A stretch of 64,000 nucleotides of DNA, from assembly GCF_000241325.1 (NCBI RefSeq), contig NZ_BAEI01000057.1, positions 1-64,000 on the forward strand. Direction: 5' to 3'. Below are positions 1-64,000 of the stretch, in pieces. The notes beneath the pieces are model-generated. The model made no database searches and had not been told where the DNA came from. It was given only the letters and a program-made list of their open reading frames with translations. Every line of letters begins with the position of its first letter. Position 1 is the first letter of the stretch. The DNA comes from Gordonia polyisoprenivorans NBRC 16320 = JCM 10675. Its GTDB lineage: Bacteria > Actinomycetota > Actinomycetes > Mycobacteriales > Mycobacteriaceae. Both the position numbers and the translations under genes were made by a program.

Positions 1-40
1 AAAGGTCCGGAGTAAAACGCGTACGGGGCGGTTTTCTGAC

Positions 41-250
41 CGACGCTCGACCCTTTCCCCGATGGTGCAGCGCTTCCATCACCCGACGCTCGCTCCTTTC
101 CCCCGATGGTCGAGCGCTTCCATCACCCGACGCTCGCTCCCTTCCCCCCGATGGTCGAGCGCTTCCATCACCCGACGCTCGCTCCCTTCCCCCCCGATGG
201 TCGAGCGCTTCCATCACCCGACGCTCGCTCCTTTCCCCCGATGGTCGAGG
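41..250. repeat. Degenerate tandem repeat, five units of 43-46 bp
   Basis: Five consecutive units begin with CGACGCTCG at 41, 84, 128, 173 and 219, and each contains GATGGTCGAG followed by CGCTTCCATCACC (the first has GATGGTGCAG). The first four unit lengths are 43, 44, 45 and 46 bp. The growth comes from the pyrimidine run before GATGG, whose terminal C tract is 4, 5, 6 and then 7 long; the last unit drops back to 5. No promoter, spacer or protein explains it. The last unit runs into the dispersed element at 243-280. Confidence 0.9.
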
Positions 251-280
251 TGCGAGCCGCGTGCGGCGAGCCTCGAGACC
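243..280 (-). repeat. Dispersed intergenic element, copy A
   Basis: GGTCGAGGTGCGAGC at the left end and GCGAGCCTCGAGACC at the right end bracket a short GC-rich centre. The same two ends, often in the opposite orientation, recur at 2089-2129, 17992-18030, 18149-18190 and 18245-18283. It lies between genes and could form an imperfect hairpin. It resembles a small REP/MITE-like element, but no inserting enzyme is identifiable. Confidence 0.7.
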
Positions 281-467
281 CTGGTGAGATGACAAGTATC
301 GCAACCACATCCACTACCCACTCGACGTGATTGACCGCCCAGTCGACGCGCCCGAAAGAAGTTGTCCACAGATTTCTCCGGTCTGGCGATCATCGGACCG
401 GTTTTGTCGGTACCCCTTCGTACACTTGTTCTCATCAAGTCCGATCGCGGGAGGGGAGATTGTTCGG

Positions 468-2048
468 ATGTCGACCACATTGACGTTCACCGACCCGGAA
501 GCCGACGCTGCCGCGATCACAGCCATGTCGCGCGACGAGCTCATCGAGACCGGCCCTGAGCTGTTGCGCCAATCGCGTAAGCATGAGGCCCGGACGGTGC
601 TGGCAGCCGCCGCGCTGGCGGATCGGGTGTATCGGGAGCGTTTGGCGGGCCAGTCCGAGGTCGAGGTATGGGGCTCGGTGATCGAGCACGCCGACAAACT
701 CGCACGCGCCGAAGTGTCATTGCAATTCACGATCTCCCGCAGCAAAGCCGGCAGCTGGATAGCGCTGGCGGACCTCCTCAAAGAACTCCCCCTGATCCGC
801 GCTGCGTATTTGAACGGGGAACTCTCCACCAACCGGGCCTCGATCATGGCGCGCGCCGCCCAGCGTGGCGGGGACATCGACGTGGACACCGACACCGACA
901 CCGTCGATACCGGTGACGAGTCCGAGATGACGTTCGAAGAGATCGTCCTGGACTACGGATCCCGCGCCACCACCGACCCGGTACTGGCGCAGCAGCTCGA
1001 CGCTGCGTTGATTTCAATGAACCCCGACAGTGTCACCGAGGAACGCGAAGACATCGCCGACCTGGTGGGACACGTGACCATCACCACCCCCGATGTTGCC
1101 GGGCACTCCTCTCTGGATGCGGTTGTTCCCGCGCACTACGGGGTATTTCTCACGACGCAGATCAACGCCCTCGTTGACGAACGGACCTGCCGCAAGGACC
1201 CGCGCCGCGTGGGATCGCTGCGGGTGATCGCCCTCGGGGAGATCACCGGAGTGCCCGGAGCCCGGCTCGACTGCGAATGCGGCTTGGAGAGTTGCGCGAA
1301 AGGCGGTGCTGCCCGTGACGAGTCGGCGGAGACACCCGCTGACGCTGCGGATGCACAAGCGTGGGACGACCTGCTCCCCGAACCCGCCGATGCCGATGTG
1401 CCCGAAGTCGAGTTGGTGGAGCCGGTCGTCGAACCCGAGGTCCCCGACCCGATGGATGAGCCGACGCCGGAAGAGGTTCCGGTGGCGTTCGGGCGGGCCC
1501 TGGTCGTACCCGGGGCACCCGTACTGACGGTGTTGAAGGATCCGGACGGGATTCTCGTCCCCCGGTTGCAGGGATACGGGCCGATCGACCCCGACTACGC
1601 GGCCACCCTGTCCGAGGTTGCGAAGACCATCCATTATCCCGAATCCGTGCGCACGGCTGGACCGTTGATCCCACAGATCTCCGACCGCGCACAGGCACCG
1701 CCGGCCGACCCCACCGGACACGGCGGTCACACCGTGCCACCACCTGGGGCATTGACCTATGCACCCAGCGCCACACTGCGCGCTGAGGTGCTCGCCAACG
1801 ACGCCTGGTGCCGATACCCCTACTGCGGAACGCCGTCACACCTGTGCGACCTCGACCACTGGCGACCCTTCAACCACACCGACCCCGAGGCCGGAGGCTG
1901 GACGGTGCTCGGCGACCTGATCCCGCTGTGTCGGGCCGATCATCAGCGCAAACATCTCGCCGAGTGGGTGCCGACGCTCTACACCGATCGGCGGGTGCAG
2001 TGGCGGAGCAAGCGGACTGGGCAGGTGATTGTCACGTATCCGCGGTGA
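468..2048 (+). CDS. DUF222 / HNH endonuclease domain protein (13E12 repeat family)
   Basis: A 526-residue protein of the actinobacterial DUF222-plus-HNH family (M. tuberculosis 13E12 repeat proteins). The N-terminal two thirds is the helical DUF222 region, followed by a Pro/Glu/Asp-rich acidic linker. Residues about 447-495 form a Cys-containing HNH nuclease motif: CRYPYCG, then CDLDHWRPF, then LIPLCRADHQRKH, with the HNH histidines and zinc-type cysteines intact. ATG 468 was chosen because GGGAGGGGAG lies 9 bases upstream; an in-frame start at 327 has no such site. The family is multicopy and associated with repeats, and its biological role is unknown. Repeats flank it on both sides here. 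Confidence 0.88.
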   Translation: MSTTLTFTDPEADAAAITAMSRDELIETGPELLRQSRKHEARTVLAAAALADRVYRERLAGQSEVEVWGSVIEHADKLARAEVSLQFTISRSKAGSWIALADLLKELPLIRAAYLNGELSTNRASIMARAAQRGGDIDVDTDTDTVDTGDESEMTFEEIVLDYGSRATTDPVLAQQLDAALISMNPDSVTEEREDIADLVGHVTITTPDVAGHSSLDAVVPAHYGVFLTTQINALVDERTCRKDPRRVGSLRVIALGEITGVPGARLDCECGLESCAKGGAARDESAETPADAADAQAWDDLLPEPADADVPEVELVEPVVEPEVPDPMDEPTPEEVPVAFGRALVVPGAPVLTVLKDPDGILVPRLQGYGPIDPDYAATLSEVAKTIHYPESVRTAGPLIPQISDRAQAPPADPTGHGGHTVPPPGALTYAPSATLRAEVLANDAWCRYPYCGTPSHLCDLDHWRPFNHTDPEAGGWTVLGDLIPLCRADHQRKHLAEWVPTLYTDRRVQWRSKRTGQVIVTYPR

Positions 2049-2088
2049 CGGGGTTTCGTTGTGGGCTGGAACCAGCTGTGGCTCAACG

Positions 2089-2129
2089 GGTCTCGAGGCT
2101 CCTCGCTGGCGCTCGTCGCACCTCGACCA
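2089..2129 (+). repeat. Dispersed intergenic element, copy B
   Basis: GGTCTCGAGGCTCCTCGC at the left end and GCACCTCGACCA at the right end match the ends of the elements at 243, 17992, 18149 and 18245. It sits just after the stop codon of the HNH gene and leads directly into the short tandem repeat that follows. Confidence 0.7.
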
Positions 2130-2232
2130 CCAGAATAGGACGCCTCGAACACCAAGAAAAGACACCTCGATCACCGGGGAAAGGGACGCCTCGACCGCCG
2201 AGGAAAGGGCCTCGACCACCGAGGGGAAAGGC
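2119..2232. repeat. Short degenerate tandem repeat, about five units of 22-24 bp
   Basis: Units starting at about 2119, 2141, 2163, 2187 and 2210 follow the pattern CRCCTCGAYCACCGRGGAAAGG with drift. They fill the space between the HNH gene and the convergent oxidoreductase gene. The CTCGACCACCG core is also the edge of the dispersed element, so this array may have grown by slippage from one end of it. Confidence 0.75.
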
Positions 2233-2248
2233 ACCTGAGTTGCCCGGG

Positions 2249-3256
2249 CTATGCCCCGACGGTCTCGCGGGCGTAGGCCACCGGAACCACTTGCCCATCG
2301 TGGGTCATCGATTCGATGACGGCTTCGGCGACGATCGCGGCGCGTAGGCCGTCCTCGGCGGTTGCCAGGCGCGGGGCTCGGCCGGTTTCCAGGGCGCGGA
2401 CCCATTCGCAGAGTTGCTCGCGGTAGGCGTCGGCGTAGCGCGGACGCCAGTCAGCGGGGTAGGCGAGCGATCGGGCGCGCCCACGGTCGGTGACCACGGT
2501 GGAGGGCAAGGTCAGCGCGGCAACACCCTCCTCCCCGACCACCTCGCACCGGGTGTCGTATCCGTACTGCGCGTTGAGGAACACCTCCACGGTGATGAGT
2601 ACGTCGGATTCGGTGCGCATCACCAGGATCTGCGGATCGATGCGACGACCGGCGTGCCGCGAGGAGCGTCCGGCGTGCCAACTCACCTCGGCGATCGGCG
2701 AACCGATCAGCCATGGCATCACATCGAGTTCGTGGATGGCCGAGTTGGTCACCGTCGACGCCGAATCGCCGTCGGGATGGGCCTCGACCGTACGGCTCAC
2801 ACAATGTGCGACGAGCACCTCGCCGAGTTCGCCCGAGGTGACGCTGCGTCGCAGGTCCACATACGAGGGGTCGAATCTGCGCATGAATCCGACGCTGATC
2901 AGGGAACGGCCACTGCGCTTCTCGGCCGCGCACACCGAGCGTGACTCGGCGACCGTCGGCGCGAGCGGCTTCTCACACAGCACCGGCTTGCCCGCATCGA
3001 TCACCGCGAGGGTCAGCGCAGCGTGGGTCGAATCGTGCGAGGCGATGATGACGGCGTCGACGTCGTCGGCGGCGATCAGAGCCTGCGCGTCGTCCACCAC
3101 GCGGGCGGAACGCAACTGCGCAGCAACCGTATTCGCCGACGCAGCATTGACATCGGCGATCGCGGTCACCTCCGCGCCGTTGACGTAACGATCGAGGGTG
3201 TGTGCGTGATCGGCGCCCATCACGCCGACGCCGATGATGCCGATACGGATGGTCAT
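2249..3256 (-). CDS. Gfo/Idh/MocA-family oxidoreductase, inositol 2-dehydrogenase-like
   Basis: A 335-residue NAD(P)-dependent dehydrogenase. The N-terminal Rossmann fold starts with GIIGVGVMGADHA; the catalytic EKP lysine motif is in CEKPLAPT near residue 95, and the second-domain motif AIHELDVMPWL supplies the catalytic Asp/His pair. It is close in layout to IolG at 14307 and probably oxidises an inositol isomer or related polyol. Its ATG overlaps the stop codon of the upstream oxidoreductase (ATGA at 3253-3256), so it is the last gene of a three-gene leftward operon with the 3253 and 4327 genes. The exact substrate cannot be read from sequence. Confidence 0.85.
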   Translation of the reverse strand: MTIRIGIIGVGVMGADHAHTLDRYVNGAEVTAIADVNAASANTVAAQLRSARVVDDAQALIAADDVDAVIIASHDSTHAALTLAVIDAGKPVLCEKPLAPTVAESRSVCAAEKRSGRSLISVGFMRRFDPSYVDLRRSVTSGELGEVLVAHCVSRTVEAHPDGDSASTVTNSAIHELDVMPWLIGSPIAEVSWHAGRSSRHAGRRIDPQILVMRTESDVLITVEVFLNAQYGYDTRCEVVGEEGVAALTLPSTVVTDRGRARSLAYPADWRPRYADAYREQLCEWVRALETGRAPRLATAEDGLRAAIVAEAVIESMTHDGQVVPVAYARETVGA

Positions 3257-4287
3257 GGGTGCTGCTCCCCGGGGAAAACGATGTCGAGACGTGCGCGGAT
3301 GGCGTCCATGGTGGTCAGGGTCGAGATCACGTCGTCGAGCGGGTGGATGGTGGATTCGCGGTTGCCCGAGACGATCTCACGGGCGGCGTCGGCCGCCGAG
3401 TAGTGCAGCCCGTCCTCATGGCCGCCGTGTTCCTCGTCGTGTCGCAGTACACCGCCGTCGCGCAGACGCACCTCGAACGGTCCCGGCTGATAGAAGGGCC
3501 CGGGAATCCGCACCTGTCCATCGACTCCGCAGATCGCCGCCGATGTCGGGGTGTCGGAGAGGATGGTGGTGTTGAGCACCGCCTGCGCACCGTCGACGTT
3601 GCCGAGCACCGCCGAGATCTGGCCGTTGAGTTCGGCATTCGCCGGGGTACCGAGGGCGGCGATGTCGGTGGGGGCGCCGAGGACCCAGTGCGCGAAGGCC
3701 ACCGGGTAGGAGCCGAGATCGAGCATCGGACCGCCGGCCAGGGCCGGATCGTAGATGCGGTGATCGGTGGTGAAGTACTCGCCGTGGTCGGCCATCACCG
3801 TGCGGATCTCACCGAGCATCCCGGAGTCGAGTACCTGCCGCAGGACATCGAACTTGGGCAGGAATCGCGACCACATCGCCTCACCGGCGAACAACCCTGT
3901 TCGCGTGGACTTCTCGGCGATCTCACGCGCCTGCTCGGCGTTGATGCCCAGCGGTTTCTCCACCAAGACGTGCTTTCCGGCGTCCAACGCGGCGAGTGCG
4001 CCGGGCCGGTGCTCGGTGTGCGGGGTGCACACGTAGACGATGTCGACCGACGGGTCGGCGAGCAGCGACTCGTACGACCCGTGATGAGCGGCGATCCCGA
4101 AGCTCCGCGCGAACTCCTCGGCGCGGCCGGCCGATCGCGAACCGACGGCAACGACCTCTTGGGAGGTGTGTTTCTGCAACGCCGCAACGAACCTCGAGGC
4201 GATCCACCCGGGGCCGAGGATGCCCCAGCGCATGGCGGGTGCCGACCGGGGGTCGGGGGTACGGGCAGCGGGAAGATGCACGGGCAC
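3253..4287 (-). CDS. Gfo/Idh/MocA-family oxidoreductase
   Basis: An NAD(P)-dependent dehydrogenase of about 344 residues with Rossmann motif WGILGPGWIASRF, cofactor and catalytic motif VEKPLGIN, and a C-terminal Gfo/Idh fold containing GGPMLDLGSYP. This GGxxxDxGxY pattern is typical of the dihydrodiol/glucose-fructose oxidoreductase branch rather than of IolG, so its sugar substrate is probably different. GTG 4287 was chosen because GGAAAGGA lies 5 bases upstream; TTG 4305 is also in frame but lacks a ribosome binding site. It overlaps the downstream gene by four bases and follows the LacI-like fusion gene by 39 bases. Confidence 0.82.
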   Translation of the reverse strand: MPVHLPAARTPDPRSAPAMRWGILGPGWIASRFVAALQKHTSQEVVAVGSRSAGRAEEFARSFGIAAHHGSYESLLADPSVDIVYVCTPHTEHRPGALAALDAGKHVLVEKPLGINAEQAREIAEKSTRTGLFAGEAMWSRFLPKFDVLRQVLDSGMLGEIRTVMADHGEYFTTDHRIYDPALAGGPMLDLGSYPVAFAHWVLGAPTDIAALGTPANAELNGQISAVLGNVDGAQAVLNTTILSDTPTSAAICGVDGQVRIPGPFYQPGPFEVRLRDGGVLRHDEEHGGHEDGLHYSAADAAREIVSGNRESTIHPLDDVISTLTTMDAIRARLDIVFPGEQHP

Positions 4288-4326
4288 AGGTGTCCTTTCC
4301 GACAACGATGCGAGAAGTGTTGGGAA

Positions 4327-5565
4327 TCAGCCGATCCGGTAGACGTGTTTGCCGACCTCACGGGCCTTGCGGGCCCAGTCGTCGCCGAGATCGCCTGGCA
4401 GTGCCACGAGTACGGCGTCGATGTCGGGATCCTCGAGCAGATCCTCATACAGTCCGTAGCTGGCCATGATTCCGAGCCGATCGGCAATGCGCCACGCCGT
4501 CAACGTCGATGCGCTGGCAACGACCTCGATGGACCCGGTCAGCAGCCCCGGGGTACCCAGCGCCCGCTGCACCTCATCGCCGAGGTCGTCGAGCATCAGT
4601 CCCCACCGGCGCCGGGCCGGAACGTCGGGGCGCTCCGGGGTGGGTGCCACCGCGATCTCCTTGACCGCGGCCGTCGTCGACCGGACCACCAGTTGCGGTT
4701 CCAGGGCCACCTCGCCATGGAATCCGCAAGCAGCAGAAGCCACCTCGACACCGGCCAGGATGCGGCCGAGGGCCTCGATCGCGGCGTCGGCGAGACCAGG
4801 CACGTCCTGACGGACCGTCGTCAACTCCACGCCCTCGACACCGGCGAGATGTCCGTCGTCGTAGCCCACCACCGACATCTCGGCCGGGATCTCCACCCCC
4901 TGCGCGCGCATGACGTCGATGAAACCGAACGCCATCCGATCGTTGGCGAGGAAGACCGCGGTCGGCCGTGGCAGTCGTTCCAGGATCTCGTGGGCCACCC
5001 GGGCCCCGGCCTCTTCGGTGTAGTCGCCGCGCAGGATCTGGCAATGCTGCTGCAGTCCGGCCGCGGTCATTGCACCGATGTAGCCGCGCTGCCGCTCCGC
5101 GGCGCAGGGGTGGTCGCCGCCGCCGATGTGGACGATCGCGTTGTGCCCCAGATCGATCAGGTGCTGCACCGCCAGATGGGCGCCCTGCCATTCGTCGGTG
5201 CCGACGGTCACGCGGCCCAACCCGGGGACACGCTCGCCGATGACCACCGAGGCCGCCGGGAGGTCGAGATCGTCGTCATGGGTGGCGCCGATGACGATGA
5301 TGCCGTCGCAGCCCATGCCGACCAGATCGGTGACGGCGCGTCGGCGGGTCCGTGCACGCCCGTGCCCGCTCAGCGCGAGGCGATACGACGACTGTCCGGG
5401 CGTGACCGCACGCCGGTCGGCCGCGGCATAGAGCGCGTCGACGAGGTCGGCCTCGAACGGGTTGGAGGCGTCGAACACGACGCCGACCAGCGCACACCCG
5501 ACTGCTGCATCGACCGACCGGTCTGGCGTCGTACTCGACGACGGCGACTCCACGCTGCTGGTCAT
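4327..5565 (-). CDS. HTH-less LacI-type sugar-binding domain fused to a truncated Gfo/Idh Rossmann domain
   Basis: A 412-residue protein with unusual architecture. Residues about 20-290 match the LacI/ribose-binding-protein sensor fold (ALVGVVFDASNPFEADLVDAL, GYDDGHLAGVEGVELTTVRQD), but no helix-turn-helix precedes it; the in-frame sequence upstream of ATG 5565 has none either. Residues about 310-412 resemble the first domain of Gfo/Idh/MocA dehydrogenases, including YEDLLEDPDIDAVLVALP and AREVGKHVY. The protein stops exactly where the EKP catalytic motif would follow. ATG 5565 has GAGGATC upstream. It heads an operon with two complete oxidoreductases, and its promoter carries the TGTCCGGACA operator. 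It may be a ligand-sensing co-regulator or chaperone; the function is inferred only. Confidence 0.75.
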   Translation of the reverse strand: MTSSVESPSSSTTPDRSVDAAVGCALVGVVFDASNPFEADLVDALYAAADRRAVTPGQSSYRLALSGHGRARTRRRAVTDLVGMGCDGIIVIGATHDDDLDLPAASVVIGERVPGLGRVTVGTDEWQGAHLAVQHLIDLGHNAIVHIGGGDHPCAAERQRGYIGAMTAAGLQQHCQILRGDYTEEAGARVAHEILERLPRPTAVFLANDRMAFGFIDVMRAQGVEIPAEMSVVGYDDGHLAGVEGVELTTVRQDVPGLADAAIEALGRILAGVEVASAACGFHGEVALEPQLVVRSTTAAVKEIAVAPTPERPDVPARRRWGLMLDDLGDEVQRALGTPGLLTGSIEVVASASTLTAWRIADRLGIMASYGLYEDLLEDPDIDAVLVALPGDLGDDWARKAREVGKHVYRIG

Positions 5566-5635
5566 GGGGTGATCCTCTGGTTGGGGGCGAACGAATCGGC
5601 CGACAAGCCGCACCGGCGTCGTTGATTCACTGTCG

Positions 5636-5679
5636 ATGTAAGTCGGATCACACCCAAAAGTCAATACTTTGTCCGGACA
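5636..5679 (-). promoter_or_regulatory. Promoter with TGTCCGGACA operator for the 5565 leftward operon
   Basis: The perfect palindrome TGTCCGGACA lies at 5670-5679. Read leftwards it is followed by AAAGTA and then TTGACT (5664-5659), a good -35 box, with a TACATC-like -10 18 bases further on. The same order, TGTCMGGACA-AAAGT-TTGACW, occurs at 8395-8415 in front of iolC. The operator would sit just upstream of the -35 box. Confidence 0.65.
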
Positions 5680-5689
5680 TACTGAGAAA

Positions 5690-7090
5690 TCAGCGAGTGC
5701 CGAGTGCGTGCGCACCCACCCGCGAGGGCAGTGCACTCGCGCCGACCGCGCAGACCACCATCACGACGGCCAGAATCACGAAGACCGCGGAATACGCCCC
5801 GGCCGGGAGCACCGCTGCCGTCGTGCCGAGCAGTGCGATCGCCATCGACGCGAGCGCAACACCGAAGGCATTGCCCAGTTCCTGCACGGCAGCGTGTAGG
5901 GCATTTGCGTCACCGAGTCGTCCGTCGCCCACGTCGGCGAAGGCGAGCGTGTTGTACGCGGAGAAACCGATCGACCGCAGCATTCCGGACACCACCAGCA
6001 CGAACGCCAGCAGCCACGCCGGCGTCGCTGCACCGACCGCGGCCAACGCCACGAACGTCACCACCGACGCCGCCGACACCACCAGGAGAACGCGGCGGAT
6101 TCCCCAGCGGCGCATCAATGGTGTGGTCAGGGGTTTGATGACGACGTTGCCGGCGAAGAGCGCGGTCACCATCGCGCCGGCCGTCACCGGCGACCAGCCG
6201 AAGTGCACCTGCAGCATCAGCGGCACCACGAAGGGCACCGCGCTGATCGCAAGCCGGTACGCCGTGCCGTATCCGATCACCGAGGCGAAGGAATGTATGC
6301 GCAGCACAGCGAGATTCAGCAACGGATCGCGCGCCGAACGCAGATGTACGACGGTGCCGACGCCGACGACAATGGCCACCACCAGCCCTGCCACGACGAT
6401 CACCCAGCGCACCGGCGTCGCGGAGAGCACCTCCGCCACGGTCATCGCCGCACCGACCGCCACCATCGTGCCCAACGCCCCGACCACATCGAGCCGACGA
6501 ATCGGCCGCCCAACGTCGGGTCGCAGAATACGCAGTGCGGCAACGACTCCGATGATGCCGATCGGAATGTTGAGGAGGAAGATGACCTGCCAGGAGGCGT
6601 GCTCGACGATCAGCCCGCCCAGCAGCGGTGCCACCACCGGCGCAACGAGCGCAGGCCAGGTCAGGTAGGCGATCGCCCGCGCCACATGCCCCACCGACAC
6701 CGCCCGCAGAACCGCGAGCCGCCCGATCGGCACCATCATCGCCCCACCGGCCGCCTGGACCACCCGCATCCCGATCAGCACCGGAAGTGACGGCGCCAGA
6801 GCACATCCCACCGACGCGAGGGTGAACACCACCAGTGCGAGCACGAACACCCGGCGCACACCGAAGCGCTCGGCGATCCAACTGCTCAACGGGATGAGCA
6901 CCGCCAACGTGATCAGGTAGGCGGTGACCACCCCGGCCGCATCGAGCGCCCCCACGCCGAAGCCCGCGGCAATGGACGGCAGGGCCGTGACGACGATGGT
7001 GGCATCGAGGATCTCCATGAACATCGCGCCCGCACCGAGCAGTGCCAACGCGCGCGGAAAATCCCCACTCGGCTGCGGTGGTGAGGTCAC
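5690..7090 (-). CDS. MFS transporter, DHA2 (EmrB/QacA-like) family
   Basis: A proton-coupled membrane exporter of 466 residues. It opens with a hydrophobic segment containing the family motif LDATIVVTALPSIA, followed by alternating hydrophobic helices, loop motif ERFGVRR, the antiporter-type segment around GALLGG-like residues, and about 12-14 predicted transmembrane segments in all. GTG 7090 was chosen because it overlaps the TGA of the upstream oxidoreductase (GTGA); ATG 7132 would require a 46-base overlap. Co-transcription with an inositol-type dehydrogenase and the operator at 8395 suggest that it moves a sugar, polyol or overflow product, not necessarily a drug. Confidence 0.8.
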   Translation of the reverse strand: MTSPPQPSGDFPRALALLGAGAMFMEILDATIVVTALPSIAAGFGVGALDAAGVVTAYLITLAVLIPLSSWIAERFGVRRVFVLALVVFTLASVGCALAPSLPVLIGMRVVQAAGGAMMVPIGRLAVLRAVSVGHVARAIAYLTWPALVAPVVAPLLGGLIVEHASWQVIFLLNIPIGIIGVVAALRILRPDVGRPIRRLDVVGALGTMVAVGAAMTVAEVLSATPVRWVIVVAGLVVAIVVGVGTVVHLRSARDPLLNLAVLRIHSFASVIGYGTAYRLAISAVPFVVPLMLQVHFGWSPVTAGAMVTALFAGNVVIKPLTTPLMRRWGIRRVLLVVSAASVVTFVALAAVGAATPAWLLAFVLVVSGMLRSIGFSAYNTLAFADVGDGRLGDANALHAAVQELGNAFGVALASMAIALLGTTAAVLPAGAYSAVFVILAVVMVVCAVGASALPSRVGAHALGTR

Positions 7091-8313
7091 GAGGCGCTCG
7101 AGACCGCCTCCACCGGTGCGGGCGAGACCCATCGCCCCTCGCGCACCGAGGCCGTCATGGCGTCGAGCGCCTCGGCGGCACGCACCGCGTCGTCGATGGT
7201 GGCACCCGGCCCCACCTGGGCGAGTGCGTCGGGGCCGGCGATGGCCGCGGCGAATCGGGCGGCCTCGATCACCTTGAGATCGTCGTAACCCATGGCGTTG
7301 GCCGAGCCCGGCTGGAAGGCGCCGTACTGTCCGTGGCCGGGGCCCACGAACAGCGTCGACACCGACAGATCCTGGATCACCCGGGACGCGCCGCTGCGCC
7401 CGATCTCGAGTTCACCCATGCGGCGATAGTCCCACCGCACGATTCCGGTGGTGCCGTGGATCTCGAATCCGTACGAATTCTGCTCGCCCACCGACACCCG
7501 ACTCGCCTCCAGGACGCACCGCGCGCCCGAGGTCATCCGCAACTGCGCCGACAGGTAATCCTCGTTCTCCACCGGCCCGCGCACACCCCCGGTGGCCAGC
7601 TGGTGGCCCGACGTCGCGCCGGTCGGCTCGGGCCGGGTGTCGATGAAGATCGCGGTGTCGGCGATGAGTGAGTCGATACCGCCGAGGAGATACCAGACGA
7701 GGTCGACGCCGTGCGAGGCGAGATCACCGAGGACCCCGTTGCCGCCGCGTTCACGCTGAAAGCGCCAGCTCAGCGCGCCGTCGGGATGGGCGGCGTAATC
7801 GCTGAAGAACCGGAAACGCGCGTGGGTGACCTCGCCGATCTCCCCGGCTGCCACGATCTCCCGTGCCAACGCGACCGCGGGAGCGTTGCGATAGTTGAAC
7901 CCGACCGCGGTGCTCACCCCGGCCCGGTGCGCCGCGTCGGCGACGGCACGGGCGTCGGCCGACGACAGCCCGACTGGCTTCTCGATCCATAGGTGCTTGC
8001 CGGACTCGACCACCGCACAACCGATTTCGCGGTGCAGAAAGTTCGGTGCGGTCACACTCACCCCGGCGATCGCGGGATCGGCCACGAGGTCGCGCCAGTC
8101 GGTGACGCCACGTGCGTCGAACTGTTGCCCCGCCGCGTCGGCCCGCCCGGGCACGTCGTCGGCGATGGCCACCAACCGGGGTGCCGGGCGCAGCTGCGGA
8201 TAGTGGTGCGCCACTCGGGCGTACGCCTGCGCGTGGGCTCGGCCCATCCAGCCGAAACCGATGATCCCCACCGGCAATTCGGCGGAGGACCCGGACACTG
8301 CACTCGTCGTCAT
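7087..8313 (-). CDS. Gfo/Idh/MocA-family oxidoreductase, polyol/inositol dehydrogenase-like
   Basis: A 408-residue NAD(P)-dependent dehydrogenase, longer than IolG. Rossmann motif GIIGFGWMGRAHAQAY, catalytic motif IEKPVGLSS, and GVLGDLASHGVDLVWYLLG carrying the catalytic Asp/His. ATG 8313 follows AGGAAGGGATTCCC, a good ribosome binding site. It is divergent from iolC across 170 bases containing the shared operator, so both are probably induced together by inositol. The next gene starts within its stop codon. A role on an inositol stereoisomer or glucoside is plausible; the substrate is not determinable. Confidence 0.83.
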   Translation of the reverse strand: MTTSAVSGSSAELPVGIIGFGWMGRAHAQAYARVAHHYPQLRPAPRLVAIADDVPGRADAAGQQFDARGVTDWRDLVADPAIAGVSVTAPNFLHREIGCAVVESGKHLWIEKPVGLSSADARAVADAAHRAGVSTAVGFNYRNAPAVALAREIVAAGEIGEVTHARFRFFSDYAAHPDGALSWRFQRERGGNGVLGDLASHGVDLVWYLLGGIDSLIADTAIFIDTRPEPTGATSGHQLATGGVRGPVENEDYLSAQLRMTSGARCVLEASRVSVGEQNSYGFEIHGTTGIVRWDYRRMGELEIGRSGASRVIQDLSVSTLFVGPGHGQYGAFQPGSANAMGYDDLKVIEAARFAAAIAGPDALAQVGPGATIDDAVRAAEALDAMTASVREGRWVSPAPVEAVSSAS

Positions 8314-8394
8314 GGGAATCCCTTCCTGGTTGCTGCATTCGGCACCGCACTCGTGGCGGCTGTGATCCGCGCCACCCACTATGCCAGGTAAGAA

Positions 8395-8415
8395 TGTCAG
8401 GACAAAGTCTTGACA
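8395..8415 (+). promoter_or_regulatory. TGTCAGGACA operator and -35 box of the iolC operon
   Basis: TGTCAGGACA (8395-8404) is followed by AAGTC and TTGACA (8410-8415), a consensus -35 box. A weak CACAGT at 8434-8439 could be the -10. The spacing and neighbouring bases match the site at 5659-5679 read on the other strand. It lies between iolC and the divergent 8313 oxidoreductase, so one repressor could control both. Confidence 0.68.
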
Positions 8416-8483
8416 TTGCTCTGTGGTGTGCCGCACAGTGGAGGAGCGAACACCGCGAACGACTTACGAGCAGGGAGCAGTCC

Positions 8484-9485
8484 GTGACCACAGCCCGACC
8501 AACACCCGTCTTCGACGTGCTGGCGATCGGCCGCAGCGGCGTCGACATCTATCCGCAGCAGATCGGCGTCGGCCTCGAGGAGGTCACCAGCTTCGGTAAG
8601 TTCCTCGGCGGCAGCGCAGCCAACGTGACCGTCGCGGCCGCCCGGCTCGGACACTCCGCGGCTCTGATCTCCGGCGTGGGCGACGACCCGTTCGGCCGCT
8701 TCGTCCGTGCCGAGCTGGCCCGACTCGGCGTCGACAACCGCTTCGTCGGCGTCGACGACGTGTACGCGACACCGGTGACGTTCTGCGAGATCTACCCGCC
8801 TGACGACTTCCCCCTGTACTTCTATCGCAAGCCCACCGCCCCCGACCTGCAGGTCGCCGTCGCCGATATCGACACCGTCGCCGTCGCCGATGCTCGACTG
8901 TACTGGTCGACGGTGACCGGACTGTCCGAAGAGCCCTCGCGCAGCGCGCATTTCGCAGCATGGGAGGCTCGGGCCCGTCGACCGCTGACGGTGCTCGATC
9001 TCGATTACCGCCCGATGTTCTGGGAGTCACCGGCCGCGGCCACCGAGCAGGTGCAGCGCGCACTGACCGAGGTGACCGTCGCGGTGGGCAACCGCGAGGA
9101 GTGCGAGGTCGCCGTCGGTGAGACCGATCCGCACAAGGCTGCCGACGCACTGCTCGACCTCGGTGTCGAACTCGCGATCGTCAAGCAGGGACCGCGCGGA
9201 GTGCTCGGCAAGACGCGTCACGAGACCGTCGAGGTCGCCCCGCTCCCGGTCGACGTCGTCAACGGACTCGGCGCCGGCGACAGTTTCGGTGGCTCGCTGT
9301 GCCACGGACTGCTCTCGGAGTGGCCACTGGAGAAGATCCTGCTGCACGCCAACGCCGCCGGCGCGATCGTCGCCGGTCGCCTCGAATGTTCCACTGCCAT
9401 GCCCACCGCCGACGAGGTCGCCGCGTTCGCTGCCACCGCAGCATCCACCGGCACCGACAACGCCCAGGAGAGCCTCCATGTCTGA
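8484..9485 (+). CDS. iolC: 5-dehydro-2-deoxygluconokinase
   Basis: A PfkB/ribokinase-family sugar kinase (333 residues) that phosphorylates 5-dehydro-2-deoxygluconate in myo-inositol breakdown. Visible motifs are the N-terminal VLAIGRSGVDIYPQQIG, the substrate-binding GGSAANVTVAAARLG, and the C-terminal catalytic and anion-hole signature NGLGAGDSFGGSL with the catalytic Asp. GTG 8484 was chosen because GGGAG lies 7 bases upstream. It is the first gene of a rightward iol operon running to mmsA; its end overlaps the next gene by 8 bases. The operator and promoter at 8395-8415 precede it. Confidence 0.93.
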   Translation: MTTARPTPVFDVLAIGRSGVDIYPQQIGVGLEEVTSFGKFLGGSAANVTVAAARLGHSAALISGVGDDPFGRFVRAELARLGVDNRFVGVDDVYATPVTFCEIYPPDDFPLYFYRKPTAPDLQVAVADIDTVAVADARLYWSTVTGLSEEPSRSAHFAAWEARARRPLTVLDLDYRPMFWESPAAATEQVQRALTEVTVAVGNREECEVAVGETDPHKAADALLDLGVELAIVKQGPRGVLGKTRHETVEVAPLPVDVVNGLGAGDSFGGSLCHGLLSEWPLEKILLHANAAGAIVAGRLECSTAMPTADEVAAFAATAASTGTDNAQESLHV

Positions 9486-10404
9486 ACTCGCCACCACGAT
9501 CACCCCGACCGACCTGCTCACCGAGTTGCCCACCTGCACCTCCTACGCCGAGGTGACCGCCGTCCGCGCACAGCGCCCCGAGATCATCGGACAGGCCTGG
9601 GCTCGCCGGCGTCGGCGCGACACCGTCAACGGTGACGAGCGGCTGATGATCGTCGCCGCCGATCACCCGGCCCGCGGCGCGCTGTCGGTGGGCAAGAACC
9701 CGACCGCCATGAACAGCCGCACCGATCTGTTGGACCGCCTGCGCGTCGCGCTGGCCAACCCCGGCGTCGACGGCGTCCTCGCCACCTCCGACATTCTCGA
9801 GGATCTGCTGCTTCTCGGGGCGCTCGAGGACAAGGTGGTGTTCTCGTCGATGAACCGCGGCGGACTGGCCGGCTCCTCGTTCGAACTCGACGACCGGATG
9901 ACCGCGGCCACCGCCTCCTGGACCGTCGAGGCCGGCCTCAACGGCGCAAAGATGCTCTGCCGCATCGATCTCGACGATCCCGGCACCCTGAACATGTTGA
10001 CCTCGTGCGCCGCCGCGGTCGACGAACTCGCCGCGGGCGAGGTGATCGCGATGCTCGAGCCGTTCATGTCCCAACGGATCGAGGGCAAGGTCCGCAACGA
10101 CCTGAGCGCCGATGCAGTGATCAAGTCGATGCACATCATCCAGGGCATCGGCTCGACGTCGGCCTACACCTGGCTGAAGTTGCCGGTCGTCGACGAGATG
10201 GAGCGCGTCATGGACGCCACCACGATGCCGACGCTGCTCCTCGGTGGCGACCCGCAGACCGCGCCCGAAGAGACCTTCGCGAGTTGGGAACGGGCACTGG
10301 CGATTCCATCCGTTCGCGGACTCATCGTCGGCCGCACCCTGCTGTATCCGTCCGACGACGACGTCGCCACCGCGGTCGACACCGCCGTGAACCTGGTGAG
10401 CTGA
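9478..10404 (+). CDS. Cgl0159-family (beta/alpha)8 barrel protein, putative 2-deoxy-5-keto-gluconate-6-phosphate aldolase
   Basis: A 308-residue barrel protein resembling the Corynebacterium Cgl0159 family found in actinobacterial iol clusters. Segments such as RLMIVAADHPARGALSVG and KMLCRIDLDD resemble class I aldolase barrels. The cluster has no recognisable class II IolJ aldolase, so this gene is the obvious candidate to split the IolC product into dihydroxyacetone phosphate and malonic semialdehyde. ATG 9478 follows AGGAGAG and overlaps the iolC stop, indicating translational coupling. The family is supported by sequence; the aldolase role is inferred from position. Confidence 0.72.
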   Translation: MSELATTITPTDLLTELPTCTSYAEVTAVRAQRPEIIGQAWARRRRRDTVNGDERLMIVAADHPARGALSVGKNPTAMNSRTDLLDRLRVALANPGVDGVLATSDILEDLLLLGALEDKVVFSSMNRGGLAGSSFELDDRMTAATASWTVEAGLNGAKMLCRIDLDDPGTLNMLTSCAAAVDELAAGEVIAMLEPFMSQRIEGKVRNDLSADAVIKSMHIIQGIGSTSAYTWLKLPVVDEMERVMDATTMPTLLLGGDPQTAPEETFASWERALAIPSVRGLIVGRTLLYPSDDDVATAVDTAVNLVS

Positions 10405-10413
10405 GGCAACACC

Positions 10414-11277
10414 ATGAACAGCAAGTACTACGTCCCGGCCGGCAGCGCCACCGCGCCGCTGAGTGTCGACGTGACGCCGGAGTCCGCCGGTTGGACCGAA
10501 TCCTCGCTCTGGGTGGCGCAATTGGGTCCGGGTGACTCGATCACGCGCAGCTCCGGGCCCGACGAGATCATCGTGATCCCGCTGTCCGGCTCGGCCGTGG
10601 TGGCCTGCGACGGAAGACAGTTCGAGCTCGAGGGTCGCCAGAGCGTCTTCGACGGGCCGAGTGACTTCGCCTACGTCGGCCGGGACTCGGAGTTCACCGT
10701 GACCAGTGCCGACGGTGGCCGATTCGCACTGTGCGGCGCACGGGCGTCAACGACGCTGCCGTTCCGGTACGGTCCGAGGGCCGGTGTGCCGGTGGAGCTT
10801 CGCGGTGCGGGCAACTGTAGCCGGCAGGTCCACAACTTCGGCACCGCCGACGTGTTCGAGGCCGACTCGATCATCGCCTGCGAGGTCATCACCCCGGGCG
10901 GCAACTGGTCGAGCTACCCCGCGCACAAGCATGACGAGAACTCCGAGGTCGAATCGCAGCTCGAGGAGATCTACTACTTCGAGTTCAGTCAGATAACCGG
11001 TTTCGGCTATCACCGGGTTTACGGAACGCCCGAGCGCCCCATCGAGGTGCTCGAGGAGGTCCGCTCGGGTGACGTCGTCCTCGTACCGCACGGCTATCAC
11101 GGACCGTCGATCGCCGCTCCCGGCTATCACATGTACTACCTCAACGTGATGGCCGGACCGGGCCCCGAACGGACCTGGAAGATCTGTGACGATCCCGCCC
11201 ACACCTGGCTGCGCGGCAGCTGGGAACATCAGGAGATCGATCCGCGTCTCCCGCTGCACGACAACAACTCCCACTGA
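10414..11277 (+). CDS. iolB: 5-deoxy-glucuronate isomerase
   Basis: A double-cupin isomerase of 287 residues that converts 5-deoxy-glucuronate to 5-dehydro-2-deoxygluconate. The metal-binding motif YPAHKHDEN, with His171 and His173 and a following Glu-rich stretch, lies in the second cupin. The third histidine region GYHGPSIAAPGYHMYYLN is near the C terminus. The length is normal for the family. It starts 9 bases after the upstream stop, within the same operon. Confidence 0.95.
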   Translation: MNSKYYVPAGSATAPLSVDVTPESAGWTESSLWVAQLGPGDSITRSSGPDEIIVIPLSGSAVVACDGRQFELEGRQSVFDGPSDFAYVGRDSEFTVTSADGGRFALCGARASTTLPFRYGPRAGVPVELRGAGNCSRQVHNFGTADVFEADSIIACEVITPGGNWSSYPAHKHDENSEVESQLEEIYYFEFSQITGFGYHRVYGTPERPIEVLEEVRSGDVVLVPHGYHGPSIAAPGYHMYYLNVMAGPGPERTWKICDDPAHTWLRGSWEHQEIDPRLPLHDNNSH

Positions 11278-11307
11278 CCACCACCCACCACTGAGAAAGA
11301 AGTCATC

Positions 11308-13350
11308 GTGGCACCGATCAACCAGGGGCGCGCCGGCGGCGTGACCGGCGTCCGCACCCCGCACGGTGAACCGACCGTCCGGCTGACCGTCGCGCAGGCG
11401 ACCGTGCGCTTCTTGGCCAACCAGTACGTCGAGCGTGACGGCGAGCGGTCGAAGTTCTTCGCCGGCTGTTTCGGCATCTTCGGTCACGGCAACGTCGCCG
11501 GACTCGGACAGGCGTTGCTGCAGAACGAGATCGACGACGTCGATGCCGGGCGCGAGCTGTCGCTGAAGTACGTGCTCGGACGTAACGAGCAGGCGATGGT
11601 GCATTCGGCCGTCGGCTATGCCCGGATGAAGGATCGTCTGCAGTCGTGGGCCGTGACCGCCTCGGTCGGACCCGGTGCCACCAACATGCTCACCGGCGCC
11701 GCACTGGCCACCATCAACCGGATTCCGGTGCTGCTCTTGCCGGCCGATACCTTTGCCACGCGTGCCACCTCCCCGGTGCTGCAGGAGCTGGAGTTGCCCT
11801 CGTCGGGTGATGTCACCGTCAACGATGCGTTCAAGCCGGTCTCGCGGTACTTCGACCGCGTGTGGCGGCCGGAGCAGCTGGCCGGCGCGTTACTCGGCGC
11901 AATGCGAGTGCTGACCGACCCGGTGGAGACCGGCGCCGCGACCGTCGCCATCCCGCAGGACGTGCAGGCCGAGGCGTTCGACTTCCCCGAATCGCTGTTC
12001 GCCGAACGCACCTGGCATGTGGCGCGCCCGCTGCCCGAACGTCGCGTGATCGCCGAGGCAGCCGAGATCATCCGCTCGGCACGCCGACCGCTGATCGTCG
12101 CCGGTGGCGGGGTCATCTACTCCGGTGCCACCGAGGCGCTCGCCGACTTCTGTTCGCGCACCGGCATTCCGGTCGGCCAGAGCCAGGCCGGCAAGGGCTC
12201 GCTGCCCTATGACCACCCACAGTCGGTGGGTGCCATCGGCTCCACCGGCACCACCGCCGCCAACGCGCTCGCCGCCGACGCCGACGTCGTCATCGGGATC
12301 GGCACGCGCTACAGCGATTTCACGACCGCCTCGCGTACCGCGTTCACCGGCGAGGGCGTGCGTTTCGTCAACATCAATGTCGCATCCCTGGATTCGGTCA
12401 AGCATGCCGGCTACAGCGTCGTCGCCGACGCCCGGGAGGCCATCGAGGCGCTCGACGAGCTGCTGGCCGATCACCGCGTCGAGCAGTCCTACCGTGACCG
12501 GGTCGCCGAGCTCGCCGCCGAGTGGGATCGCATCGTCGACGACGCATACTCCCCCACCGCCGTCGGCGTCAACGTCGCCACCGGCGAGGAGGCGCTGACC
12601 CAGGGCTCGGTCATCGGTCTGGTCAACGAGACCTCCGATCCGCGCGACGTGGTGGTGTGTGCCGCCGGATCGATGCCCGGCGATCTGCACAAGTTGTGGC
12701 GGACCCGCGATGCCAAGGGCTATCACGTCGAATACGGGTATTCCTGCATGGGATACGAAGTCGCCGGTGGTCTCGGCGTCAAGATGGCCTGCCCGGACCG
12801 CGACGTGTTCGTCATGGTCGGCGATGGTTCGTATCTGATGATGGCCACCGAATTGGTGACCGCCGTCCAAGAGAACCTGAAGGTCATCGTGGTGCTCGTG
12901 CAGAATCATGGCTTCGCCTCCATCGGCTCGCTCTCGGAGTCGTTGGGGTCGCAGCGATTCGGCACCGACTACCGCTATCGCGGTGAGAGCGGACGCCTCA
13001 ACGGGTCCACGCTTCCGATCGACCTGGCGGCCAACGCCGCATCCCTGGGCGCCGACGTCATCCGTGCCGGCACCGCCGCCGAATTCGCCGACGCCATCAA
13101 GACCGCGAAGGCCGCCGACCGCACCACCGTCATCCACGTCGAGACCGATCCGCTGATCGGTGCCCCCGACAGTGAATCCTGGTGGGACGTCCCGGTATCG
13201 GAGACCTCGACCCTGGAATCCACCCAGCAGGCCTACGGCGTCTACGAGCAGTGGAAAGCCGTCCAGCGCCCCTATCTCGCCCCCACCACGCCGGCCGACT
13301 CCCCTGCGCCGTCGAACAATCCCGCCCCGTCGAACAATGGAGTTCAGTGA
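11308..13350 (+). CDS. iolD: 3D-(3,5/4)-trihydroxycyclohexane-1,2-dione hydrolase
   Basis: A thiamine-diphosphate-dependent enzyme (680 residues, typical is about 640) that opens the inositol ring by hydrolysing the C-C bond of trihydroxycyclohexanedione. The N-terminal PYR domain includes RNEQAMVHSAVGYA with the catalytic Glu. The middle domain has RRPLIVAGGGVIYSGA. The C-terminal PP domain has the ThDP/Mg signature VGDGSYLMMATEL followed by QNHGFASIG. The GTG start at 11308 follows a GAGAAAGAAG ribosome binding site. A Pro/Ala/Ser-rich tail of about 20 residues is extra to the core. The stop overlaps the iolE start (TGATG). Confidence 0.95.
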   Translation: MAPINQGRAGGVTGVRTPHGEPTVRLTVAQATVRFLANQYVERDGERSKFFAGCFGIFGHGNVAGLGQALLQNEIDDVDAGRELSLKYVLGRNEQAMVHSAVGYARMKDRLQSWAVTASVGPGATNMLTGAALATINRIPVLLLPADTFATRATSPVLQELELPSSGDVTVNDAFKPVSRYFDRVWRPEQLAGALLGAMRVLTDPVETGAATVAIPQDVQAEAFDFPESLFAERTWHVARPLPERRVIAEAAEIIRSARRPLIVAGGGVIYSGATEALADFCSRTGIPVGQSQAGKGSLPYDHPQSVGAIGSTGTTAANALAADADVVIGIGTRYSDFTTASRTAFTGEGVRFVNINVASLDSVKHAGYSVVADAREAIEALDELLADHRVEQSYRDRVAELAAEWDRIVDDAYSPTAVGVNVATGEEALTQGSVIGLVNETSDPRDVVVCAAGSMPGDLHKLWRTRDAKGYHVEYGYSCMGYEVAGGLGVKMACPDRDVFVMVGDGSYLMMATELVTAVQENLKVIVVLVQNHGFASIGSLSESLGSQRFGTDYRYRGESGRLNGSTLPIDLAANAASLGADVIRAGTAAEFADAIKTAKAADRTTVIHVETDPLIGAPDSESWWDVPVSETSTLESTQQAYGVYEQWKAVQRPYLAPTTPADSPAPSNNPAPSNNGVQ

Positions 13351-14255
13351 TGTCGAAGATCCTCGTCGGTTCCGCCCCCGACTCGTGGGGCGTCTGGTTC
13401 CCCGACGATCCGCAGCAGACCCCCTACACCCGCTTCCTCGACGAGGTCGCCGCGTCGGGTTATGAGTGGATCGAGTTGGGCCCGTACGGTTATCTGCCCA
13501 CCGATCCACAGCAGTTGCGCGACGAGCTCGGCAGTCGTGGACTGAAGCTCTCGGCCGGCACGGTGTTCGAGCATCTGCACCAGGACGATTCGTGGGATGC
13601 GGTGTGGACTCAGATCGAGGACGTCGCCAAGTTGACCGCAGCCGTCGGTGGCAAGCACGTCGTCGTCATCCCGGAGATGTGGCGCGACCCGGCCACCGGC
13701 GAGGTGCTCGAGGATCGCACGCTCACCGATGAGCAGTGGCGCAAGAAGACCCAGGGCATGAACGAACTGGGCAAGGCGATGTTCGAGAAGTACGGTGTGC
13801 GGGCGCAATACCACCCGCATGCCGACTCCCACGTCGACACCGAGGAGAACATCTACCGGTTCCTGGAGAACACCGACCAGCAGTTCGTGAACCTGTGCCT
13901 GGACACCGGTCACGTCAGCTACTGCGGAGGCGACAACATCGCCATCATCAACGCCCACCCCGACCGCATCGGGTACCTGCACCTCAAGCAGGTCGACGAG
14001 CAGGTTCGGGCCAAGGTCGCCGCCGATGACCTGCCGTTCGGCGAGGCGGTCCGCCTGGGCGCGATGACCGAACCGCCGCGTGGCATCCCGGAGATGCCGC
14101 CGCTGCTCGAGGCCGTCGCCGCTCTCGACATCGACATCTTCGGCATCGTCGAGCAGGACATGTACCCCTGCAGTCCCGATGCCCCGCTGCCCATCGCCCA
14201 GCGCACCCAGAAGTATCTGGGATCGTGCGGTGTGCCGGCCGTCCGTTTCAGCTGA
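13350..14255 (+). CDS. iolE: Inosose dehydratase
   Basis: A TIM-barrel dehydratase (301 residues) of the sugar phosphate isomerase/epimerase superfamily that converts 2-keto-myo-inositol to trihydroxycyclohexanedione. The N terminus GSAPDSWGVWFPDDPQQTPY and the internal YHPHADSHVDT and CLDTGHVSYCGGD provide the metal ligands (Glu, Asp, His). ATG 13350 shares its A with the iolD stop and has GGAG 7 bases upstream. Confidence 0.94.
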   Translation: MSKILVGSAPDSWGVWFPDDPQQTPYTRFLDEVAASGYEWIELGPYGYLPTDPQQLRDELGSRGLKLSAGTVFEHLHQDDSWDAVWTQIEDVAKLTAAVGGKHVVVIPEMWRDPATGEVLEDRTLTDEQWRKKTQGMNELGKAMFEKYGVRAQYHPHADSHVDTEENIYRFLENTDQQFVNLCLDTGHVSYCGGDNIAIINAHPDRIGYLHLKQVDEQVRAKVAADDLPFGEAVRLGAMTEPPRGIPEMPPLLEAVAALDIDIFGIVEQDMYPCSPDAPLPIAQRTQKYLGSCGVPAVRFS

Positions 14256-14306
14256 TTCTCTCTCCCTCCAACTTATTTCACCCCGAACTATTTCACGGAG
14301 TACACC

Positions 14307-15365
14307 ATGACCGACTTGCGTATCGCCGTCCTGGGCGTCGGGATGATGGGTGCCGACCACGTCGCCCGCATCACCGAACGCATCAAGGGCGCCACCGTCA
14401 CCGTCCTCAACGACTACTTCCCGGAGAAGGCCGAGGAACTCGCGGCGACGATTCCGGGCTGCCGGGTGATCAACGATCCGCTCGACGCGATCGCCGATCC
14501 CGATGTCGACGCCGTCATCCTCGCCACCCCCGGTCCCACCCACGAGAAGCAGTTGCTGGCGTGCCTGGAGGCCGGCAAGCCGGTGATGTGCGAGAAGCCG
14601 CTGACCACCGATGTGGCCACCTCCCTGGAGGTCGTCAAGCGGGAAGCGGAGTTGGGGCGCAAGCTGATCCAGGTCGGGTTCATGCGGCGCTTCGATCACG
14701 AATACGAGCAGCTGAAGTCGCTCATCGACGACGGCACCTTCGGGCAGCTGCTGGTGGCGCATTGCGTGCACCGCAACCCGATGGTCCCACCGGGTTTCGA
14801 CTCGGCGATGATCGTCAAGGATTCGATCGTCCACGAGGTCGACGTCACCCGGTTCCTGTTCGACGAGGAGATCGTCTCGGTGCAGATCATCGCGCCGGGT
14901 TCCAATCCGCAGGCGCCCGAGGGCCTCAAGGACCCGCAGATCGCGATCTTCCGTACCGCGTCGGGTCGCCACATCGACGTCGAGTGCTTCGTCACCACCG
15001 GTGTCGCCTACGAGGTGCGCACCGAGGTCGTCGGTGAATTCGGTTCTGCCTTCATCGGTCTCGACCAGGGCGGCGTGGTGCGCAAGCAGCGCAACCCCGT
15101 GCAGTCCAGTGCCGGAGGAAGGAAGGTTGCGGGGATCTGGGGCGGCGATATCACGCCGTCGTTCGTGGAGCGCTTCGGCGCCGCCTACGATGCCGAGATC
15201 CAGCGGTGGGTCAACGCCGTCAAGGCCGGCATCAACGTCGACGGCCCCGGTGCGTGGGACGGTTATGCCGCGGCCGCGGTGTGCGCGGCGGGTGTCAAGG
15301 CTCTCGAGACCGGCGAGATCGTCACCGTCGACATGGTCGACCGCGCATCGATTGCGGGGGCCTGA
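14307..15365 (+). CDS. iolG: myo-inositol 2-dehydrogenase
   Basis: A 352-residue NAD-dependent dehydrogenase catalysing the first step, myo-inositol to 2-keto-myo-inositol. The Rossmann motif AVLGVGMMGADHVARI starts the protein. The catalytic residues fall at Lys97 (CEKPLTT), Asp172 and His176 (DSIVHEVDVTRFL), the same numbers as the B. subtilis enzyme as I recall it. This is the canonical IolG of the window, in contrast to the four other family members. A GGAG site precedes the ATG, 51 bases after iolE. Confidence 0.94.
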   Translation: MTDLRIAVLGVGMMGADHVARITERIKGATVTVLNDYFPEKAEELAATIPGCRVINDPLDAIADPDVDAVILATPGPTHEKQLLACLEAGKPVMCEKPLTTDVATSLEVVKREAELGRKLIQVGFMRRFDHEYEQLKSLIDDGTFGQLLVAHCVHRNPMVPPGFDSAMIVKDSIVHEVDVTRFLFDEEIVSVQIIAPGSNPQAPEGLKDPQIAIFRTASGRHIDVECFVTTGVAYEVRTEVVGEFGSAFIGLDQGGVVRKQRNPVQSSAGGRKVAGIWGGDITPSFVERFGAAYDAEIQRWVNAVKAGINVDGPGAWDGYAAAAVCAAGVKALETGEIVTVDMVDRASIAGA

Positions 15366-15368
15366 TCC

Positions 15369-16244
15369 ATGAAGGTCGCCCTCGATCCCACGCCGTTCCA
15401 TCATTCCCATTCGCTGCTCGAATTGCCGGGCGTGGTCGCCGATCTCGGGTACGAGTACCTGCAGCTGACCCCGCACGTCGACATGATCCCGTTCTTCAAT
15501 CATCCCAAGGCCGACGACGATCTCGTCGCGAGGTTTCGCCGGGCGTGCAAGGACGCCGGCGTCGGAATCGCTTCGGTGCTACCGGTATTGCGGTGGTCCG
15601 GGCCCGACGAGGACGCCCGCGAGGCGGCCGTGCGCTACTGGAAACGCGCCATCCAGATCACCGTCGATCTGGGCGTGAACGTGATGAACACCGAGTTCTC
15701 CGGTCGTCCGGAGAAGCCGGAGGAGTCCGAGCGGGCCTTCTACCGGTCGATGGAGGAACTCGTGCCGATCATCGAACGTGAGGGCATCGACGTCCGGATC
15801 GATCCGCACCCAGATGATTTCGTGGAGGACGGGTTGGCCGCGATCCGCATGATCCGCGGGATCAACTCGAAGAACTTCGGTTTGGTCTACGTCGCCTGCC
15901 ACAGCTTCCACATGGGCGGCAACATGCGGGAGATCATGACGACCGCCGGTGACATGCTTCGCCTGGTGCACGTGGCCGACACCATGGATCATCGTGCCTC
16001 ACACGGGCTTCGCTACATCACCAACCCGCCCGGTAACGCCGTACGCGTGCACCAGCACCTCAAGATCGGCGACGGCGACGTCAATTGGGACGAGTTCTTC
16101 GGCACACTCGGCGAGATCGGCTTCTACGACCGCGACGACTCGGTCATGGTGTCGAGTGTGTTCGCCGAGAACGAGAACGCCGACGAGGTGTCCCGCTACC
16201 AGCTCGCCACGATGAACGACTACGTCGCCAAATTCCGTCCCTGA
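15369..16244 (+). CDS. iolH: Sugar phosphate isomerase/epimerase, inositol catabolism protein
   Basis: A 291-residue TIM-barrel protein of the AP-endonuclease-2-like (Pfam AP_endonuc_2) superfamily, commonly named IolH when it lies in iol operons. Metal-binding positions are visible in MNTEFSGRPE, RIDPHPDDFVEDG and CHSFHMGGN. It begins 3 bases after the iolG stop. The biochemical step of IolH is not well settled; it may act as an isomerase or auxiliary dehydratase on inososes. Confidence 0.85.
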   Translation: MKVALDPTPFHHSHSLLELPGVVADLGYEYLQLTPHVDMIPFFNHPKADDDLVARFRRACKDAGVGIASVLPVLRWSGPDEDAREAAVRYWKRAIQITVDLGVNVMNTEFSGRPEKPEESERAFYRSMEELVPIIEREGIDVRIDPHPDDFVEDGLAAIRMIRGINSKNFGLVYVACHSFHMGGNMREIMTTAGDMLRLVHVADTMDHRASHGLRYITNPPGNAVRVHQHLKIGDGDVNWDEFFGTLGEIGFYDRDDSVMVSSVFAENENADEVSRYQLATMNDYVAKFRP

Positions 16245-16343
16245 CCCCGTTCACCGACACACCCCGCTCACTGCCCACACACCCAGTCCCCCACTGATTT
16301 CGGCGTCGCGTGACTGCACACGTCGCAGAACAGGAGTACCTCC

Positions 16344-17837
16344 ATGTCCACCACCGTCTCCCACTGGGCCAACAACAAGCCCTACCCGGGTACCTCGAAT
16401 GCCACTGCGCCGGTGACGAATCCGGCGACCGGACAGGTCACCGGGCAGGTCGCGTTGGCCAATGACGCCGACGCCCGCGCGGTGATCGACGCCGCCGCGG
16501 CGGCGTTCCCCGCCTGGCGTGACACCTCGCTGGCCAAGCGCACCTCCATCCTGTTCCGCTTCCGGGAACTGCTCAACGAGCGCAAGGGCGAGCTGGCTCA
16601 GATCATCACCGCCGAACACGGCAAAGTCCTCTCCGACGCCCTCGGCGAGATCTCCCGCGGCCAGGAAGTCGTCGAATTCGCCTGCGGCATCCCGCACCTG
16701 CTCAAGGGCGGATTCACCGAAAACGCCTCCACCAAGGTCGACGTCTTCAACATCCGCCAACCCCTCGGACCCATCGGCATCATCTCCCCCTTCAACTTCC
16801 CCGCCATGGTCCCCATGTGGTTCTTCCCCATCGCCATCGCCGCCGGCAACACCGTGGTCCTCAAACCCTCCGAAAAGGACCCCACCGCGTCGATCTGGCT
16901 GGCCGAACTCTGGAAAGAAGCCGGACTGCCCGACGGCGTGTTCAACGTCCTACAAGGCGACAAGACCGCCGTCGACGAACTACTCACCAACCCGTCGATC
17001 AAATCCATCAGCTTCGTCGGCTCCACCCCGATCGCCCAATACGTCTACGCCACCGGCACCGCCGCGGGTAAACGCGTCCAAGCCCTCGGCGGCGCGAAAA
17101 ACCACGCCATCATCCTGCCCGACGCCGACCTCGACCTCGCCGCCGACGCCATGGTCAACGCCGGCTTCGGCTCCGCCGGCGAACGCTGCATGGCCATCAG
17201 CGTGGCCGTGGCCGTCGGCGACATCGCCGACGAACTGGTCGCCAAGATCACCGAACGCGCCCGAACCATCACAACCGGTGACGGCACCAAGAACTCCGAC
17301 ATGGGACCGCTGGTCACCGCCGCCCACCGCGACAAGGTCGCCTCCTACGTCGACGCCGGCGAACAAGCCGGCGCGACCGTCGTTCTCGATGGCCGTGGTG
17401 TCGAAGCGGACGGCGGAGCCGACGGGTTCTGGTTGGGGCCAACCCTGTTCGACAACGTCACCCCCGACATGAGCATCTACACCGACGAAATCTTCGGACC
17501 CGTCCTGTCGGTCGTGCGCGTCGACTCCTACGACCAAGCCCTCGAACTGATCAACTCCAACCCCTACGGCAACGGCACCGCCATCTTCACCAACGACGGC
17601 GGCGCCGCCCGACGCTTCCAGAACGAAGTCGAAGTCGGCATGGTCGGCATCAACGTCCCCATCCCCGTCCCCATGGCCTACTACAGCTTCGGCGGCTGGA
17701 AAGCCTCCCTCTTCGGCGACACCCACGCCCACGGCACCGAAGGCATCCACTTCTTCACCCGCGCCAAAGCCATCACCAGCCGCTGGCTCGACCCCTCCCA
17801 CGGCGGACTCAACCTCGGCTTCCCCCAGAACGCCTGA
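16344..17837 (+). CDS. iolA: Methylmalonate/malonate-semialdehyde dehydrogenase (CoA-acylating)
   Basis: An aldehyde dehydrogenase superfamily member (497 residues) of the MmsA/IolA type, converting malonic semialdehyde to acetyl-CoA and CO2. Signature segments are IISPFNFPAMVPMWFFPIA, the NAD-binding FVGSTPIAQYVY, the catalytic Cys282 in GERCMAIS, and the C-terminal FGGWKASLFGDTHAHG. AGGAG precedes the ATG. It lies 99 bases after iolH and completes the pathway. Codon choice changes from about 16610: GAA, CAA, CCC and GTC replace the GAG, CAG, CCG and GTG favoured by neighbours, with a short return near 17380-17450. A strong hairpin terminator follows at 17916. Confidence 0.93.
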   Translation: MSTTVSHWANNKPYPGTSNATAPVTNPATGQVTGQVALANDADARAVIDAAAAAFPAWRDTSLAKRTSILFRFRELLNERKGELAQIITAEHGKVLSDALGEISRGQEVVEFACGIPHLLKGGFTENASTKVDVFNIRQPLGPIGIISPFNFPAMVPMWFFPIAIAAGNTVVLKPSEKDPTASIWLAELWKEAGLPDGVFNVLQGDKTAVDELLTNPSIKSISFVGSTPIAQYVYATGTAAGKRVQALGGAKNHAIILPDADLDLAADAMVNAGFGSAGERCMAISVAVAVGDIADELVAKITERARTITTGDGTKNSDMGPLVTAAHRDKVASYVDAGEQAGATVVLDGRGVEADGGADGFWLGPTLFDNVTPDMSIYTDEIFGPVLSVVRVDSYDQALELINSNPYGNGTAIFTNDGGAARRFQNEVEVGMVGINVPIPVPMAYYSFGGWKASLFGDTHAHGTEGIHFFTRAKAITSRWLDPSHGGLNLGFPQNA

Positions 17838-17915
17838 GATCAACTCCCCGGAGGATCACGCCTGTGCGATGAGTCGGCGTACGGCGGCTACCTGAGTCGA
17901 CGCATCCACACCCGG

Positions 17916-17959
17916 GAATCCCGCTCGCGGCACGCCCCCGCTGCGAGCGGGATTCTTTG
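17916..17959 (+). terminator. Rho-independent-type terminator after mmsA
   Basis: A perfect 13-bp inverted repeat, GAATCCCGCTCGC (17916-17928) and GCGAGCGGGATTC (17943-17955), with a 14-base loop and a following TTTG tract. It ends the iol operon. The right arm is also the start of the 96-bp direct repeat described next. Confidence 0.8.
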
Positions 17960-18033
17960 TGTGGTGGTCCGGAACCAGCATCACGGCAAGCGGTCTCGAG
18001 GCTCGGCGCACGCGCCTCGCACCTCGACCATCG
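17938..18033 (+). repeat. 96-bp direct repeat, copy 1 (contains dispersed element copy C)
   Basis: It is identical to 18191-18286 except for one base (CATCACGG versus CACCACGG). It starts with CCGCTGCGAGCGGGATTC, the right arm of the mmsA terminator, and ends with CACCTCGACCATCG. The dispersed element occupies 17992-18030. The copies are 253 bases apart. Confidence 0.92.
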
Positions 18034-18148
18034 GGAGGGGGACACCACCCCGATCGAGGGGAACGCCCCGTCCGCTCTCTCGATCGAGGGGGAAACGTCC
18101 CGTCGTCTTTCCCGAACGAAGGGGAGCGCACCGTCACCTTTCCCCGAT

Positions 18149-18190
18149 GGTCGAGGTGCCGAGGAGCGCCAGCGACGAGGCCTCGAGACC
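18149..18190 (-). repeat. Dispersed intergenic element, copy D
   Basis: It begins GGTCGAGGTGCCGAGG and ends GAGGCCTCGAGACC, so it is inverted relative to the copies at 17992 and 18245. It lies between the two 96-bp repeats. The bases before it, 18040-18148, hold degenerate GAGGGGGAA/GAAGGGGAG runs similar to those after the HNH gene. Confidence 0.65.
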
Positions 18191-18286
18191 CCGCTGCGAG
18201 CGGGATTCTTTGTGTGGTGGTCCGGAACCAGCACCACGGCAAGCGGTCTCGAGGCTCGGCGCACGCGCCTCGCACCTCGACCATCG
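18191..18286 (+). repeat. 96-bp direct repeat, copy 2 (contains dispersed element copy E)
   Basis: Second copy of the 17938-18033 repeat. It has only the right arm of the terminator hairpin, so it should not terminate by itself. The element lies at 18245-18283. The stretch 18287-18369 up to the LacI gene stop holds nothing I recognise. Confidence 0.92.
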
Positions 18287-18369
18287 ATCCGGGGGGCGAC
18301 CATCCGGGGGGCTCGGCGACCGATCGGTTGGGGAAGGCCAACCGGGAGGCGCTCGGCGACCACCCGGCA

Positions 18370-19410
18370 CTACCGCTGCTCGCGGGGTGGAGCCGTCGTG
18401 CCGCGCACTTTCAGCGAGGGTTCGAGCACGACGTCATCGCCGCCGTCGGACTGGTCGGTGAGCATTGCGACGGCGAGATCGACTGCGGTGGTGGCCATTC
18501 CGGTTGCGTCCTGGTGGATCGTGGTCAGATCGATCCGGGGGTTGTCGGACAGCAGGCTGTCGTCGTAGCCGACGAGCGAGATGTCGCCGGGGACGTCGAC
18601 ACCGGCTCGGGTGAACACGTCGAGCAGCCCGAGCGCGCAGCGGTCGTTGCCGGCGAGGATGGCTGTCGGTAACCTGCTGCGCCCCAGGAGTTCTCGTGCG
18701 GCGCGCGCACCCGCATCCTCACGATGCGCGCCGGCCACGATCGCGATGTGCTCGGAGAGCCCGTGTCGTTGCATCGCCGTGCGGTAGCCGAGGGTACGGT
18801 CGCCGGCCCCCGGACCGTCACCGCCGTCGACGTGCAGGATGTCCCGGTGACCCAGTCCCACAAGATAATCCACGGCCTGCGCCATGCCGAGATGGTCGTC
18901 GGTGCGCACCGTCGCCACTGCGCCCGCATGCAGTACGTCCTCGGTCAACGTCCGGCCCACCACCACCATCGGTGCGCGTGCCGCCACCGGGAGCAACTCG
19001 GCGCCGTCGGTGTGCGGCCCCAGCACGATCAGGGCACCGCAGCGGTGATCGATCAGCCGCTCGAGCGAGGACACCTCCGAGCGCTCCGGCAGGTTCGCCG
19101 TCAACAACACGTCGTGGTTCAGCGCCTCGGCCGCCGGATACATGTGGGTGACGAGCTCGGACTGGAACAACTGCGACATGTCGACCAGCACGCCGAGAGT
19201 GCGGCTCCGCCCCCGGGCGAGCATCCGGGCGACCGAGTCGGGACGGTAACCCAACTCCTCGGCGACGGCGAGCACGCGCAGCTGCGTCTCCTCCCCCGCA
19301 CCAGGCTTGCCGGCCAGGATGAACGAGACCAAAGTGCGCGACACGCCGGCGCGTTCGGCCACGTCGGCCATGGTCGGTCGCCGACGCCGGGACCCTGCAG
19401 TGGTCGTCAT
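18370..19410 (-). CDS. LacI-family transcriptional regulator of the inositol cluster
   Basis: A complete 346-residue LacI/GalR repressor. The N-terminal helix-turn-helix is PTMADVAERAGVSRTLVSFI (residues about 12-31), followed by the hinge region and the periplasmic-binding-protein-like sensor (LGVLVDMSQLFQSELV, ILAGNDRCALGLLD, SLVGYDDSLLSDNPRIDLTT). It is divergent from the sugar porter at 19519 and sits beside the iol operon, so it probably senses inositol or a derivative and represses the transporter and itself. Two overlapping CG-centred palindromes at 19475-19494 are candidate sites for it. Whether it also binds TGTCMGGACA is unknown. Confidence 0.85.
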   Translation of the reverse strand: MTTTAGSRRRRPTMADVAERAGVSRTLVSFILAGKPGAGEETQLRVLAVAEELGYRPDSVARMLARGRSRTLGVLVDMSQLFQSELVTHMYPAAEALNHDVLLTANLPERSEVSSLERLIDHRCGALIVLGPHTDGAELLPVAARAPMVVVGRTLTEDVLHAGAVATVRTDDHLGMAQAVDYLVGLGHRDILHVDGGDGPGAGDRTLGYRTAMQRHGLSEHIAIVAGAHREDAGARAARELLGRSRLPTAILAGNDRCALGLLDVFTRAGVDVPGDISLVGYDDSLLSDNPRIDLTTIHQDATGMATTAVDLAVAMLTDQSDGGDDVVLEPSLKVRGTTAPPREQR

Positions 19411-19435
19411 GACTAACCCCGTTTCCGAGTGACGC

Positions 19436-19464
19436 TTGACACAATCGCTTTGTCAGGACATAGT
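19436..19464 (+). promoter_or_regulatory. Promoter of the 19519 transporter with internal TGTCAGGACA operator
   Basis: TTGACA (19436-19441) and CATAGT (19459-19464) are 17 bases apart, a good sigma-A-type promoter. TGTCAGGACA occupies 19451-19460, between and touching the -10 box, so a bound protein would block RNA polymerase. This is the third copy of the operator in the inositol island. Confidence 0.72.
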
Positions 19465-19474
19465 ACTACTCACA

Positions 19475-19494
19475 CGCGTTAGTAACGCGCGTTA
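19475..19494. promoter_or_regulatory. Overlapping palindromes, candidate LacI-type operators
   Basis: CGCGTTA-G-TAACGCG (19475-19489) and TAACGC-GCGTTA (19483-19494) are both perfect inverted repeats and share bases. The second has the central CG step usual for LacI/GalR operators. They lie between the LacI gene and the transporter, downstream of the transporter promoter. Confidence 0.55.
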
Positions 19495-19518
19495 GTTCCC
19501 CAGGAAATCGAGGTTTCC

Positions 19519-20934
19519 ATGTCTACGACGACATCAGCCGCTTCCAACAGGCGGTTTCTCACCAAGCTCACCGTCATCGCCACTCTCGGCGGACTGCTCT
19601 TCGGCTACGACACCGGAGTGATCTCCGGTGCGCTGCTCTACATGAAAGACGATCTCCACCTCTCGGCCTTCGGCGAAGCCACCGTCGTCAGCGCCCTACT
19701 CTTCCCCGGCGCCGCCTTCGGCGCACTGTTCGGCGGCCGCGTGGCCGACCGGCTCGGGCGCAAGCGCACGCTGCTGCTGTGCGGCCTGGTCTTCCTGGTC
19801 GGCGCCGTCGGCTGCGCCCTCGCCCCGAATGTGGCGATCATGGTCATCGCCCGCATCATCCTCGGCCTCGGCGTCGGCGCCGCGGCGGTCACCTGCCCCC
19901 TCTATCTGGCCGAGATGGCGCCCGCCGAGCGTCGTGGCCGGATGGTCACCATCAACGAGTTGATGATCGTCACCGGTCAGATGTTGGCCTTCGCCATGAA
20001 CGCGCTGCTCGACCACATCGTCACCGACCCGCACGTGTGGCGCGTCATGCTCGCCGTCGCCGCGGTGCCCGCGGTCGCACTGTTGCTGGGCATGCTCGCC
20101 CTGCCCGACTCGCCGCGCTGGTACGCCCTCAAAGGACGCCTCGATGAGTCACGAAACGTCCTGGGCCGCAGCCGTACACCCGACGAGGCCGACGCCGAGT
20201 ACGCGACCATCGTCGATCACATCACGCACATGCGCGGTGGCCGCACCCCGCTGTCGGTGGTGCGCGACGTGCCGTGGATTCGACGGATCGTGCTGATCGG
20301 TTGCGGGCTGGCCATCATCCAGCAGGCAACCGGCATCAACACCGTGAACTACTACGCACCGACGATCCTCGAGCAGAGCGGACTGGGCGTCAGCGCCGCA
20401 CTCATCGCGACCATCGCGGTCGGCGTCACCTCGGTGGTCACCACCATCATCGGCATCATCCTGCTGGGCTACATCGGCCGCCGCACCATGCTGCTGATCG
20501 GCTTCTCGGGCGTCGCGATCACCCAGGCCGCCCTCGCCCTGGCATTCCTGCTGCCGCAGACGACCTCACGCAGCTACATCATCCTCGCGTGCATGGTGGC
20601 CTTCGTCGCCTTCGTGCAGATGTTCATCGGCACCTGCGTGTGGCTGCTGCTCTCGGAGATCTTCCCGCTCAGCGTCCGCGGCTTCGCGATGGGCATCGCG
20701 GTCTTCGTCCTCTGGTGCACCAACGCGCTGATCTCGTTCCTGTTCCCGGTGCTCAACTCGGCACTCGGCTCGACCGGAACCTTCGGACTGTTCGTCTTGG
20801 TCAATCTCGCCTCGCTGGCCTTCGTGTACCGATCGGTGCCGGAGACCAAGGGCATCACCCTCGAAGGCCTCGAGGAGCACCTCGAAGCCCATCACGACAG
20901 CCGCAGCCCGGCCGCGGTGACCGCAGCAGCCTGA
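19519..20934 (+). CDS. iolT: Sugar porter-family MFS transporter, probable myo-inositol uptake
   Basis: A 471-residue sugar porter (MFS) with 12 predicted membrane segments. Family signatures are GGLLFGYDTGVISGALL at the start, DRLGRKRTLL after helix 2, QQATGINTVNYYAPTI in helix 7, and the C-terminal PETKGITLEGLEEHL. It most resembles the inositol/proton symporters IolT of Gram-positive bacteria. Its position opposite the LacI regulator, and the operator shared with the iolC operon, support inositol as substrate. A 20-bp hairpin terminator follows. Confidence 0.88.
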   Translation: MSTTTSAASNRRFLTKLTVIATLGGLLFGYDTGVISGALLYMKDDLHLSAFGEATVVSALLFPGAAFGALFGGRVADRLGRKRTLLLCGLVFLVGAVGCALAPNVAIMVIARIILGLGVGAAAVTCPLYLAEMAPAERRGRMVTINELMIVTGQMLAFAMNALLDHIVTDPHVWRVMLAVAAVPAVALLLGMLALPDSPRWYALKGRLDESRNVLGRSRTPDEADAEYATIVDHITHMRGGRTPLSVVRDVPWIRRIVLIGCGLAIIQQATGINTVNYYAPTILEQSGLGVSAALIATIAVGVTSVVTTIIGIILLGYIGRRTMLLIGFSGVAITQAALALAFLLPQTTSRSYIILACMVAFVAFVQMFIGTCVWLLLSEIFPLSVRGFAMGIAVFVLWCTNALISFLFPVLNSALGSTGTFGLFVLVNLASLAFVYRSVPETKGITLEGLEEHLEAHHDSRSPAAVTAAA

Positions 20935-20965
20935 CCGCAGGCACGGCACGACAACCGAACACCGA

Positions 20966-21009
20966 CGAACCCCGTGGGCGAGACCATTCGGTCTCGCCCA
21001 CGGGGTTCG
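20966..21009. terminator. Strong hairpin, probably a bidirectional terminator
   Basis: A 20-bp perfect stem, left arm 20966-20985 (CGAACCCCGTGGGCGAGACC) and right arm 20990-21009, with a 4-base ATTC loop. It lies between the convergent transporter and oxidoreductase genes. It has no long T tract. Confidence 0.85.
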
Positions 21010-21010
21010 G

Positions 21011-21055
21011 TCGTCAGAGACGCAGGGTCGTCAGAGATGCAGGGTCGTCAGAGGC
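21011..21055. repeat. 17-bp tandem repeat duplicating the 3' end of the 21048 gene
   Basis: GTCGTCAGAGACGCAGG, GTCGTCAGAGATGCAGG and a partial GTCGTCAGAGGCG lie head to tail. Each copy contains TCA, the reverse complement of the TGA that ends the leftward oxidoreductase gene, so the true stop is followed by two more copies of the same gene end. Confidence 0.85.
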
Positions 21056-22067
21056 GTACGAGGACCCCTTCGTCGGCGCTGCGTCGTGCGGCGTCGAGCA
21101 CCTCGAGCACCGCAACGCCCTCCGACGCCGGGACAGGCTGGGGCGCACCGTGATCCACCGCTGCGGCGAATCGCCGATAATACTCGTCGGCACGCCCCTG
21201 CGCCGACGGGACCGTCCGGGCGCCAGCGGCGGTGTGCAGCGTCCCGAGCCGGTCGGGACGTTCGAATCCCCACCCCGCCGGATCGTCGACCGGCCGCTTG
21301 CCCGCGAGGATCTGCTCGGTCTGCGCGTCGGTGCCGTCGCTGAGGTATGCGCCGAGCGAACCGTAAAGCCGCCACTGTCGCGACACGACGTGGTTGAGCT
21401 TGCTCGAGGTCACCGTGGAGAAGACGCCGCTGCGGTGGGTCATCGACACGCTGAATCCACAGTCGGTCCGACCGGCCGGCAGATCCACCCGGTCGAGGTG
21501 GGCGTACACCGACTCGACCGGCCCCAGCAGGGTGAGCATCTGATCGACGAGGTGTGCGCCGATGTCGCGCAACAGTCCACCCGTGGGGCCTGCGTCGAGT
21601 CCGGCGGCCTCGTCGAGGTCATACCGCGACTCCACCCGCCAGAGGTCACCGAGTTCGGGCAGCACACCGGTGACGGTCGCGAAGTCGGCGTCGAAGCGGC
21701 GATTGTGGAACACACTCAGCAACACACCGGCTTTCGCCGCCGCCCGCTCCAGTTCCCGACCGCCGTCGGCATCCGGCGCGAAGGGCTTGTCGGCCACCAC
21801 GTGCACGCCCCGCGACACCGCCTCGAGCACCAGATCACGGCGCGTCTGCGGCGGCGTGGTGATGGTCACCGCGTCCACGCCGGCATCGAGCAGATCGCCG
21901 AGTGAGTCGAAGACCGCAACACCCGGAAGATCCGTCGCCACCTCGCGGCGACGATCGGGGTTGCGGGTGACCACCCCGGCCAGCTCGATCTCGGGTACCG
22001 CCTGGATATAGGGCGCATGGAAGATCCGTCCACCCGCGCCGTAACCGACCAATCCCAGTCTCACCAT
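21048..22067 (-). CDS. Gfo/Idh/MocA-family oxidoreductase, scyllo-inositol dehydrogenase (IolW)-like
   Basis: A 339-residue NAD(P)-dependent dehydrogenase. The motif GYGAGGRIFHAPYIQ, with Phe-His-Ala-Pro after the glycine loop, and the ADKPFAPDAD lysine motif are typical of the NADP-dependent IolW/YvaA scyllo-inositol dehydrogenase branch rather than IolG. GGLLRDIGAHLVDQMLTL carries the catalytic Asp/His. ATG 22067 follows a close GGAG; GTG 22076 is an alternative start. The shared operator lies only 16 bases upstream of the start. A single-gene leftward unit ending at the tandem repeat. Confidence 0.83.
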   Translation of the reverse strand: MVRLGLVGYGAGGRIFHAPYIQAVPEIELAGVVTRNPDRRREVATDLPGVAVFDSLGDLLDAGVDAVTITTPPQTRRDLVLEAVSRGVHVVADKPFAPDADGGRELERAAAKAGVLLSVFHNRRFDADFATVTGVLPELGDLWRVESRYDLDEAAGLDAGPTGGLLRDIGAHLVDQMLTLLGPVESVYAHLDRVDLPAGRTDCGFSVSMTHRSGVFSTVTSSKLNHVVSRQWRLYGSLGAYLSDGTDAQTEQILAGKRPVDDPAGWGFERPDRLGTLHTAAGARTVPSAQGRADEYYRRFAAAVDHGAPQPVPASEGVAVLEVLDAARRSADEGVLVRL

Positions 22068-22082
22068 CGACTCCACTTCATT

Positions 22083-22092
22083 TGTCCGGACA
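22083..22092. promoter_or_regulatory. TGTCCGGACA operator before the IolW-like gene
   Basis: A perfect palindrome TGTCCGGACA inside TTTGTCCGGACATT. It lies 16 bases upstream of ATG 22067, close enough to overlap the transcription start. Outer CATTTGT/ACAAATG bases at 22079-22103 make a wider imperfect inverted repeat. Confidence 0.68.
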
Positions 22093-22109
22093 TTGGTACA
22101 AATGTAGCG

Positions 22110-22991
22110 TCAGGCAGTCCGTGTCGTCACCTCCCGGACGATGTCGAGTACCGCCCGGGCGGCCGTCGATGGCGAGCGCACAGAGGAGTGCGCGATCGAG
22201 ACAACCCAGTCGAGATCGCGGTCGGTGCAGGGCACCCCCACCGCACCGGCGTGGTCGTGGGCGACGCTCCAGGGCACCAAGGTCACCCCGAAATCGTTGA
22301 GCGCCAATCGGATACCGAACTCTTGATCGGCCACCTCGATCACCGATCGGCGGTGCGGGAGCCACTTGTCGGTCACCGCGCGGGTACCCCACCCGGGCGG
22401 ATAGTCGATGGTGCGTTCGGCGGCGAGATCCGCGGCAGTGAAGCCGCCGGCCCGAACCAGCCGGTGGTCGGGGTGGGCCACCAGCACCAGGGGCTCTCGG
22501 GCCAGCCGGTACACGGTGATGCCGGGGATCTCCTGATCCGGACCGCCGAGCAGTGCCAGATCCAGCGTTCCGTCGCGCAGCCCGCGGATGTTGCCCTGAC
22601 TGCCCTGCGGATTCTGCCGCATCGCGATCGCGACACCCGGATGCCGCCGATGCACCGCCCCGAACGCCTCCGCGAGATCGATGGTGACGATGTTGACCAA
22701 GGCACCCACCGCGACATCACCGCGGATGTCCCCGCGCAGCGCCGCGAGGGCGTCGACGATCTCGGCGCGCGCCCGGACCGCGGCTCGAGCGGGTTCGACG
22801 ACAGCGCGCCCGGCCTCGGTGAGCACCAGCGTGGTCGGGGTGCGATCGAAGAGTGGCGCGCCGACCTCGCGCTCGAGTTTGGCCACCGACGTCGACACCG
22901 CCGACTGCACGACCTGCATCGACCGTGCCGCAGCGGTGAAGGTGCCATGCTCACAGCACGCGAGGAAGTAGTCGAGTTGTCGCAGTTCCAT
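22110..22991 (-). CDS. LysR-family transcriptional regulator
   Basis: A 293-residue LysR regulator. The winged helix-turn-helix is at residues 1-60 (MELRQLDYFLACCEHGTFT, SAVSTSVAKLEREVGAPLFDR), and the rest is the inducer-binding domain. ATG 22991 begins the usual MELRQL start; the longer in-frame start at 23054 would add an atypical extension. It is divergent from the MFS gene at 23103 and probably controls it. A TAGAT-N12-ATCTA inverted repeat lies between them. No relation to inositol is evident. Confidence 0.88.
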   Translation of the reverse strand: MELRQLDYFLACCEHGTFTAAARSMQVVQSAVSTSVAKLEREVGAPLFDRTPTTLVLTEAGRAVVEPARAAVRARAEIVDALAALRGDIRGDVAVGALVNIVTIDLAEAFGAVHRRHPGVAIAMRQNPQGSQGNIRGLRDGTLDLALLGGPDQEIPGITVYRLAREPLVLVAHPDHRLVRAGGFTAADLAAERTIDYPPGWGTRAVTDKWLPHRRSVIEVADQEFGIRLALNDFGVTLVPWSVAHDHAGAVGVPCTDRDLDWVVSIAHSSVRSPSTAARAVLDIVREVTTRTA

Positions 22992-23041
22992 CGTGATCGC
23001 CCTCTCACTCACCCCCGCCGACCTGGCCATCATCTTCGATG

Positions 23042-23063
23042 TAGATGTGGCCATCAGAATCTA
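23042..23063. promoter_or_regulatory. Candidate LysR operator
   Basis: TAGAT (23042-23046) and ATCTA (23059-23063) form an inverted repeat with a 12-base spacer, near the T-N11-A form of LysR sites. It lies in the 111 bases between the LysR gene and the divergent transporter. Confidence 0.5.
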
Positions 23064-23102
23064 TCGCTTTTCTTCACGACGACCGGGCCGCACCATGGGT
23101 AC

Positions 23103-24365
23103 ATGGCGTCGACGACCTCCTCCCCGACCACCCGACTCAGCCGGGTGATCGTGCTGTTGTTCGCGGTGACCGCGGGGTCCTCGGCGGGCTGTCTCTACTA
23201 CCTGCAGCCCCTGCTGCACGAGGTCGGCGGCGACCTCCACGTCTCGACGACGGCCGCGGGCCTGATCATCTCGGTGACCCAGGTCGGCTATCTGATCGGT
23301 CTGGCTCTGGTCGTACCGCTAGGCGACTTCCTGGACCGCCGACGGCTCGTCGGCGGGCTGCTGGTCGTGTCGTGCATCGGTTTGGCGATCGCCGCGGCGG
23401 CACCCACCTACGCGGTCCTGATGATCATGGTGTTCGCGGTCGGGGTGTCGGCGTCGGCGGCGCAGGTGGTCGTGCCGTGGGCCGCGGCGGTGGCCGGGCC
23501 GAGTGAACGCGGCGCCGTCGTCGGCACGGTGATGAGCGGATTGCTCGTCGGCATCCTGTTCTCGCGCGTCCTGTCGGGTCTCATCGCGCAGGCGGGCGGC
23601 TGGCGCACCGTGCTCGTCGTCGCCGCGGTCATGCAGGTGATGATGGCCGCGGCCGTGTGGTGGCGGGCGCCGCACACCGCGGTCGAGCGCTCGAACAGCA
23701 CCTCGTATCCGCGTGTGCTGGCCTCGATCGCGACGCTGATCCGCACGGAGAACGTCCTGAGACACCGCATGGTGCTCGGCGGGCTGAACATGGCCGCCTT
23801 CTCCGCGATGTGGACGGCGATCGCGTTCCTGCTCGCCGGAGCGCACGGCTCGTCGTATCACTTCTCCGACGCCGAGATCGGGCTGTTCGGTCTGGCCGGG
23901 GTGGCCGGCGCACTGGCCGCCCCGCGGGTCGGCAGACTCGCCGACCGCGGCTATCTGCGCCACACCCAGTACGGCGTGTGGGTCGTCCAGCTTCTCAGCT
24001 GGGGGCTGCTGTGGGCGGGTGCGCATCAGGTGTTGGTGCTGATCCTGGCGCTTCTCGTCTTCGATTTCGGCGTGCAGGGCGTGCAGATCGCCAACCAGGC
24101 CGCGGTGTACTCGCTCGACGGCGAGGCACGCTCTCGGCTGACGACCGCCTACATGGTGGCCTACTTCGCCGGTGGCGTCGCGGGTTCGGCGTTCGGCGGA
24201 TGGGCGTATCAGATCGGCGGCTGGAACCTGGTGTGCGCTGCGGGTGCGGCCACCGCAGTACTCGGCATCGTGCTGTGGGCGGCGTTCGCAATCGGTGAGC
24301 GCGAGCACTCGGTGCAAGGAGTCGCCGCGCAGCAACGGCTGCGCGGCGAAGTCCAGGCGGTCTAG
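23103..24365 (+). CDS. MFS transporter, DHA1-type
   Basis: A membrane transporter of 420 residues with about 12 hydrophobic segments. The start AGCLYYLQPLLHEVGGDL and the loop motif LGDFLDRRRLVGGLL resemble the YgaY/NepI group of DHA1 exporters. ATG 23103 begins the conserved part; nothing upstream in frame looks coding. It is divergent from the LysR gene and its last four bases overlap the stop of the convergent desaturase gene. The exported compound is unknown. Confidence 0.82.
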   Translation: MASTTSSPTTRLSRVIVLLFAVTAGSSAGCLYYLQPLLHEVGGDLHVSTTAAGLIISVTQVGYLIGLALVVPLGDFLDRRRLVGGLLVVSCIGLAIAAAAPTYAVLMIMVFAVGVSASAAQVVVPWAAAVAGPSERGAVVGTVMSGLLVGILFSRVLSGLIAQAGGWRTVLVVAAVMQVMMAAAVWWRAPHTAVERSNSTSYPRVLASIATLIRTENVLRHRMVLGGLNMAAFSAMWTAIAFLLAGAHGSSYHFSDAEIGLFGLAGVAGALAAPRVGRLADRGYLRHTQYGVWVVQLLSWGLLWAGAHQVLVLILALLVFDFGVQGVQIANQAAVYSLDGEARSRLTTAYMVAYFAGGVAGSAFGGWAYQIGGWNLVCAAGAATAVLGIVLWAAFAIGEREHSVQGVAAQQRLRGEVQAV

Positions 24366-25579
24366 CGCGAACTCAGCGCGCGACGGCGCAACCGCCGCCT
24401 GCGCCGGGCCTCGGCGATGGCCGAGCGCAGACCGAGCGCCTTGTCGATGCCCGCGAAGCGCCGTTCCGACGCCGTCTCGGGTGCATCGTCGGCGGTGTCG
24501 CGCAGGAACCGGTCCGGCAACGCGAGTTTGTTGATGGTGCGCAGCGTCTTGCCGTATTGCACCCACAGCGAGCCGGTCGTGTAGGGCAGATCGTATTTCT
24601 CACACAGTTCACGCACGCGCACCGAGATGTCGGCGAGCCGATTGCTCGGCAGATCGGGATAGAGATGGTGCTCGATCTGGTAGCAGAGGTTCCCCGACAT
24701 GAACGCCATGGCCGGGCCTGCGTGAAAGTTGGCGCTGCCCAACATCTGTCGCAGATACCACTGACCCTGGGTCTCGTCCTCGAGGGTGTCGACGGTGAAC
24801 TTCTCCGCGCCGTCCGGGAAATGACCGCAGAAGATGACCACGTACGCCCACAGGTTGCGGATCAGATTCGCCGTCAGATTCGCGGTCAGGGTGTGCCGGA
24901 AATTCGGGCCGGTCAGCGCCGGGAACAACACATAGTCCTTGGCGACCTGCTTGCCGATCTTGCGACCGAATTCCTTCATCTGCGGGATCGCGACCTCTTT
25001 GGGCTTCTCGCCCTGAATGACCTCTTTGAGCGCGAGGTCGTGCAGGCCGATGCCCCATTCGAAGGTGGCCGCCAGGATGACGTTGAACAGCGGCTGCAGC
25101 GCGCGGCGCGGTTCCCAGGGCTCGTCGCGGGTGACCCGCAGGATCTTGTAGCCGACGTCGTGATCCATGCCGACGACGTTGGTGTACTTGTGATGGATGT
25201 AGTTGTGGGAGTGCTTCCAGTGCGGCGACGCGCACACCATGTCCCATTCCCACGTCGTCGAGTGGACCTCGGGATCGTTCATCCAATCCCACTGCCCGTG
25301 CATCACGTTGTGCCCGAGCTCCATGTTCTCGATGATCTTGGCCACTGCGAGCGCGCCGGTGCCCAGCAGCCACAACGACCGCCGATGGCTGCCGAGCAGC
25401 GCGAGACGCCCGGCGACCTCGAGGACCCGGTGTGCGAGGATCGTGCGCCGCAGGTAGGTGACGTCGCGCACCCCGCGGTCGGCCTCGATCTCGCGGCGCA
25501 GCGCGTCGAGTTCGGCCCCGAGCGCCTCGACGTCGGCGTCGGTCAGGTGGGCGTACTCATTGATGTCGGTGATTGCCAT
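24362..25579 (-). CDS. Acyl-CoA/fatty acid desaturase (DesA3-like), second of tandem pair
   Basis: A membrane di-iron desaturase of 405 residues related to M. tuberculosis DesA3 (Rv3229c), which makes oleoyl-CoA. The three histidine boxes are intact: HNVMH (residues 90-94), HWKHSHNYIHH (120-130) and QIEHHLYPDLPSNR (about 302-315). It starts 44 bases after the paralogous desaturase, so the two form an operon. It needs an electron donor; the reductase at 28326 is the likely partner. It has a basic Arg-rich C terminus. Confidence 0.9.
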   Translation of the reverse strand: MAITDINEYAHLTDADVEALGAELDALRREIEADRGVRDVTYLRRTILAHRVLEVAGRLALLGSHRRSLWLLGTGALAVAKIIENMELGHNVMHGQWDWMNDPEVHSTTWEWDMVCASPHWKHSHNYIHHKYTNVVGMDHDVGYKILRVTRDEPWEPRRALQPLFNVILAATFEWGIGLHDLALKEVIQGEKPKEVAIPQMKEFGRKIGKQVAKDYVLFPALTGPNFRHTLTANLTANLIRNLWAYVVIFCGHFPDGAEKFTVDTLEDETQGQWYLRQMLGSANFHAGPAMAFMSGNLCYQIEHHLYPDLPSNRLADISVRVRELCEKYDLPYTTGSLWVQYGKTLRTINKLALPDRFLRDTADDAPETASERRFAGIDKALGLRSAIAEARRRRRLRRRALSSR

Positions 25580-25623
25580 CGGTGTCCATTATGCGCTTGC
25601 GGCGCCGAGACGGGGAGCCCGCC

Positions 25624-26946
25624 TCATGCCGCGCGACGCTCCACCACCTGGGACGATCGTCCCACTCGGGTCCGCCGACGCTCGCGCAGGGACTTGATCG
25701 CCGAGCGCAGTCCGCGGCGCCGCCCGGTCAACGGGTCGACGGTCGCATGCAATCGGGTGCCCTCGGGCAGACCTTGCTTGAAACGACGTTCGGACGCGGT
25801 CTCGGGTGCGTCGTCGGCGGTGGCCGAGAGGTATTTGTTCGGCAGCGACAGCTTGGCGATGGTGCGCCACGACTTCGCGTACTGCAGCGGGAACGAGCCG
25901 GTGGTGTAGGGCAGGTCGTACTTCTCGCACAGCGCGCGCACCCGCACCGCGATCTCGGCGAGCCGATTGCTCGGCAGGTCGGGGAAGATGTGGTGCTCGA
26001 TCTGATAGGAGAGGTTGCCGCTCATGAATGCCAGCACCGGTCCGCACCGGAAGTTGGCGCTGCCCAACATCTGTCGCAAATACCACTCGGCCTGCGTCTC
26101 GGAGTCGACGTCCTGCTTGGTGAACTTCTCGGCGCCGTCCGGGAAGTGCCCGCAGAAGATGACGGCGTTGGTCCACAGGTTGCGGATGACGTTGGCCATC
26201 GCGTCGGCGGTCGCCGCCTTGCGGAAAGCCGTTGCGGCATCCCGCTTGTCGCCACCCAACACCACCGCTGCGGCGGCGACCAGGGTCGGCTGCACGGCAT
26301 AGTCCTTGGCGAGCTGCCTGCCCACCTTGCGGCCCACGTCGGCCAGATCCCGGCGGAACTGTTCCTTGGCCTCGGGGGTGCGGCGCTTCTTGCCGAGCTC
26401 GAGATGTTGTGCGGCAACGCCGTATTCGAACAACAGCGCGAGCAGCGTGTTGTACACCAGGTTGCCCAGGTAGAACGGCCGCCACCGCTGATCGCGCGTC
26501 ACGCGCAGCAGCCCATAGCCCACGTCGTCATCCATGCCGAGCACGTTGGTGTACTTGTGATGGATGTAGTTGTGGGTGTGCTTCCAATGCGCCGATGGGT
26601 CGGTGTTGTCCCACTCCCACGTGGTCGAGTGCACCTCGGGATCGTTCATCCAATCCCACTGCCCGTGCATCACGTTGTGCCCGAGCTCCATGTTCTCCAC
26701 GATCTTGGCGACGCCGAGGGTGGCTGCACCCGCCCACCACAGCCCGCGATTGCGCGAGCCGGCGATCATCGTCCGACCGGCGAGCTCGAGTCCGCGTTGG
26801 AAGCGGATCGTGTTGCGGATGTAGCGGGCGTCACGCTCTCCGCGTGCCGCCTCGATGTCGGCCCGGATGGCATCGAGTTCGGCGCCGAGGGCCTCGACGT
26901 CGGACTCGGACAGGTGGGCGTATTCGGGGATGTCGGTGATCGCCAT
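25624..26946 (-). CDS. Acyl-CoA/fatty acid desaturase (DesA3-like), first of tandem pair
   Basis: A 440-residue paralogue of the 24362 gene with the same N terminus (MAITDI-EYAHL) and the same three histidine boxes: HNVMH, HWKHTHNYIHH and QIEHHIFPDLPSNR. An extra segment in the centre (around residues 215-235) and a longer tail distinguish it. The pair suggests a recent duplication followed by divergence, perhaps in chain length or position specificity. Its promoter region carries a 24-bp palindrome at 27008-27031 also found before the reductase gene. Confidence 0.9.
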   Translation of the reverse strand: MAITDIPEYAHLSESDVEALGAELDAIRADIEAARGERDARYIRNTIRFQRGLELAGRTMIAGSRNRGLWWAGAATLGVAKIVENMELGHNVMHGQWDWMNDPEVHSTTWEWDNTDPSAHWKHTHNYIHHKYTNVLGMDDDVGYGLLRVTRDQRWRPFYLGNLVYNTLLALLFEYGVAAQHLELGKKRRTPEAKEQFRRDLADVGRKVGRQLAKDYAVQPTLVAAAAVVLGGDKRDAATAFRKAATADAMANVIRNLWTNAVIFCGHFPDGAEKFTKQDVDSETQAEWYLRQMLGSANFRCGPVLAFMSGNLSYQIEHHIFPDLPSNRLAEIAVRVRALCEKYDLPYTTGSFPLQYAKSWRTIAKLSLPNKYLSATADDAPETASERRFKQGLPEGTRLHATVDPLTGRRRGLRSAIKSLRERRRTRVGRSSQVVERRAA

Positions 26947-27007
26947 GGGTTCCTCTCACCTCACGCCGCGGCCGGGACAATCCGCTCCGGCCTACGGCTA
27001 CGTTTCC

Positions 27008-27031
27008 GTAACTTACGATAGCGTAGGTTAC
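27008..27031. promoter_or_regulatory. Desaturase operon operator
   Basis: GTAACTTACG, a 4-base spacer, and CGTAGGTTAC: 10-bp arms matching at 9 of 10 positions. It lies 62 bases upstream of the first desaturase. The same palindrome is at 29511-29534. The size and symmetry fit a TetR-type repressor. Confidence 0.75.
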
Positions 27032-27091
27032 TGGGCGCGAGCTGTCCAGCCTTGGTGAAACAGACATCGGTGCGACCTCGGTCGGGACCGC

Positions 27092-28204
27092 TCAGAGTGT
27101 GCAGTTCTCCCGCAGGAGCTCGTACCCGACGAGATCCTCGATGTGGCCGTCGGAACTCGCGGCCAGGGGCTGGGTGCCGAACTCGGTGAAACCGGCGTTG
27201 CGGGCGAGCGCCCGACTGCCCTCGTTGGAGGCGGCGGCGAACATCGTCAGCCGCCGGATGTCGAGGACATCGAAGATGTGGCGCACCGCCGCCGGGAATG
27301 CTTCTCCCAGAACACCTTTGCCGCGCGACGCCGGATGCGTGTAGAAGCCGATCTCGGCGCCGGTGACGTCGTCGATCGCGAAGATCGAGATGTCGCCCAT
27401 GTATTCGTCGGTCTCCTGATCGGCGACCGCCCAGGTGCAGGTGTTCCCGCAAGCAGCGGTCCACCACTTACGGGTGCGTTCGAGTGCCGCATGTTCGACC
27501 GACAGCGGATCGGGGCGCTCGAAGAGGTATTTGCGCGAGATCGGGTCGTCGAGGGTCTCGCGGATCCGCTCGTCATCCTTCTCGGCCAGCGGGCGCAACC
27601 GGAATCGTTCGGTGTCGAAGGTGGTGGCATGCCACCGCGATTTCGGTGCGAAGTCGTCGCCGGCATGCCACTTCGCACACCACGCGTCGACAACGCGGCT
27701 GTTCATCTCGAGCCAGTCCGGCAGGCGCGCGAGCAGGGTGAACCCGGCGGCGTGGGCGACCCGAAGGCTCGCCAGATTGCCCTCGGCGGCGTGGAACCGC
27801 ACGACCTCCACGTCGCGTTCGGCGGCCGCATACGTCATCGCGAGCACCACCGCGCGACGCGCGAGACCCGCTCCCCGGGCATCGGGGTGCAGGACGAATC
27901 CGACCTCGACGATCCGCCCGGCGCCCTGCAGTTCGACGCTGCCGACGAATCGGCCCTCGTGCTCGATCGCCCAGGTCATGGAGTCGCCGTCGTCCCACCC
28001 CCGCAGGGCCCCGTCGATGAATCGCTCGGCGTCGGAACGGCCGTAGGGCGAGGGCATGCGCGCCCAGCGCATGGTCAGCGGGTCGGTGGCATAACCGACC
28101 ACGCGATCGATGTCGTCGCCCCGGTGTGCCCGCAGGGTGACCACCCCGTCGGAGCAGACCGGAACCTCGGTCGTTTCGGACAGTCGGGACACTTCGGCTC
28201 GCAC
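27092..28204 (-). CDS. Tandem GNAT-domain acetyltransferase
   Basis: A 370-residue protein with two GNAT-fold halves. The first (residues about 20-170) has LHPDARGAGLARRAVVLAM as its acetyl-CoA-binding segment; the second (about 195-365) has THPASRGKGVLGEAFPAAV. Both belong to the RimJ/RimL-like type that acetylates amino groups of proteins or small molecules. GTG 28204 follows GGAGGAGATCCGC, a strong ribosome binding site. It sits between the desaturases and the reductase, all leftward, but is not in the M. tuberculosis arrangement, so it appears inserted. The target is unknown. Confidence 0.82.
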   Translation of the reverse strand: MRAEVSRLSETTEVPVCSDGVVTLRAHRGDDIDRVVGYATDPLTMRWARMPSPYGRSDAERFIDGALRGWDDGDSMTWAIEHEGRFVGSVELQGAGRIVEVGFVLHPDARGAGLARRAVVLAMTYAAAERDVEVVRFHAAEGNLASLRVAHAAGFTLLARLPDWLEMNSRVVDAWCAKWHAGDDFAPKSRWHATTFDTERFRLRPLAEKDDERIRETLDDPISRKYLFERPDPLSVEHAALERTRKWWTAACGNTCTWAVADQETDEYMGDISIFAIDDVTGAEIGFYTHPASRGKGVLGEAFPAAVRHIFDVLDIRRLTMFAAASNEGSRALARNAGFTEFGTQPLAASSDGHIEDLVGYELLRENCTL

Positions 28205-28325
28205 GCGGATCTCCTCCGTGGTCGACAGCAGCCGTGTTCGAGCCTAACGGGTCTGCGGCGACGGGGCGATGTTTGCACCCGATCGATCGGGTCCGGGCAC
28301 GGCGGCGGGGCGTCGCAGCGCGCTG

Positions 28326-29468
28326 TCAGACGTCGAGGGTGCAGTCCCCCGCCGCCGCGCTGACGCAGGTCTGGATGCGTTCACCCTCGACATGTTCGAC
28401 GCCCGACCGCAGGTCGCGAACGCATCCGCGGTCGAGCATCACCACACAGCTCTGACAGATACCCATGCGGCACCCGAACGGCATCAGGACACCCGCCGAC
28501 TCCCCCGCCTCGAGCAGAGTGGTGGCGCCGTCGACGTCCTGCGTGCGCCCGGAACGGCCGAACGTCACCGTCCCGCCCACCGCGCCCACCACGCCACGCT
28601 CGAGGGCGAACCGCTCGATGTGCAGTAGATCGGCATGACCGTCGGCGAACACACCGGAGACCATGTCGAGGAAGGCGCCCGGTCCGCACGCCCACGTCTG
28701 CCGCTGCGTCCAATCCGGACACAGTGCGGTCAGCGAGTCCGGGGTCACCTTGCCGTCGGTCCGGGTGTATTGGATGTGCAGATCGATGACGCCGTCGGCG
28801 TGCAAGCGGGCCAGTTCGTCGCCGAAGAGCAGATCCGCGGGCGTCGGGGTGGAATGGATGAGCCGGATGTCGGTGCGCTGGTGGCGGTGAGCCATGGTGC
28901 GCAGCATCGAGATGATCGGCGTGATGCCACTGCCGGCCGTGACGAACAAGATCTTGTCCGGAAGTGGTTGCGGGAGCACGAATTCACCTTGCGGTGCGGC
29001 CAACCGCACGACGGTGCCCGGCGTCAGGCCGTTGACCAGATGCGAGGACAGGAAGCCCTCCGGCATCGCCTTGACGGTGATGGCGATGGTCCCCTCGTCG
29101 CGCGTCGTGTCGGGGACGGAGGTCAGCGAGTAGGAGCGCCAGGTCCACCGACCGTCGACGAGCACGCCGATGCCGATGTACTGACCGGGCACGTAGTCGA
29201 AGGAGAATCCCCACCCCGGGCGGATCCGAATGGTCGCCGAGTCCTCGGTCTCGGCGGTGACCGACACGATCTTGCCGCGCAGTTCGCGCGCCGACCACAG
29301 CGGATTGGCCAGATGCAGATAGTCGTCGGGCAGCAGCGGGGTGGTCACCCGGGCAACAGCAGCCCGAATCCACTGCCCGCCCCTGGTCCGGGCGGCGATC
29401 CCCGACACCGGTTCCTCGAATCGCTCCCGGATGTCCCGAATGCTGATTCCCCCAGCCCTGATCTTCAT
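28326..29468 (-). CDS. Ferredoxin-type oxidoreductase, electron donor to the desaturases
   Basis: A flavin/iron-sulfur reductase of 380 residues, related to M. tuberculosis Rv3230c, the partner of DesA3. FAD binding is at [11 protein letters not shown](P)H binding at [17 protein letters not shown], and the C-terminal plant-type [2Fe-2S] domain has CRMGICQSC plus a later Cys in DRGC. It takes electrons from NADPH to the desaturase di-iron centre. ATG 29468 was chosen because GAGG lies 9 bases upstream; GTG 29501 is possible but nearly touches the operator. Confidence 0.88.
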
Positions 29469-29510
29469 GGCGCCCATCCTCGAACTCGTCGATCCGCTCA
29501 CCGGACCACC

Positions 29511-29534
29511 GTAACCTACGGGAGCGTAGGTTAG
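29511..29534. promoter_or_regulatory. Reductase operator, same palindrome as the desaturase operon
   Basis: GTAACCTACG, GGAG, CGTAGGTTAG: arms match at 9 of 10 positions. With the 27008 site the consensus is GTAACYTACG-N4-CGTAGGTTAS. It lies 43 bases before ATG 29468. Confidence 0.75.
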
Positions 29535-29583
29535 CGTGTCGGCGACCGGCCGTCAGCGGTTGTCGCCGGGGCGGTGTGGCGTC

Positions 29584-30150
29584 TCAGAGCAGTTCGAGGA
29601 GGAACGGCAGCTCTTGGGTGGCATACCACCCCAGGTCGTGATCCTCGACGTCGCCGACGGCCAGTTCGGCGTCCTCGTCACCGAGGTCGGCGGCGTCGAT
29701 GACGACCACGGCGTTGCGCACCGCGGCCTCGGCGTCGGCCCCGTCGACGTGCACCGAGGCGACGGCCGAGCGCGGGATCGGTCCGGCGACACGGACCACG
29801 GCGTCGTCGAGTTCGGGATGCAGGGTGGGGTTCTCGACGTCGGCGGCCACGACGGCCCGACGCGGTGGCAGCTTCGGGGTGACACCGGGCTTGGTACCCG
29901 CCGCATCGGCGGCGAGTTCGGCATCGGCGTGGGCGTCACCGGGTGCGGGGGCCTCACCGGCGAGCAGCCGCAACGACGCCCGCGCGGCCTCACGCATCGC
30001 GACCTCGGCGAGTTCCTCGTCGTCGCCTGACAGGAACGATTCGCGCAGGGCCGGGGTCAGCGCGAATCCCGTTCCGCCGACCGGGCGGAACTCACCCGAC
30101 TCGTCGAGTTCCATCAACATCGTCAACGTCGCCGGAAAGTACACCCTCAT
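29584..30150 (-). CDS. Conserved actinobacterial protein, Rv3231c/DUF6912-like
   Basis: A 188-residue acidic cytoplasmic protein with no recognised catalytic motif. It starts MRVYFPATLTMLMELDESGE, a start I associate with the family represented by Rv3231c, which holds the same place next to the desaturase reductase in M. tuberculosis. An Ala/Asp/Pro-rich linker near residues 65-90 separates two parts. AAGGA precedes the ATG. The function is unknown. Confidence 0.72.
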   Translation of the reverse strand: MRVYFPATLTMLMELDESGEFRPVGGTGFALTPALRESFLSGDDEELAEVAMREAARASLRLLAGEAPAPGDAHADAELAADAAGTKPGVTPKLPPRRAVVAADVENPTLHPELDDAVVRVAGPIPRSAVASVHVDGADAEAAVRNAVVVIDAADLGDEDAELAVGDVEDHDLGWYATQELPFLLELL

Positions 30151-30226
30151 CGATGAGTCCTTCGCTTCTGCACGCGCTCACCCTACTGGCCGGCGGCGGT
30201 GGGCGTGACCACGCGATCGCTCCCAG

Positions 30227-31669
30227 TCATTGCGCCCCCAGTAATTCCTCGAACGACTCGGCGACATAACCCGCGAGGGCGGGCAGATCACCGATCACGC
30301 CGCGGTCGGCGGTGAACGCGAAGTTCAACCGGTCGAGATACTCCACCACCCCGATCGACAGCGCATGTCCGGCGATCAGGCCCGGCACCGCATGCAGAGC
30401 ACTCACCTTGCGCCCCAAGACATATCGATCCGACACCGGCGAGCTGGTGATGGACAGGGGGATGTTGTAGCCCCGAGTGCCCAACGACCGGAAGGCCCAC
30501 GAGCTGAATTCCGGGAACGGCACCATACCGAGTTCGGGAAGCAGCGGACGCGGACCGAGTGTCACCCGGCGCGACGATTGGGCGTACCGATCGGCGAGCG
30601 CGGCGACCTGCGAGAGTCGCACCTTCGGATTGTCCTCTCCCACGGGCAGATCCGTCACGAAGCCCGGGGTACCCACATCGATCCACGTGGCATCCCGCTC
30701 GGCGTCCGGTGCCACCCCCGGATCCCGGGTCGACAGCGGGATCTCGACGCGGACCGTGTCGGTGATGGGTGCGGCGACGTCGAAGGACAACAGCCATCGG
30801 CGCATCACGCCGCTGACGATCGCCAGCACCACATCGTTGACGGTGCAGCGGTGGTGTTCGGCGATCTTGGCGCAGTCACGACGGGGCACCGAGGACACCG
30901 CGAACATCTGCGAGGAACTGCCCGGCGAATTCAGCGGACTCTGCGGCGCCGAGTCGGTCACGTCCCCGATCAGATCGCCGATGCGACGCACCGTGGAGTC
31001 GACGACCGTGCGGACACCCCCGACGACGCCGTTGCCGGTGACGACCGAATCGATGAACTCCCCCGGCCGCGACACCGCCTCGGCGAGTGCACCGATCGCC
31101 AGCGACGTCGCACCAGGTGGGTGTCCGGGCATCCACAGGTCGGGCTCGTACTGGACGACGTCGGCGGTCTCGTCGGTGATCACCTGACTGATCTCGGGTC
31201 CGGCGAAGTCGTCGACCAGACACCGATGGCTCTTGGTGAGCACCGCATATCCGTTGCCCTCGAGCCCCTCGATCAGATACATCTCCCACAGCGGCCGGGA
31301 CCGATCCAGCGGGCGCGACATCACGCGCGCGATCAGATCGCCGAGCTCGGCCAGGGTGCCCGGGCGGGGCAGCCCGGAGCGGCGGATGTGGAAGTTGATG
31401 TCGAAGTCGTGATCGTCGACCCACACCGGCCGCGCCAGACCCATCGTCACCGGCAGGACGATCTGCCGGTAGCGCGGCGCGAGCTGTAACCGGTTCTCCA
31501 CCAACGACACCAGCGAGGGGTAGTCGAGGACGTGCTGGGCCCCGTCGGGTGCGGCCCCGGCGGGCGGGCCGGCATCGTCGAAGATCAGCAGCGCCCCCAG
31601 ATGGCTGGTCGCGCCCGCCGGATCCAGGAAGTAGTACATCGCCTCGCGCGGGGACAACCGATTGGCCAC
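30227..31669 (-). CDS. WS/DGAT-family acyltransferase with altered active-site motif
   Basis: A 480-residue protein of the wax ester synthase/diacylglycerol acyltransferase family, equivalent in place to M. tuberculosis Rv3233c/Rv3234c (tgs3). The start RLSPREAMYYFLD and PLDRSRPLWEMYLIEGL are typical. The catalytic HHxxxDG motif reads HRCLVDD at residues 148-154: the second histidine, which is the catalytic base, is Arg, and the Gly is Asp. GTG 31669 gives the usual family N terminus; the frame stays open to 31777. It may be inactive in acyl transfer or do another job. Confidence 0.8.
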   Translation of the reverse strand: MANRLSPREAMYYFLDPAGATSHLGALLIFDDAGPPAGAAPDGAQHVLDYPSLVSLVENRLQLAPRYRQIVLPVTMGLARPVWVDDHDFDINFHIRRSGLPRPGTLAELGDLIARVMSRPLDRSRPLWEMYLIEGLEGNGYAVLTKSHRCLVDDFAGPEISQVITDETADVVQYEPDLWMPGHPPGATSLAIGALAEAVSRPGEFIDSVVTGNGVVGGVRTVVDSTVRRIGDLIGDVTDSAPQSPLNSPGSSSQMFAVSSVPRRDCAKIAEHHRCTVNDVVLAIVSGVMRRWLLSFDVAAPITDTVRVEIPLSTRDPGVAPDAERDATWIDVGTPGFVTDLPVGEDNPKVRLSQVAALADRYAQSSRRVTLGPRPLLPELGMVPFPEFSSWAFRSLGTRGYNIPLSITSSPVSDRYVLGRKVSALHAVPGLIAGHALSIGVVEYLDRLNFAFTADRGVIGDLPALAGYVAESFEELLGAQ

Positions 31670-31814
31670 ATCGACGATCGTAAGGCCTCGGGTGCAACCC
31701 CTCGGCAACTGTTGCCCGACCCGGGCGCTCGGTTCTTCACTCGATGCCAGAGTGCCCGGCGAGGAACCGACGACCACGACGGTGCGCCGGCACCGGAGAA
31801 GAACGGAGTTGATG

Positions 31815-32894
31815 ATGCGCGCAGCACGCTATTACGACCGTGGGGACATCCGGATCGAGGACATCGACGAGCCCACCGTCGAGCCCGGAACGGTCGCCAT
31901 CGACGTGGCGTGGTGTGGGATCTGCGGCACCGACCTGCACGAGTACGCCGACGGGCCCATCTTCATCCCGCCGTCGGGGCATCCGCAGCCGATCAGCGGC
32001 GAGAGCGCGCCGATCACGCTGGGACACGAGATGTCGGGCGTGGTCTCGGCGGTCGGCGACGGTGTCGAGGACCTCGCGCCGGGCGATCACGTCGTCGTGG
32101 AGCCCTACATCATCGCCGACGGCGTCGACACCGGCCCGGACAGCCACAACTATCACCTCTCGGCCGACATGAATTTCATCGGGCTCGGTGGTCGCGGCGG
32201 CGGGCTCGGCGAGAAGATCGTCGTCGAGCGACGCTGGGTCCACAAGGTGTCCAAGGACATTCCCCTCGACCAGGCGGCGTTGATCGAACCCCTGTCGGTG
32301 GGTTTCCATGCGGTGCAACGCAGTGGCGCCGGCGCCGGGGACGTCGCGTTGATCACCGGAGCCGGCCCGATCGGTCTGCTCACCGCAGCGGTGTGCAAGG
32401 CCGAAGGCATCACCACGATCGTCAGCGAACCGAGTCGGCTGCGCCGGGAGAAGGCACGTGACACCGGTGTCGGTGACCACATCGTCGACCCGTCGACGCA
32501 GGACGTGGTGCAGGTCGTCCGCGACCTCACCGACGGTCGCGGCGCCGACGTCGGCTTCGAATGCACCTCGGTGCAACCTGCCCTCGACACCCTCTTCGAT
32601 GCACTCAAGCCGACGGGAGTCCTTGTGGTGGTGTCGATCTGGGGTCACCCCGGAACGCTCGACATGCAGAAGCTGGTGCTCAAGGAGATCGACATGCGCG
32701 GCACCATCGCCTATGTCAACAGTCATCCGGCGACCATCCGGCTCGTCGAGGAGGGCAAGGTCGATCTCGCACCCTTCATCACCGGGCGCATCGGACTCGA
32801 CCAGCTTCTCGACGAGGGCTTCGACACGTTGTTGCACCACAACGAAACCGCGGTGAAGATCCTGGTGTCGCCGTCCGGTGCGGGCGTGCGCTGA
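31815..32894 (+). CDS. Zinc-dependent alcohol dehydrogenase, (R,R)-butanediol dehydrogenase-like
   Basis: A medium-chain dehydrogenase (359 residues) with catalytic zinc ligands in WCGICGTDLHEY and GHEMSGVV, and NAD-binding ITGAGPIGLLTA. The overall layout, with an HPQPISGESAPI insertion before GHE, matches 2,3-butanediol dehydrogenases. The structural-zinc cysteine cluster usual near residue 100 is missing, as in that group. ATG 31815 has GGAG 6 bases upstream; ATG 31812 is adjacent. It is divergent from the WS/DGAT gene and convergent with the next. It is not present at this place in M. tuberculosis as I recall that map. Confidence 0.83.
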   Translation: MRAARYYDRGDIRIEDIDEPTVEPGTVAIDVAWCGICGTDLHEYADGPIFIPPSGHPQPISGESAPITLGHEMSGVVSAVGDGVEDLAPGDHVVVEPYIIADGVDTGPDSHNYHLSADMNFIGLGGRGGGLGEKIVVERRWVHKVSKDIPLDQAALIEPLSVGFHAVQRSGAGAGDVALITGAGPIGLLTAAVCKAEGITTIVSEPSRLRREKARDTGVGDHIVDPSTQDVVQVVRDLTDGRGADVGFECTSVQPALDTLFDALKPTGVLVVVSIWGHPGTLDMQKLVLKEIDMRGTIAYVNSHPATIRLVEEGKVDLAPFITGRIGLDQLLDEGFDTLLHHNETAVKILVSPSGAGVR

Positions 32895-32902
32895 GCGCCG
32901 GC

Positions 32903-33517
32903 TCAGCTCATCTCCAACGTCGCCAGCCGCCACCGGTATTCGACCCGAACCGGAAGGCTGGATCGGACCCGGCCGGCCTGGCGCACCCGAACCGGGACGC
33001 GTTCGATGCGTCCGGCGAAAGCGCGAACCCGGCGACCCCGCTCGAAACTGCCGAAGATCTCCGCCGTCGACGGATCACACATCTGGATGTGGATTCGTCG
33101 GATGCGGGCGCTCACGCCCACGGCGCGGTTCTCGGGCCGGGCGATGTCGGGGCGCAGCAGGGTGACGATGTGTTCGTAGAGCTGCGGGGAGACCGCGGTC
33201 TCCAGGTGTACCGCCGGACGCCGCCGATCGAGGACCTCGAGCAGTGCGGTGATGGTCCGCGCGGCAACGCGTCGTGCCTCGACCGTTCCCGCCGGTACCG
33301 CCACCGGCTCGGGTCGTCGCACCGGCGGCGTGCCGAGCGGCGCGGTCACCAGCGGCCCGTCGGTCGCCCGGCTCGGCTCCCCGACCGGCTCGTAGGCGGG
33401 TGCGGCAACGACGCGCAGATGATCGACGGGGGCATCGGCCACCGCGTGAACGGGAGCATGAGCCCCTGCGCGAGCGGGAGCGTCGGCGGGAACGGTGGCG
33501 GTGAGGGTTGTGGTCAT
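32903..33517 (-). CDS. Rv3235-family protein
   Basis: A protein of 204 residues next to secA, as Rv3235 is in M. tuberculosis. The N-terminal 90 residues are Ala/Pro-rich and probably disordered; the C-terminal half (from VAARTITALLEVLDRRRP) is a compact basic domain ending VEYRWRLATLEMS. ATG 33517 begins MTTTLTATVP; the upstream in-frame start at 33553 has no ribosome binding site either. The function is unknown; conservation beside secA1 in Mycobacteriales suggests a link to SecA, but this is inference. Confidence 0.72.
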   Translation of the reverse strand: MTTTLTATVPADAPARAGAHAPVHAVADAPVDHLRVVAAPAYEPVGEPSRATDGPLVTAPLGTPPVRRPEPVAVPAGTVEARRVAARTITALLEVLDRRRPAVHLETAVSPQLYEHIVTLLRPDIARPENRAVGVSARIRRIHIQMCDPSTAEIFGSFERGRRVRAFAGRIERVPVRVRQAGRVRSSLPVRVEYRWRLATLEMS

Positions 33518-33582
33518 GGAAATCGGACGCACCGCAGGGCGCCCCGGTTCCACTTTGTCCGAAGTTTTTTTCGGCGACTGCG

Positions 33583-36408
<2,826 letters not shown>

Positions 36409-36612
36409 CGTTGATCGAGTCCCTTACTCATGTCGACGTCCAACCACGGCCCGTGCAGCGCACAGGCCGCCGTCCATCGTACCGAGGCCGCCTGAAGAAG
36501 ATCTGATCGGCCGCGTCGGGGGTCCGGGATCGATGCGCCTACCGACGCACGGCAGGGCGGTCCGGACGATATGTCCGCACCGCCCCGCCGACGTGCTCGA
36601 CCGGTTCTCCGA

Positions 36613-37380
36613 TCAGGCGAGTCGGATCAGCCCGTAGTCGAAGGCGTGTCGTCGGTAGACCACCGACGGCTTGTCGGTCTCCTTGTCGTGGAACAGGAAG
36701 AAGTCGTGCCCGACGAGTTCCATCTCGTAGAGCGCGTCGTCGACGGTCATCGGCACCGCCGGGTGCTCCTTGACGCGGACCACCTGACCGGGCGTGCGTT
36801 CGGCGACACCGTCATCCCACTGCTGGTCGGCCGACTGTTCGGCATCCTCGGGCGAGGGGCCCGCATCGACCGACAGCTGATTGTCACGCAGGCGGGGTGC
36901 CCCGACCTCGGTGGCCTCGGCCACCGACAGCGGTCGGCGGTTGCCGTAGTGCACCTTGCGGCGGTCCTTGACCCGACGCAGTCGCGACTCGATCTTGTCC
37001 AGTGCCGACTCGAGTGCCGAGTAGAAATTCTCGCCACACGCCTGTGCGCGTACCACCGGGCCCTTGCCCATCGCGGTGAGTTCCACCTGCTGACAGACCT
37101 TGGACTGGCGGCGGTTGCGTTCGTGGTTCAGCTCGACGTCGAAGCGGAAAATGGTCGGATCGTAGCGTTCGAGTCGGGCGAGCTTGTCGCCGACGAAGAT
37201 CCGGTAATGCTCGGGTATTTCGACGTTGCGGCCGCTGAACGCCACCTTGGCGTTGGGCTCGGCGGGTTCGTCGGACTCCACCGTTCCCGGTGGGATGACG
37301 AACGCGGACTGGTTGTCGATGTCGTCGACCGCGGCGACCTTGGATTCGCGCTGGCCCTTGCGGTGGATGACAGATGACAT
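36613..37380 (-). CDS. hpf: Ribosome hibernation promoting factor, long form
   Basis: A long HPF/RaiA-type protein of 255 residues that dimerises inactive 70S ribosomes into 100S particles. The N-terminal S30AE domain (residues about 45-145) includes VAFSGRNVEIPEHYR and VELNHERNRRQ. The C-terminal ribosome-dimerisation domain includes VVRVKEHPAVPMTVDDALYEMELVGHDFFLF. A 30-residue N-terminal extension is atypical. A near-perfect AGGAGG lies 5-10 bases before the ATG, so it is strongly translated. It is the gene before secA, as in M. tuberculosis (Rv3241c). Confidence 0.92.
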   Translation of the reverse strand: MSSVIHRKGQRESKVAAVDDIDNQSAFVIPPGTVESDEPAEPNAKVAFSGRNVEIPEHYRIFVGDKLARLERYDPTIFRFDVELNHERNRRQSKVCQQVELTAMGKGPVVRAQACGENFYSALESALDKIESRLRRVKDRRKVHYGNRRPLSVAEATEVGAPRLRDNQLSVDAGPSPEDAEQSADQQWDDGVAERTPGQVVRVKEHPAVPMTVDDALYEMELVGHDFFLFHDKETDKPSVVYRRHAFDYGLIRLA

Positions 37381-37394
37381 GGAACTACCTCCTG

Positions 37395-37832
37395 GAAAGT
37401 GCTATTCGACCTCGAGGTGCCGAGCACGGGGTCCACCAATCACATGCGCCCAAGAGGACTGTCAAAGAAGTTGGCGCTCAATGATTTCGGATGGATCCTT
37501 CAATGTCGACTCAAGAATCGCAGAGCAGGAACCGAGTCAGTACCGACCGACGGTCGGCACCCATGTGCACTGGCCTCACCTCCCGGCGCGGAGCGGTGTG
37601 TGCTCCTCCGCGATGACCAATCAACCTCTTGTACCTCTGACCGTAGTCGGATGTTCGCAGCGCGGCCACGTTTCTGATCAGTGCGTCACGTCGTGGTCAC
37701 CGAAGTCGGGACCAACGGCCCACCATCCGAGCGCAACGACCGGCGATACACAGACCCGGACCGGTCCACGGCGGTGACGCCCTCACGCCTGCGCAGCCGG
37801 ATATCGCCGGCGTCTGATGCCACGCTCGTCGG
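37395..37832. other. 438-bp intergenic region between divergent hpf and comF
   Basis: It is slightly less GC-rich than the surroundings. It should contain the promoters of both genes, but I find no convincing -35/-10 pair, palindrome or RNA structure. No open frame in it has a ribosome binding site or family resemblance. Confidence 0.6.
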
Positions 37833-38549
37833 GTGACTTCGTCCCCGCCCCGCTCCTTTGGCTCTTTCATGTCGGTCCTCGCCGTGGGGATGGGCCGGGT
37901 CGGCGTCGAGGGCGCCGACCTCGTCCTGCCCCGCACGTGCGGTGGATGCGGCCGCCCCGGGTGCGACTGGTGTCCCGACTGTGCGGCGAGGATCGCCGAC
38001 GCGCCCCTCGAACTGCATCCCCGGGTGGCGATCGACATCCCGGTGTGGTCGGTGGGACGTTATCGGGGACCGCTGCGCGCCTCGATCATCGCGATGAAGG
38101 AGCACGGAAGACGTGACCTCGTCACACCTCTCGGACGGGCGCTGGCCGACACGCTGATCACGCTGGCCCGCTGGGGCGAGCTGCCCGACGCCGCGCGGCT
38201 TCATCTGATCCCGGCGCCGACCCGCCCGCTTGCGGCCCGGCGTCGTGGCGGTGACCCGGTGACGGCAATCGCCGGCGTCGCGGCCGGACGACTGGGTCCA
38301 CGGGCCCGGGTGCGGCCGCTGTTGACCACGGCGATGACCACCCGCGACTCGTCGGGTCTCGACGCGCGCGAGCGGCGCGCGAACCTGCGTGGCAGCGTCC
38401 GTATCCGCACCGGCGCACGCTGTCCTCCGGGTGCGGCGATCCTCGTCGACGACGTGCTCACCACCGGCGCGACGGCTGCCGAATCGGTGCGGGTGTGCCG
38501 CGCACACGGCATCGGGATCGGTGCGGTCGTCGTCCTCGCCGGGGCCTGA
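37833..38549 (+). CDS. comF: ComF-family phosphoribosyltransferase-like protein
   Basis: A 238-residue protein with an N-terminal four-cysteine zinc motif, CGGCGRPGCDWCPDC (residues about 36-50), and a C-terminal phosphoribosyltransferase fold with the PRPP-binding loop AAILVDDVLTTGAT. It belongs to the ComF/GntX family (DNA uptake or carbon metabolism; in mycobacteria Rv3242c, role uncertain). GTG 37833 is uncertain because no ribosome binding site is seen; ATG 37869 is an alternative. The gene points opposite to hpf and lpqB, unlike M. tuberculosis where all run the same way. Confidence 0.85.
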   Translation: MTSSPPRSFGSFMSVLAVGMGRVGVEGADLVLPRTCGGCGRPGCDWCPDCAARIADAPLELHPRVAIDIPVWSVGRYRGPLRASIIAMKEHGRRDLVTPLGRALADTLITLARWGELPDAARLHLIPAPTRPLAARRRGGDPVTAIAGVAAGRLGPRARVRPLLTTAMTTRDSSGLDARERRANLRGSVRIRTGARCPPGAAILVDDVLTTGATAAESVRVCRAHGIGIGAVVVLAGA

Positions 38550-38577
38550 ATTGCCTGGCGCCACAACCGAGTTGTCG

Positions 38578-40350
38578 TCAGGGGATGACCGGGATGGTCC
38601 CCGGTGTCATCGCCGGTTCGACCTCGGTCCAGTATTCGTCGGCCTGACCGTTGGTGCTGCCGAGACGCAACACACCACGCTGGTCGGCGATGTAGACGGT
38701 CGTCGGGTTGGCAACGACCGCGGTGACCGGCGGCGAGACGTTGCCACTGAGCAGGCCGACGGCCGGGGTGCCGCTGATCGACACCTGCACCACGGGCGAG
38801 TCGGTGGCGTCACGGGCGACCATCACGGTGGTCGGCGACGCCCAGTCCAGCGACACCGCGCGATTGCCGATGTTGTAGGCGGCGATCATCGGCTGCGCGA
38901 GGGTGAGTTGCCCGTCGGCGTTGGTCGCGAGCACCGCGAACACCACCTGGCCGGACACGATCATCGCGACCCGCACCCCGTCGGGGGCGACCTGCATCTC
39001 GGTGATCGGACCGCGCACCAGCGCGGCGACCTGCCCGGCGTCGATCTCGGCGACGCGGGCACCGCCGGGGTCGTTGCCGATCCACTCGACGGGCCGGCCG
39101 TCGACGACGGCCCAGACCAGGTCGTTCTCGGGACCGAAGGAGGGCCGGGTGATCGACGTGCCGGAGGCGATCGTCGTCGGCGCCCCACCGTAGTCGCCGA
39201 CCGCCAGATTCAGCCGGGGGTCGGGGCCGTCGGCGGCGAGGACGGCGGCCACATGCGATCCGTCCGGAGAGATCGACGCCGACCGTACCGAGGTCCCGGC
39301 GCCGAGCGGACCCGGCACCGGCACGGTGCCGTCGTCGATGACCTTGGACATCGCTCCATTGCGAATGATGTTGAGCCCCACCGCCGATGTCGGCGGCACG
39401 TTCGGGTCGAAGGCCCGCACGTCGGTCGTCTGCCATCCCGCGGCCCGGTCGCCGACGAGTGGTGCACCGTCGGCGTTGATGACGTACGGACCGCCGATGT
39501 CGGCTCCGCTGAGGGTCCAGATGATCTGTGCGGCGAGCAGCGTGCGATCCCGGGTGGACGGACTGCCGATACCGGTCAGGTCGACGCGCACCCCGCCGCC
39601 GGCCACCGGAGTGACCGGACCCCGCATCGCGGCCCCACTCGGAAACGCGGAATCGACCGCGGTGGCCAGATCGTCGGCCGGCCCGTCGATCAACGTGTTC
39701 ACCAGCGTCGTCGGGTCCGAATCGGTACCGCCGTAGAGCCACCTCGGGTCCGGCACGAGGTGCGATCGCGTCCGGTCGGTGTAGTACACCGAGACCGAGC
39801 GGTAGCTGACCTCGAACTGGTTGCGGTCGATCATCGTGCGGTCGGGCAGGGTGCCGTCGATGCGCCACTGATTGCCCACCCGCGCCAACGTCAGGGTGGT
39901 CTCCACCTGTCCGGTCGCCGGCAGCAGTTGACCGTCGGGTTTGAGGACGCCCACGTTGTCGCCGACGAGGCGCATCCGAACGGCGGTCGGGCTGCGCTGA
40001 TCGACGTAGGTGTTGATGTCATCGAGGATGATCGCGTCACCGCGCTCGTCCCATTGCGCCGCGGTCACCGGGGCGAGGAACTTGCGGGCCGCGGCGTGCG
40101 CGTCGGTGGGTGCCGCGGTGGCCTTGAGGTATGCGCGGACCAGCGCCTCGGGGTCCATGTCCGGCTGGGGCGCCGGCACCGCGTTGGTCGGGCCCTCGCG
40201 GGCGAAGGAGCTGATGGGTTGCGGCAGCGAATCGTCGGGGATACCGCCGCAGGCCGCGACCAGCGCCGCGACGACACACAGCAGCGGTACCAGCAGGCGC
40301 CATCTCGCCCCGACCGACCTCGTCGCGGCCGACCGATGTTCACTCGCCAC
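38578..40350 (-). CDS. lpqB: Lipoprotein LpqB, partner of the MtrAB system
   Basis: A 590-residue lipoprotein anchored outside the cytoplasmic membrane. The signal peptide [19 protein letters not shown] ends in a lipobox with lipidated Cys34. It is followed by the LpqB N-terminal GerMN-like region and a C-terminal beta-propeller (repeats such as [17 protein letters not shown]). In mycobacteria LpqB binds the sensor part of MtrB and modulates it. It starts at GTG 40350, overlapping mtrB by 11 bases, the usual mtrA-mtrB-lpqB operon order. Confidence 0.95.
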
Positions 40351-42007
40351 CGACGGCTCCCTCGACGCGGGCGGGTTTGGCGACGCTCTTGACCTTGCTC
40401 GCGCCGACCGGCTTCAGCGGCAGCGGAGAGCCGAGCACCTTGTGTCCGCGTACCAGGGGCAGGGTCAGCCGGAAGCAGGCACCTTGACCGGGTTCGCCCC
40501 ACGCTTCCAGCCGGCCCTGATGCAGCCGGGCGTCCTCGATGCTGATCGCCAGGCCCAGCCCGGTGCCGCCGGATCGGCGGAACCTCGACGGATCGGAGCG
40601 CCAGAAGCGGTTGAACACCAACTTCTCCTCACCCGGACGAAGACCGATGCCCTGATCGCGGACGGTGATCGCCACGGCGTCGCCGTCGGAACGCATCGAC
40701 AACGTCACGGGTTTGCGCTCCCCGTGGTCGATCGCGTTGGCCAGCAAATTGCGCAGGATTCGCTCGACCCGGCGCGGGTCGATCTCGGCGAGGACCGGCT
40801 CGGCCGGGAGATCGAGGATCAATTCGGTACCGGTCTCCTCGGCCAGGCGCGACACCGTCGAGAGCGCAGCGTCGATCGGGATCGCCATGTCCATCCGTTC
40901 GGCGGCCAGCTCGGCCATACCCGCATCGTGTCGGGAGATCTCCAGCAGTTCGTTGAGCAGCGTCTCGAACCGGTCGAGTTCCTTGTCCAACAATTCCACG
41001 GATCGGCGGCGCACCGGGTCGAGCTCGTCGCGGCCCTCATAGAGCACGTCGCTGGCCATCCGGACGGTGGTCAGCGGCGTCCGCAACTCGTGACTGACGT
41101 CGGAGGTGAACTGCCGTTGCAGCCCACCGAACTCCTCGAGGTGGGTGATCTGCTTGGACAGGCTCTCGGCCATGTCGTTGAACGACATGGCCAGCCTTGC
41201 CATGTCGTCCTCACCGCGGACCGGCATGCGTTCCTTGAGTCGGCCGTCGGCGAATCGGACGGCGATCCTCGACGCCGAGCGCACCGGGATGACCACCTGT
41301 CTCGACACCAGCCAGGCGATCGCCGCCAGGAGACCGAGCAACACCACACCACCGGTCAGCAACGTGCCCCGGACCAGGTCGACCGTGCTGTTCTCGGTGG
41401 TCAACGGGAAGACGAGGTACAACTCCAGCCCGGGCACCGAGGCGTTGGTGGGTGAGCCGATGATGAGTGCGGGTTCCTGGCCGCCGGTCGAGTTGGCCAC
41501 CGACGAATACTGGTAGGCGATCTGACCGCCCTGCACCATGTCGCGCAGGTTCCGGGGGATCTCCGACACCGGTCCGACGCCGGTCGCACTGCCGTCGGCG
41601 CCGGTACCGGGCACCAGCAGCACCGTGTCGAACGTGCCGACGTTGCCCGACGACTGTCCGCTGTCGATGTCCCGGTCGGTGAGCAGCGACCGTGTCTGGC
41701 GCAGCCGGTTCTGCACCGACATGTTGCCGTCACCGCTGGCGAGATCGCGTTCCACCGACACCCGGGCGCGCTCGACCTCCTCGGTCGCCGCAGTGAGTTT
41801 GACGTCGAGCAGCCGGTCGGTGATCTGACTCATCAGGACGAACCCGAGGATCAGGAGCACGACGAAAGACAGCACCAACGTCGAGACCACAACCCGCAAC
41901 TGCAGTGAGCGTCGCCAGATCCGGCCGAAGACCGAGGCGATCGCGCTCGCCGTGCGGGTGAGCCGTCCGAAGGTGCTGTTGACGCGTCGTCTGTTGCGAC
42001 CGATCAC
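40340..42007 (-). CDS. mtrB: Sensor histidine kinase MtrB
   Basis: A membrane sensor kinase of 555 residues. One transmembrane segment lies at residues about 38-60 ([20 protein letters not shown]) and the second at about 225-245; the extracytoplasmic sensor is between them. Then come HAMP, HisKA with phospho-accepting His306 in [10 protein letters not shown], and HATPase_c with N-box [16 protein letters not shown] and GGTGLGLAI. It controls cell-wall and division genes with MtrA. GTG 42007 overlaps the mtrA stop (GTGA), indicating coupled translation. Confidence 0.96.
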
Positions 42008-42681
42008 GGCGGGCCGGCCTTGTAGCCGACCCCCCTCACCGTCAGAACGACCTCCGGGTTCTCCGGGTCGGTCTCGACCTTCGCGCGTAACCGCTGAACA
42101 TGCACGTTGACGAGTCTAGTGTCGGCCGGATGCCGATAACCCCACACCTGCTCGAGCAGGACGTCGCGGGTGAACACCTGTCGGGGTTTGCGGGCCAACG
42201 CCACGAGCAGGTCGAATTCGAGCGGCGTCAAGGAGATCGGGACGCCGTCGCGGGTCACCTTGTGTGCGGGAACGTCGATCTCCACCGGCCCGATCGACAG
42301 CAGTTCCGCGGGCTCCTCGTCGGTGCGGCGCAGCCGTGCGCGCACGCGGGCGACGAGTTCCTTGGGTTTGAACGGTTTGACCATGTAGTCGTCGGCGCCC
42401 GACTCCAGGCCGAGCACCACATCGACGGTGTCGGACTTGGCGGTCAGCATCACGATCGGCACCCCGGAGTCGGCGCGCAGCACCCGGCAGACGTCGATGC
42501 CGTTCATTCCCGGCAACATCAGGTCGAGCAACACCAGATCGGGGCGGATCTCGCGAACAGCGGTCAGCGCCTGGGTCCCATCACCCACCACGAACGGCTC
42601 GAACCCCTCGCCGCGCAACACGATCGTGAGCATCTCGGCGAGCGCGGCATCATCATCGACGACGAGGATCCGTGGCTTCAT
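42004..42681 (-). CDS. mtrA: Response regulator MtrA
   Basis: A 225-residue OmpR/PhoB-type regulator. The receiver domain (residues 1-120) has acidic pocket VVDDD and phospho-acceptor Asp53 in [11 protein letters not shown]. The C-terminal winged helix (about 130-225) ends [17 protein letters not shown] 42681 begins [11 protein letters not shown], the family start; it has no clear Shine-Dalgarno. It is the first gene of the mtrA-mtrB-lpqB operon. The tmk gene lies divergently upstream, not co-directionally as in M. tuberculosis. Confidence 0.96.
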
Positions 42682-42833
42682 GCTGACAATGGTGACACTG
42701 TTGTGACCATCCGGCCGTGATCGACGCGCCGCGCGTTCGTGACGCCCGGACGCCGGTGGCCGCCGCCGTCCGGGCAGAGTGGTCACGCGGACACAACCGC
42801 ACAGGCAACCGGTCAATCACACAGGAGCACAAG

Positions 42834-43493
42834 GTGGGTCGACTCATCGCCGTCGAGGGACTCGACGGCGCCGGTAAGAACACGCTGGTCACCGGCCTGG
42901 TTCGGCGATGGCGGGAGCGGGGTGTCGCCGTGGCCACGGTCACCTTCCCGCGGTATCACCAGTCGCTGTTCGCCGACGTCGCGGCCGAGGCGCTCCACGG
43001 CGAGCACGGGGACCTACGCGAGAGCGTGTACGCGATGGCCCTGTTGTTCGCGCTCGACCGATCGGCGGCGGCCCCGGAGATCCGGGCCGCGCTCGAGAGC
43101 AATGACGTCGTCGTCGCCGACCGCTATGTCGCGTCGAACGCCGCCTACAGTGCCGCGCGTCTCGCCCAATCCGCCGACGGTGAGGTCGTGCGATGGGTGC
43201 ACGACCTGGAATTCGGGCGGCTGGATCTCCCCCGACCCGACCACACCCTGTTCCTCGCCGTGTCGGCGGACGTCGCGATGAGTCGAGCGCAGGCACGATC
43301 CGCCGGCGACCCGACGCGACCCCGCGATCACTATGAGCGCGACGCGGATCTGCAACGCCGTGTCGATGCGACGTATCGCGAGCTGGCCCGGTCCGGGTGG
43401 GCCTCGCCGTGGACGGAGGTGGCCGACGCGGCACCGGAGACACTGATCGACCTACTCGGCGCCGGGGTCGACGACCCGAATGACGCGCGCTGA
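42834..43493 (+). CDS. tmk: Thymidylate kinase
   Basis: Converts dTMP to dTDP, 219 residues. The P-loop is EGLDGAGKNTLV, where the usual Ser/Thr-type position before Thr is Asn (M. tuberculosis has Arg there as I recall). The DRY-type motif VVADRYVASNAAYSAARL and the LID region RAQARSAGDPTRPRDHYE follow. GTG 42834 has AGGAG 6 bases upstream. It is divergent from mtrA, with the promoters in the 152 bases between them, and is followed 54 bases on by a Pro-rich membrane protein gene. Confidence 0.93.
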   Translation: MGRLIAVEGLDGAGKNTLVTGLVRRWRERGVAVATVTFPRYHQSLFADVAAEALHGEHGDLRESVYAMALLFALDRSAAAPEIRAALESNDVVVADRYVASNAAYSAARLAQSADGEVVRWVHDLEFGRLDLPRPDHTLFLAVSADVAMSRAQARSAGDPTRPRDHYERDADLQRRVDATYRELARSGWASPWTEVADAAPETLIDLLGAGVDDPNDAR

Positions 43494-43547
43494 CGCCGCC
43501 GCACGCGGTCCGATAGCCTGGCTGGACCCACGTCGCGAGGAAGACTT

Positions 43548-44582
43548 ATGACCTATCCGCCGCCCCATGGTGGCGATGCACCGCGGGAGCCCGCACAGTC
43601 GGCACCCACGCCCGAGGAGGTCGCCGACCCGGTGACCCCTGGTGCGGGACCGACCCCGACGCCCGCGCAGATGCCGACCCGCACGATGACGACCTGGACT
43701 GCCGGCGGACACACTCCGCCACCGCAGGCGCCTTCGCCGCAGGGTCCCGCGCCCGGCGCGGCCGCCTTCCCGCCACCGACACCGGTGTCGCAACCCGTTG
43801 CCGCCCAACCCTTTTCATCACCGGTGCCGCCGTCGTACCAGCAGCCGCCCCCGTACCAGCAGCCGCCGTCTCAGCCGGCGCCGGGGTCGTTCGGTCTGCC
43901 GGCGACTCCTGGACTCCCGGCGGGCGGCGTGCCGGGAGGTGGCTTCGGGCCCGGTGGCGGCTTCGGGCCCGGCGGCCCGACCGGTCCCGGCATGCCCGGT
44001 GGCGGGCAACGTCCGCCGGGCGGCCCGCGTAACACCGGCGCGCTCGTTGCCATCGGCGCGGGCGTGCTCACGGTCGTCGTGATCGTGGCACTCGCGGTGA
44101 CGTTGATCGTGGTCAACACCGGCAGCAGCACCGACACCACGGTCGCGACCGGTGCGCCGTCGACCGCTCCGTCCACACCCGGCGGTGGTGGCGCGAGCAC
44201 CGCACCCGACACCGACACCCCGACCCAGTCCGCCCCGGACACCGACGGTACGTCCGCGGTGGACCCGGCGACCGCATACGCCATCGCCGACGCGATGCAG
44301 CGCTACATCGCCGCGGCCAATGCCCGCGACGTCGCCCGGATGCAGGCCACGGTCTGTAGCGCGGCGCGATCGTCGGTGCAGGCGCCAACACAGCAGGGCA
44401 ACCTGGTGCTCGAACAACTGCGGGTGAACTCCATCAACGGCGACACCGCACAGTCGACGATCCAGACCCACCTGGAGCTGGGATCGCAACGCAGCAGCAG
44501 CCAGGAGGACACGGTGAGTTTCGAACGCGAGAACTCGTCCTGGTACTACTGCCCGGGCGCCGAGCCCGCCATCACCGCCTGA
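43548..44582 (+). CDS. Proline-rich single-pass membrane protein
   Basis: A 344-residue protein. Residues 1-160 are a low-complexity Pro/Gly/Ala region (PPPYQQPPSQPAP-type runs and GGFGPGG repeats), predicted cytoplasmic. One membrane helix lies at about 163-190 (GALVAIGAGVLTVVVIVALAVTLIVV). A Thr/Ser/Pro stretch leads to an external domain (about 240-344) that resembles the NTF2-like/DUF4878 type. GAGGAAGACTT is the ribosome binding site. Such proteins are common in Mycobacteriales near envelope genes; the function is unknown. A shared terminator separates it from the convergent sahH. Confidence 0.75.
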   Translation: MTYPPPHGGDAPREPAQSAPTPEEVADPVTPGAGPTPTPAQMPTRTMTTWTAGGHTPPPQAPSPQGPAPGAAAFPPPTPVSQPVAAQPFSSPVPPSYQQPPPYQQPPSQPAPGSFGLPATPGLPAGGVPGGGFGPGGGFGPGGPTGPGMPGGGQRPPGGPRNTGALVAIGAGVLTVVVIVALAVTLIVVNTGSSTDTTVATGAPSTAPSTPGGGGASTAPDTDTPTQSAPDTDGTSAVDPATAYAIADAMQRYIAAANARDVARMQATVCSAARSSVQAPTQQGNLVLEQLRVNSINGDTAQSTIQTHLELGSQRSSSQEDTVSFERENSSWYYCPGAEPAITA

Positions 44583-44616
44583 GGACACCGAGAACCCGGT
44601 ACTGACGAATAGCGAA

Positions 44617-44658
44617 AAACGCTGCCCCGCTCGAGGTGTCGAGCGGGGCAGCGTTTTC
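44617..44658. terminator. Bidirectional terminator between convergent genes
   Basis: An 18-bp perfect stem AAAACGCTGCCCCGCTCG / CGAGCGGGGCAGCGTTTT with a 6-base loop (44635-44640). The A4 and T4 ends give a U tract on both strands. It serves both the Pro-rich protein gene and sahH. Confidence 0.93.
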
Positions 44659-44672
44659 GAGATGGGTGCGCC

Positions 44673-46151
44673 TCAGTAACGGTAGTGCTCGGGCTTGTAG
44701 GGTCCCTCGACGTCGACGTTGATGTACTCGGCCTGCTCCTTGGTGAGCTTGGTCAGCGTGCCGCCGAGCGCCTCGACGTGGATCTTGGCGACCTTCTCAT
44801 CGAGATGCTTGGGCAGCCGGTAGACCTCGTTGTCGTACTCGTCGTTCTTGGTCCACAGTTCGATCTGTGCGATGACCTGGTTGGAGAAGCTGTTGCTCAT
44901 CACGAACGACGGATGACCGGTCGCGTTGCCGAGATTGAGCAGCCGGCCCTCGCTCAGCACGATTATCGAGTGGCCGTCGTCGAAGATCCACTGATCGACC
45001 TGCGGCTTGACGTTGATCCGCTTGGCGCCGGAACGCTCGAGACCCGCCATGTCGATCTCGTTGTCGAAGTGCCCGATGTTGCCCAGGATCGCCTGGTTCT
45101 TCATCTGCTTCATGTGCTCGAGCAGGATGATGTCCTTGTTACCGGTCGAGGTGATGACGATGTCGGCCCCGGAGATCGCATCCTCGACGGTGACCACGTC
45201 GAATCCGTCCATCAGTGCCTGCAGGGCGTTGATCGGGTCGATCTCGGTGACCTGGACGCGTGCGCCCTGACCGGCCAGCGATTCCGCACAGCCCTTGCCG
45301 ACGTCGCCGTACCCGCAGATCAGGACCTTCTTGCCGCCGATGAGGACGTCGGTGCCGCGGTTGATGCCGTCGATGAGCGAGTGGCGGGTGCCGTATTTGT
45401 TGTCGAACTTGGACTTGGTGACCGAGTCGTTGACGTTGATGGCCGGGAACGCCAGGTCGCCGGCAGCGGCGAACTGATAGAGCCGCAGCACACCGGTGGT
45501 CGTCTCCTCGGTGACGCCCTTGACCGACTCGGCGACCTTCGACCACTTGGTCTTGTCGGCCTCGAAGCTCGACCGCAGCAGATCCAGGAAGACCTTGTAC
45601 TCGGCGGAGTCGTTCTCATCGGCGGGCGGAACGACACCGGCCTTCTCGAACTCGGCGCCGCGCAGCACCAGCATGGTGGCATCGCCGCCGTCGTCGAGGA
45701 TCATGTTGGCGGGCTCGTCGGGGTTGGGCCAGGTGAGCATCTGCTCGGCGGCCCACCAGTACTCCTCGAGCGTTTCGCCCTTCCACGCGAACACCGGGAC
45801 GCCCTTGGGCTCGTCGGGCGTGCCGTGCGGGCCGACGACGACTGCGGCGGCGGCGTGGTCCTGGGTGGAGAAGATGTTGCACGAGGCCCACCGGACCTGC
45901 GCACCGAGCGACACGAGCGTCTCGATGAGCACCGCGGTCTGGATGGTCATGTGCAGCGACCCCGAGATCCGTGCGCCCTTGAGCGGGGCGACCTCGGCGT
46001 ATTCGCGCCGCAGCGACATCAGGCCGGGCATCTCGTGTTCGGCGAGTTCGATCTCCTTGCGGCCGAAGTCGGCCAGCGAGAGATCGGCAACCTTGAAGTC
46101 GATGCCGTTGATGGAGTCTGCCTGCGGTGCGTCGTTCTGCACCATGGTCAT
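44673..46151 (-). CDS. sahH: S-adenosylhomocysteine hydrolase
   Basis: Cleaves S-adenosylhomocysteine to adenosine and homocysteine, restoring the methylation cycle. 492 residues, normal for the bacterial long form. NAD binding is at [19 protein letters not shown]; substrate-side motifs are [16 protein letters not shown] and the C-terminal [15 protein letters not shown], ending in the family [12 protein letters not shown] 46151 follows AGGGGACC; ATG 46145 is two codons further. It is a stand-alone leftward gene here, whereas in M. tuberculosis sahH precedes tmk in the same direction. Confidence 0.97.
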
Positions 46152-46329
46152 CTGGTCCCCTTCGGAGTCGGTGTGGCTCCTCGCGTGACACCGGTGAGCG
46201 CAGGGTGCGCCCACCGGGGACACGACGAAGAGATCTGAGGACCAGGCTATCCGACGCCGTCAGCGGGCCGCCGGGCGTGGGGCGTGGGCGCCGAGCGGGA
46301 CGCCACCGGGCGCGCCGCTCCAGGGCGGA

Positions 46330-47877
46330 TCACTCCTTGGACAGGTCGGGGCCTCCGGACGCGGCGGCACCCGCGCTGACGGTGTCGACGCCCTCGACCT
46401 CGCCGCGCTCACGCTTGCCGACCATCGAGTGGCGCATGCCGTACAGGAAGTAGACGGCCACACCGATCACCATCCAGATGACGAAGCGAATCCAGGTCAG
46501 CGCCGACAGATTGAGCATCAGCCAGATGCAGGCCAGGATGGCCAGGACCGGGATGATCGGTCCGCCGGGAACGGTGAAGCCGCGGTCGAGATCCGGCCGG
46601 GTGCGGCGCAGGATCATCACACCCGCCGCCACGACGATGAACGCGAACAGCGTCCCGACGTTGACCATCTCCTCCAGTTTGTCGATCGGGAAGAAGCCGG
46701 CGACGATGAACACCACCAGTCCGATCAGCAGGGTGAGCCGGGCCGGGGTACCGAAACGCGGGTGCGTCTTGGCCAGACCGCGTGGCAGCAATCCGTCGCG
46801 GCACATGGCGAACAACACCCGCGACTGGCCGAGCATCAGGACCATCACGACGGTCGTCAGACCGGCGAGGGCACCGATGGCAATGGTTTTCTCCGCCCAG
46901 GTGACCCCGTTGAGCGCGAATGCGGTGGCCAGATTCTTGGGTTCGCCGTTGCCTGCGCTGGTGGCCAGCTGTGTGTAGCTGACCATTCCGGTCACCACGA
47001 TGGTCACCAGGACGTAGAGGACGGTGACGATCGCCAGCGATCCGAGGATTCCGCGGGGGACGTCCCGACGCGGGTTCCGGGTTTCCTCGGCGGTGGTGGC
47101 GACCACGTCGAATCCGATGAACGCGAAGAAGACGATCGACGCCGCCGCCAACACGCCGTACCAGCCGTAGGAGCTCTCGCCGCCACCGGTGATCAATGAG
47201 AACAGTGACGAGTCGACCGACTTCTCGGCGCCCGCACCGCTTTCGCCGGGCGGGATGAACGGGCTGAAGTTGGCGGCCTTGACGTAGAAGAACCCGACGA
47301 CGATCACCAGCAGCACCACGGCCACCTTGATGGCCGTGATGACGGCACTGACGCGCGAGGACAGTTTGGTGCCGAGTACCAGCAGCGTGGTCACCACGGC
47401 GACGATGATCATCGCCCCCCAGTCGATTGTCACCGACCCCACATCGACTGTGCCGCCGGAGAATCCGAACACACTGCCGAGATAGGACGACCACCCCTTG
47501 GACACCACCGAGGCGCCCACGGCGAACTCCAGGATCAGATCCCACCCGAGAATCCACGCGAGGAACTCGCCGAAGGTCGCGTAACCGAAGGTGTACGCCG
47601 ATCCGGCGACCGGCACGGTCGAGGCGAATTCGGCGTAACACAGCGCCGCCAGGGCACAGGCGATGGCGGCCATGATGAACGACAGCGAGATGGCCGGGCC
47701 GGCCTTGTTACCCGCGGTGGTCGCGGTGATGGTGAAAATACCTGCGCCGATGACCACCGACACCCCGAAGACCATCAGATCCCACGAAGTCAGGTTCTTG
47801 CGCAGTTGGTGTCCGGGCTCATCGGTGTCGGCCATCGATTGCTCGACGGACTTGACCCGGGTCAGCGGGTTGGCCAT
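46330..47877 (-). CDS. APC-family amino-acid permease
   Basis: A 515-residue cationic amino-acid transporter-like protein (YfnA/CAT type) with about 12-14 membrane helices. The first helix motif VFGVSVVIGAGIFTITA and FAFIGFDVVATTAEETRNP are typical. It corresponds in place and type to Rv3253c in M. tuberculosis. GAGAGG precedes the ATG. It is 106 bases before sahH on the same strand, far enough to have its own promoter. The substrate is probably a basic or neutral amino acid. Confidence 0.87.
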   Translation of the reverse strand: MANPLTRVKSVEQSMADTDEPGHQLRKNLTSWDLMVFGVSVVIGAGIFTITATTAGNKAGPAISLSFIMAAIACALAALCYAEFASTVPVAGSAYTFGYATFGEFLAWILGWDLILEFAVGASVVSKGWSSYLGSVFGFSGGTVDVGSVTIDWGAMIIVAVVTTLLVLGTKLSSRVSAVITAIKVAVVLLVIVVGFFYVKAANFSPFIPPGESGAGAEKSVDSSLFSLITGGGESSYGWYGVLAAASIVFFAFIGFDVVATTAEETRNPRRDVPRGILGSLAIVTVLYVLVTIVVTGMVSYTQLATSAGNGEPKNLATAFALNGVTWAEKTIAIGALAGLTTVVMVLMLGQSRVLFAMCRDGLLPRGLAKTHPRFGTPARLTLLIGLVVFIVAGFFPIDKLEEMVNVGTLFAFIVVAAGVMILRRTRPDLDRGFTVPGGPIIPVLAILACIWLMLNLSALTWIRFVIWMVIGVAVYFLYGMRHSMVGKRERGEVEGVDTVSAGAAASGGPDLSKE

Positions 47878-47994
47878 TCGCCTCGACCTCTCTTGTTTGG
47901 TGCAGCCGTGTGCGGTTCGAGCCGATCGGCGAGAACGACCACCACGGTGCCGACTGGTTGCGGTGGGCTAGACGCTAATCGACGCGATCACGAC

Positions 47995-48942
47995 TTACCC
48001 GGATTTCGGTGCGGATCGGGCCGACGGATCGCTGCGGTCGATATCGGGTTCGAGGTAGATGATGCGGGCCTGCGGTACCGCCGCACGCACCCTGGTCTCG
48101 GCGGCGTCGATGGTATGGGCCACGGTCTGCAGGTCGGCGTTCGGTGGCATCGCGATCTTCGCGGCCACCAGCATCTCCTCCGGGCCGAGGTACTGGGTCT
48201 TGATGTGGATGACGCGGTCGACGCCGTCGGCGGCGAGCGCTGTCATGATCGCGGCCTCCTCGGATTCGGTGGCGCCCTCCCCGATCAACAGGCTCTTCAT
48301 CTCCACGATGAGCACGATCGCGATGACCCCCAGCAACACCCCGATGCAGACCGTCCCGATGCCGTCCCAGATCGCATCGCCGGTCGCCATCGTCAAGCCC
48401 ACGCCGCCGAGGGCGAGGACGAGACCGATGAGGGCTCCGCTGTCCTCGAGCAGGACGACGGGCAGTTCGGGGTTGCGAGAGTTGCGGATGAACCGCCACC
48501 AGCTCGCCGACCCCTTCAACGGCCGCGACTCGCGAAATGCGGTGGCGAAGCTGTAGCTCTCCAGGCAGATCGCGACGAGCAGGATGACGACCGCGACGAG
48601 CGGCGACTCAAGCCCGTGGTCGTGGGCGTGAATGATCTTCTCGACTCCCTCGTAGAGCGCGAAAAGCGAACCGAGAGCGAAGATCACGAGTGCGACGATG
48701 AACGAGTAGAAATACCGGTCGCGCCCATACCCGAAGGGATGCAGCCGATCGGCCCGGCGGGCCGATCGTTGTTGCCCGAGCAGCAGTAGGCCCTGGTTGG
48801 CGGTGTCGGCGACCGAGTGCACGCCCTCGGCGAGCATCGACGACGAGCCGGTGACGGCGAACCCGACGAACTTGGCGATCGCGATACCGGCATTGGCGGT
48901 CAGGGCGGCGACGATCGCCTTCTTGGAACCTTCGGCGGACAC
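47995..48942 (-). CDS. Cation diffusion facilitator (CDF) family metal efflux protein
   Basis: A 315-residue CDF transporter with about six membrane helices. Helix 2 has the metal site HSVADTANQG and helix 5 has EDSGALIGL. The C-terminal cytoplasmic metal-sensing domain (about 215-300) follows. The form, with HPFGYGRDRYFYSFIVAL, fits the Zn/Fe/Mn-type group. GTG 48942 has GGAGGATC upstream. Exports divalent metal in exchange for protons; the metal cannot be determined. Confidence 0.87.
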   Translation of the reverse strand: MSAEGSKKAIVAALTANAGIAIAKFVGFAVTGSSSMLAEGVHSVADTANQGLLLLGQQRSARRADRLHPFGYGRDRYFYSFIVALVIFALGSLFALYEGVEKIIHAHDHGLESPLVAVVILLVAICLESYSFATAFRESRPLKGSASWWRFIRNSRNPELPVVLLEDSGALIGLVLALGGVGLTMATGDAIWDGIGTVCIGVLLGVIAIVLIVEMKSLLIGEGATESEEAAIMTALAADGVDRVIHIKTQYLGPEEMLVAAKIAMPPNADLQTVAHTIDAAETRVRAAVPQARIIYLEPDIDRSDPSARSAPKSG

Positions 48943-49090
48943 GAGCTGATCCTCCCATTCGCCGGGAACCCGGCATGACGGCGCAACATCGCGAACTCTA
49001 GGGCATCACCGCGCGCCGGGACACCACCATCGGCACCGGCGCGAGCACCGCCACCGAGCCCTCACCGGCGGATCGGGTGACGAGCCGATG

Positions 49091-49135
49091 CCCACACCTT
49101 CGGTGCCGGAGCCCCCGCGGCGCCGAAGGTGTGGG
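49091..49135. terminator. Hairpin terminator at the end of the ESX operon
   Basis: An 18-bp stem CCCACACCTTCGGTGCCG / CGGCGCCGAAGGTGTGGG with one G-T pair and a 9-base loop. It is 28 bases beyond the stop of the last leftward ESX gene. No T tract is present. Confidence 0.75.
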
Positions 49136-49162
49136 GTGTGGGCCGGGCCCGTTGCGGCGGAC

Positions 49163-49465
49163 CTAGACGAGCCCGCCGAAGCCGCGTGCGATCGAGGTAT
49201 CGGTCTCGTTCATCACCGTCCGCGCATTGGTGACGCCGCGCTGGATGCCGAGCAACTGCTCGCGGGCCTGCATGAACACGCGGTCCCAGTTCTGCTGGGC
49301 GGCGTCGTAGGCCTGCTTCGCGCCGGGCGAGCGCCAATTGCCGTCGAGTGCGGCGACTTGAGATTTCAGCTGCGACGCCAGGTCTTCGAGGCGGCCGAAC
49401 TGGGCGTTCAGTCCCCCTTCGAGGTCGCCGAGGGCGGCGAAGTCGTACTTGATTCTCCCGGACAT
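49163..49465 (-). CDS. WXG100-family protein, EsxA-like
   Basis: A 100-residue small secreted ESX substrate of the WXG100 helical-hairpin type. The turn between the two helices reads GNWRSPGAKQAYDAAQ, so the motif is Trp-x-Ser rather than Trp-x-Gly. The helices on either side are rich in Ala/Gln/Leu and the C terminus is IARGFGGLV. It is probably secreted as a heterodimer with the 49627 gene product. It is last in the leftward operon. Confidence 0.85.
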   Translation of the reverse strand: MSGRIKYDFAALGDLEGGLNAQFGRLEDLASQLKSQVAALDGNWRSPGAKQAYDAAQQNWDRVFMQAREQLLGIQRGVTNARTVMNETDTSIARGFGGLV

Positions 49466-49506
49466 GGGAAGTCCTTTCGGTCAGATGTGGTCATGGCCAG
49501 AGTTGA

Positions 49507-49573
49507 TCGAGCTCGGTGGTGATTCGAGCTCGGTGGTGGTCGAGCTCGGTGGTGATTCGAGGTCAGTGGTGAG
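49507..49573. repeat. 17-bp tandem repeat between the two esx genes
   Basis: Four units of about 17 bp, pattern TCGAGCTCGGTGGTGAT, begin at 49507, 49524, 49540 and 49558, the last degenerate (CGAGGTCAGTGGTGAGG). They lie in the 161-base gap between the two WXG100 genes, a gap usually short in esx pairs. Confidence 0.85.
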
Positions 49574-49626
49574 GTGCGCCAGTCGGGCCGGGGCCCACAG
49601 ACACGGTGGTCTACAGCGGCAGCGGT

Positions 49627-49944
49627 CTACAGGCGCAGCGGCCCCTCGGCGCCGAAGCCGCCCGCGGCCTGCGAATCCTGGTCGTCGTAGCCGCTGAAAC
49701 CAGCGGTCAACTGGTTCCGGATGTCGTCGAGAGCGGCGTTGAGCGCCGTCGCCGACGAGTTCCAGTCGGTGTGGGTGTTGTCGAATGCGTTGGACGCCCG
49801 GCCGTTCCAGCTGGACACGCCCGTCGACGCCGCGGTGGCGATCTGCCGGATCACCGCCTGCATGTCGTCGACGATCTGCGAGACCGATTGCGCTGTGGCC
49901 AAGCCTGATTCGACGTCGACGTCAACTGCTCCATCGAGATTCAT
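49627..49944 (-). CDS. WXG100-family protein, EsxB/CFP-10-like
   Basis: A 105-residue WXG100 protein. The canonical WNG turn is in GVSSWNGRASNAFDNTHTDW, preceded by a helix with VSQIVDDMQAVIRQIATAA and followed by a second helix and a flexible Gly/Asp-rich tail. ATG 49944 has GAGGAGGAGCACC upstream, a very strong ribosome binding site; the longer frame to 49971 has none. It is the probable partner of the 49163 protein. The secretion machinery is not in the window. Confidence 0.88.
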   Translation of the reverse strand: MNLDGAVDVDVESGLATAQSVSQIVDDMQAVIRQIATAASTGVSSWNGRASNAFDNTHTDWNSSATALNAALDDIRNQLTAGFSGYDDQDSQAAGGFGAEGPLRL

Positions 49945-50058
49945 GGTGCTCCTCCTCATAGATGTCGGCACCGTCGTCGCGATGCCCCCGAAGCGCTGTC
50001 CGTGCGGACAGGCGCTGATGTCCCCCGGCGAAGATCTCGATGGGGAAATCCCGTCGAC

Positions 50059-50892
50059 TCATGGGAACCACCGTCGTCCGGGCAGGGTGTCGATCAGCCG
50101 GTCCACGGCCGCACCGATCCGATGCCCCGTTCCCGGGGTGATGGTGGTCCACAATCTGTCGTCGGGAGATCTGCTGAGGCCCATCAGAATTCGACCCGCA
50201 CGCGAGTCGATGATCCCGATGGCCCCAGAAGTCTGGGTGAAGGCGCCGCCGGCACGCGAGGTGGCCACGATCTCCCACCGCACGTCGCAGGACAGCAACG
50301 CGTCGGCCACACGGATCGCATCGGCGGCCGTGGCGCCCCATGCACGCAGTGCCGCAACAACACCGGCGGTGTCGGCACAGTGGCCGAACCTCTCGGCCAG
50401 TTCGCGGGTGGGGACGCTGGTCTCGGTGAAGTCCAGTGCGTCGTGCGGGCCGCACGTCGCGCGAACGACGCCCGCCAGGGCGTTGGTGTCACGCACGTCG
50501 AGGAGGGCGAGGTCGAGGTGATCGCCTCGCCGCACCGCGAGAACGTGGTCGTGACCGCGCCGGGCCACGCAGGCGCGAACCGTCGAATCGGTGGCGAAAC
50601 CCCGGATCTCGAGTTCCCGGTCGGGGTGGGCGAGCACCCCGAGCACCAGGTCGGCCCACAGCGTGGGGCCGCTGCTGTCGACGAGTCCCGCCTCCGTGAT
50701 GGCACGGTCCAGAGTGGCATCGTCGTGATCGGCAAGGCCTCGGGTGTCGGCTCCTGTCTCGCTGTGTGCACCGTCGGCCGCCGGCGTCCAGAGGTCGAGG
50801 ACCACCGGCCAGGTGGTGACCCCACATCGTTGCCCGAGTCGGCGCAATACCGCGATCTCGAGGCGGCGGGAATCGGTGGAGGTCACGATCAC
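50059..50892 (-). CDS. espG: ESX secretion chaperone EspG
   Basis: A 277-residue EspG-family protein; EspG binds the tip of PE-PPE heterodimers in the cytoplasm and delivers them to a specific ESX system. The fold is recognised from the start RRLEIAVLRRLG and the overall mixed alpha/beta pattern ending DRLIDTLPGRRWFP. GTG 50892 overlaps the stop of the PPE-like gene (GTGA) with GGGAGGA 5 bases upstream, so it is translated coupled to its presumed client. EspG is normally found only in ESX-1, -2, -3 and -5 loci, not ESX-4. Confidence 0.8.
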   Translation of the reverse strand: MIVTSTDSRRLEIAVLRRLGQRCGVTTWPVVLDLWTPAADGAHSETGADTRGLADHDDATLDRAITEAGLVDSSGPTLWADLVLGVLAHPDRELEIRGFATDSTVRACVARRGHDHVLAVRRGDHLDLALLDVRDTNALAGVVRATCGPHDALDFTETSVPTRELAERFGHCADTAGVVAALRAWGATAADAIRVADALLSCDVRWEIVATSRAGGAFTQTSGAIGIIDSRAGRILMGLSRSPDDRLWTTITPGTGHRIGAAVDRLIDTLPGRRWFP

Positions 50893-51887
50893 GGCGTCCT
50901 CCCCGTGTCCAGGATGAGGGTCTGCTCGACGTATCGGGGGTCGAGCGCCGTGCTCGACTGTGCGGCGACCTCGGCCCAGGTTTCCGGAGGGCGTGGGGAC
51001 GCTTCGGCCTGCCCGATCTCGGCCTGTGCCTGGGTATCGACGCGGACGACACGGTCGCCCATCGATGCCGTCGAGGTCATCGGTGCCATGGGCGGAGGTA
51101 GCGCGGACGACGCTCCGGACGTCGTCGATCCCGCCTGACCCGCGCCGGCGGTGGTGACCGCCGTGGGTGACGCGGCGGGCGCCGAGGCCACCATCGTCGG
51201 CGTGTACGCACCCCGAGGAGTCGGCGCCGAGAGCATCATCGGCGCAACGATTCCCGTGCCCGCGCCCGACCCATGACCCGCGGCGGCGGGGACGACCGGC
51301 GTCTGCGGCGATCGGCTCGACGTGGTGACCGGCGGGGTGTCGGGCACCAGTTGTGGTGCGGAACAGGGAGCTCGCCAGGGCTGTGCCAGCGGCTCGGCGG
51401 CCGTTTCGTAGGCCTCCATCACCCGTGCCGCGCGCATCCGTTGATCGTGGACCGCGCGTTCGGCGTGCGCGGCCGCCCCGGTGGCGATCGGCGCGACCGA
51501 GGCGACGACCGCCGCACCATGCGCGAGCGTGTCGGCGAGATCGACCTCCGCGGTGCTCGGCATCGCCAGGCGCGCCACCGACACGGCGAGTGACTGCGCC
51601 TCGGTCATCGCCGCAGCTTCGGTGGCCTGCGCCGCCATGTCGGTCAACCATCCGAGGAGATCGTCGAGGCGGTCGAGGGCGTCGGTGGCTGCGCCGGACT
51701 CCCAGTCGGCCCGCAGTCGTGCGAGGACGGCTCCGTATTCGGCTGCTGCGCCGGTGAACTCACCGGCGAGTGCGCCCCAGGCGATCGCGGCGTCGGCGAA
51801 CGCCGACGCTCCGGGTCCCTCGACGAGGTCGCTCGCGAGTCGGCGACTGGTACGGGTGTCCCAGAGGACTCCGGTGAATCCGGTCAT
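50889..51887 (-). CDS. PPE-family-like ESX substrate
   Basis: A 332-residue protein with a PPE-type N-terminal domain (residues about 1-150): GVLWDTRTSRRL, then EGPGASAFADAAIAWGALAGEF, then ADWESGAATDALDRLDDLLGWL. The helical pattern and Trp-x-x-Gly turn match PPE proteins, but the Pro-Pro-Glu tripeptide itself is missing. The C-terminal half is Pro/Ala/Ser/Thr-rich and disordered. ATG 51887 follows AGGAG at 5 bases. It is coupled to espG. Confidence 0.75.
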   Translation of the reverse strand: MTGFTGVLWDTRTSRRLASDLVEGPGASAFADAAIAWGALAGEFTGAAAEYGAVLARLRADWESGAATDALDRLDDLLGWLTDMAAQATEAAAMTEAQSLAVSVARLAMPSTAEVDLADTLAHGAAVVASVAPIATGAAAHAERAVHDQRMRAARVMEAYETAAEPLAQPWRAPCSAPQLVPDTPPVTTSSRSPQTPVVPAAAGHGSGAGTGIVAPMMLSAPTPRGAYTPTMVASAPAASPTAVTTAGAGQAGSTTSGASSALPPPMAPMTSTASMGDRVVRVDTQAQAEIGQAEASPRPPETWAEVAAQSSTALDPRYVEQTLILDTGRTP

Positions 51888-51982
51888 GCCCACTCCTCTC
51901 GGCTGCTCGGTGGGTTGGTCGGGATGACGGTCTACGGACGGGGTTCAGGTGGTCATGCGGTCGTCGGCGCCTGGGGCCGTCG

Positions 51983-52300
51983 TCAGGTCCGCAGTCCGGT
52001 CGCGGCTTGATCGTCGGCGTCGGCGAGGTCGCCGGCGTGGGACCGCAGCATCGCCGCGATGTTGCGCAGTTGTTCGATGCCGGAGGTCGCGTCCTCGGCG
52101 AAGCGATCGGCCACCGCGGTGGCCGAGGCCGCCGTGGTCACCGATACCTCGTCTCGACCGGGCGCGGCGACTGCGGCCTCCGCGGCGAGTCGTCCGAGCG
52201 CTTCTTTCAGGGACAGCGCCAGACGTTCGAGATCGGCGCAGGCCCTGGACAACTCATGCGGATCGACGTCCACGTTGCCGGTGGTTGGTGACGGTGTCAC
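51983..52300 (-). CDS. Small PE/EspC-like ESX substrate
   Basis: A 105-residue all-helical protein. It starts TTGNVDVDPHELSRACADLERLA, like the VxPxxL start of PE and EspC proteins, and has a second helix AVADRFAEDATSGIEQLRNIA ending in SHAGDLADADDQAATGL. It lies immediately upstream of the PPE-like gene, the place a PE partner takes in PE/PPE pairs. GTG 52300 has AAAGGTCAG upstream. Whether it is PE or EspC type cannot be settled by eye. Confidence 0.65.
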   Translation of the reverse strand: MTPSPTTGNVDVDPHELSRACADLERLALSLKEALGRLAAEAAVAAPGRDEVSVTTAASATAVADRFAEDATSGIEQLRNIAAMLRSHAGDLADADDQAATGLRT

Positions 52301-52334
52301 GGGCTGACCTTTCTGATGGTGACGAGCACTGGAC

Positions 52335-53699
52335 TCATCGGGGTGAGACCGGCCCGGCCGGACCGAGTCGTAATTCGATGTCGGGCGGGGTCTCCGGGTC
52401 GGCGTCGGCGCCGAGCACGGCGGGAGCGACGTCCGCGACGCCGCCGACCATCTGCTTTCCGTTGTCCTCGGTCACCAGATAATCGGGAACCTCGTGGGTG
52501 TCGTCGGACGACCCGGCCCCGCGTGCAGCCCCGGCGGCGGCCATCGGCGCCATCGATGCCGGCATCGGTGTGGCGGTCCCGGAGGCCGCACGCGCCGGGG
52601 AGGCCGGGGTGTAGCTCGCCGGTTCGGTGGCACCGACGACGGGCATCCCGGAACGGGCCGCGCCCAGCGGCGCGGTGATCGCCGTACCACCGGCCCCACC
52701 ACCGCCGCGGCCGGCACCACCGGCGCCCATCGGCATCGCACCCAGACCGGCCGGGCCGCCGCCGGGCCCGGAAGGCCCACCGGCGCCGTCCTCCGGCGCG
52801 ACATATGCGGCCGGCCGGACCGCCGTATCGTCGGCGGCCAGCACCTGCTGCAGTGGTGCGGTGAGCATCGAGGGGATCTCGGTGGCCGTGGAGATCACCG
52901 GGGACACCGCGTCGAGGATCGTGCCGGCGAGGGCAAACGGTGACTGCGTAGCACCGGCTGCGCCGGTGGGCGCGTTGGTGACCGGCACAGGCGCCCCGTT
53001 CACGGTCATGTGGGTTGTGGGAGCCAGCAATTGGGCCCGCGTGGCAGCGACGGCGGCGGTCGCCTCGGACAGTCCGAGGCCGGCCAGGCTCACTGCGAGT
53101 GGCAGGGCCGCCGGCCCGGTGAACGAGACGGCCGCGGTGATCTTGGCGATGGTGGCGGCCAGGATGGCCTGCAGGGTTGCCACACCGGCGGCGACGATGC
53201 CCGCGGCGGCCTGGATGTCGAAGGACATGCCGCTGCCCTGCGCTGCGAGTTGCCCACTGTTGACGCTCGCCTCACCGGTTTTCGCAGCCGCCGACACCGC
53301 GCTCTGACCACCCCACACCTCGTCGGCGATCTTCAGGGCGGCCTGCGCCATCGACATCGACGACTCGAGCATCGTGGACAGCCCCTGGAAGATGACCGTC
53401 GGATCGAAGTCGGCCGCCGACAGGTCGCCGGTCCCGAAGCTGCCGAGCAGATCGGTGATCGGTTTGACGAGCAGACCGACGTCGATGACCGGTAGTGGCG
53501 GCAGCCCTGGAAGCGGTGGCAACGGCGGGAACTCGGGCAGCGGCGGAAGTCCCAACCCCGCCAGCACGTCGCCGACCGGCCGGTCGAGGATCGGTCCGAG
53601 CGGTGTCGCCGCGATCATGTCGTTGACCGACATCTCGGTGAGCGCCGGGAACTCGGGCCGCCCGGAGGTGGGCTGCCCGGAGACGGACGGTTGACTCAC
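52335..53699 (-). CDS. Large ESX-associated protein, possibly EspA/EspE-like
   Basis: A 454-residue protein with a Pro-rich N-terminal segment (LPPLPEFPPLPPLPGLPPLP), a central helical region containing ADEVWGGQSAVSAAAKTGEA, where Trp-Gly-Gly resembles a WXG turn, and a hydrophobic stretch (ILAATIAKITAAVSFTGPAALPLAVS). A Gly/Pro/Ala-rich tail ends in an acidic domain. GTG 53699 overlaps the stop of the PE-like gene (GTGA). The order PE-like then this protein is like a PE-PPE pair or EspC-EspA pair. Family assignment is tentative. Confidence 0.6.
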   Translation of the reverse strand: MSQPSVSGQPTSGRPEFPALTEMSVNDMIAATPLGPILDRPVGDVLAGLGLPPLPEFPPLPPLPGLPPLPVIDVGLLVKPITDLLGSFGTGDLSAADFDPTVIFQGLSTMLESSMSMAQAALKIADEVWGGQSAVSAAAKTGEASVNSGQLAAQGSGMSFDIQAAAGIVAAGVATLQAILAATIAKITAAVSFTGPAALPLAVSLAGLGLSEATAAVAATRAQLLAPTTHMTVNGAPVPVTNAPTGAAGATQSPFALAGTILDAVSPVISTATEIPSMLTAPLQQVLAADDTAVRPAAYVAPEDGAGGPSGPGGGPAGLGAMPMGAGGAGRGGGGAGGTAITAPLGAARSGMPVVGATEPASYTPASPARAASGTATPMPASMAPMAAAGAARGAGSSDDTHEVPDYLVTEDNGKQMVGGVADVAPAVLGADADPETPPDIELRLGPAGPVSPR

Positions 53700-54004
53700 A
53701 GCACCGACCGCAGGGTTGCGGCGGAGGCGGCGTCGACGGCCTCGAATTCGGCGAGGCCGCCGAGTGCGCTCGCCGCAGTCGCCGCGTGGACGGCGGCCAG
53801 GTTGCCGACCGCGAACAGGTGATTGGCCTGTGCAGCAATGAATGCCGCGAGGAATTCTTGCCCGATCAGTCCGAACACGGGGATCATGACCGCCGTGTTC
53901 GCGGCGGCGTTGACCGACCCGGCCGCAGCCACCGCAGTACCGATCGCGGCGTTGGTCGCCGCGAAGCCCTCGAGGACCTCCGGTGTCACCGTCACATGAT
54001 TCAT
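53696..54004 (-). CDS. PE-family-like ESX substrate
   Basis: A 102-residue helical-hairpin protein. It starts VTVTPEVLEGFAATNAAIGTA and has a second helix with GQEFLAAFIAAQANHLFAVG, much like the PE domain, though the Pro-Glu pair is followed by Val rather than the usual Ala/Leu. ATG 54004 follows GGGGGAGAAC. Coupled by GTGA to the 52335 gene. Confidence 0.7.
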   Translation of the reverse strand: MNHVTVTPEVLEGFAATNAAIGTAVAAAGSVNAAANTAVMIPVFGLIGQEFLAAFIAAQANHLFAVGNLAAVHAATAASALGGLAEFEAVDAASAATLRSVL

Positions 54005-54016
54005 GTTCTCCCCCTT

Positions 54017-54091
54017 GCCATGTCATCTACTGCCACGTCATCTACAGCCATGTCATCTACAGCCACGTCATCTACAGCCACGTCGTCGACT
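54017..54091. repeat. 15-bp tandem repeat, five units
   Basis: Units GCCAYGTCATCTACW at 54017, 54032, 54047, 54062 and 54077; the variable base alternates T, C, T, C, C and the last unit has drifted. It lies between the YbaB-like gene and the PE-like gene, just upstream of the latter's ribosome binding site. Its 15-base period keeps reading frame, giving a VAVDD/MAVDD peptide on the minus strand, but no gene start supports this being translated. Confidence 0.9.
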
Positions 54092-54125
54092 TCAGTCACG
54101 CTCGTCGATGTCACCGCGCGGTCGG

Positions 54126-54464
54126 TCACCGCGACCCGTCCGGCCGCGACTGCACCAACTCCGCGAATGACGCGGTGAAGTCTTCGGTCATCGCAGCTCG
54201 TCGGGCGAATGCTCGTTGGGCGGCGAGCATGGCCGTCGCCACGATCCCGGAGCCGAGGCGGGCGCCACCGAGCTCGCCGGCCCCATCGGCGAGCCACAAC
54301 CCCGTCATCGCCCCGGATCCATCGACCTCCACGGTGATCAGATCGTCGGCGGAGCTCTCCCGGACCCGAATCCGCGCCAGCTCGTCGGAGAAGTCGTGTA
54401 GACGGCCCAGTTGGGTGATCGCGCGGGATTCGAGTTCGTCCATCGCCGAGTTCATCGCACTCAC
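54126..54464 (-). CDS. YbaB/EbfC-like protein, EspL-like
   Basis: A 112-residue protein of the YbaB/EbfC nucleoid-associated type found in ESX loci (EspL in ESX-1). The first helix MDELESRAITQLGRLHDFSDEL leads to the strand region DDLITVEVDGSGAMTGLWL and a C-terminal helix. GTG 54464 overlaps the stop of the next upstream gene (GTGA). In ESX-1, EspL stabilises co-secreted substrates; the role here is inferred. Confidence 0.7.
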   Translation of the reverse strand: MSAMNSAMDELESRAITQLGRLHDFSDELARIRVRESSADDLITVEVDGSGAMTGLWLADGAGELGGARLGSGIVATAMLAAQRAFARRAAMTEDFTASFAELVQSRPDGSR

Positions 54465-54808
54465 ACCGACCTGAGCCAGGACGCGGGTGCGTCGGCCTCG
54501 TCGTCGTCGCGCAGCTCGGCGCCGGCCAGATCGTCGGGCCTGGGCAGACCGAGCGACTCGACCACCTCCGATGGCGTCCCGGACTCGAGCAGCCGAGCGC
54601 GCAGCCGGATCGCCGAAGCCATCGCCGACTGTTGGCACAATCGAAGAACGTCGTCGGCCACGGCCTGGGGATGTTTGCGCAGCTGGGTGTCGTCGATACG
54701 CACCGCCAGCGGCAGGCCCGCCGGCGTCGTGATCACCGAGATCGCCCCATCCCGCGATCGCGCCGAGGATGTCTCCTCGACCCCACCACCGAGATCCTCG
54801 CCGGTCAT
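54461..54808 (-). CDS. Second YbaB/EbfC-like small protein
   Basis: A 115-residue acidic protein with the YbaB-like pattern ARSRDGAISVITTPAGLPLAV followed by a helix RKHPQAVADDVLRLCQQSAMA. The C terminus is Asp/Glu-rich. ATG 54808 follows GGAGGGCCA; the frame extends to GTG 54823. It is first in the leftward ESX operon and coupled to the EspL-like gene by GTGA, suggesting the two may pair. Confidence 0.6.
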   Translation of the reverse strand: MTGEDLGGGVEETSSARSRDGAISVITTPAGLPLAVRIDDTQLRKHPQAVADDVLRLCQQSAMASAIRLRARLLESGTPSEVVESLGLPRPDDLAGAELRDDDEADAPASWLRSV

Positions 54809-55221
54809 TGGCCCTCCCCCCACGTCGATTACTCCCTGTACCGCAGCGGCGTCCGCGCCGCCGCTGATGTGCGATGTCCTGGTTGGACGCAGCGGGAGCG
54901 GTCAGGGTTCCCACTCGACCGGAACTTTTTCGACCGTTGCCGATGACCTCCGCTGACGGTGTTGAGATGATGCCACAGATCACATGCGGTGTCCGGTTTG
55001 CGCGTGATGTCTGGGGATAACCCCGGAGTCGTCGGAGCCCTCTTGCTGTCACGGGCCTCTTACGACGCCCCGTCGTCACCGCCCCCGACCCGGATCGTTG
55101 CTCGGCGTGACGCTCACCATTCACGATCCGACACCCATGGGTACACTCCCCAGCGTGGTGACGTCCGTCCCGCCGAGCGGGCGGACCCATGTCACCGGGA
55201 ATCACCTTGCAGGGGGAAGCG
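54809..55221. other. 413-bp divergent region between the ESX operon and the EspI-like gene
   Basis: It must hold promoters for both directions. It contains a T-rich stretch near 54925-54933 and scattered short inverted repeats, but I see no clear -35/-10 pair, operator or RNA element. Confidence 0.55.
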
Positions 55222-56799
55222 ATGACGCACGAGAACAACGGACATCCATCGGCGATGATGCCCGCAACCCCACCATGGTTGCAGTTCGCACCTCCCGAGG
55301 ACGCGTCACGAACCGGCGATGCACCGACCGAACCCGCACACGGAACCGAAGCACCGGGCGAGGCCGTTGCCGGCTTCGGCGTCGACCGACAACCGTTTCC
55401 CCCGTCCCCAACGGAATCCCCGGCCCCGGGCACACCGACCGACGGCGCACCCACCAGCGCAGCACCCGCCGGTCCGGTCCCCGCCGATGCAGCACCGGAG
55501 CACCCGGCACCGGCGAGCTCTTCCACTCCTGCGGCGCCGGCACCGCCGCCGCAGTCGCACCACGCACCGTCCCCCCCGGCCAACGGATACCAGGCACCTC
55601 ACGAGGCACCCCAGCACCCTCAGCACAACCAGCCCGCACCGGGATACCCGTACGCGCCCAACGGGTTCGACCCCTCGGCGCACGGGTACACGCCCGGCCC
55701 CATGCCCACCGGACCCACCCCGCCCGGACCCGTGCCCTCGGGTCCGGCCCCCGGCGCACCGACGCCCCCGCACATGCCGCCCGCGCCGGCCGGCTACGCA
55801 CCGCCGCCGGACAACGGCTACGCCCAGCCGATGGGATTCGGGTCGCCGACGCCGCAACAGGGACCGGCTCTCGACGAGGTCGCCCTGCTGCGCAAGGCTC
55901 GCCGAGCCCCCGCCCGCGGCTGGCGGCGGGCGGTGCACACGATCTCGGCCGGCACCATCAATCCCGGCGACTCCGCCACCGAGATCCGGTACCAGCAACT
56001 ACTCGAGCGGTTGCGTCGACCGGTTCGCGGTGATTACCGCATCGCGGTGCTCTCCCTGAAGGGTGGTGTCGGAAAGACCACCACGACAGTCGGTTTGGGC
56101 TCGACCTTCGCCTCCCTGCGCGGCGACCGGGTGATCGCCGTCGACGCCAACCCCGACCTGGGAACACTGGCTCAGCGGGTCCCGCAGCAGACGGCGTCGA
56201 CCGTGCGTAATCTGCTCTCCGACGACAACGTCTACCGCTACAGCGATGTGCGCGCCCACACCTCACAGGCACCGTCGCGTCTGGAAGTACTTGCCTCCGA
56301 ACGGGACCCGGCCATGGCCGAAGCATTCAGCGAGGACGAGTACCGCGGCGTGGTCACCATCCTCCAACGCTTCTACAACATCATCATCACCGACTGCGGG
56401 ACCGGCCTGAGCCACTCGGCGATGAACGGCGTGCTCGACCTGGCGAACGCCATCATCCTGGTCTCGTCGCCGGCGCTGGACGGCGCCCGTAGCGCCTCGG
56501 CCACACTCGATTGGCTCGAGGCCCACGGATACGGTCACCTGGTGTCGCGCGCGGTCGTCGTACTCAGCTCGTCGCGCCCGGGGTCATCGACCATCGACAC
56601 CGATCAATTGGGTCAGCACTTTCTGACGCGATGCCGTGCGGTACAGACGATTCCGTTCGACGATCATCTCGCCGAGGGCGCCGACGTCGATCTCGAGCTC
56701 GTCGGCAAGCCCACCCGTTTGGCGTTCGTCGAGCTCGCCGCGACCATCGCCGACGAGTTCGCGCCGACGGTTCGCCGCGAGGAACCGTTCTACGGCTGA
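55222..56799 (+). CDS. EspI-like MinD/ParA-type ATPase with Pro-rich N terminus
   Basis: A 525-residue protein. Residues 1-210 are Pro/Ala-rich and disordered (PPHMPPAPAGYAPPP-type). Residues about 270-515 are a MinD/ParA-type P-loop ATPase with deviant Walker A LKGGVGKTTTTVGLG and Asp-containing DANPDLGTLAQRV. It is the layout of EspI (Rv3876, ESX-1) and Rv3888c (ESX-2), which sit beside their ESX loci and are linked to regulating secretion with ATP level. ATG 55222 follows AGGGGGAAG. It is divergent from the ESX operon. Confidence 0.83.
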   Translation: MTHENNGHPSAMMPATPPWLQFAPPEDASRTGDAPTEPAHGTEAPGEAVAGFGVDRQPFPPSPTESPAPGTPTDGAPTSAAPAGPVPADAAPEHPAPASSSTPAAPAPPPQSHHAPSPPANGYQAPHEAPQHPQHNQPAPGYPYAPNGFDPSAHGYTPGPMPTGPTPPGPVPSGPAPGAPTPPHMPPAPAGYAPPPDNGYAQPMGFGSPTPQQGPALDEVALLRKARRAPARGWRRAVHTISAGTINPGDSATEIRYQQLLERLRRPVRGDYRIAVLSLKGGVGKTTTTVGLGSTFASLRGDRVIAVDANPDLGTLAQRVPQQTASTVRNLLSDDNVYRYSDVRAHTSQAPSRLEVLASERDPAMAEAFSEDEYRGVVTILQRFYNIIITDCGTGLSHSAMNGVLDLANAIILVSSPALDGARSASATLDWLEAHGYGHLVSRAVVVLSSSRPGSSTIDTDQLGQHFLTRCRAVQTIPFDDHLAEGADVDLELVGKPTRLAFVELAATIADEFAPTVRREEPFYG

Positions 56800-56838
56800 A
56801 CCGGGCCGGACACGCCCCGGGCGCCAGGAAGGCGACGG

Positions 56839-57489
56839 TCAGTCGGAGTCGGGGTCGACGGCGGCAAGCGTCTCTGCTCGCTCGCGGCGGTGCGCCAGCC
56901 AGCGTCGGGTGATCCCGACGGCCATCGGGATCACGACGGTGAGCATCGAGGCGATGATGAACACCTCGAGGTGGTCGCGGATCAACGGCACCTGCCCGAG
57001 GAAGTAGCCGAGCAGGATCAGTCCGGACGCCCACACCACGCTGCCGAGCAACGAGAACAGCGTGAACACCCGATGCGGCATGCCGCTGAATCCGGCGACC
57101 AACGGAGTGAGCGTCCGAACCACTCCGATGAATCGGCCGAAGAACACCGTCAGCGGGCCGTAGCGCTGGAAATAGCGATGGGTGCGCTCGACGTACTCGG
57201 GTCCCACCGCGCGCATCATCCGGCCCTCGATCACCGACCGGCCCAGACGCCGACCGAGGAAATAGCCACATTGATCACCGGCCGCCGCCGCCAGCGGCAC
57301 CACGAGACATAACCACCACAGCTTCGCGAACGGATTCGGCTGCGCGGCAAGCACTCCCGCGGTGAACAATACCGAATCGCCCGGGAAGAGGAACCCGATC
57401 AGGATGCCGGTTTCGACGAACATGAGGACGCACAGGCCGATCACGCCGCCGGTGGCGAGGAACGAGTCGACATCGAAGGGGTTCATCAT
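56839..57489 (-). CDS. DedA-family membrane protein
   Basis: A 216-residue DedA/SNARE-associated (VTT) family protein with about five membrane segments. The motif FPGDSVLFTAGVLAA, the central GDQCGYFLGRRLG, and FFGRFIGVVRTLTPLVAGFSGM are diagnostic. DedA proteins flip lipid carriers or keep membrane homeostasis. ATG 57489 and ATG 57486 are adjacent; AGGGTGGACC lies upstream. It is convergent with the EspI-like gene. Confidence 0.9.
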   Translation of the reverse strand: MMNPFDVDSFLATGGVIGLCVLMFVETGILIGFLFPGDSVLFTAGVLAAQPNPFAKLWWLCLVVPLAAAAGDQCGYFLGRRLGRSVIEGRMMRAVGPEYVERTHRYFQRYGPLTVFFGRFIGVVRTLTPLVAGFSGMPHRVFTLFSLLGSVVWASGLILLGYFLGQVPLIRDHLEVFIIASMLTVVIPMAVGITRRWLAHRRERAETLAAVDPDSD

Positions 57490-57683
57490 GGTCCACCCTA
57501 GGTGCTGCGAGCACCACCGGCCCCGGCCCGCCGGGGTGTCGATGCCCACGTTAACTCGATGCAACATGCTGGGCAGAGCGCGCCCATGTGGGGTTTACTC
57601 GGTCGTAAACATGCGGCGCGAATCCACCGCGCACGACCCCAGCCCGCCGACTCTCACGACGACGTGACCTCAAGGAGCCGACC

Positions 57684-58778
57684 GTGTCCACCACCCAGCC
57701 TCCCCCGACCTCCGGCCGGACGAAGACGGCGGGTTCGTCCACGCCGAATCTGCGGCCCGTCTCCGACACCGAGGTCCGGATCGAATACCACACGATCCAC
57801 GGCTATCGCCGCGCGTATCGCATCGCCGGAAGCGGTCCGGCACTCCTGCTGATCCACGGCATCGGGGACAACTCCTCGACCTGGGACGAGGTCATCCCGA
57901 TGCTCGCCCAGCACTACACCGTCATCGCGCCCGACCTCCTCGGCCACGGCCGCTCGGACAAACCCCGCGCGGACTACTCGGTACCGGCATTCGCCAACGG
58001 GATGCGTGATCTGCTCGTCGTCCTCGGTGTCACGAAGGTGACCGTCGTCGGCCATTCCCTCGGCGGCGGCGTCGCGATGCAGTTCTGCTACCAGTTCCCG
58101 CGATTCGTCGAGCGGTTGGTGTTGGTGGCCGCCGGTGGTGTGACGCGCGAGGTCAATCCGGCATTGCGGCTGGTGACACTTCCGGTGGTCAACGAGGTCC
58201 TGACGCTGCTGCGGATACCCGGGGTGATGCCCGCGCTGCAGGGCGCGGCCAAGGCCCTGGTCAGCCTGCCCCACCTTCCCGGTGTACCGCAGGAGATCTC
58301 ACCGCGCCGGGCGCTCAACGACCACGAGGATCTCTTGCGCGTACTCGGCGATCTCGCCGATCCGCACGCGCAGGCGGCGTTCCTGCGCACCCTGCGCGCG
58401 GTGGTCGACTGGCGTGGTCAGGCGGTGACGATGCTCGACCGCTGCTACCTGACCGAACGCCTTCCGGTGCTGTTCGTCTGGGGCGAACTCGACACCGTCA
58501 TCCCGTACGAGCATGCGCTGATCGGGCATTCTGCGATCCCGCATTCGGAATTGGCGACGTTCCCCGGCGCCGGTCACTTCCCTTTCCACGACGATCCCGA
58601 GCGTTTCGTGCAGGTGATCACCAGCTTCCTCGAGCGCACGCAGCCGGTGGACTTCGATCCGCAGAACTGGCGGTATCTGATGTCCACCGGCGGTGCCCGG
58701 CCGGAGGAGTTCGTCGGCGACGAGGACACCGTCGAGGCGGTGCTCGATGCGATCGAGGACGAGCGCAGCGCAACCTGA
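57684..58778 (+). CDS. Alpha/beta hydrolase
   Basis: A 364-residue alpha/beta-hydrolase-fold enzyme. The oxyanion motif is [16 protein letters not shown], the nucleophile elbow GHSLGGG with catalytic Ser, the acid in WGELDTVIP, and the catalytic His in [18 protein letters not shown]-terminal extension of about 50 residues after the fold resembles Rv2715 of M. tuberculosis. GTG 57684 has AAGGAG upstream. Hydrolyses an ester, epoxide or C-C bond; the substrate is unknown. Confidence 0.83.
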
Positions 58779-58860
58779 CCTGCGGGCGGGGGACGAGGTG
58801 TCGATCGGGTGGCCTACGCTCGACTCCCCTGCCGCCGATCCCCGTGAGAACATGGTCGCC

Positions 58861-59433
58861 ATGAGCTATCAGCAGTATCCGGGAAACAGCGGTCAGGGCC
58901 AGGCGTACGGCGCAGGCCAGCCGGGCTATGGTTCCCAGCCCGGGTACGGGTCCCAACCAGGTTATGGATCTCAGCCGGGCTTCGGATCGCAGCCGGGCTA
59001 CGGCGCCCAGCCGTACGGCGTTGCCCCCGGCCAGTCCCCGTATCCCGCCTACGGTGGGGTGCCCGGATACGGCGACTTCAACGTCGACCCGGCGACCGGT
59101 GAACCGTTGTCGGACAAGAGCAAGCTGACCGCGGGCCTGCTGCAGCTGTTCCTCGGGGGCTTCGCCGCCGGTCGTTTCTACATCGGCGACATGAAGTTGG
59201 CTGTGATCCAGTTGAGCGGCCACATCGTCGGCTGGCTCCTGGTGATCGTGGGTTTCGTCGTCGTTGCCGCCGGGGCCAACAGCAATTCCACCGGCGGAGC
59301 GGCATTCGGCGGAATCATGCTGCTCGTCGGCTGGCTGGTGATCCTCGGCTTCGGCATCTGGGTCCTCGTCGACGCGATCATGATGTTCGCCGGCAGCGTC
59401 CGCGACCCGCAGGGACGCAAGCTCCGCAGCTGA
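58861..59433 (+). CDS. TM2-domain membrane protein with Gly/Tyr/Gln repeat
   Basis: A 190-residue protein. Residues 10-60 are about five repeats of QPGYGS, low complexity. Residues about 85-180 are the TM2 domain: [24 protein letters not shown], then further hydrophobic segments and a conserved [13 protein letters not shown] 58861 starts MSYQQYP; ATG 58852 is in frame. TM2 proteins are common in Actinobacteria; the role is unknown. Confidence 0.85.
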
Positions 59434-59461
59434 GCGGCGAGCACACACGCGACAGACCGGT

Positions 59462-61435
59462 TCAGGCGTCGAAGGCGAGCGCCGCGGCCACCCGCACCGG
59501 CGAGTTGGCCTCTCCGTACCCGCGGTATCCCCCGCGACGGCAGACCACCTCGAAGAACAGGTCGTCGGCGATGGTCGGGGTGAAGAAGTGGAAGAACTCT
59601 CCGCCGGTCTCGTCGGCGTCGTAGAGGATGTCGTAGCGGCGTAGCGCATCGATCCGATCGGCATCGAGGTCGAAGCGCGCCCGCAGGTCGTCGTAGTAGT
59701 TCTCCGGGATCGGCAGTGTGATCAGCCCTCGGGAGCGGCATGCGCGGGCGGTGGCGATGATGTCGTCGCAGGCGAATGCCGCATGGGTCAGTCCGCCACG
59801 CCGGCGCAGCGGGCCGTGACCGTCGAGTCGCGACGGCACCAGGGACGCGACGAGTCGGATCGGCTCACCGCTCTCGGTTGCCGATGTCAGTGCCTGCGAG
59901 CGCATCGTTCCGACCGCGTCGGGCACGTCGAGCCCCTCCTCGACGGACATGCCGAATACCGAGCGCAGCAACAACATTGCCGCCTCCCAGTCCGCGGGGC
60001 TCATGCCGATGCCGATGTGGTCGACCCCGGTGTAGAGCGAGGTGACCGCGGCGGGCTCGCGCGGCACCAGATCGAAGTGGCGCTGCCAGGTCCCCGCCGA
60101 CAACGCGGGACGCAGGTCGACGGCGAGGGTGTCGGTGACGTCGAGTCGCACGACCTCCACCGCCGCCTCGGGCTTCGACGACGGCCCGGGTGCCGCGATC
60201 GATGCAACCGGCACGTCGAACTCCGCGGCACGTGCCGCCCACGCCTCCGGATCGGCACTGCGCAAACCGATTTGCGCGATGGTCGGCATGTCGGCCGGCG
60301 CTCCCGGCGACGTCCAGACGGTGCCGACGGTCGGATCGACGACGACGGCCAACTCGGCATCACGGTAGAGCTGCAGACCGGTGGAGCTGTCGACGCCGCT
60401 CAGATCGAAGCCGATGGCGCCGAGGACCTCGCCGAGTTGGGGAGCCGAGGTCGGGCCGGCCGCGACCCGGATCGACACGATACCGCCGGTGACGGGCCGC
60501 CGTTGCTCATCGTTCGCCGAACTCCCCTGCAACACAATGGTTTCGGATGATCCGGGACGGTCGGCGCCGACCAGTTCCGCGAGATATCGTAGCGAGCGGT
60601 GCGCATCGCGTGCGGTACGTACCGGATCCGCATGGCGGAAGACATCGCTGAACACCTCCAACGACCACGGGCCCCGATAGCCCGCCGCAAGAACGTGGTC
60701 GGTGAACGACGCGAGATCGAAGTTGCCCTGCCCCGGCAGGCATCGATGATGGCGACTCCACTGCAGCAGGTCCATCGCCATCCGCGGGGCATCGGCGAGC
60801 TGCAGGAAGAAGATCGAGTCGCCGGGCAGGTCGGCGATACCGGACGGGTCATCACCCCGCGAGAGGATGTGAAAGCTGTCCAGGCAGGTACCGAGTGCCG
60901 GATCATCCACGGCGGCAACGATGGCGGCCGCGTGGCGGTAGTCGTTGACGTGATACCCCCAGGCGAGCGCCTCGTAGGCCAGTCGCTTGCCACGCGCCGC
61001 GGCGAGCTGCGCCGCGGTCGCGAGTTGTTCGGTGAGTAGTCCGTCATCGCACGCCGCGGACGCCAGCGGCGACGAGCACACCAGCAATAGGTCGCAACCC
61101 AGGTCGTCCATCACGTCGAATTTGCGCTCGAGGCGAATGAGGTTGCGCCGGAATCGGTCCGGATCGTGGGAGTCGAGATCGCGGAACGGCTGATAGAGGT
61201 CGATGGCCAGTCCGCGATCGGCCGTGGCGCGCGCCAGCTCGGCAGGCCGACCGGGGGCGGCGATCAGATCGGGTTCGAAGATCTCCACCCCGTCGAAGCC
61301 GGCGTGGGCGATGGCGTCGAGTTTGTCGCCGAGAGTTCCCGACAGACAGACCGTCGCGATCGACGTTCGGGCGCCGAGCGGCAGCGCCGATCCAGGGGCA
61401 CCCGAAGCGGTCTGCGCGGTGCGGGTCAGCGACAT
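59462..61435 (-). CDS. qsuB: 3-dehydroshikimate dehydratase, QsuB-type fusion
   Basis: A 657-residue two-domain enzyme like Corynebacterium QsuB. The N-terminal TIM barrel (residues about 20-280, sugar phosphate isomerase fold) dehydrates 3-dehydroshikimate to protocatechuate; metal-site residues lie in YEALAWGYHVNDY, CLDSFHILSRG and LEVFSD. The C-terminal half (about 440-645) is a 4-hydroxyphenylpyruvate dioxygenase-like vicinal-oxygen-chelate domain with VDHIGIGM, GLTHAAFACDD and FFEVVCRRGGY giving two His and one Glu. ATG 61435 has AGGAGG 8 bases upstream. It is divergent from the shikimate/quinate-type transporter. Confidence 0.9.
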   Translation of the reverse strand: MSLTRTAQTASGAPGSALPLGARTSIATVCLSGTLGDKLDAIAHAGFDGVEIFEPDLIAAPGRPAELARATADRGLAIDLYQPFRDLDSHDPDRFRRNLIRLERKFDVMDDLGCDLLLVCSSPLASAACDDGLLTEQLATAAQLAAARGKRLAYEALAWGYHVNDYRHAAAIVAAVDDPALGTCLDSFHILSRGDDPSGIADLPGDSIFFLQLADAPRMAMDLLQWSRHHRCLPGQGNFDLASFTDHVLAAGYRGPWSLEVFSDVFRHADPVRTARDAHRSLRYLAELVGADRPGSSETIVLQGSSANDEQRRPVTGGIVSIRVAAGPTSAPQLGEVLGAIGFDLSGVDSSTGLQLYRDAELAVVVDPTVGTVWTSPGAPADMPTIAQIGLRSADPEAWAARAAEFDVPVASIAAPGPSSKPEAAVEVVRLDVTDTLAVDLRPALSAGTWQRHFDLVPREPAAVTSLYTGVDHIGIGMSPADWEAAMLLLRSVFGMSVEEGLDVPDAVGTMRSQALTSATESGEPIRLVASLVPSRLDGHGPLRRRGGLTHAAFACDDIIATARACRSRGLITLPIPENYYDDLRARFDLDADRIDALRRYDILYDADETGGEFFHFFTPTIADDLFFEVVCRRGGYRGYGEANSPVRVAAALAFDA

Positions 61436-61581
61436 GAGATGGCCTCCTGTGATCCGGGACACGATGCGAAAAATGTACCAGATGGTTCATTGAGTTGCCC
61501 TGCAACGCTGATATGAGTGCAGTTTTCCAAGGCTGCCACCTGCGCATATTGAGATATTTATGAACGATCTGGTTAGTTGTC

Positions 61582-61610
61582 TTGACCGGGACGAAGGTCC
61601 TTTGTATCGT
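61582..61610 (+). promoter_or_regulatory. Promoter of the 61660 transporter
   Basis: TTGACC (61582-61587) and TATCGT (61605-61610) with a 17-base spacer, 49 bases before the ATG. The qsuB promoter must lie in the same 224-base interval. A GTACCAGATGGTTCA stretch near 61475-61490 could be a regulator site, but it is not symmetrical. Confidence 0.6.
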
Positions 61611-61659
61611 CAGTCACACGCCCGACACCCTGTGTTGGCGAGCACAACTTGGAGGACCG

Positions 61660-63024
61660 ATGACCGCACCCACTTCCGATCTGCCGGCAGCCCAGCCGCG
61701 CAAGGCCGCGTTGGCCAGCTTCATGGGCAGCCTGGTGGAGTACTACGACTTCTTCATCTTCGGCACCGCCTCGGCGCTGGTGTTCAACAAGATCTTCTTC
61801 CCCGACATCAGCCCCACGGCAGGGACCCTGGCCAGCTTCGCCACATTCGGCGTCGCCTACATCGCCCGCCCGGTCGGCGCGGTGGTCCTCGGCCACTTCG
61901 GTGACCGCATCGGCCGTCAGCGGGTCCTGGTGTTCACCCTCATCCTGATGGGCCTGGCCACCTTCGCGATCGGATGCCTGCCCGACTACCACTCGATCGG
62001 CATGGCCGCACCGATTGCTCTCGTCGCTCTTCGCCTGCTGCAAGGACTTTCGGCGGCAGGCGAGCAATCGGGCGCCAGTTCGCTCACGGTCGAACACGCC
62101 GACCAGGGCAAGCGCGCGTTCTACGCCAGCTGGACGCTCAACGGCACCCAGGCCGGGCTGCTCGTCGGCACCCTCGCCTTCATCCCCGTCGCCGCGCTCC
62201 CCGAGGACACCCTGCTCAGTTGGGGCTGGCGTGTCCCGTTCTGGTTCAGTGCCGTGGTCATGTTCGTCGCATACCTGATCCGCCGCACGATGCCCGAGAC
62301 CCCCGTCTTCGAGAAGATCAAGGACTCGACCGAAGGCGTCTCCGACATCCCGCTGCTGGTGCTGCTGCGCTTCCACTGGCGGGCCCTGGTCCGGGTGATC
62401 GCCTGCTCGACGATCTCGGTCATGAGCACTCTGTTCTCGACCTTCGCCCTCAAATACGCGACCACCGACTTCGCCGTCTCGAAGAGTTCGATGTTGCTCG
62501 TCAGCGTCATCGCCAACCTCGTCATGCTGCTCAGCCAGCCGCTGTGGGGCCTGGCCGCCGACCGTATCGGGCGCAAGCCGATCTTCATCGGCGGAGCACT
62601 GGGCTGCGCCGTACTGGCATTCCCCTACCTGCTGATCATCACCACCGGCTCCTTCTGGGCGATCCTCGTGGCCACCCTGATCATCCAGACCGTCGTCTAC
62701 GCGGCCGCCAACGCCGTCTGGCCGTCGTTCTACTCCGAGATGTTCCCGGCCAAGGTCCGGTACTCGGGCGTGGCCATCGGCACCCAGATCGGCTTCATGG
62801 CCAGCGGGTTCCTGCCCCTGATCGCCGCCGCGATCCTCGGCGAGGGCCGGATGGGTTGGGTCCCGGTCGCCGTGGTCGTCGCCGCGTTCGCCGTGGTCGC
62901 CGCACTCGCTGCCGCCACCGCGGTCGAGACGCACAAGACCGACACGATGCGACTCGGCGAGGAACCCGTCAAAGGAGCCGACACCATGACCGCGTCCGCC
63001 CCGGCCTCGCCGTCGATGGCCTGA
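61660..63024 (+). CDS. qsuA: MFS transporter, metabolite:H+ symporter family, probable shikimate/quinate uptake
   Basis: A 454-residue transporter with 12 membrane segments in the family of ShiA and related organic-acid symporters. Signatures are GSLVEYYDFFIFGTASAL, HFGDRIGRQRVLV and WRVPFWFSA. GGAGG lies 5 bases before ATG 61660. Its place between qsuB and the dehydrogenase supports shikimate, quinate or dehydroshikimate as substrate. Confidence 0.83.
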   Translation: MTAPTSDLPAAQPRKAALASFMGSLVEYYDFFIFGTASALVFNKIFFPDISPTAGTLASFATFGVAYIARPVGAVVLGHFGDRIGRQRVLVFTLILMGLATFAIGCLPDYHSIGMAAPIALVALRLLQGLSAAGEQSGASSLTVEHADQGKRAFYASWTLNGTQAGLLVGTLAFIPVAALPEDTLLSWGWRVPFWFSAVVMFVAYLIRRTMPETPVFEKIKDSTEGVSDIPLLVLLRFHWRALVRVIACSTISVMSTLFSTFALKYATTDFAVSKSSMLLVSVIANLVMLLSQPLWGLAADRIGRKPIFIGGALGCAVLAFPYLLIITTGSFWAILVATLIIQTVVYAAANAVWPSFYSEMFPAKVRYSGVAIGTQIGFMASGFLPLIAAAILGEGRMGWVPVAVVVAAFAVVAALAAATAVETHKTDTMRLGEEPVKGADTMTASAPASPSMA

Positions 63025-63083
63025 CACCTCTCGCCCACCCGGCACCGGGACGATTCCCGGCCCGATCATCAAAGGACACACCA

Positions 63084-64000
63084 ATGTTCGACATCGAATT
63101 CGCCACCGCAGCCCGCCGCGCATCCGGCGGTGCCGTGGTCGCCGCCCTGATCGGGCAGGGGATCTCCCGGTCGCTCACGCCTGCCATGCATGAGCGCGAG
63201 GCCGCCCACCACGGACTGGACTACACCTACCTGACCCTCGACGTCCCGGTGGCGGCCACGGCCACCGTCGACCTCGCAGCGTTGCTGGCCCGCGCCGCCG
63301 ACGCCGGGCTCGTCGGGCTCAACGTCACCCATCCGTTCAAGCAACGCATACTGGCTCATCTCGACGATCTCTCGCCCGACGCCGCCCGTCTCGGTGCGGT
63401 CAACACGGTCGTCTTCGACGGCGGTCGCGCGATCGGCCACAACACCGACTGGTCGGGGTTCGCGCGCAGCTTCGACCGAGGCCTCGGCGCCGGTCTCGGC
63501 GCAGCGGCCGCCCCCCGGAAGTCGGTGGTGCAGATCGGCGCCGGCGGAGCAGGTGCTGCCGTCGCCTATGCCGTACTCACCACCGGAGTGGCCCACTTCC
63601 ACCTCGTCGACACCGACACCACCCGGGCCGCCGGACTCGCCGCCACCCTGCGCGCCATGTTCGATGCCGAGATCACCTCCGGTGGAGTCGATTCCGTTGC
63701 CGCCGCGCTGGCCGGCGCGGACGGGCTGGTGCACGCCACCCCGATCGGGATGGCCCATCACCCCGGCATCGCGGTGGACCCGGCGCTGCTGCGCGCCGAC
63801 CTCTGGGTCGCCGACGTCGTCTACCGTCCGGCCGTCACCGAGTTGATCGCGTCGGCCCGTGCGGTCGGCGCACGCACCCTGCCGGGCGACGGGATGGCGG
63901 TCGGGCAGGCCGTCGACGCGCTGCGGCTGTTCACCGGCATCGAGCCGGACGCCGACCGGATGGCCGCCCACATCGCCGAACTCATCGCCGCCGAGGACCT
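63084..64000 (+). CDS. Shikimate/quinate dehydrogenase (partial at right edge)
   Basis: An AroE/QsuD-family NAD(P)-dependent dehydrogenase; 305 residues are visible and the frame is still open at the window end. The substrate motif is SRSLTPAMHE, the catalytic Lys is in NVTHPFKQR, the catalytic Asp in HNTDWSGF, and the nucleotide-binding GAGGAGAAVAYAV and HATPIGM follow. AAAGGAC precedes the ATG, 60 bases after the transporter. In Corynebacterium the equivalent acts on quinate and shikimate in degradation, not in aromatic biosynthesis; context favours that here. Confidence 0.9.
   Translation, partial: MFDIEFATAARRASGGAVVAALIGQGISRSLTPAMHEREAAHHGLDYTYLTLDVPVAATATVDLAALLARAADAGLVGLNVTHPFKQRILAHLDDLSPDAARLGAVNTVVFDGGRAIGHNTDWSGFARSFDRGLGAGLGAAAAPRKSVVQIGAGGAGAAVAYAVLTTGVAHFHLVDTDTTRAAGLAATLRAMFDAEITSGGVDSVAAALAGADGLVHATPIGMAHHPGIAVDPALLRADLWVADVVYRPAVTELIASARAVGARTLPGDGMAVGQAVDALRLFTGIEPDADRMAAHIAELIAAED

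Follow-up and report, generated by a model that had tools for sequence, protein, structure and literature searches.

Which machine exports the proteins of an ESX (type VII secretion) gene cluster that encodes substrates and chaperones and has no membrane core gene near it? Such a cluster lies at positions 49163–56799 of the window, that is, the whole 64,000 nt stretch of Gordonia polyisoprenivorans DNA that was analysed. Our reading, to which we assign a probability of about 80%, is that this cluster is the operon for the substrates and chaperones of a single ESX system dispersed across the chromosome.

Gene content of the operon

The operon occupies the minus strand, with espI divergent from it, and comprises the following genes:

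49163–49465, minus strand: Esx1, WXG100 protein of 100 aa (PF06013, E = 7e-12)
49627–49944, minus strand: Esx2, WXG100 protein with a C-terminal YxxxD export motif (PF06013, 1.5e-11; profile search run on 49627–49971)
50059–50892, minus strand: EspG, PE-PPE chaperone family (PF14011, 1e-44)
50889–51887, minus strand: PPE protein (PF00823, 3e-19; profile search run on 50889–51893)
51983–52300, minus strand: PE protein (PF00934, 1e-13)
52335–53699, minus strand: putative EspE/EspA-like protein of 454 aa with a W-x-G motif and a Gly/Pro-rich C-terminal half
53696–54004, minus strand: EspC-like protein (PF10824, 4.5e-6)
54126–54455, minus strand: YbaB-like protein 2, candidate chaperone, with an alternative GTG start at 54464 (PF02575, 3e-5, slightly below the curated cut-off)
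54461–54808, minus strand: YbaB-like protein 1, candidate chaperone (PF02575, 0.05–0.06)
55222–56799, plus strand: EspI-like P-loop ATPase (PF13614, 8e-11; profile search run from 55225, start placed at 55222)

The first-pass annotation had described a set of ESX substrates and chaperones lacking a membrane core and coupled in part by GTGA overlaps. The profile matches of both WXG100 proteins, EspG, PPE, PE and the EspC-like protein bear this out, no core gene was found nearby, and three such overlaps were verified, at 54464, 53699 and 50892, the last one joining EspG and PPE. The labels of the small proteins held in part: the true PE is encoded at 51983–52300, and the product of 53696–54004 is EspC-like, not PE. 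An Rfam search yielded no matches, and a scan for promoters and terminators remained at chance level.

All three families of the PE-PPE-EspG set were matched in the profile searches. EspG belongs to its family with 153 bits over domain positions 5–244 of 245 and matches EspG1 (1e-17), EspG3 (1e-12) and EspG5 (3e-6) in the PDB. The N-terminal PPE domain (70 bits, cut-off 26; PDB matches to PPE4 at 2e-5 and PPE41 at 8e-4 to 1e-3) and the N-terminal PE domain (51.7 bits, cut-off 22) both exceed their cut-offs. The W-x-[GS] motif is present in all 52 Esx1 orthologues, and Esx1 matches ESAT-6 in the PDB (E = 0.003). The C-terminal Y...[DE] motif occurs in 52 of 53 Esx2 orthologues, compared with 12.6% in shuffled sequences, and a C-terminal [YF]...[DE] occurs in 44 of 50 EspC-like orthologues (7.7% in shuffles). 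The PE of the window lacks both the C-terminal YxxxD/E export signal and the broader [YF]xxx[DE]; among its orthologues, [YF]...[DE] was found in 24 of 38 (63%, versus 35–36% in shuffles) and Y...[DE] in 9 of 38 (24%, versus 4%).

The 454-aa protein had no match in Pfam, and its 32 orthologues produced one weak WXG100 match and one weak collagen match. It was named EspE/EspA-like because W129-x-G131 is invariant in the 32 orthologues and because its gene lies beside that of the EspC-like protein. The two YbaB-like genes of the first-pass annotation stand, with weak PF02575 matches: YbaB-like protein 2, searched as 54126–54464, reached 3.3e-5 and 24.4 bits (cut-off 25.5), and YbaB-like protein 1 reached 0.06, with matches at E ≤ 0.1 in 23 of 32 orthologues (best 2.3e-4). 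PDB profile searches with the EspE-like and YbaB-like proteins returned apparently spurious matches only. The divergent ATPase was recognized correctly: a proline-rich N-terminus is followed by a ParA/MinD-type P-loop domain, and the protein is 57% identical over 310 aa to the EspI of a linked ESX cluster on another contig (C22) of the same genome.

Distribution across Gordonia and loss of the PE-PPE-EspG cassette

Of 59 Gordonia genomes, 58 carry the operon, whole or reduced, as do three genomes from two other genera. It lies 3–8 kb from truA/rplQ/rpoA in G. polyisoprenivorans, G021, G013 and G048. In G067, too, it is close to this ribosomal cluster. The dN/dS values, from comparisons with two relatives, range from 0 to 0.45 across all ten genes, with PE, PPE and EspG evolving faster (0.22–0.45). 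Chance can be excluded because the gene order recurs throughout the genus and dN/dS is below 0.46 for every gene. Recent acquisition was ruled out by the G+C content (67–73% in the operon, 64–68% in its flanks) and by the rarity of EspG relatives on plasmids (4 of 72,556 plasmid records, 28–33% identity).

Esx2 is present at all 58 loci and Esx1 at 57 (G029 was negative by tblastn). PE, PPE and EspG are carried by the operon, at the same site, in 33 of the 59 genomes, and this central cassette has been lost repeatedly: PE-PPE without EspG remains at the site in G041 and G006, and PPE without EspG in G009, G010 and G043. The co-occurrence of PPE and EspG is largely explained by common descent, since it amounts to only four independent pairs and is not significant. 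A motif scan located EspI at 25 of the 33 full-operon loci (tblastn alone misses it in 10); at the other eight it was not found, four of which are at contig ends (G011, G028, G040, G046) and four of which have room for it (G001, G020, G037, G053). Exactly two WXG100 matches were obtained in 27 of the 59 genomes, and in 25 of these both lie within the operon; in the remaining two genomes, one of the two places was listed. The search in G014 gave no WXG100 match. Genes of the fetched loci were called by a home-made script that sometimes preferred an antisense frame.

Core genes elsewhere and competing explanations

A genome search for core loci and further espG genes recovered both scattered core pieces and, on contig C22, a linked cluster with its own espG. 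The scattered pieces are eccC-eccD-mycP adjoining rplM/rpsI; eccB-eccE, at a distance of hundreds of kb; and a solitary eccA adjoining purL. At the locus in G. polyisoprenivorans (L019) and six more loci listed gene by gene, eccC, eccD and mycP adjoin genes that we take to be rplM/rpsI; in G. polyisoprenivorans, rplM and the gene after it are 221 bp apart, mycP is followed by an ispH-like gene, and eccB is on a contig other than that of eccC-eccD-mycP. EccB and EccE were each detected in 58 of the 59 Gordonia genomes (EccE above the cut-off in 56), and EccC and EccA above the cut-off in 57 and 58, respectively. EccE adjoins EccB, and MycP adjoins EccC, at 20 of 20 fetched loci each. Extra-copy counts are lower bounds, with 12 EspG, 16 EccC and 19 EccA candidates scored per genome.

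The distance from the island EspG to EccB is 254–351 kb in the 12 Gordonia genomes with both genes on one contig; in G034, it is 4.87 Mb on the contig, or about 0.3 Mb if circular. The 199-kb contig C57 gave no match to EccB, EccE or YukD, and neither EccC nor EccA was among the matches listed, those outside the list being weak; MycP was searched for near the operon site by tblastn only. In the 33 genomes whose operon includes PE-PPE-EspG, the fetched flanks gave no match to the queried core proteins. The free-standing island suggested by the first-pass annotation was found wherever flanks were fetched, and none of the 32 further Gordonia genomes with PE-PPE-EspG has a core adjoining the set (≤19 kb each). 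A strain-specific split is ruled out by the unlinked layout in 58 of 59 genomes.

Quick trees with SH-aLRT support only, in which the scattered EccB and EccC came from 20 of the 59 genomes plus G. polyisoprenivorans, separate the operon and the scattered core from the linked ESX clusters for EspG, EccB and EccE. The scattered EccB proteins of Gordonia and the two other genera form one clade (98), as do the scattered EccE proteins (99). In the EccC tree, the Gordonia scattered clade has a support of 99, and the nearest linked cluster is left unresolved. The Gordonia island EspG proteins form a clade (99), apart from linked clusters; the EspG of the two other genera joins this Gordonia clade at 87 only. 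In the EspG and EccB trees alike, the nearest rows are the linked clusters of G006, G033, G037 and G041 (92 and 88, not starred).

The scattered core is, judging from sequence, most likely the machine that exports the proteins of the operon, which would agree with the suggestion of a variant ESX system, here one with a lineage-specific core. It is unlikely that, in G. polyisoprenivorans, the operon is instead a satellite of the C22 cluster, exported mainly by its machine. That cluster is complete, with eccA to eccE, mycP and its own espG, PE, PPE and Esx pair, in a gene order parallel to that of the operon. In addition, G033 retains EspI, EspC, EspE and the Esx pair at the operon while its only detected ESX core is that of a linked cluster (no scattered EccB, EccE, EccC or EccA was detected), so that use of another core is possible. 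However, 29 of the 33 full-operon genomes have no detected linked ESX cluster and one EccB gene each, the EspG and EccB trees place the island EspG and the scattered EccB outside the C22 branch, no significant similarity links the Esx proteins of one locus to those of the other, and the EspG proteins are only 28% identical. The EspG and EccB trees and these paralogue identities also rule out that the operon is a duplicate of the C22 cluster. A complete linked ESX is present in four full-operon carriers, G. polyisoprenivorans and three others, and could also serve the operon there.

Very improbable, in our estimate, is that part of a linked ESX was duplicated to give this operon and widen the range of cargo, as for ESX-5a/b/c or ESX-6 of mycobacteria. 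The parallel gene order would fit, as would the missing core genes, a feature of ESX-5a in the account of PMC4852179, but 58 of 59 Gordonia genomes have the operon and only 9 have linked clusters (EspG beside EccB), the WXG100 pair of the operon is the sole pair detected in 25 genomes, and neither the island EspG nor the scattered EccB branches within the linked clusters of its own genome. An equally slight chance attaches to the view that the operon is a remnant, in decay or put to another use, with products that now stay inside the cell. The faster evolution of PE, PPE and EspG and the several losses point in this direction; against it stand the low dN/dS of all ten genes, the YxxxD/E retained by nearly all Esx2 orthologues, and the persistence of Esx2 and Esx1 at the operon loci.

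Proposed system and relation to known ESX systems

Because the substrate operon lies far from its likely membrane machine, the ESX system appears to be scattered over several chromosomal places. The operon would make three substrate pairs, presumably Esx1-Esx2, PE-PPE and EspC-EspE. EspG would help PE-PPE, the two YbaB-like proteins would most likely help EspC-EspE, and EspI may be an ATP-dependent regulator. The pairs would reach the EccC motor, most likely via a C-terminal [YF]xxxD signal on one partner, in a core composed of EccC-EccD-MycP at rplM/rpsI, EccB-EccE elsewhere and EccA at purL. The best reading of its origin is that the system was split up before Gordonia and the two other genera diverged, probably by break-up of a locus formerly between truA and rplM. 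A tentative and rather doubtful extension is that the ancestral truA-rplM locus encoded a complete system, including PE-PPE, EspG, EspI, EccA and EccE, which in these three genera was torn in two, leaving the substrate operon on the truA side and the motor on the rplM side, both still forming one machine. If so, the PE/PPE-free mycobacterial ESX-4 would be a reduced descendant rather than a primitive form, and PE-PPE export via a core in the ESX-4 place would be ancient.

ESX-4 is described, in part of a 2024 paper, as the only type VII system of non-mycobacterial Actinomycetota including Gordonia (PMC11217815), and a passage of a 2006 paper restricts PE and PPE genes to Mycobacterium (PMC1660551). 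In the present set, 58 of 59 Gordonia genomes have an operon without a linked machine, 33 of them with PE-PPE-EspG. Species that keep the rest of the operon, with the cassette present, partly lost or absent, form a natural deletion series. Many Gordonia species, in which a single core and a single WXG100 pair were detected, are genetically simple hosts suited to the study of cargo recognition by an ESX core and of the contribution of PE-PPE.

The scattered genes resemble ESX-4 (T7SSa) in that eccC-eccD-mycP lies at rplM/rpsI, with a gene in what we take to be the place of Rv3446c in the M. tuberculosis ESX-4 locus. The ESX-4 locus contains both esxT/esxU and eccB. In G. polyisoprenivorans, by contrast, no WXG100 pair lies between rplM and the gene in the Rv3446c place, eccB is not beside mycP, and PE, PPE, EspG, EccA and EccE are present. 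The genes of ESX-4EVOL form one cluster, according to parts of PMC4791881, in which Gordonia appears under ESX-4 and is not named as an ESX-4EVOL species; the Gordonia set occupies at least four places.

The likeness to ESX-2 that the first-pass annotation had seen is partly apt. ESX-2 has linked eccA2–eccE2 and mycP2 with espG2, PE and PPE, whereas no core gene is near the operon. The EspC/EspE-like pair, like the YbaB-like proteins, is reminiscent of ESX-1, in which, as parts of two papers describe, the EspA/EspC and EspE/EspF pairs have the YbaB-like chaperones EspD, EspH and EspL (PMC6107294, PMC6319747); in the operon, too, the EspC-like and EspE-like genes adjoin YbaB-like genes, with weak sequence similarity.

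The operon resembles ESX-5a/b/c of M. tuberculosis in having Esx, PE and PPE genes but no core; for those regions, service by a distant core has been proposed. In the description given in part of PMC4852179, ESX-5a/b/c are four-gene duplicates (two esx, one PE, one PPE) of the linked ESX-5. For systems of the ESX-5a/ESX-6 type, the closest relative is the linked ESX of the same genome, a relationship that the EspG and EccB trees and the paralogue identities do not show here. Unlike ESX-5a/b/c, the Gordonia operon is no copy of a linked cluster and carries its own chaperones and EspI.

Gene content and distribution of the operon

The window covers the opening 64 kb of contig C57 (199 kb) in the 6.28-Mb genome, and its ESX locus (positions 49163-56799) comprises ten genes.

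Minus strand, in order of transcription: YbaB1, YbaB2, EspC-like, EspE-like, PE, PPE, EspG, Esx2, Esx1
Plus strand, divergent from this operon: EspI

The PE, PPE and EspG assignments made in the first-pass annotation held in profile searches, in which all three proteins scored above the curated Pfam cut-offs, as did EspC and both WXG100 proteins. The matches of the two YbaB-like proteins were under the curated cut-off, and the Pfam profile search with the EspE-like protein was negative; its W-x-G is conserved without exception in 32 orthologues. The GTGA coupling described in the same annotation is also present, with three overlaps (YbaB1/YbaB2, EspC/EspE and PPE/EspG). Elsewhere in the window, positions 7000-18000 carry genes that we take to be an ordinary inositol catabolism cluster.

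The distribution of the operon was analyzed in all 59 Gordonia genomes offered by the genus search. EspG is present in 40 of them, and in 33 the operon with PE-PPE-EspG occupies the site equivalent to that in the window, in the same gene order where the stretch reaches. EspI was seen in 25 of these 33 loci; four of the other eight are at contig edges, and four have room for it. The remaining 26 genomes were approached via the neighboring gene SAHH (found in 25, of which 20 were fetched) and, for eight genomes, via the places of the WXG100 genes. In 25 of the 26, the operon lacks the PE-PPE-EspG triple or has part of it, the exception being G014, which is at a contig edge and gave no match in the PF06013 search. 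Contig edges restrict the view to the Esx pair in G039 and to EspE and the Esx pair in G030, and in G012 the operon is near DedA, CDF and APC, no longer near SAHH. Altogether, the operon is a real, conserved feature.

Changes in the triple were counted on a tree of three neighboring housekeeping proteins (56 rows, of which 53 were assigned a state and three, edge or missing cases, were excluded), the outgroup of which carries both PPE and EspG. PPE presence changed four times and EspG presence five times. Among four independent pairs, the two changed in the same direction in about three and in opposite directions in none, numbers that are too small for significance. EspG is absent at the site in two genomes that kept PE-PPE (G041, G006) and in three that kept PPE (G009, G010, G043). 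PE, PPE and EspG are also the fastest-evolving genes, with dN/dS values of 0.22-0.45 vs 0-0.19 for the other seven (two comparisons). A short EspG-like match, limited to the family's C-terminal half, occurs near lipA or glnA-like genes in five loci (L085-L089, from G039, G010, G006, G043 and G009), in four of which a gene of 151-170 aa is called.

A scattered core

The first-pass annotation had noted that no membrane core accompanies the island, and the searches with Ecc proteins agree for the whole contig. Genome-wide searches for EccB, EccE and the YukD domain of EccD found none on C57, and none of the strong EccC and EccA matches listed lies there. Likewise, none of the queried EccA to EccE and MycP proteins, of one set or the other, was found in the 33 full-operon loci (stretches of up to 19 kb). 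The genome has two ESX core sets. One is a complete linked cluster on contig C22 (about 11.8-50.2 kb); the other is scattered, with eccC, eccD and mycP on C29, divergent eccB and eccE on C109, and eccA on C75. Judging from their sequences, the neighbors are presumably rplM/rpsI on C29 and purL on C75. The lone eccA adjoining purL recurs in G021 and G048 (L168, L169 and L170, including the own genome), both with and without EspG.

Inside the C22 cluster, a 1540-aa open frame (17471-22093) resembles a large WXG-type effector and is followed by repeated open frames (about 15-17.5 kb; L016, L017). Distant EspG-like genes adjoin genes for 430-500-aa proteins at C22:28188-30403 and in L083 (G033), L084 (G041) and L090 (G006), perhaps as chaperone-effector pairs.

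Across Gordonia, all 20 EccB loci fetched have EccE next to EccB, and all 20 EccC loci fetched have MycP next to EccC. EspG and EccB are no more than about 4 kb apart in just nine of the 59 genomes; thus, as far as detected, 29 of the 33 full-operon genomes have the scattered core alone. In 13 genomes, EspG of the island and EccB are on one contig; the distance between them is 254-351 kb in 12 of these, whereas in G034 they sit towards the two ends of a contig of 5.17 Mb. In G033, which kept a linked cluster, scattered EccB, EccE, EccC and EccA were not detected (L095, L160, L161); its island retains EspI, EspC, EspE and the Esx pair, and YbaB, PE, PPE and EspG were not seen.

Exactly two PF06013 matches over the cut-off, a count that could miss divergent WXG100 proteins, were found in 27 of the 59 genomes. 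Both are inside the operon in 25, and for G046 and G047 the place is given for only one. ESX motors of the EccC type operate with a pair of WXG100 proteins; for the one core detected there, the operon therefore supplies the only candidate partner found.

Phylogeny and origin

In the EspG phylogeny proposed by the first-pass annotation, the 33 Gordonia island copies form one clade (SH-aLRT 99), joined by three copies from other genera (87). The scattered EccB copies of Gordonia (21 rows) and of two other genera (10 rows) also form one clade (98), separate from the linked Gordonia clusters, as do the scattered EccE copies (99) and, for Gordonia, the EccC copies (99); the nearest linked cluster in the EccC tree and the MycP tree were not resolved. 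In the EspG and the EccB tree alike, the rows that come closest belong to the linked clusters of G006, G033, G037 and G041 (92 and 88, not starred). Island and scattered core thus seem to have a history in common. The alternative that the island is a copy of the C22 cluster is ruled out by paralogue identities and by these two trees, in which C22 is farther away than those four clusters.

In each of ten genomes of the two other genera there is one EccB match, and one EspG match among the 12 candidates scored per genome; the three genomes whose EspG locus was fetched contain the same operon with the same neighbors, APC and SAHH. Other genera also have a second kind of free-standing module, a bare PE-PPE-EspG triple (L171, L172, L175, L179, L182, L183, L184, L185, L186), which the rest of the island does not accompany and around which no core-protein matches occur to a distance of about 10 kb. 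Its neighbors in eight of the nine loci are what we take to be a small gene of metallopeptidase type on one side and phosphoglycerate mutase/pheA genes on the other, in some cases separated from it by one or two further genes; in L184, only the metallopeptidase-like side is visible.

In the own genome, G021, G013 and G048, the distance from the operon to truA-rplQ-rpoA is 3-8 kb, and in G067 it is a few kb at most to the same ribosomal cluster; the eccC-eccD-mycP piece adjoins rplM-rpsI. ESX-4 of M. tuberculosis is located between truA and rplM. The simplest hypothesis from these gene positions would be a single truA-rplM locus broken by rearrangement before these genera split. Among the titles and abstracts listed in open-access literature searches on Gordonia and on Nocardia or Tsukamurella, none describes an unlinked PE-PPE-EspG operon there.

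Proposed function and comparison with ESX-1

The operon is most likely the cargo half of a scattered ESX system, with a predicted role in secretion. Three substrates would be exported as putative pairs: Esx1-Esx2, EspC-EspE and PE-PPE. YxxxD/E is present in 52 of 53 Esx2 orthologues vs 12.6% in shuffles, and [YF]xxx[DE] in 44 of 50 EspC orthologues vs 7.7%. In PE the latter signal is patchy (24 of 38 orthologues, 63% vs 35-36% in shuffles) and is missing from the window protein. By analogy with relatives of solved structure, EspG would be the PE-PPE chaperone. The YbaB-like pair is placed like EspD, EspH and EspL of ESX-1, for which a stabilizing role on EspA/EspC and EspE/EspF has been proposed (PMC6107294, PMC6319747). 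EspI of ESX-1, according to PMC11302016, reduces secretion at low ATP.
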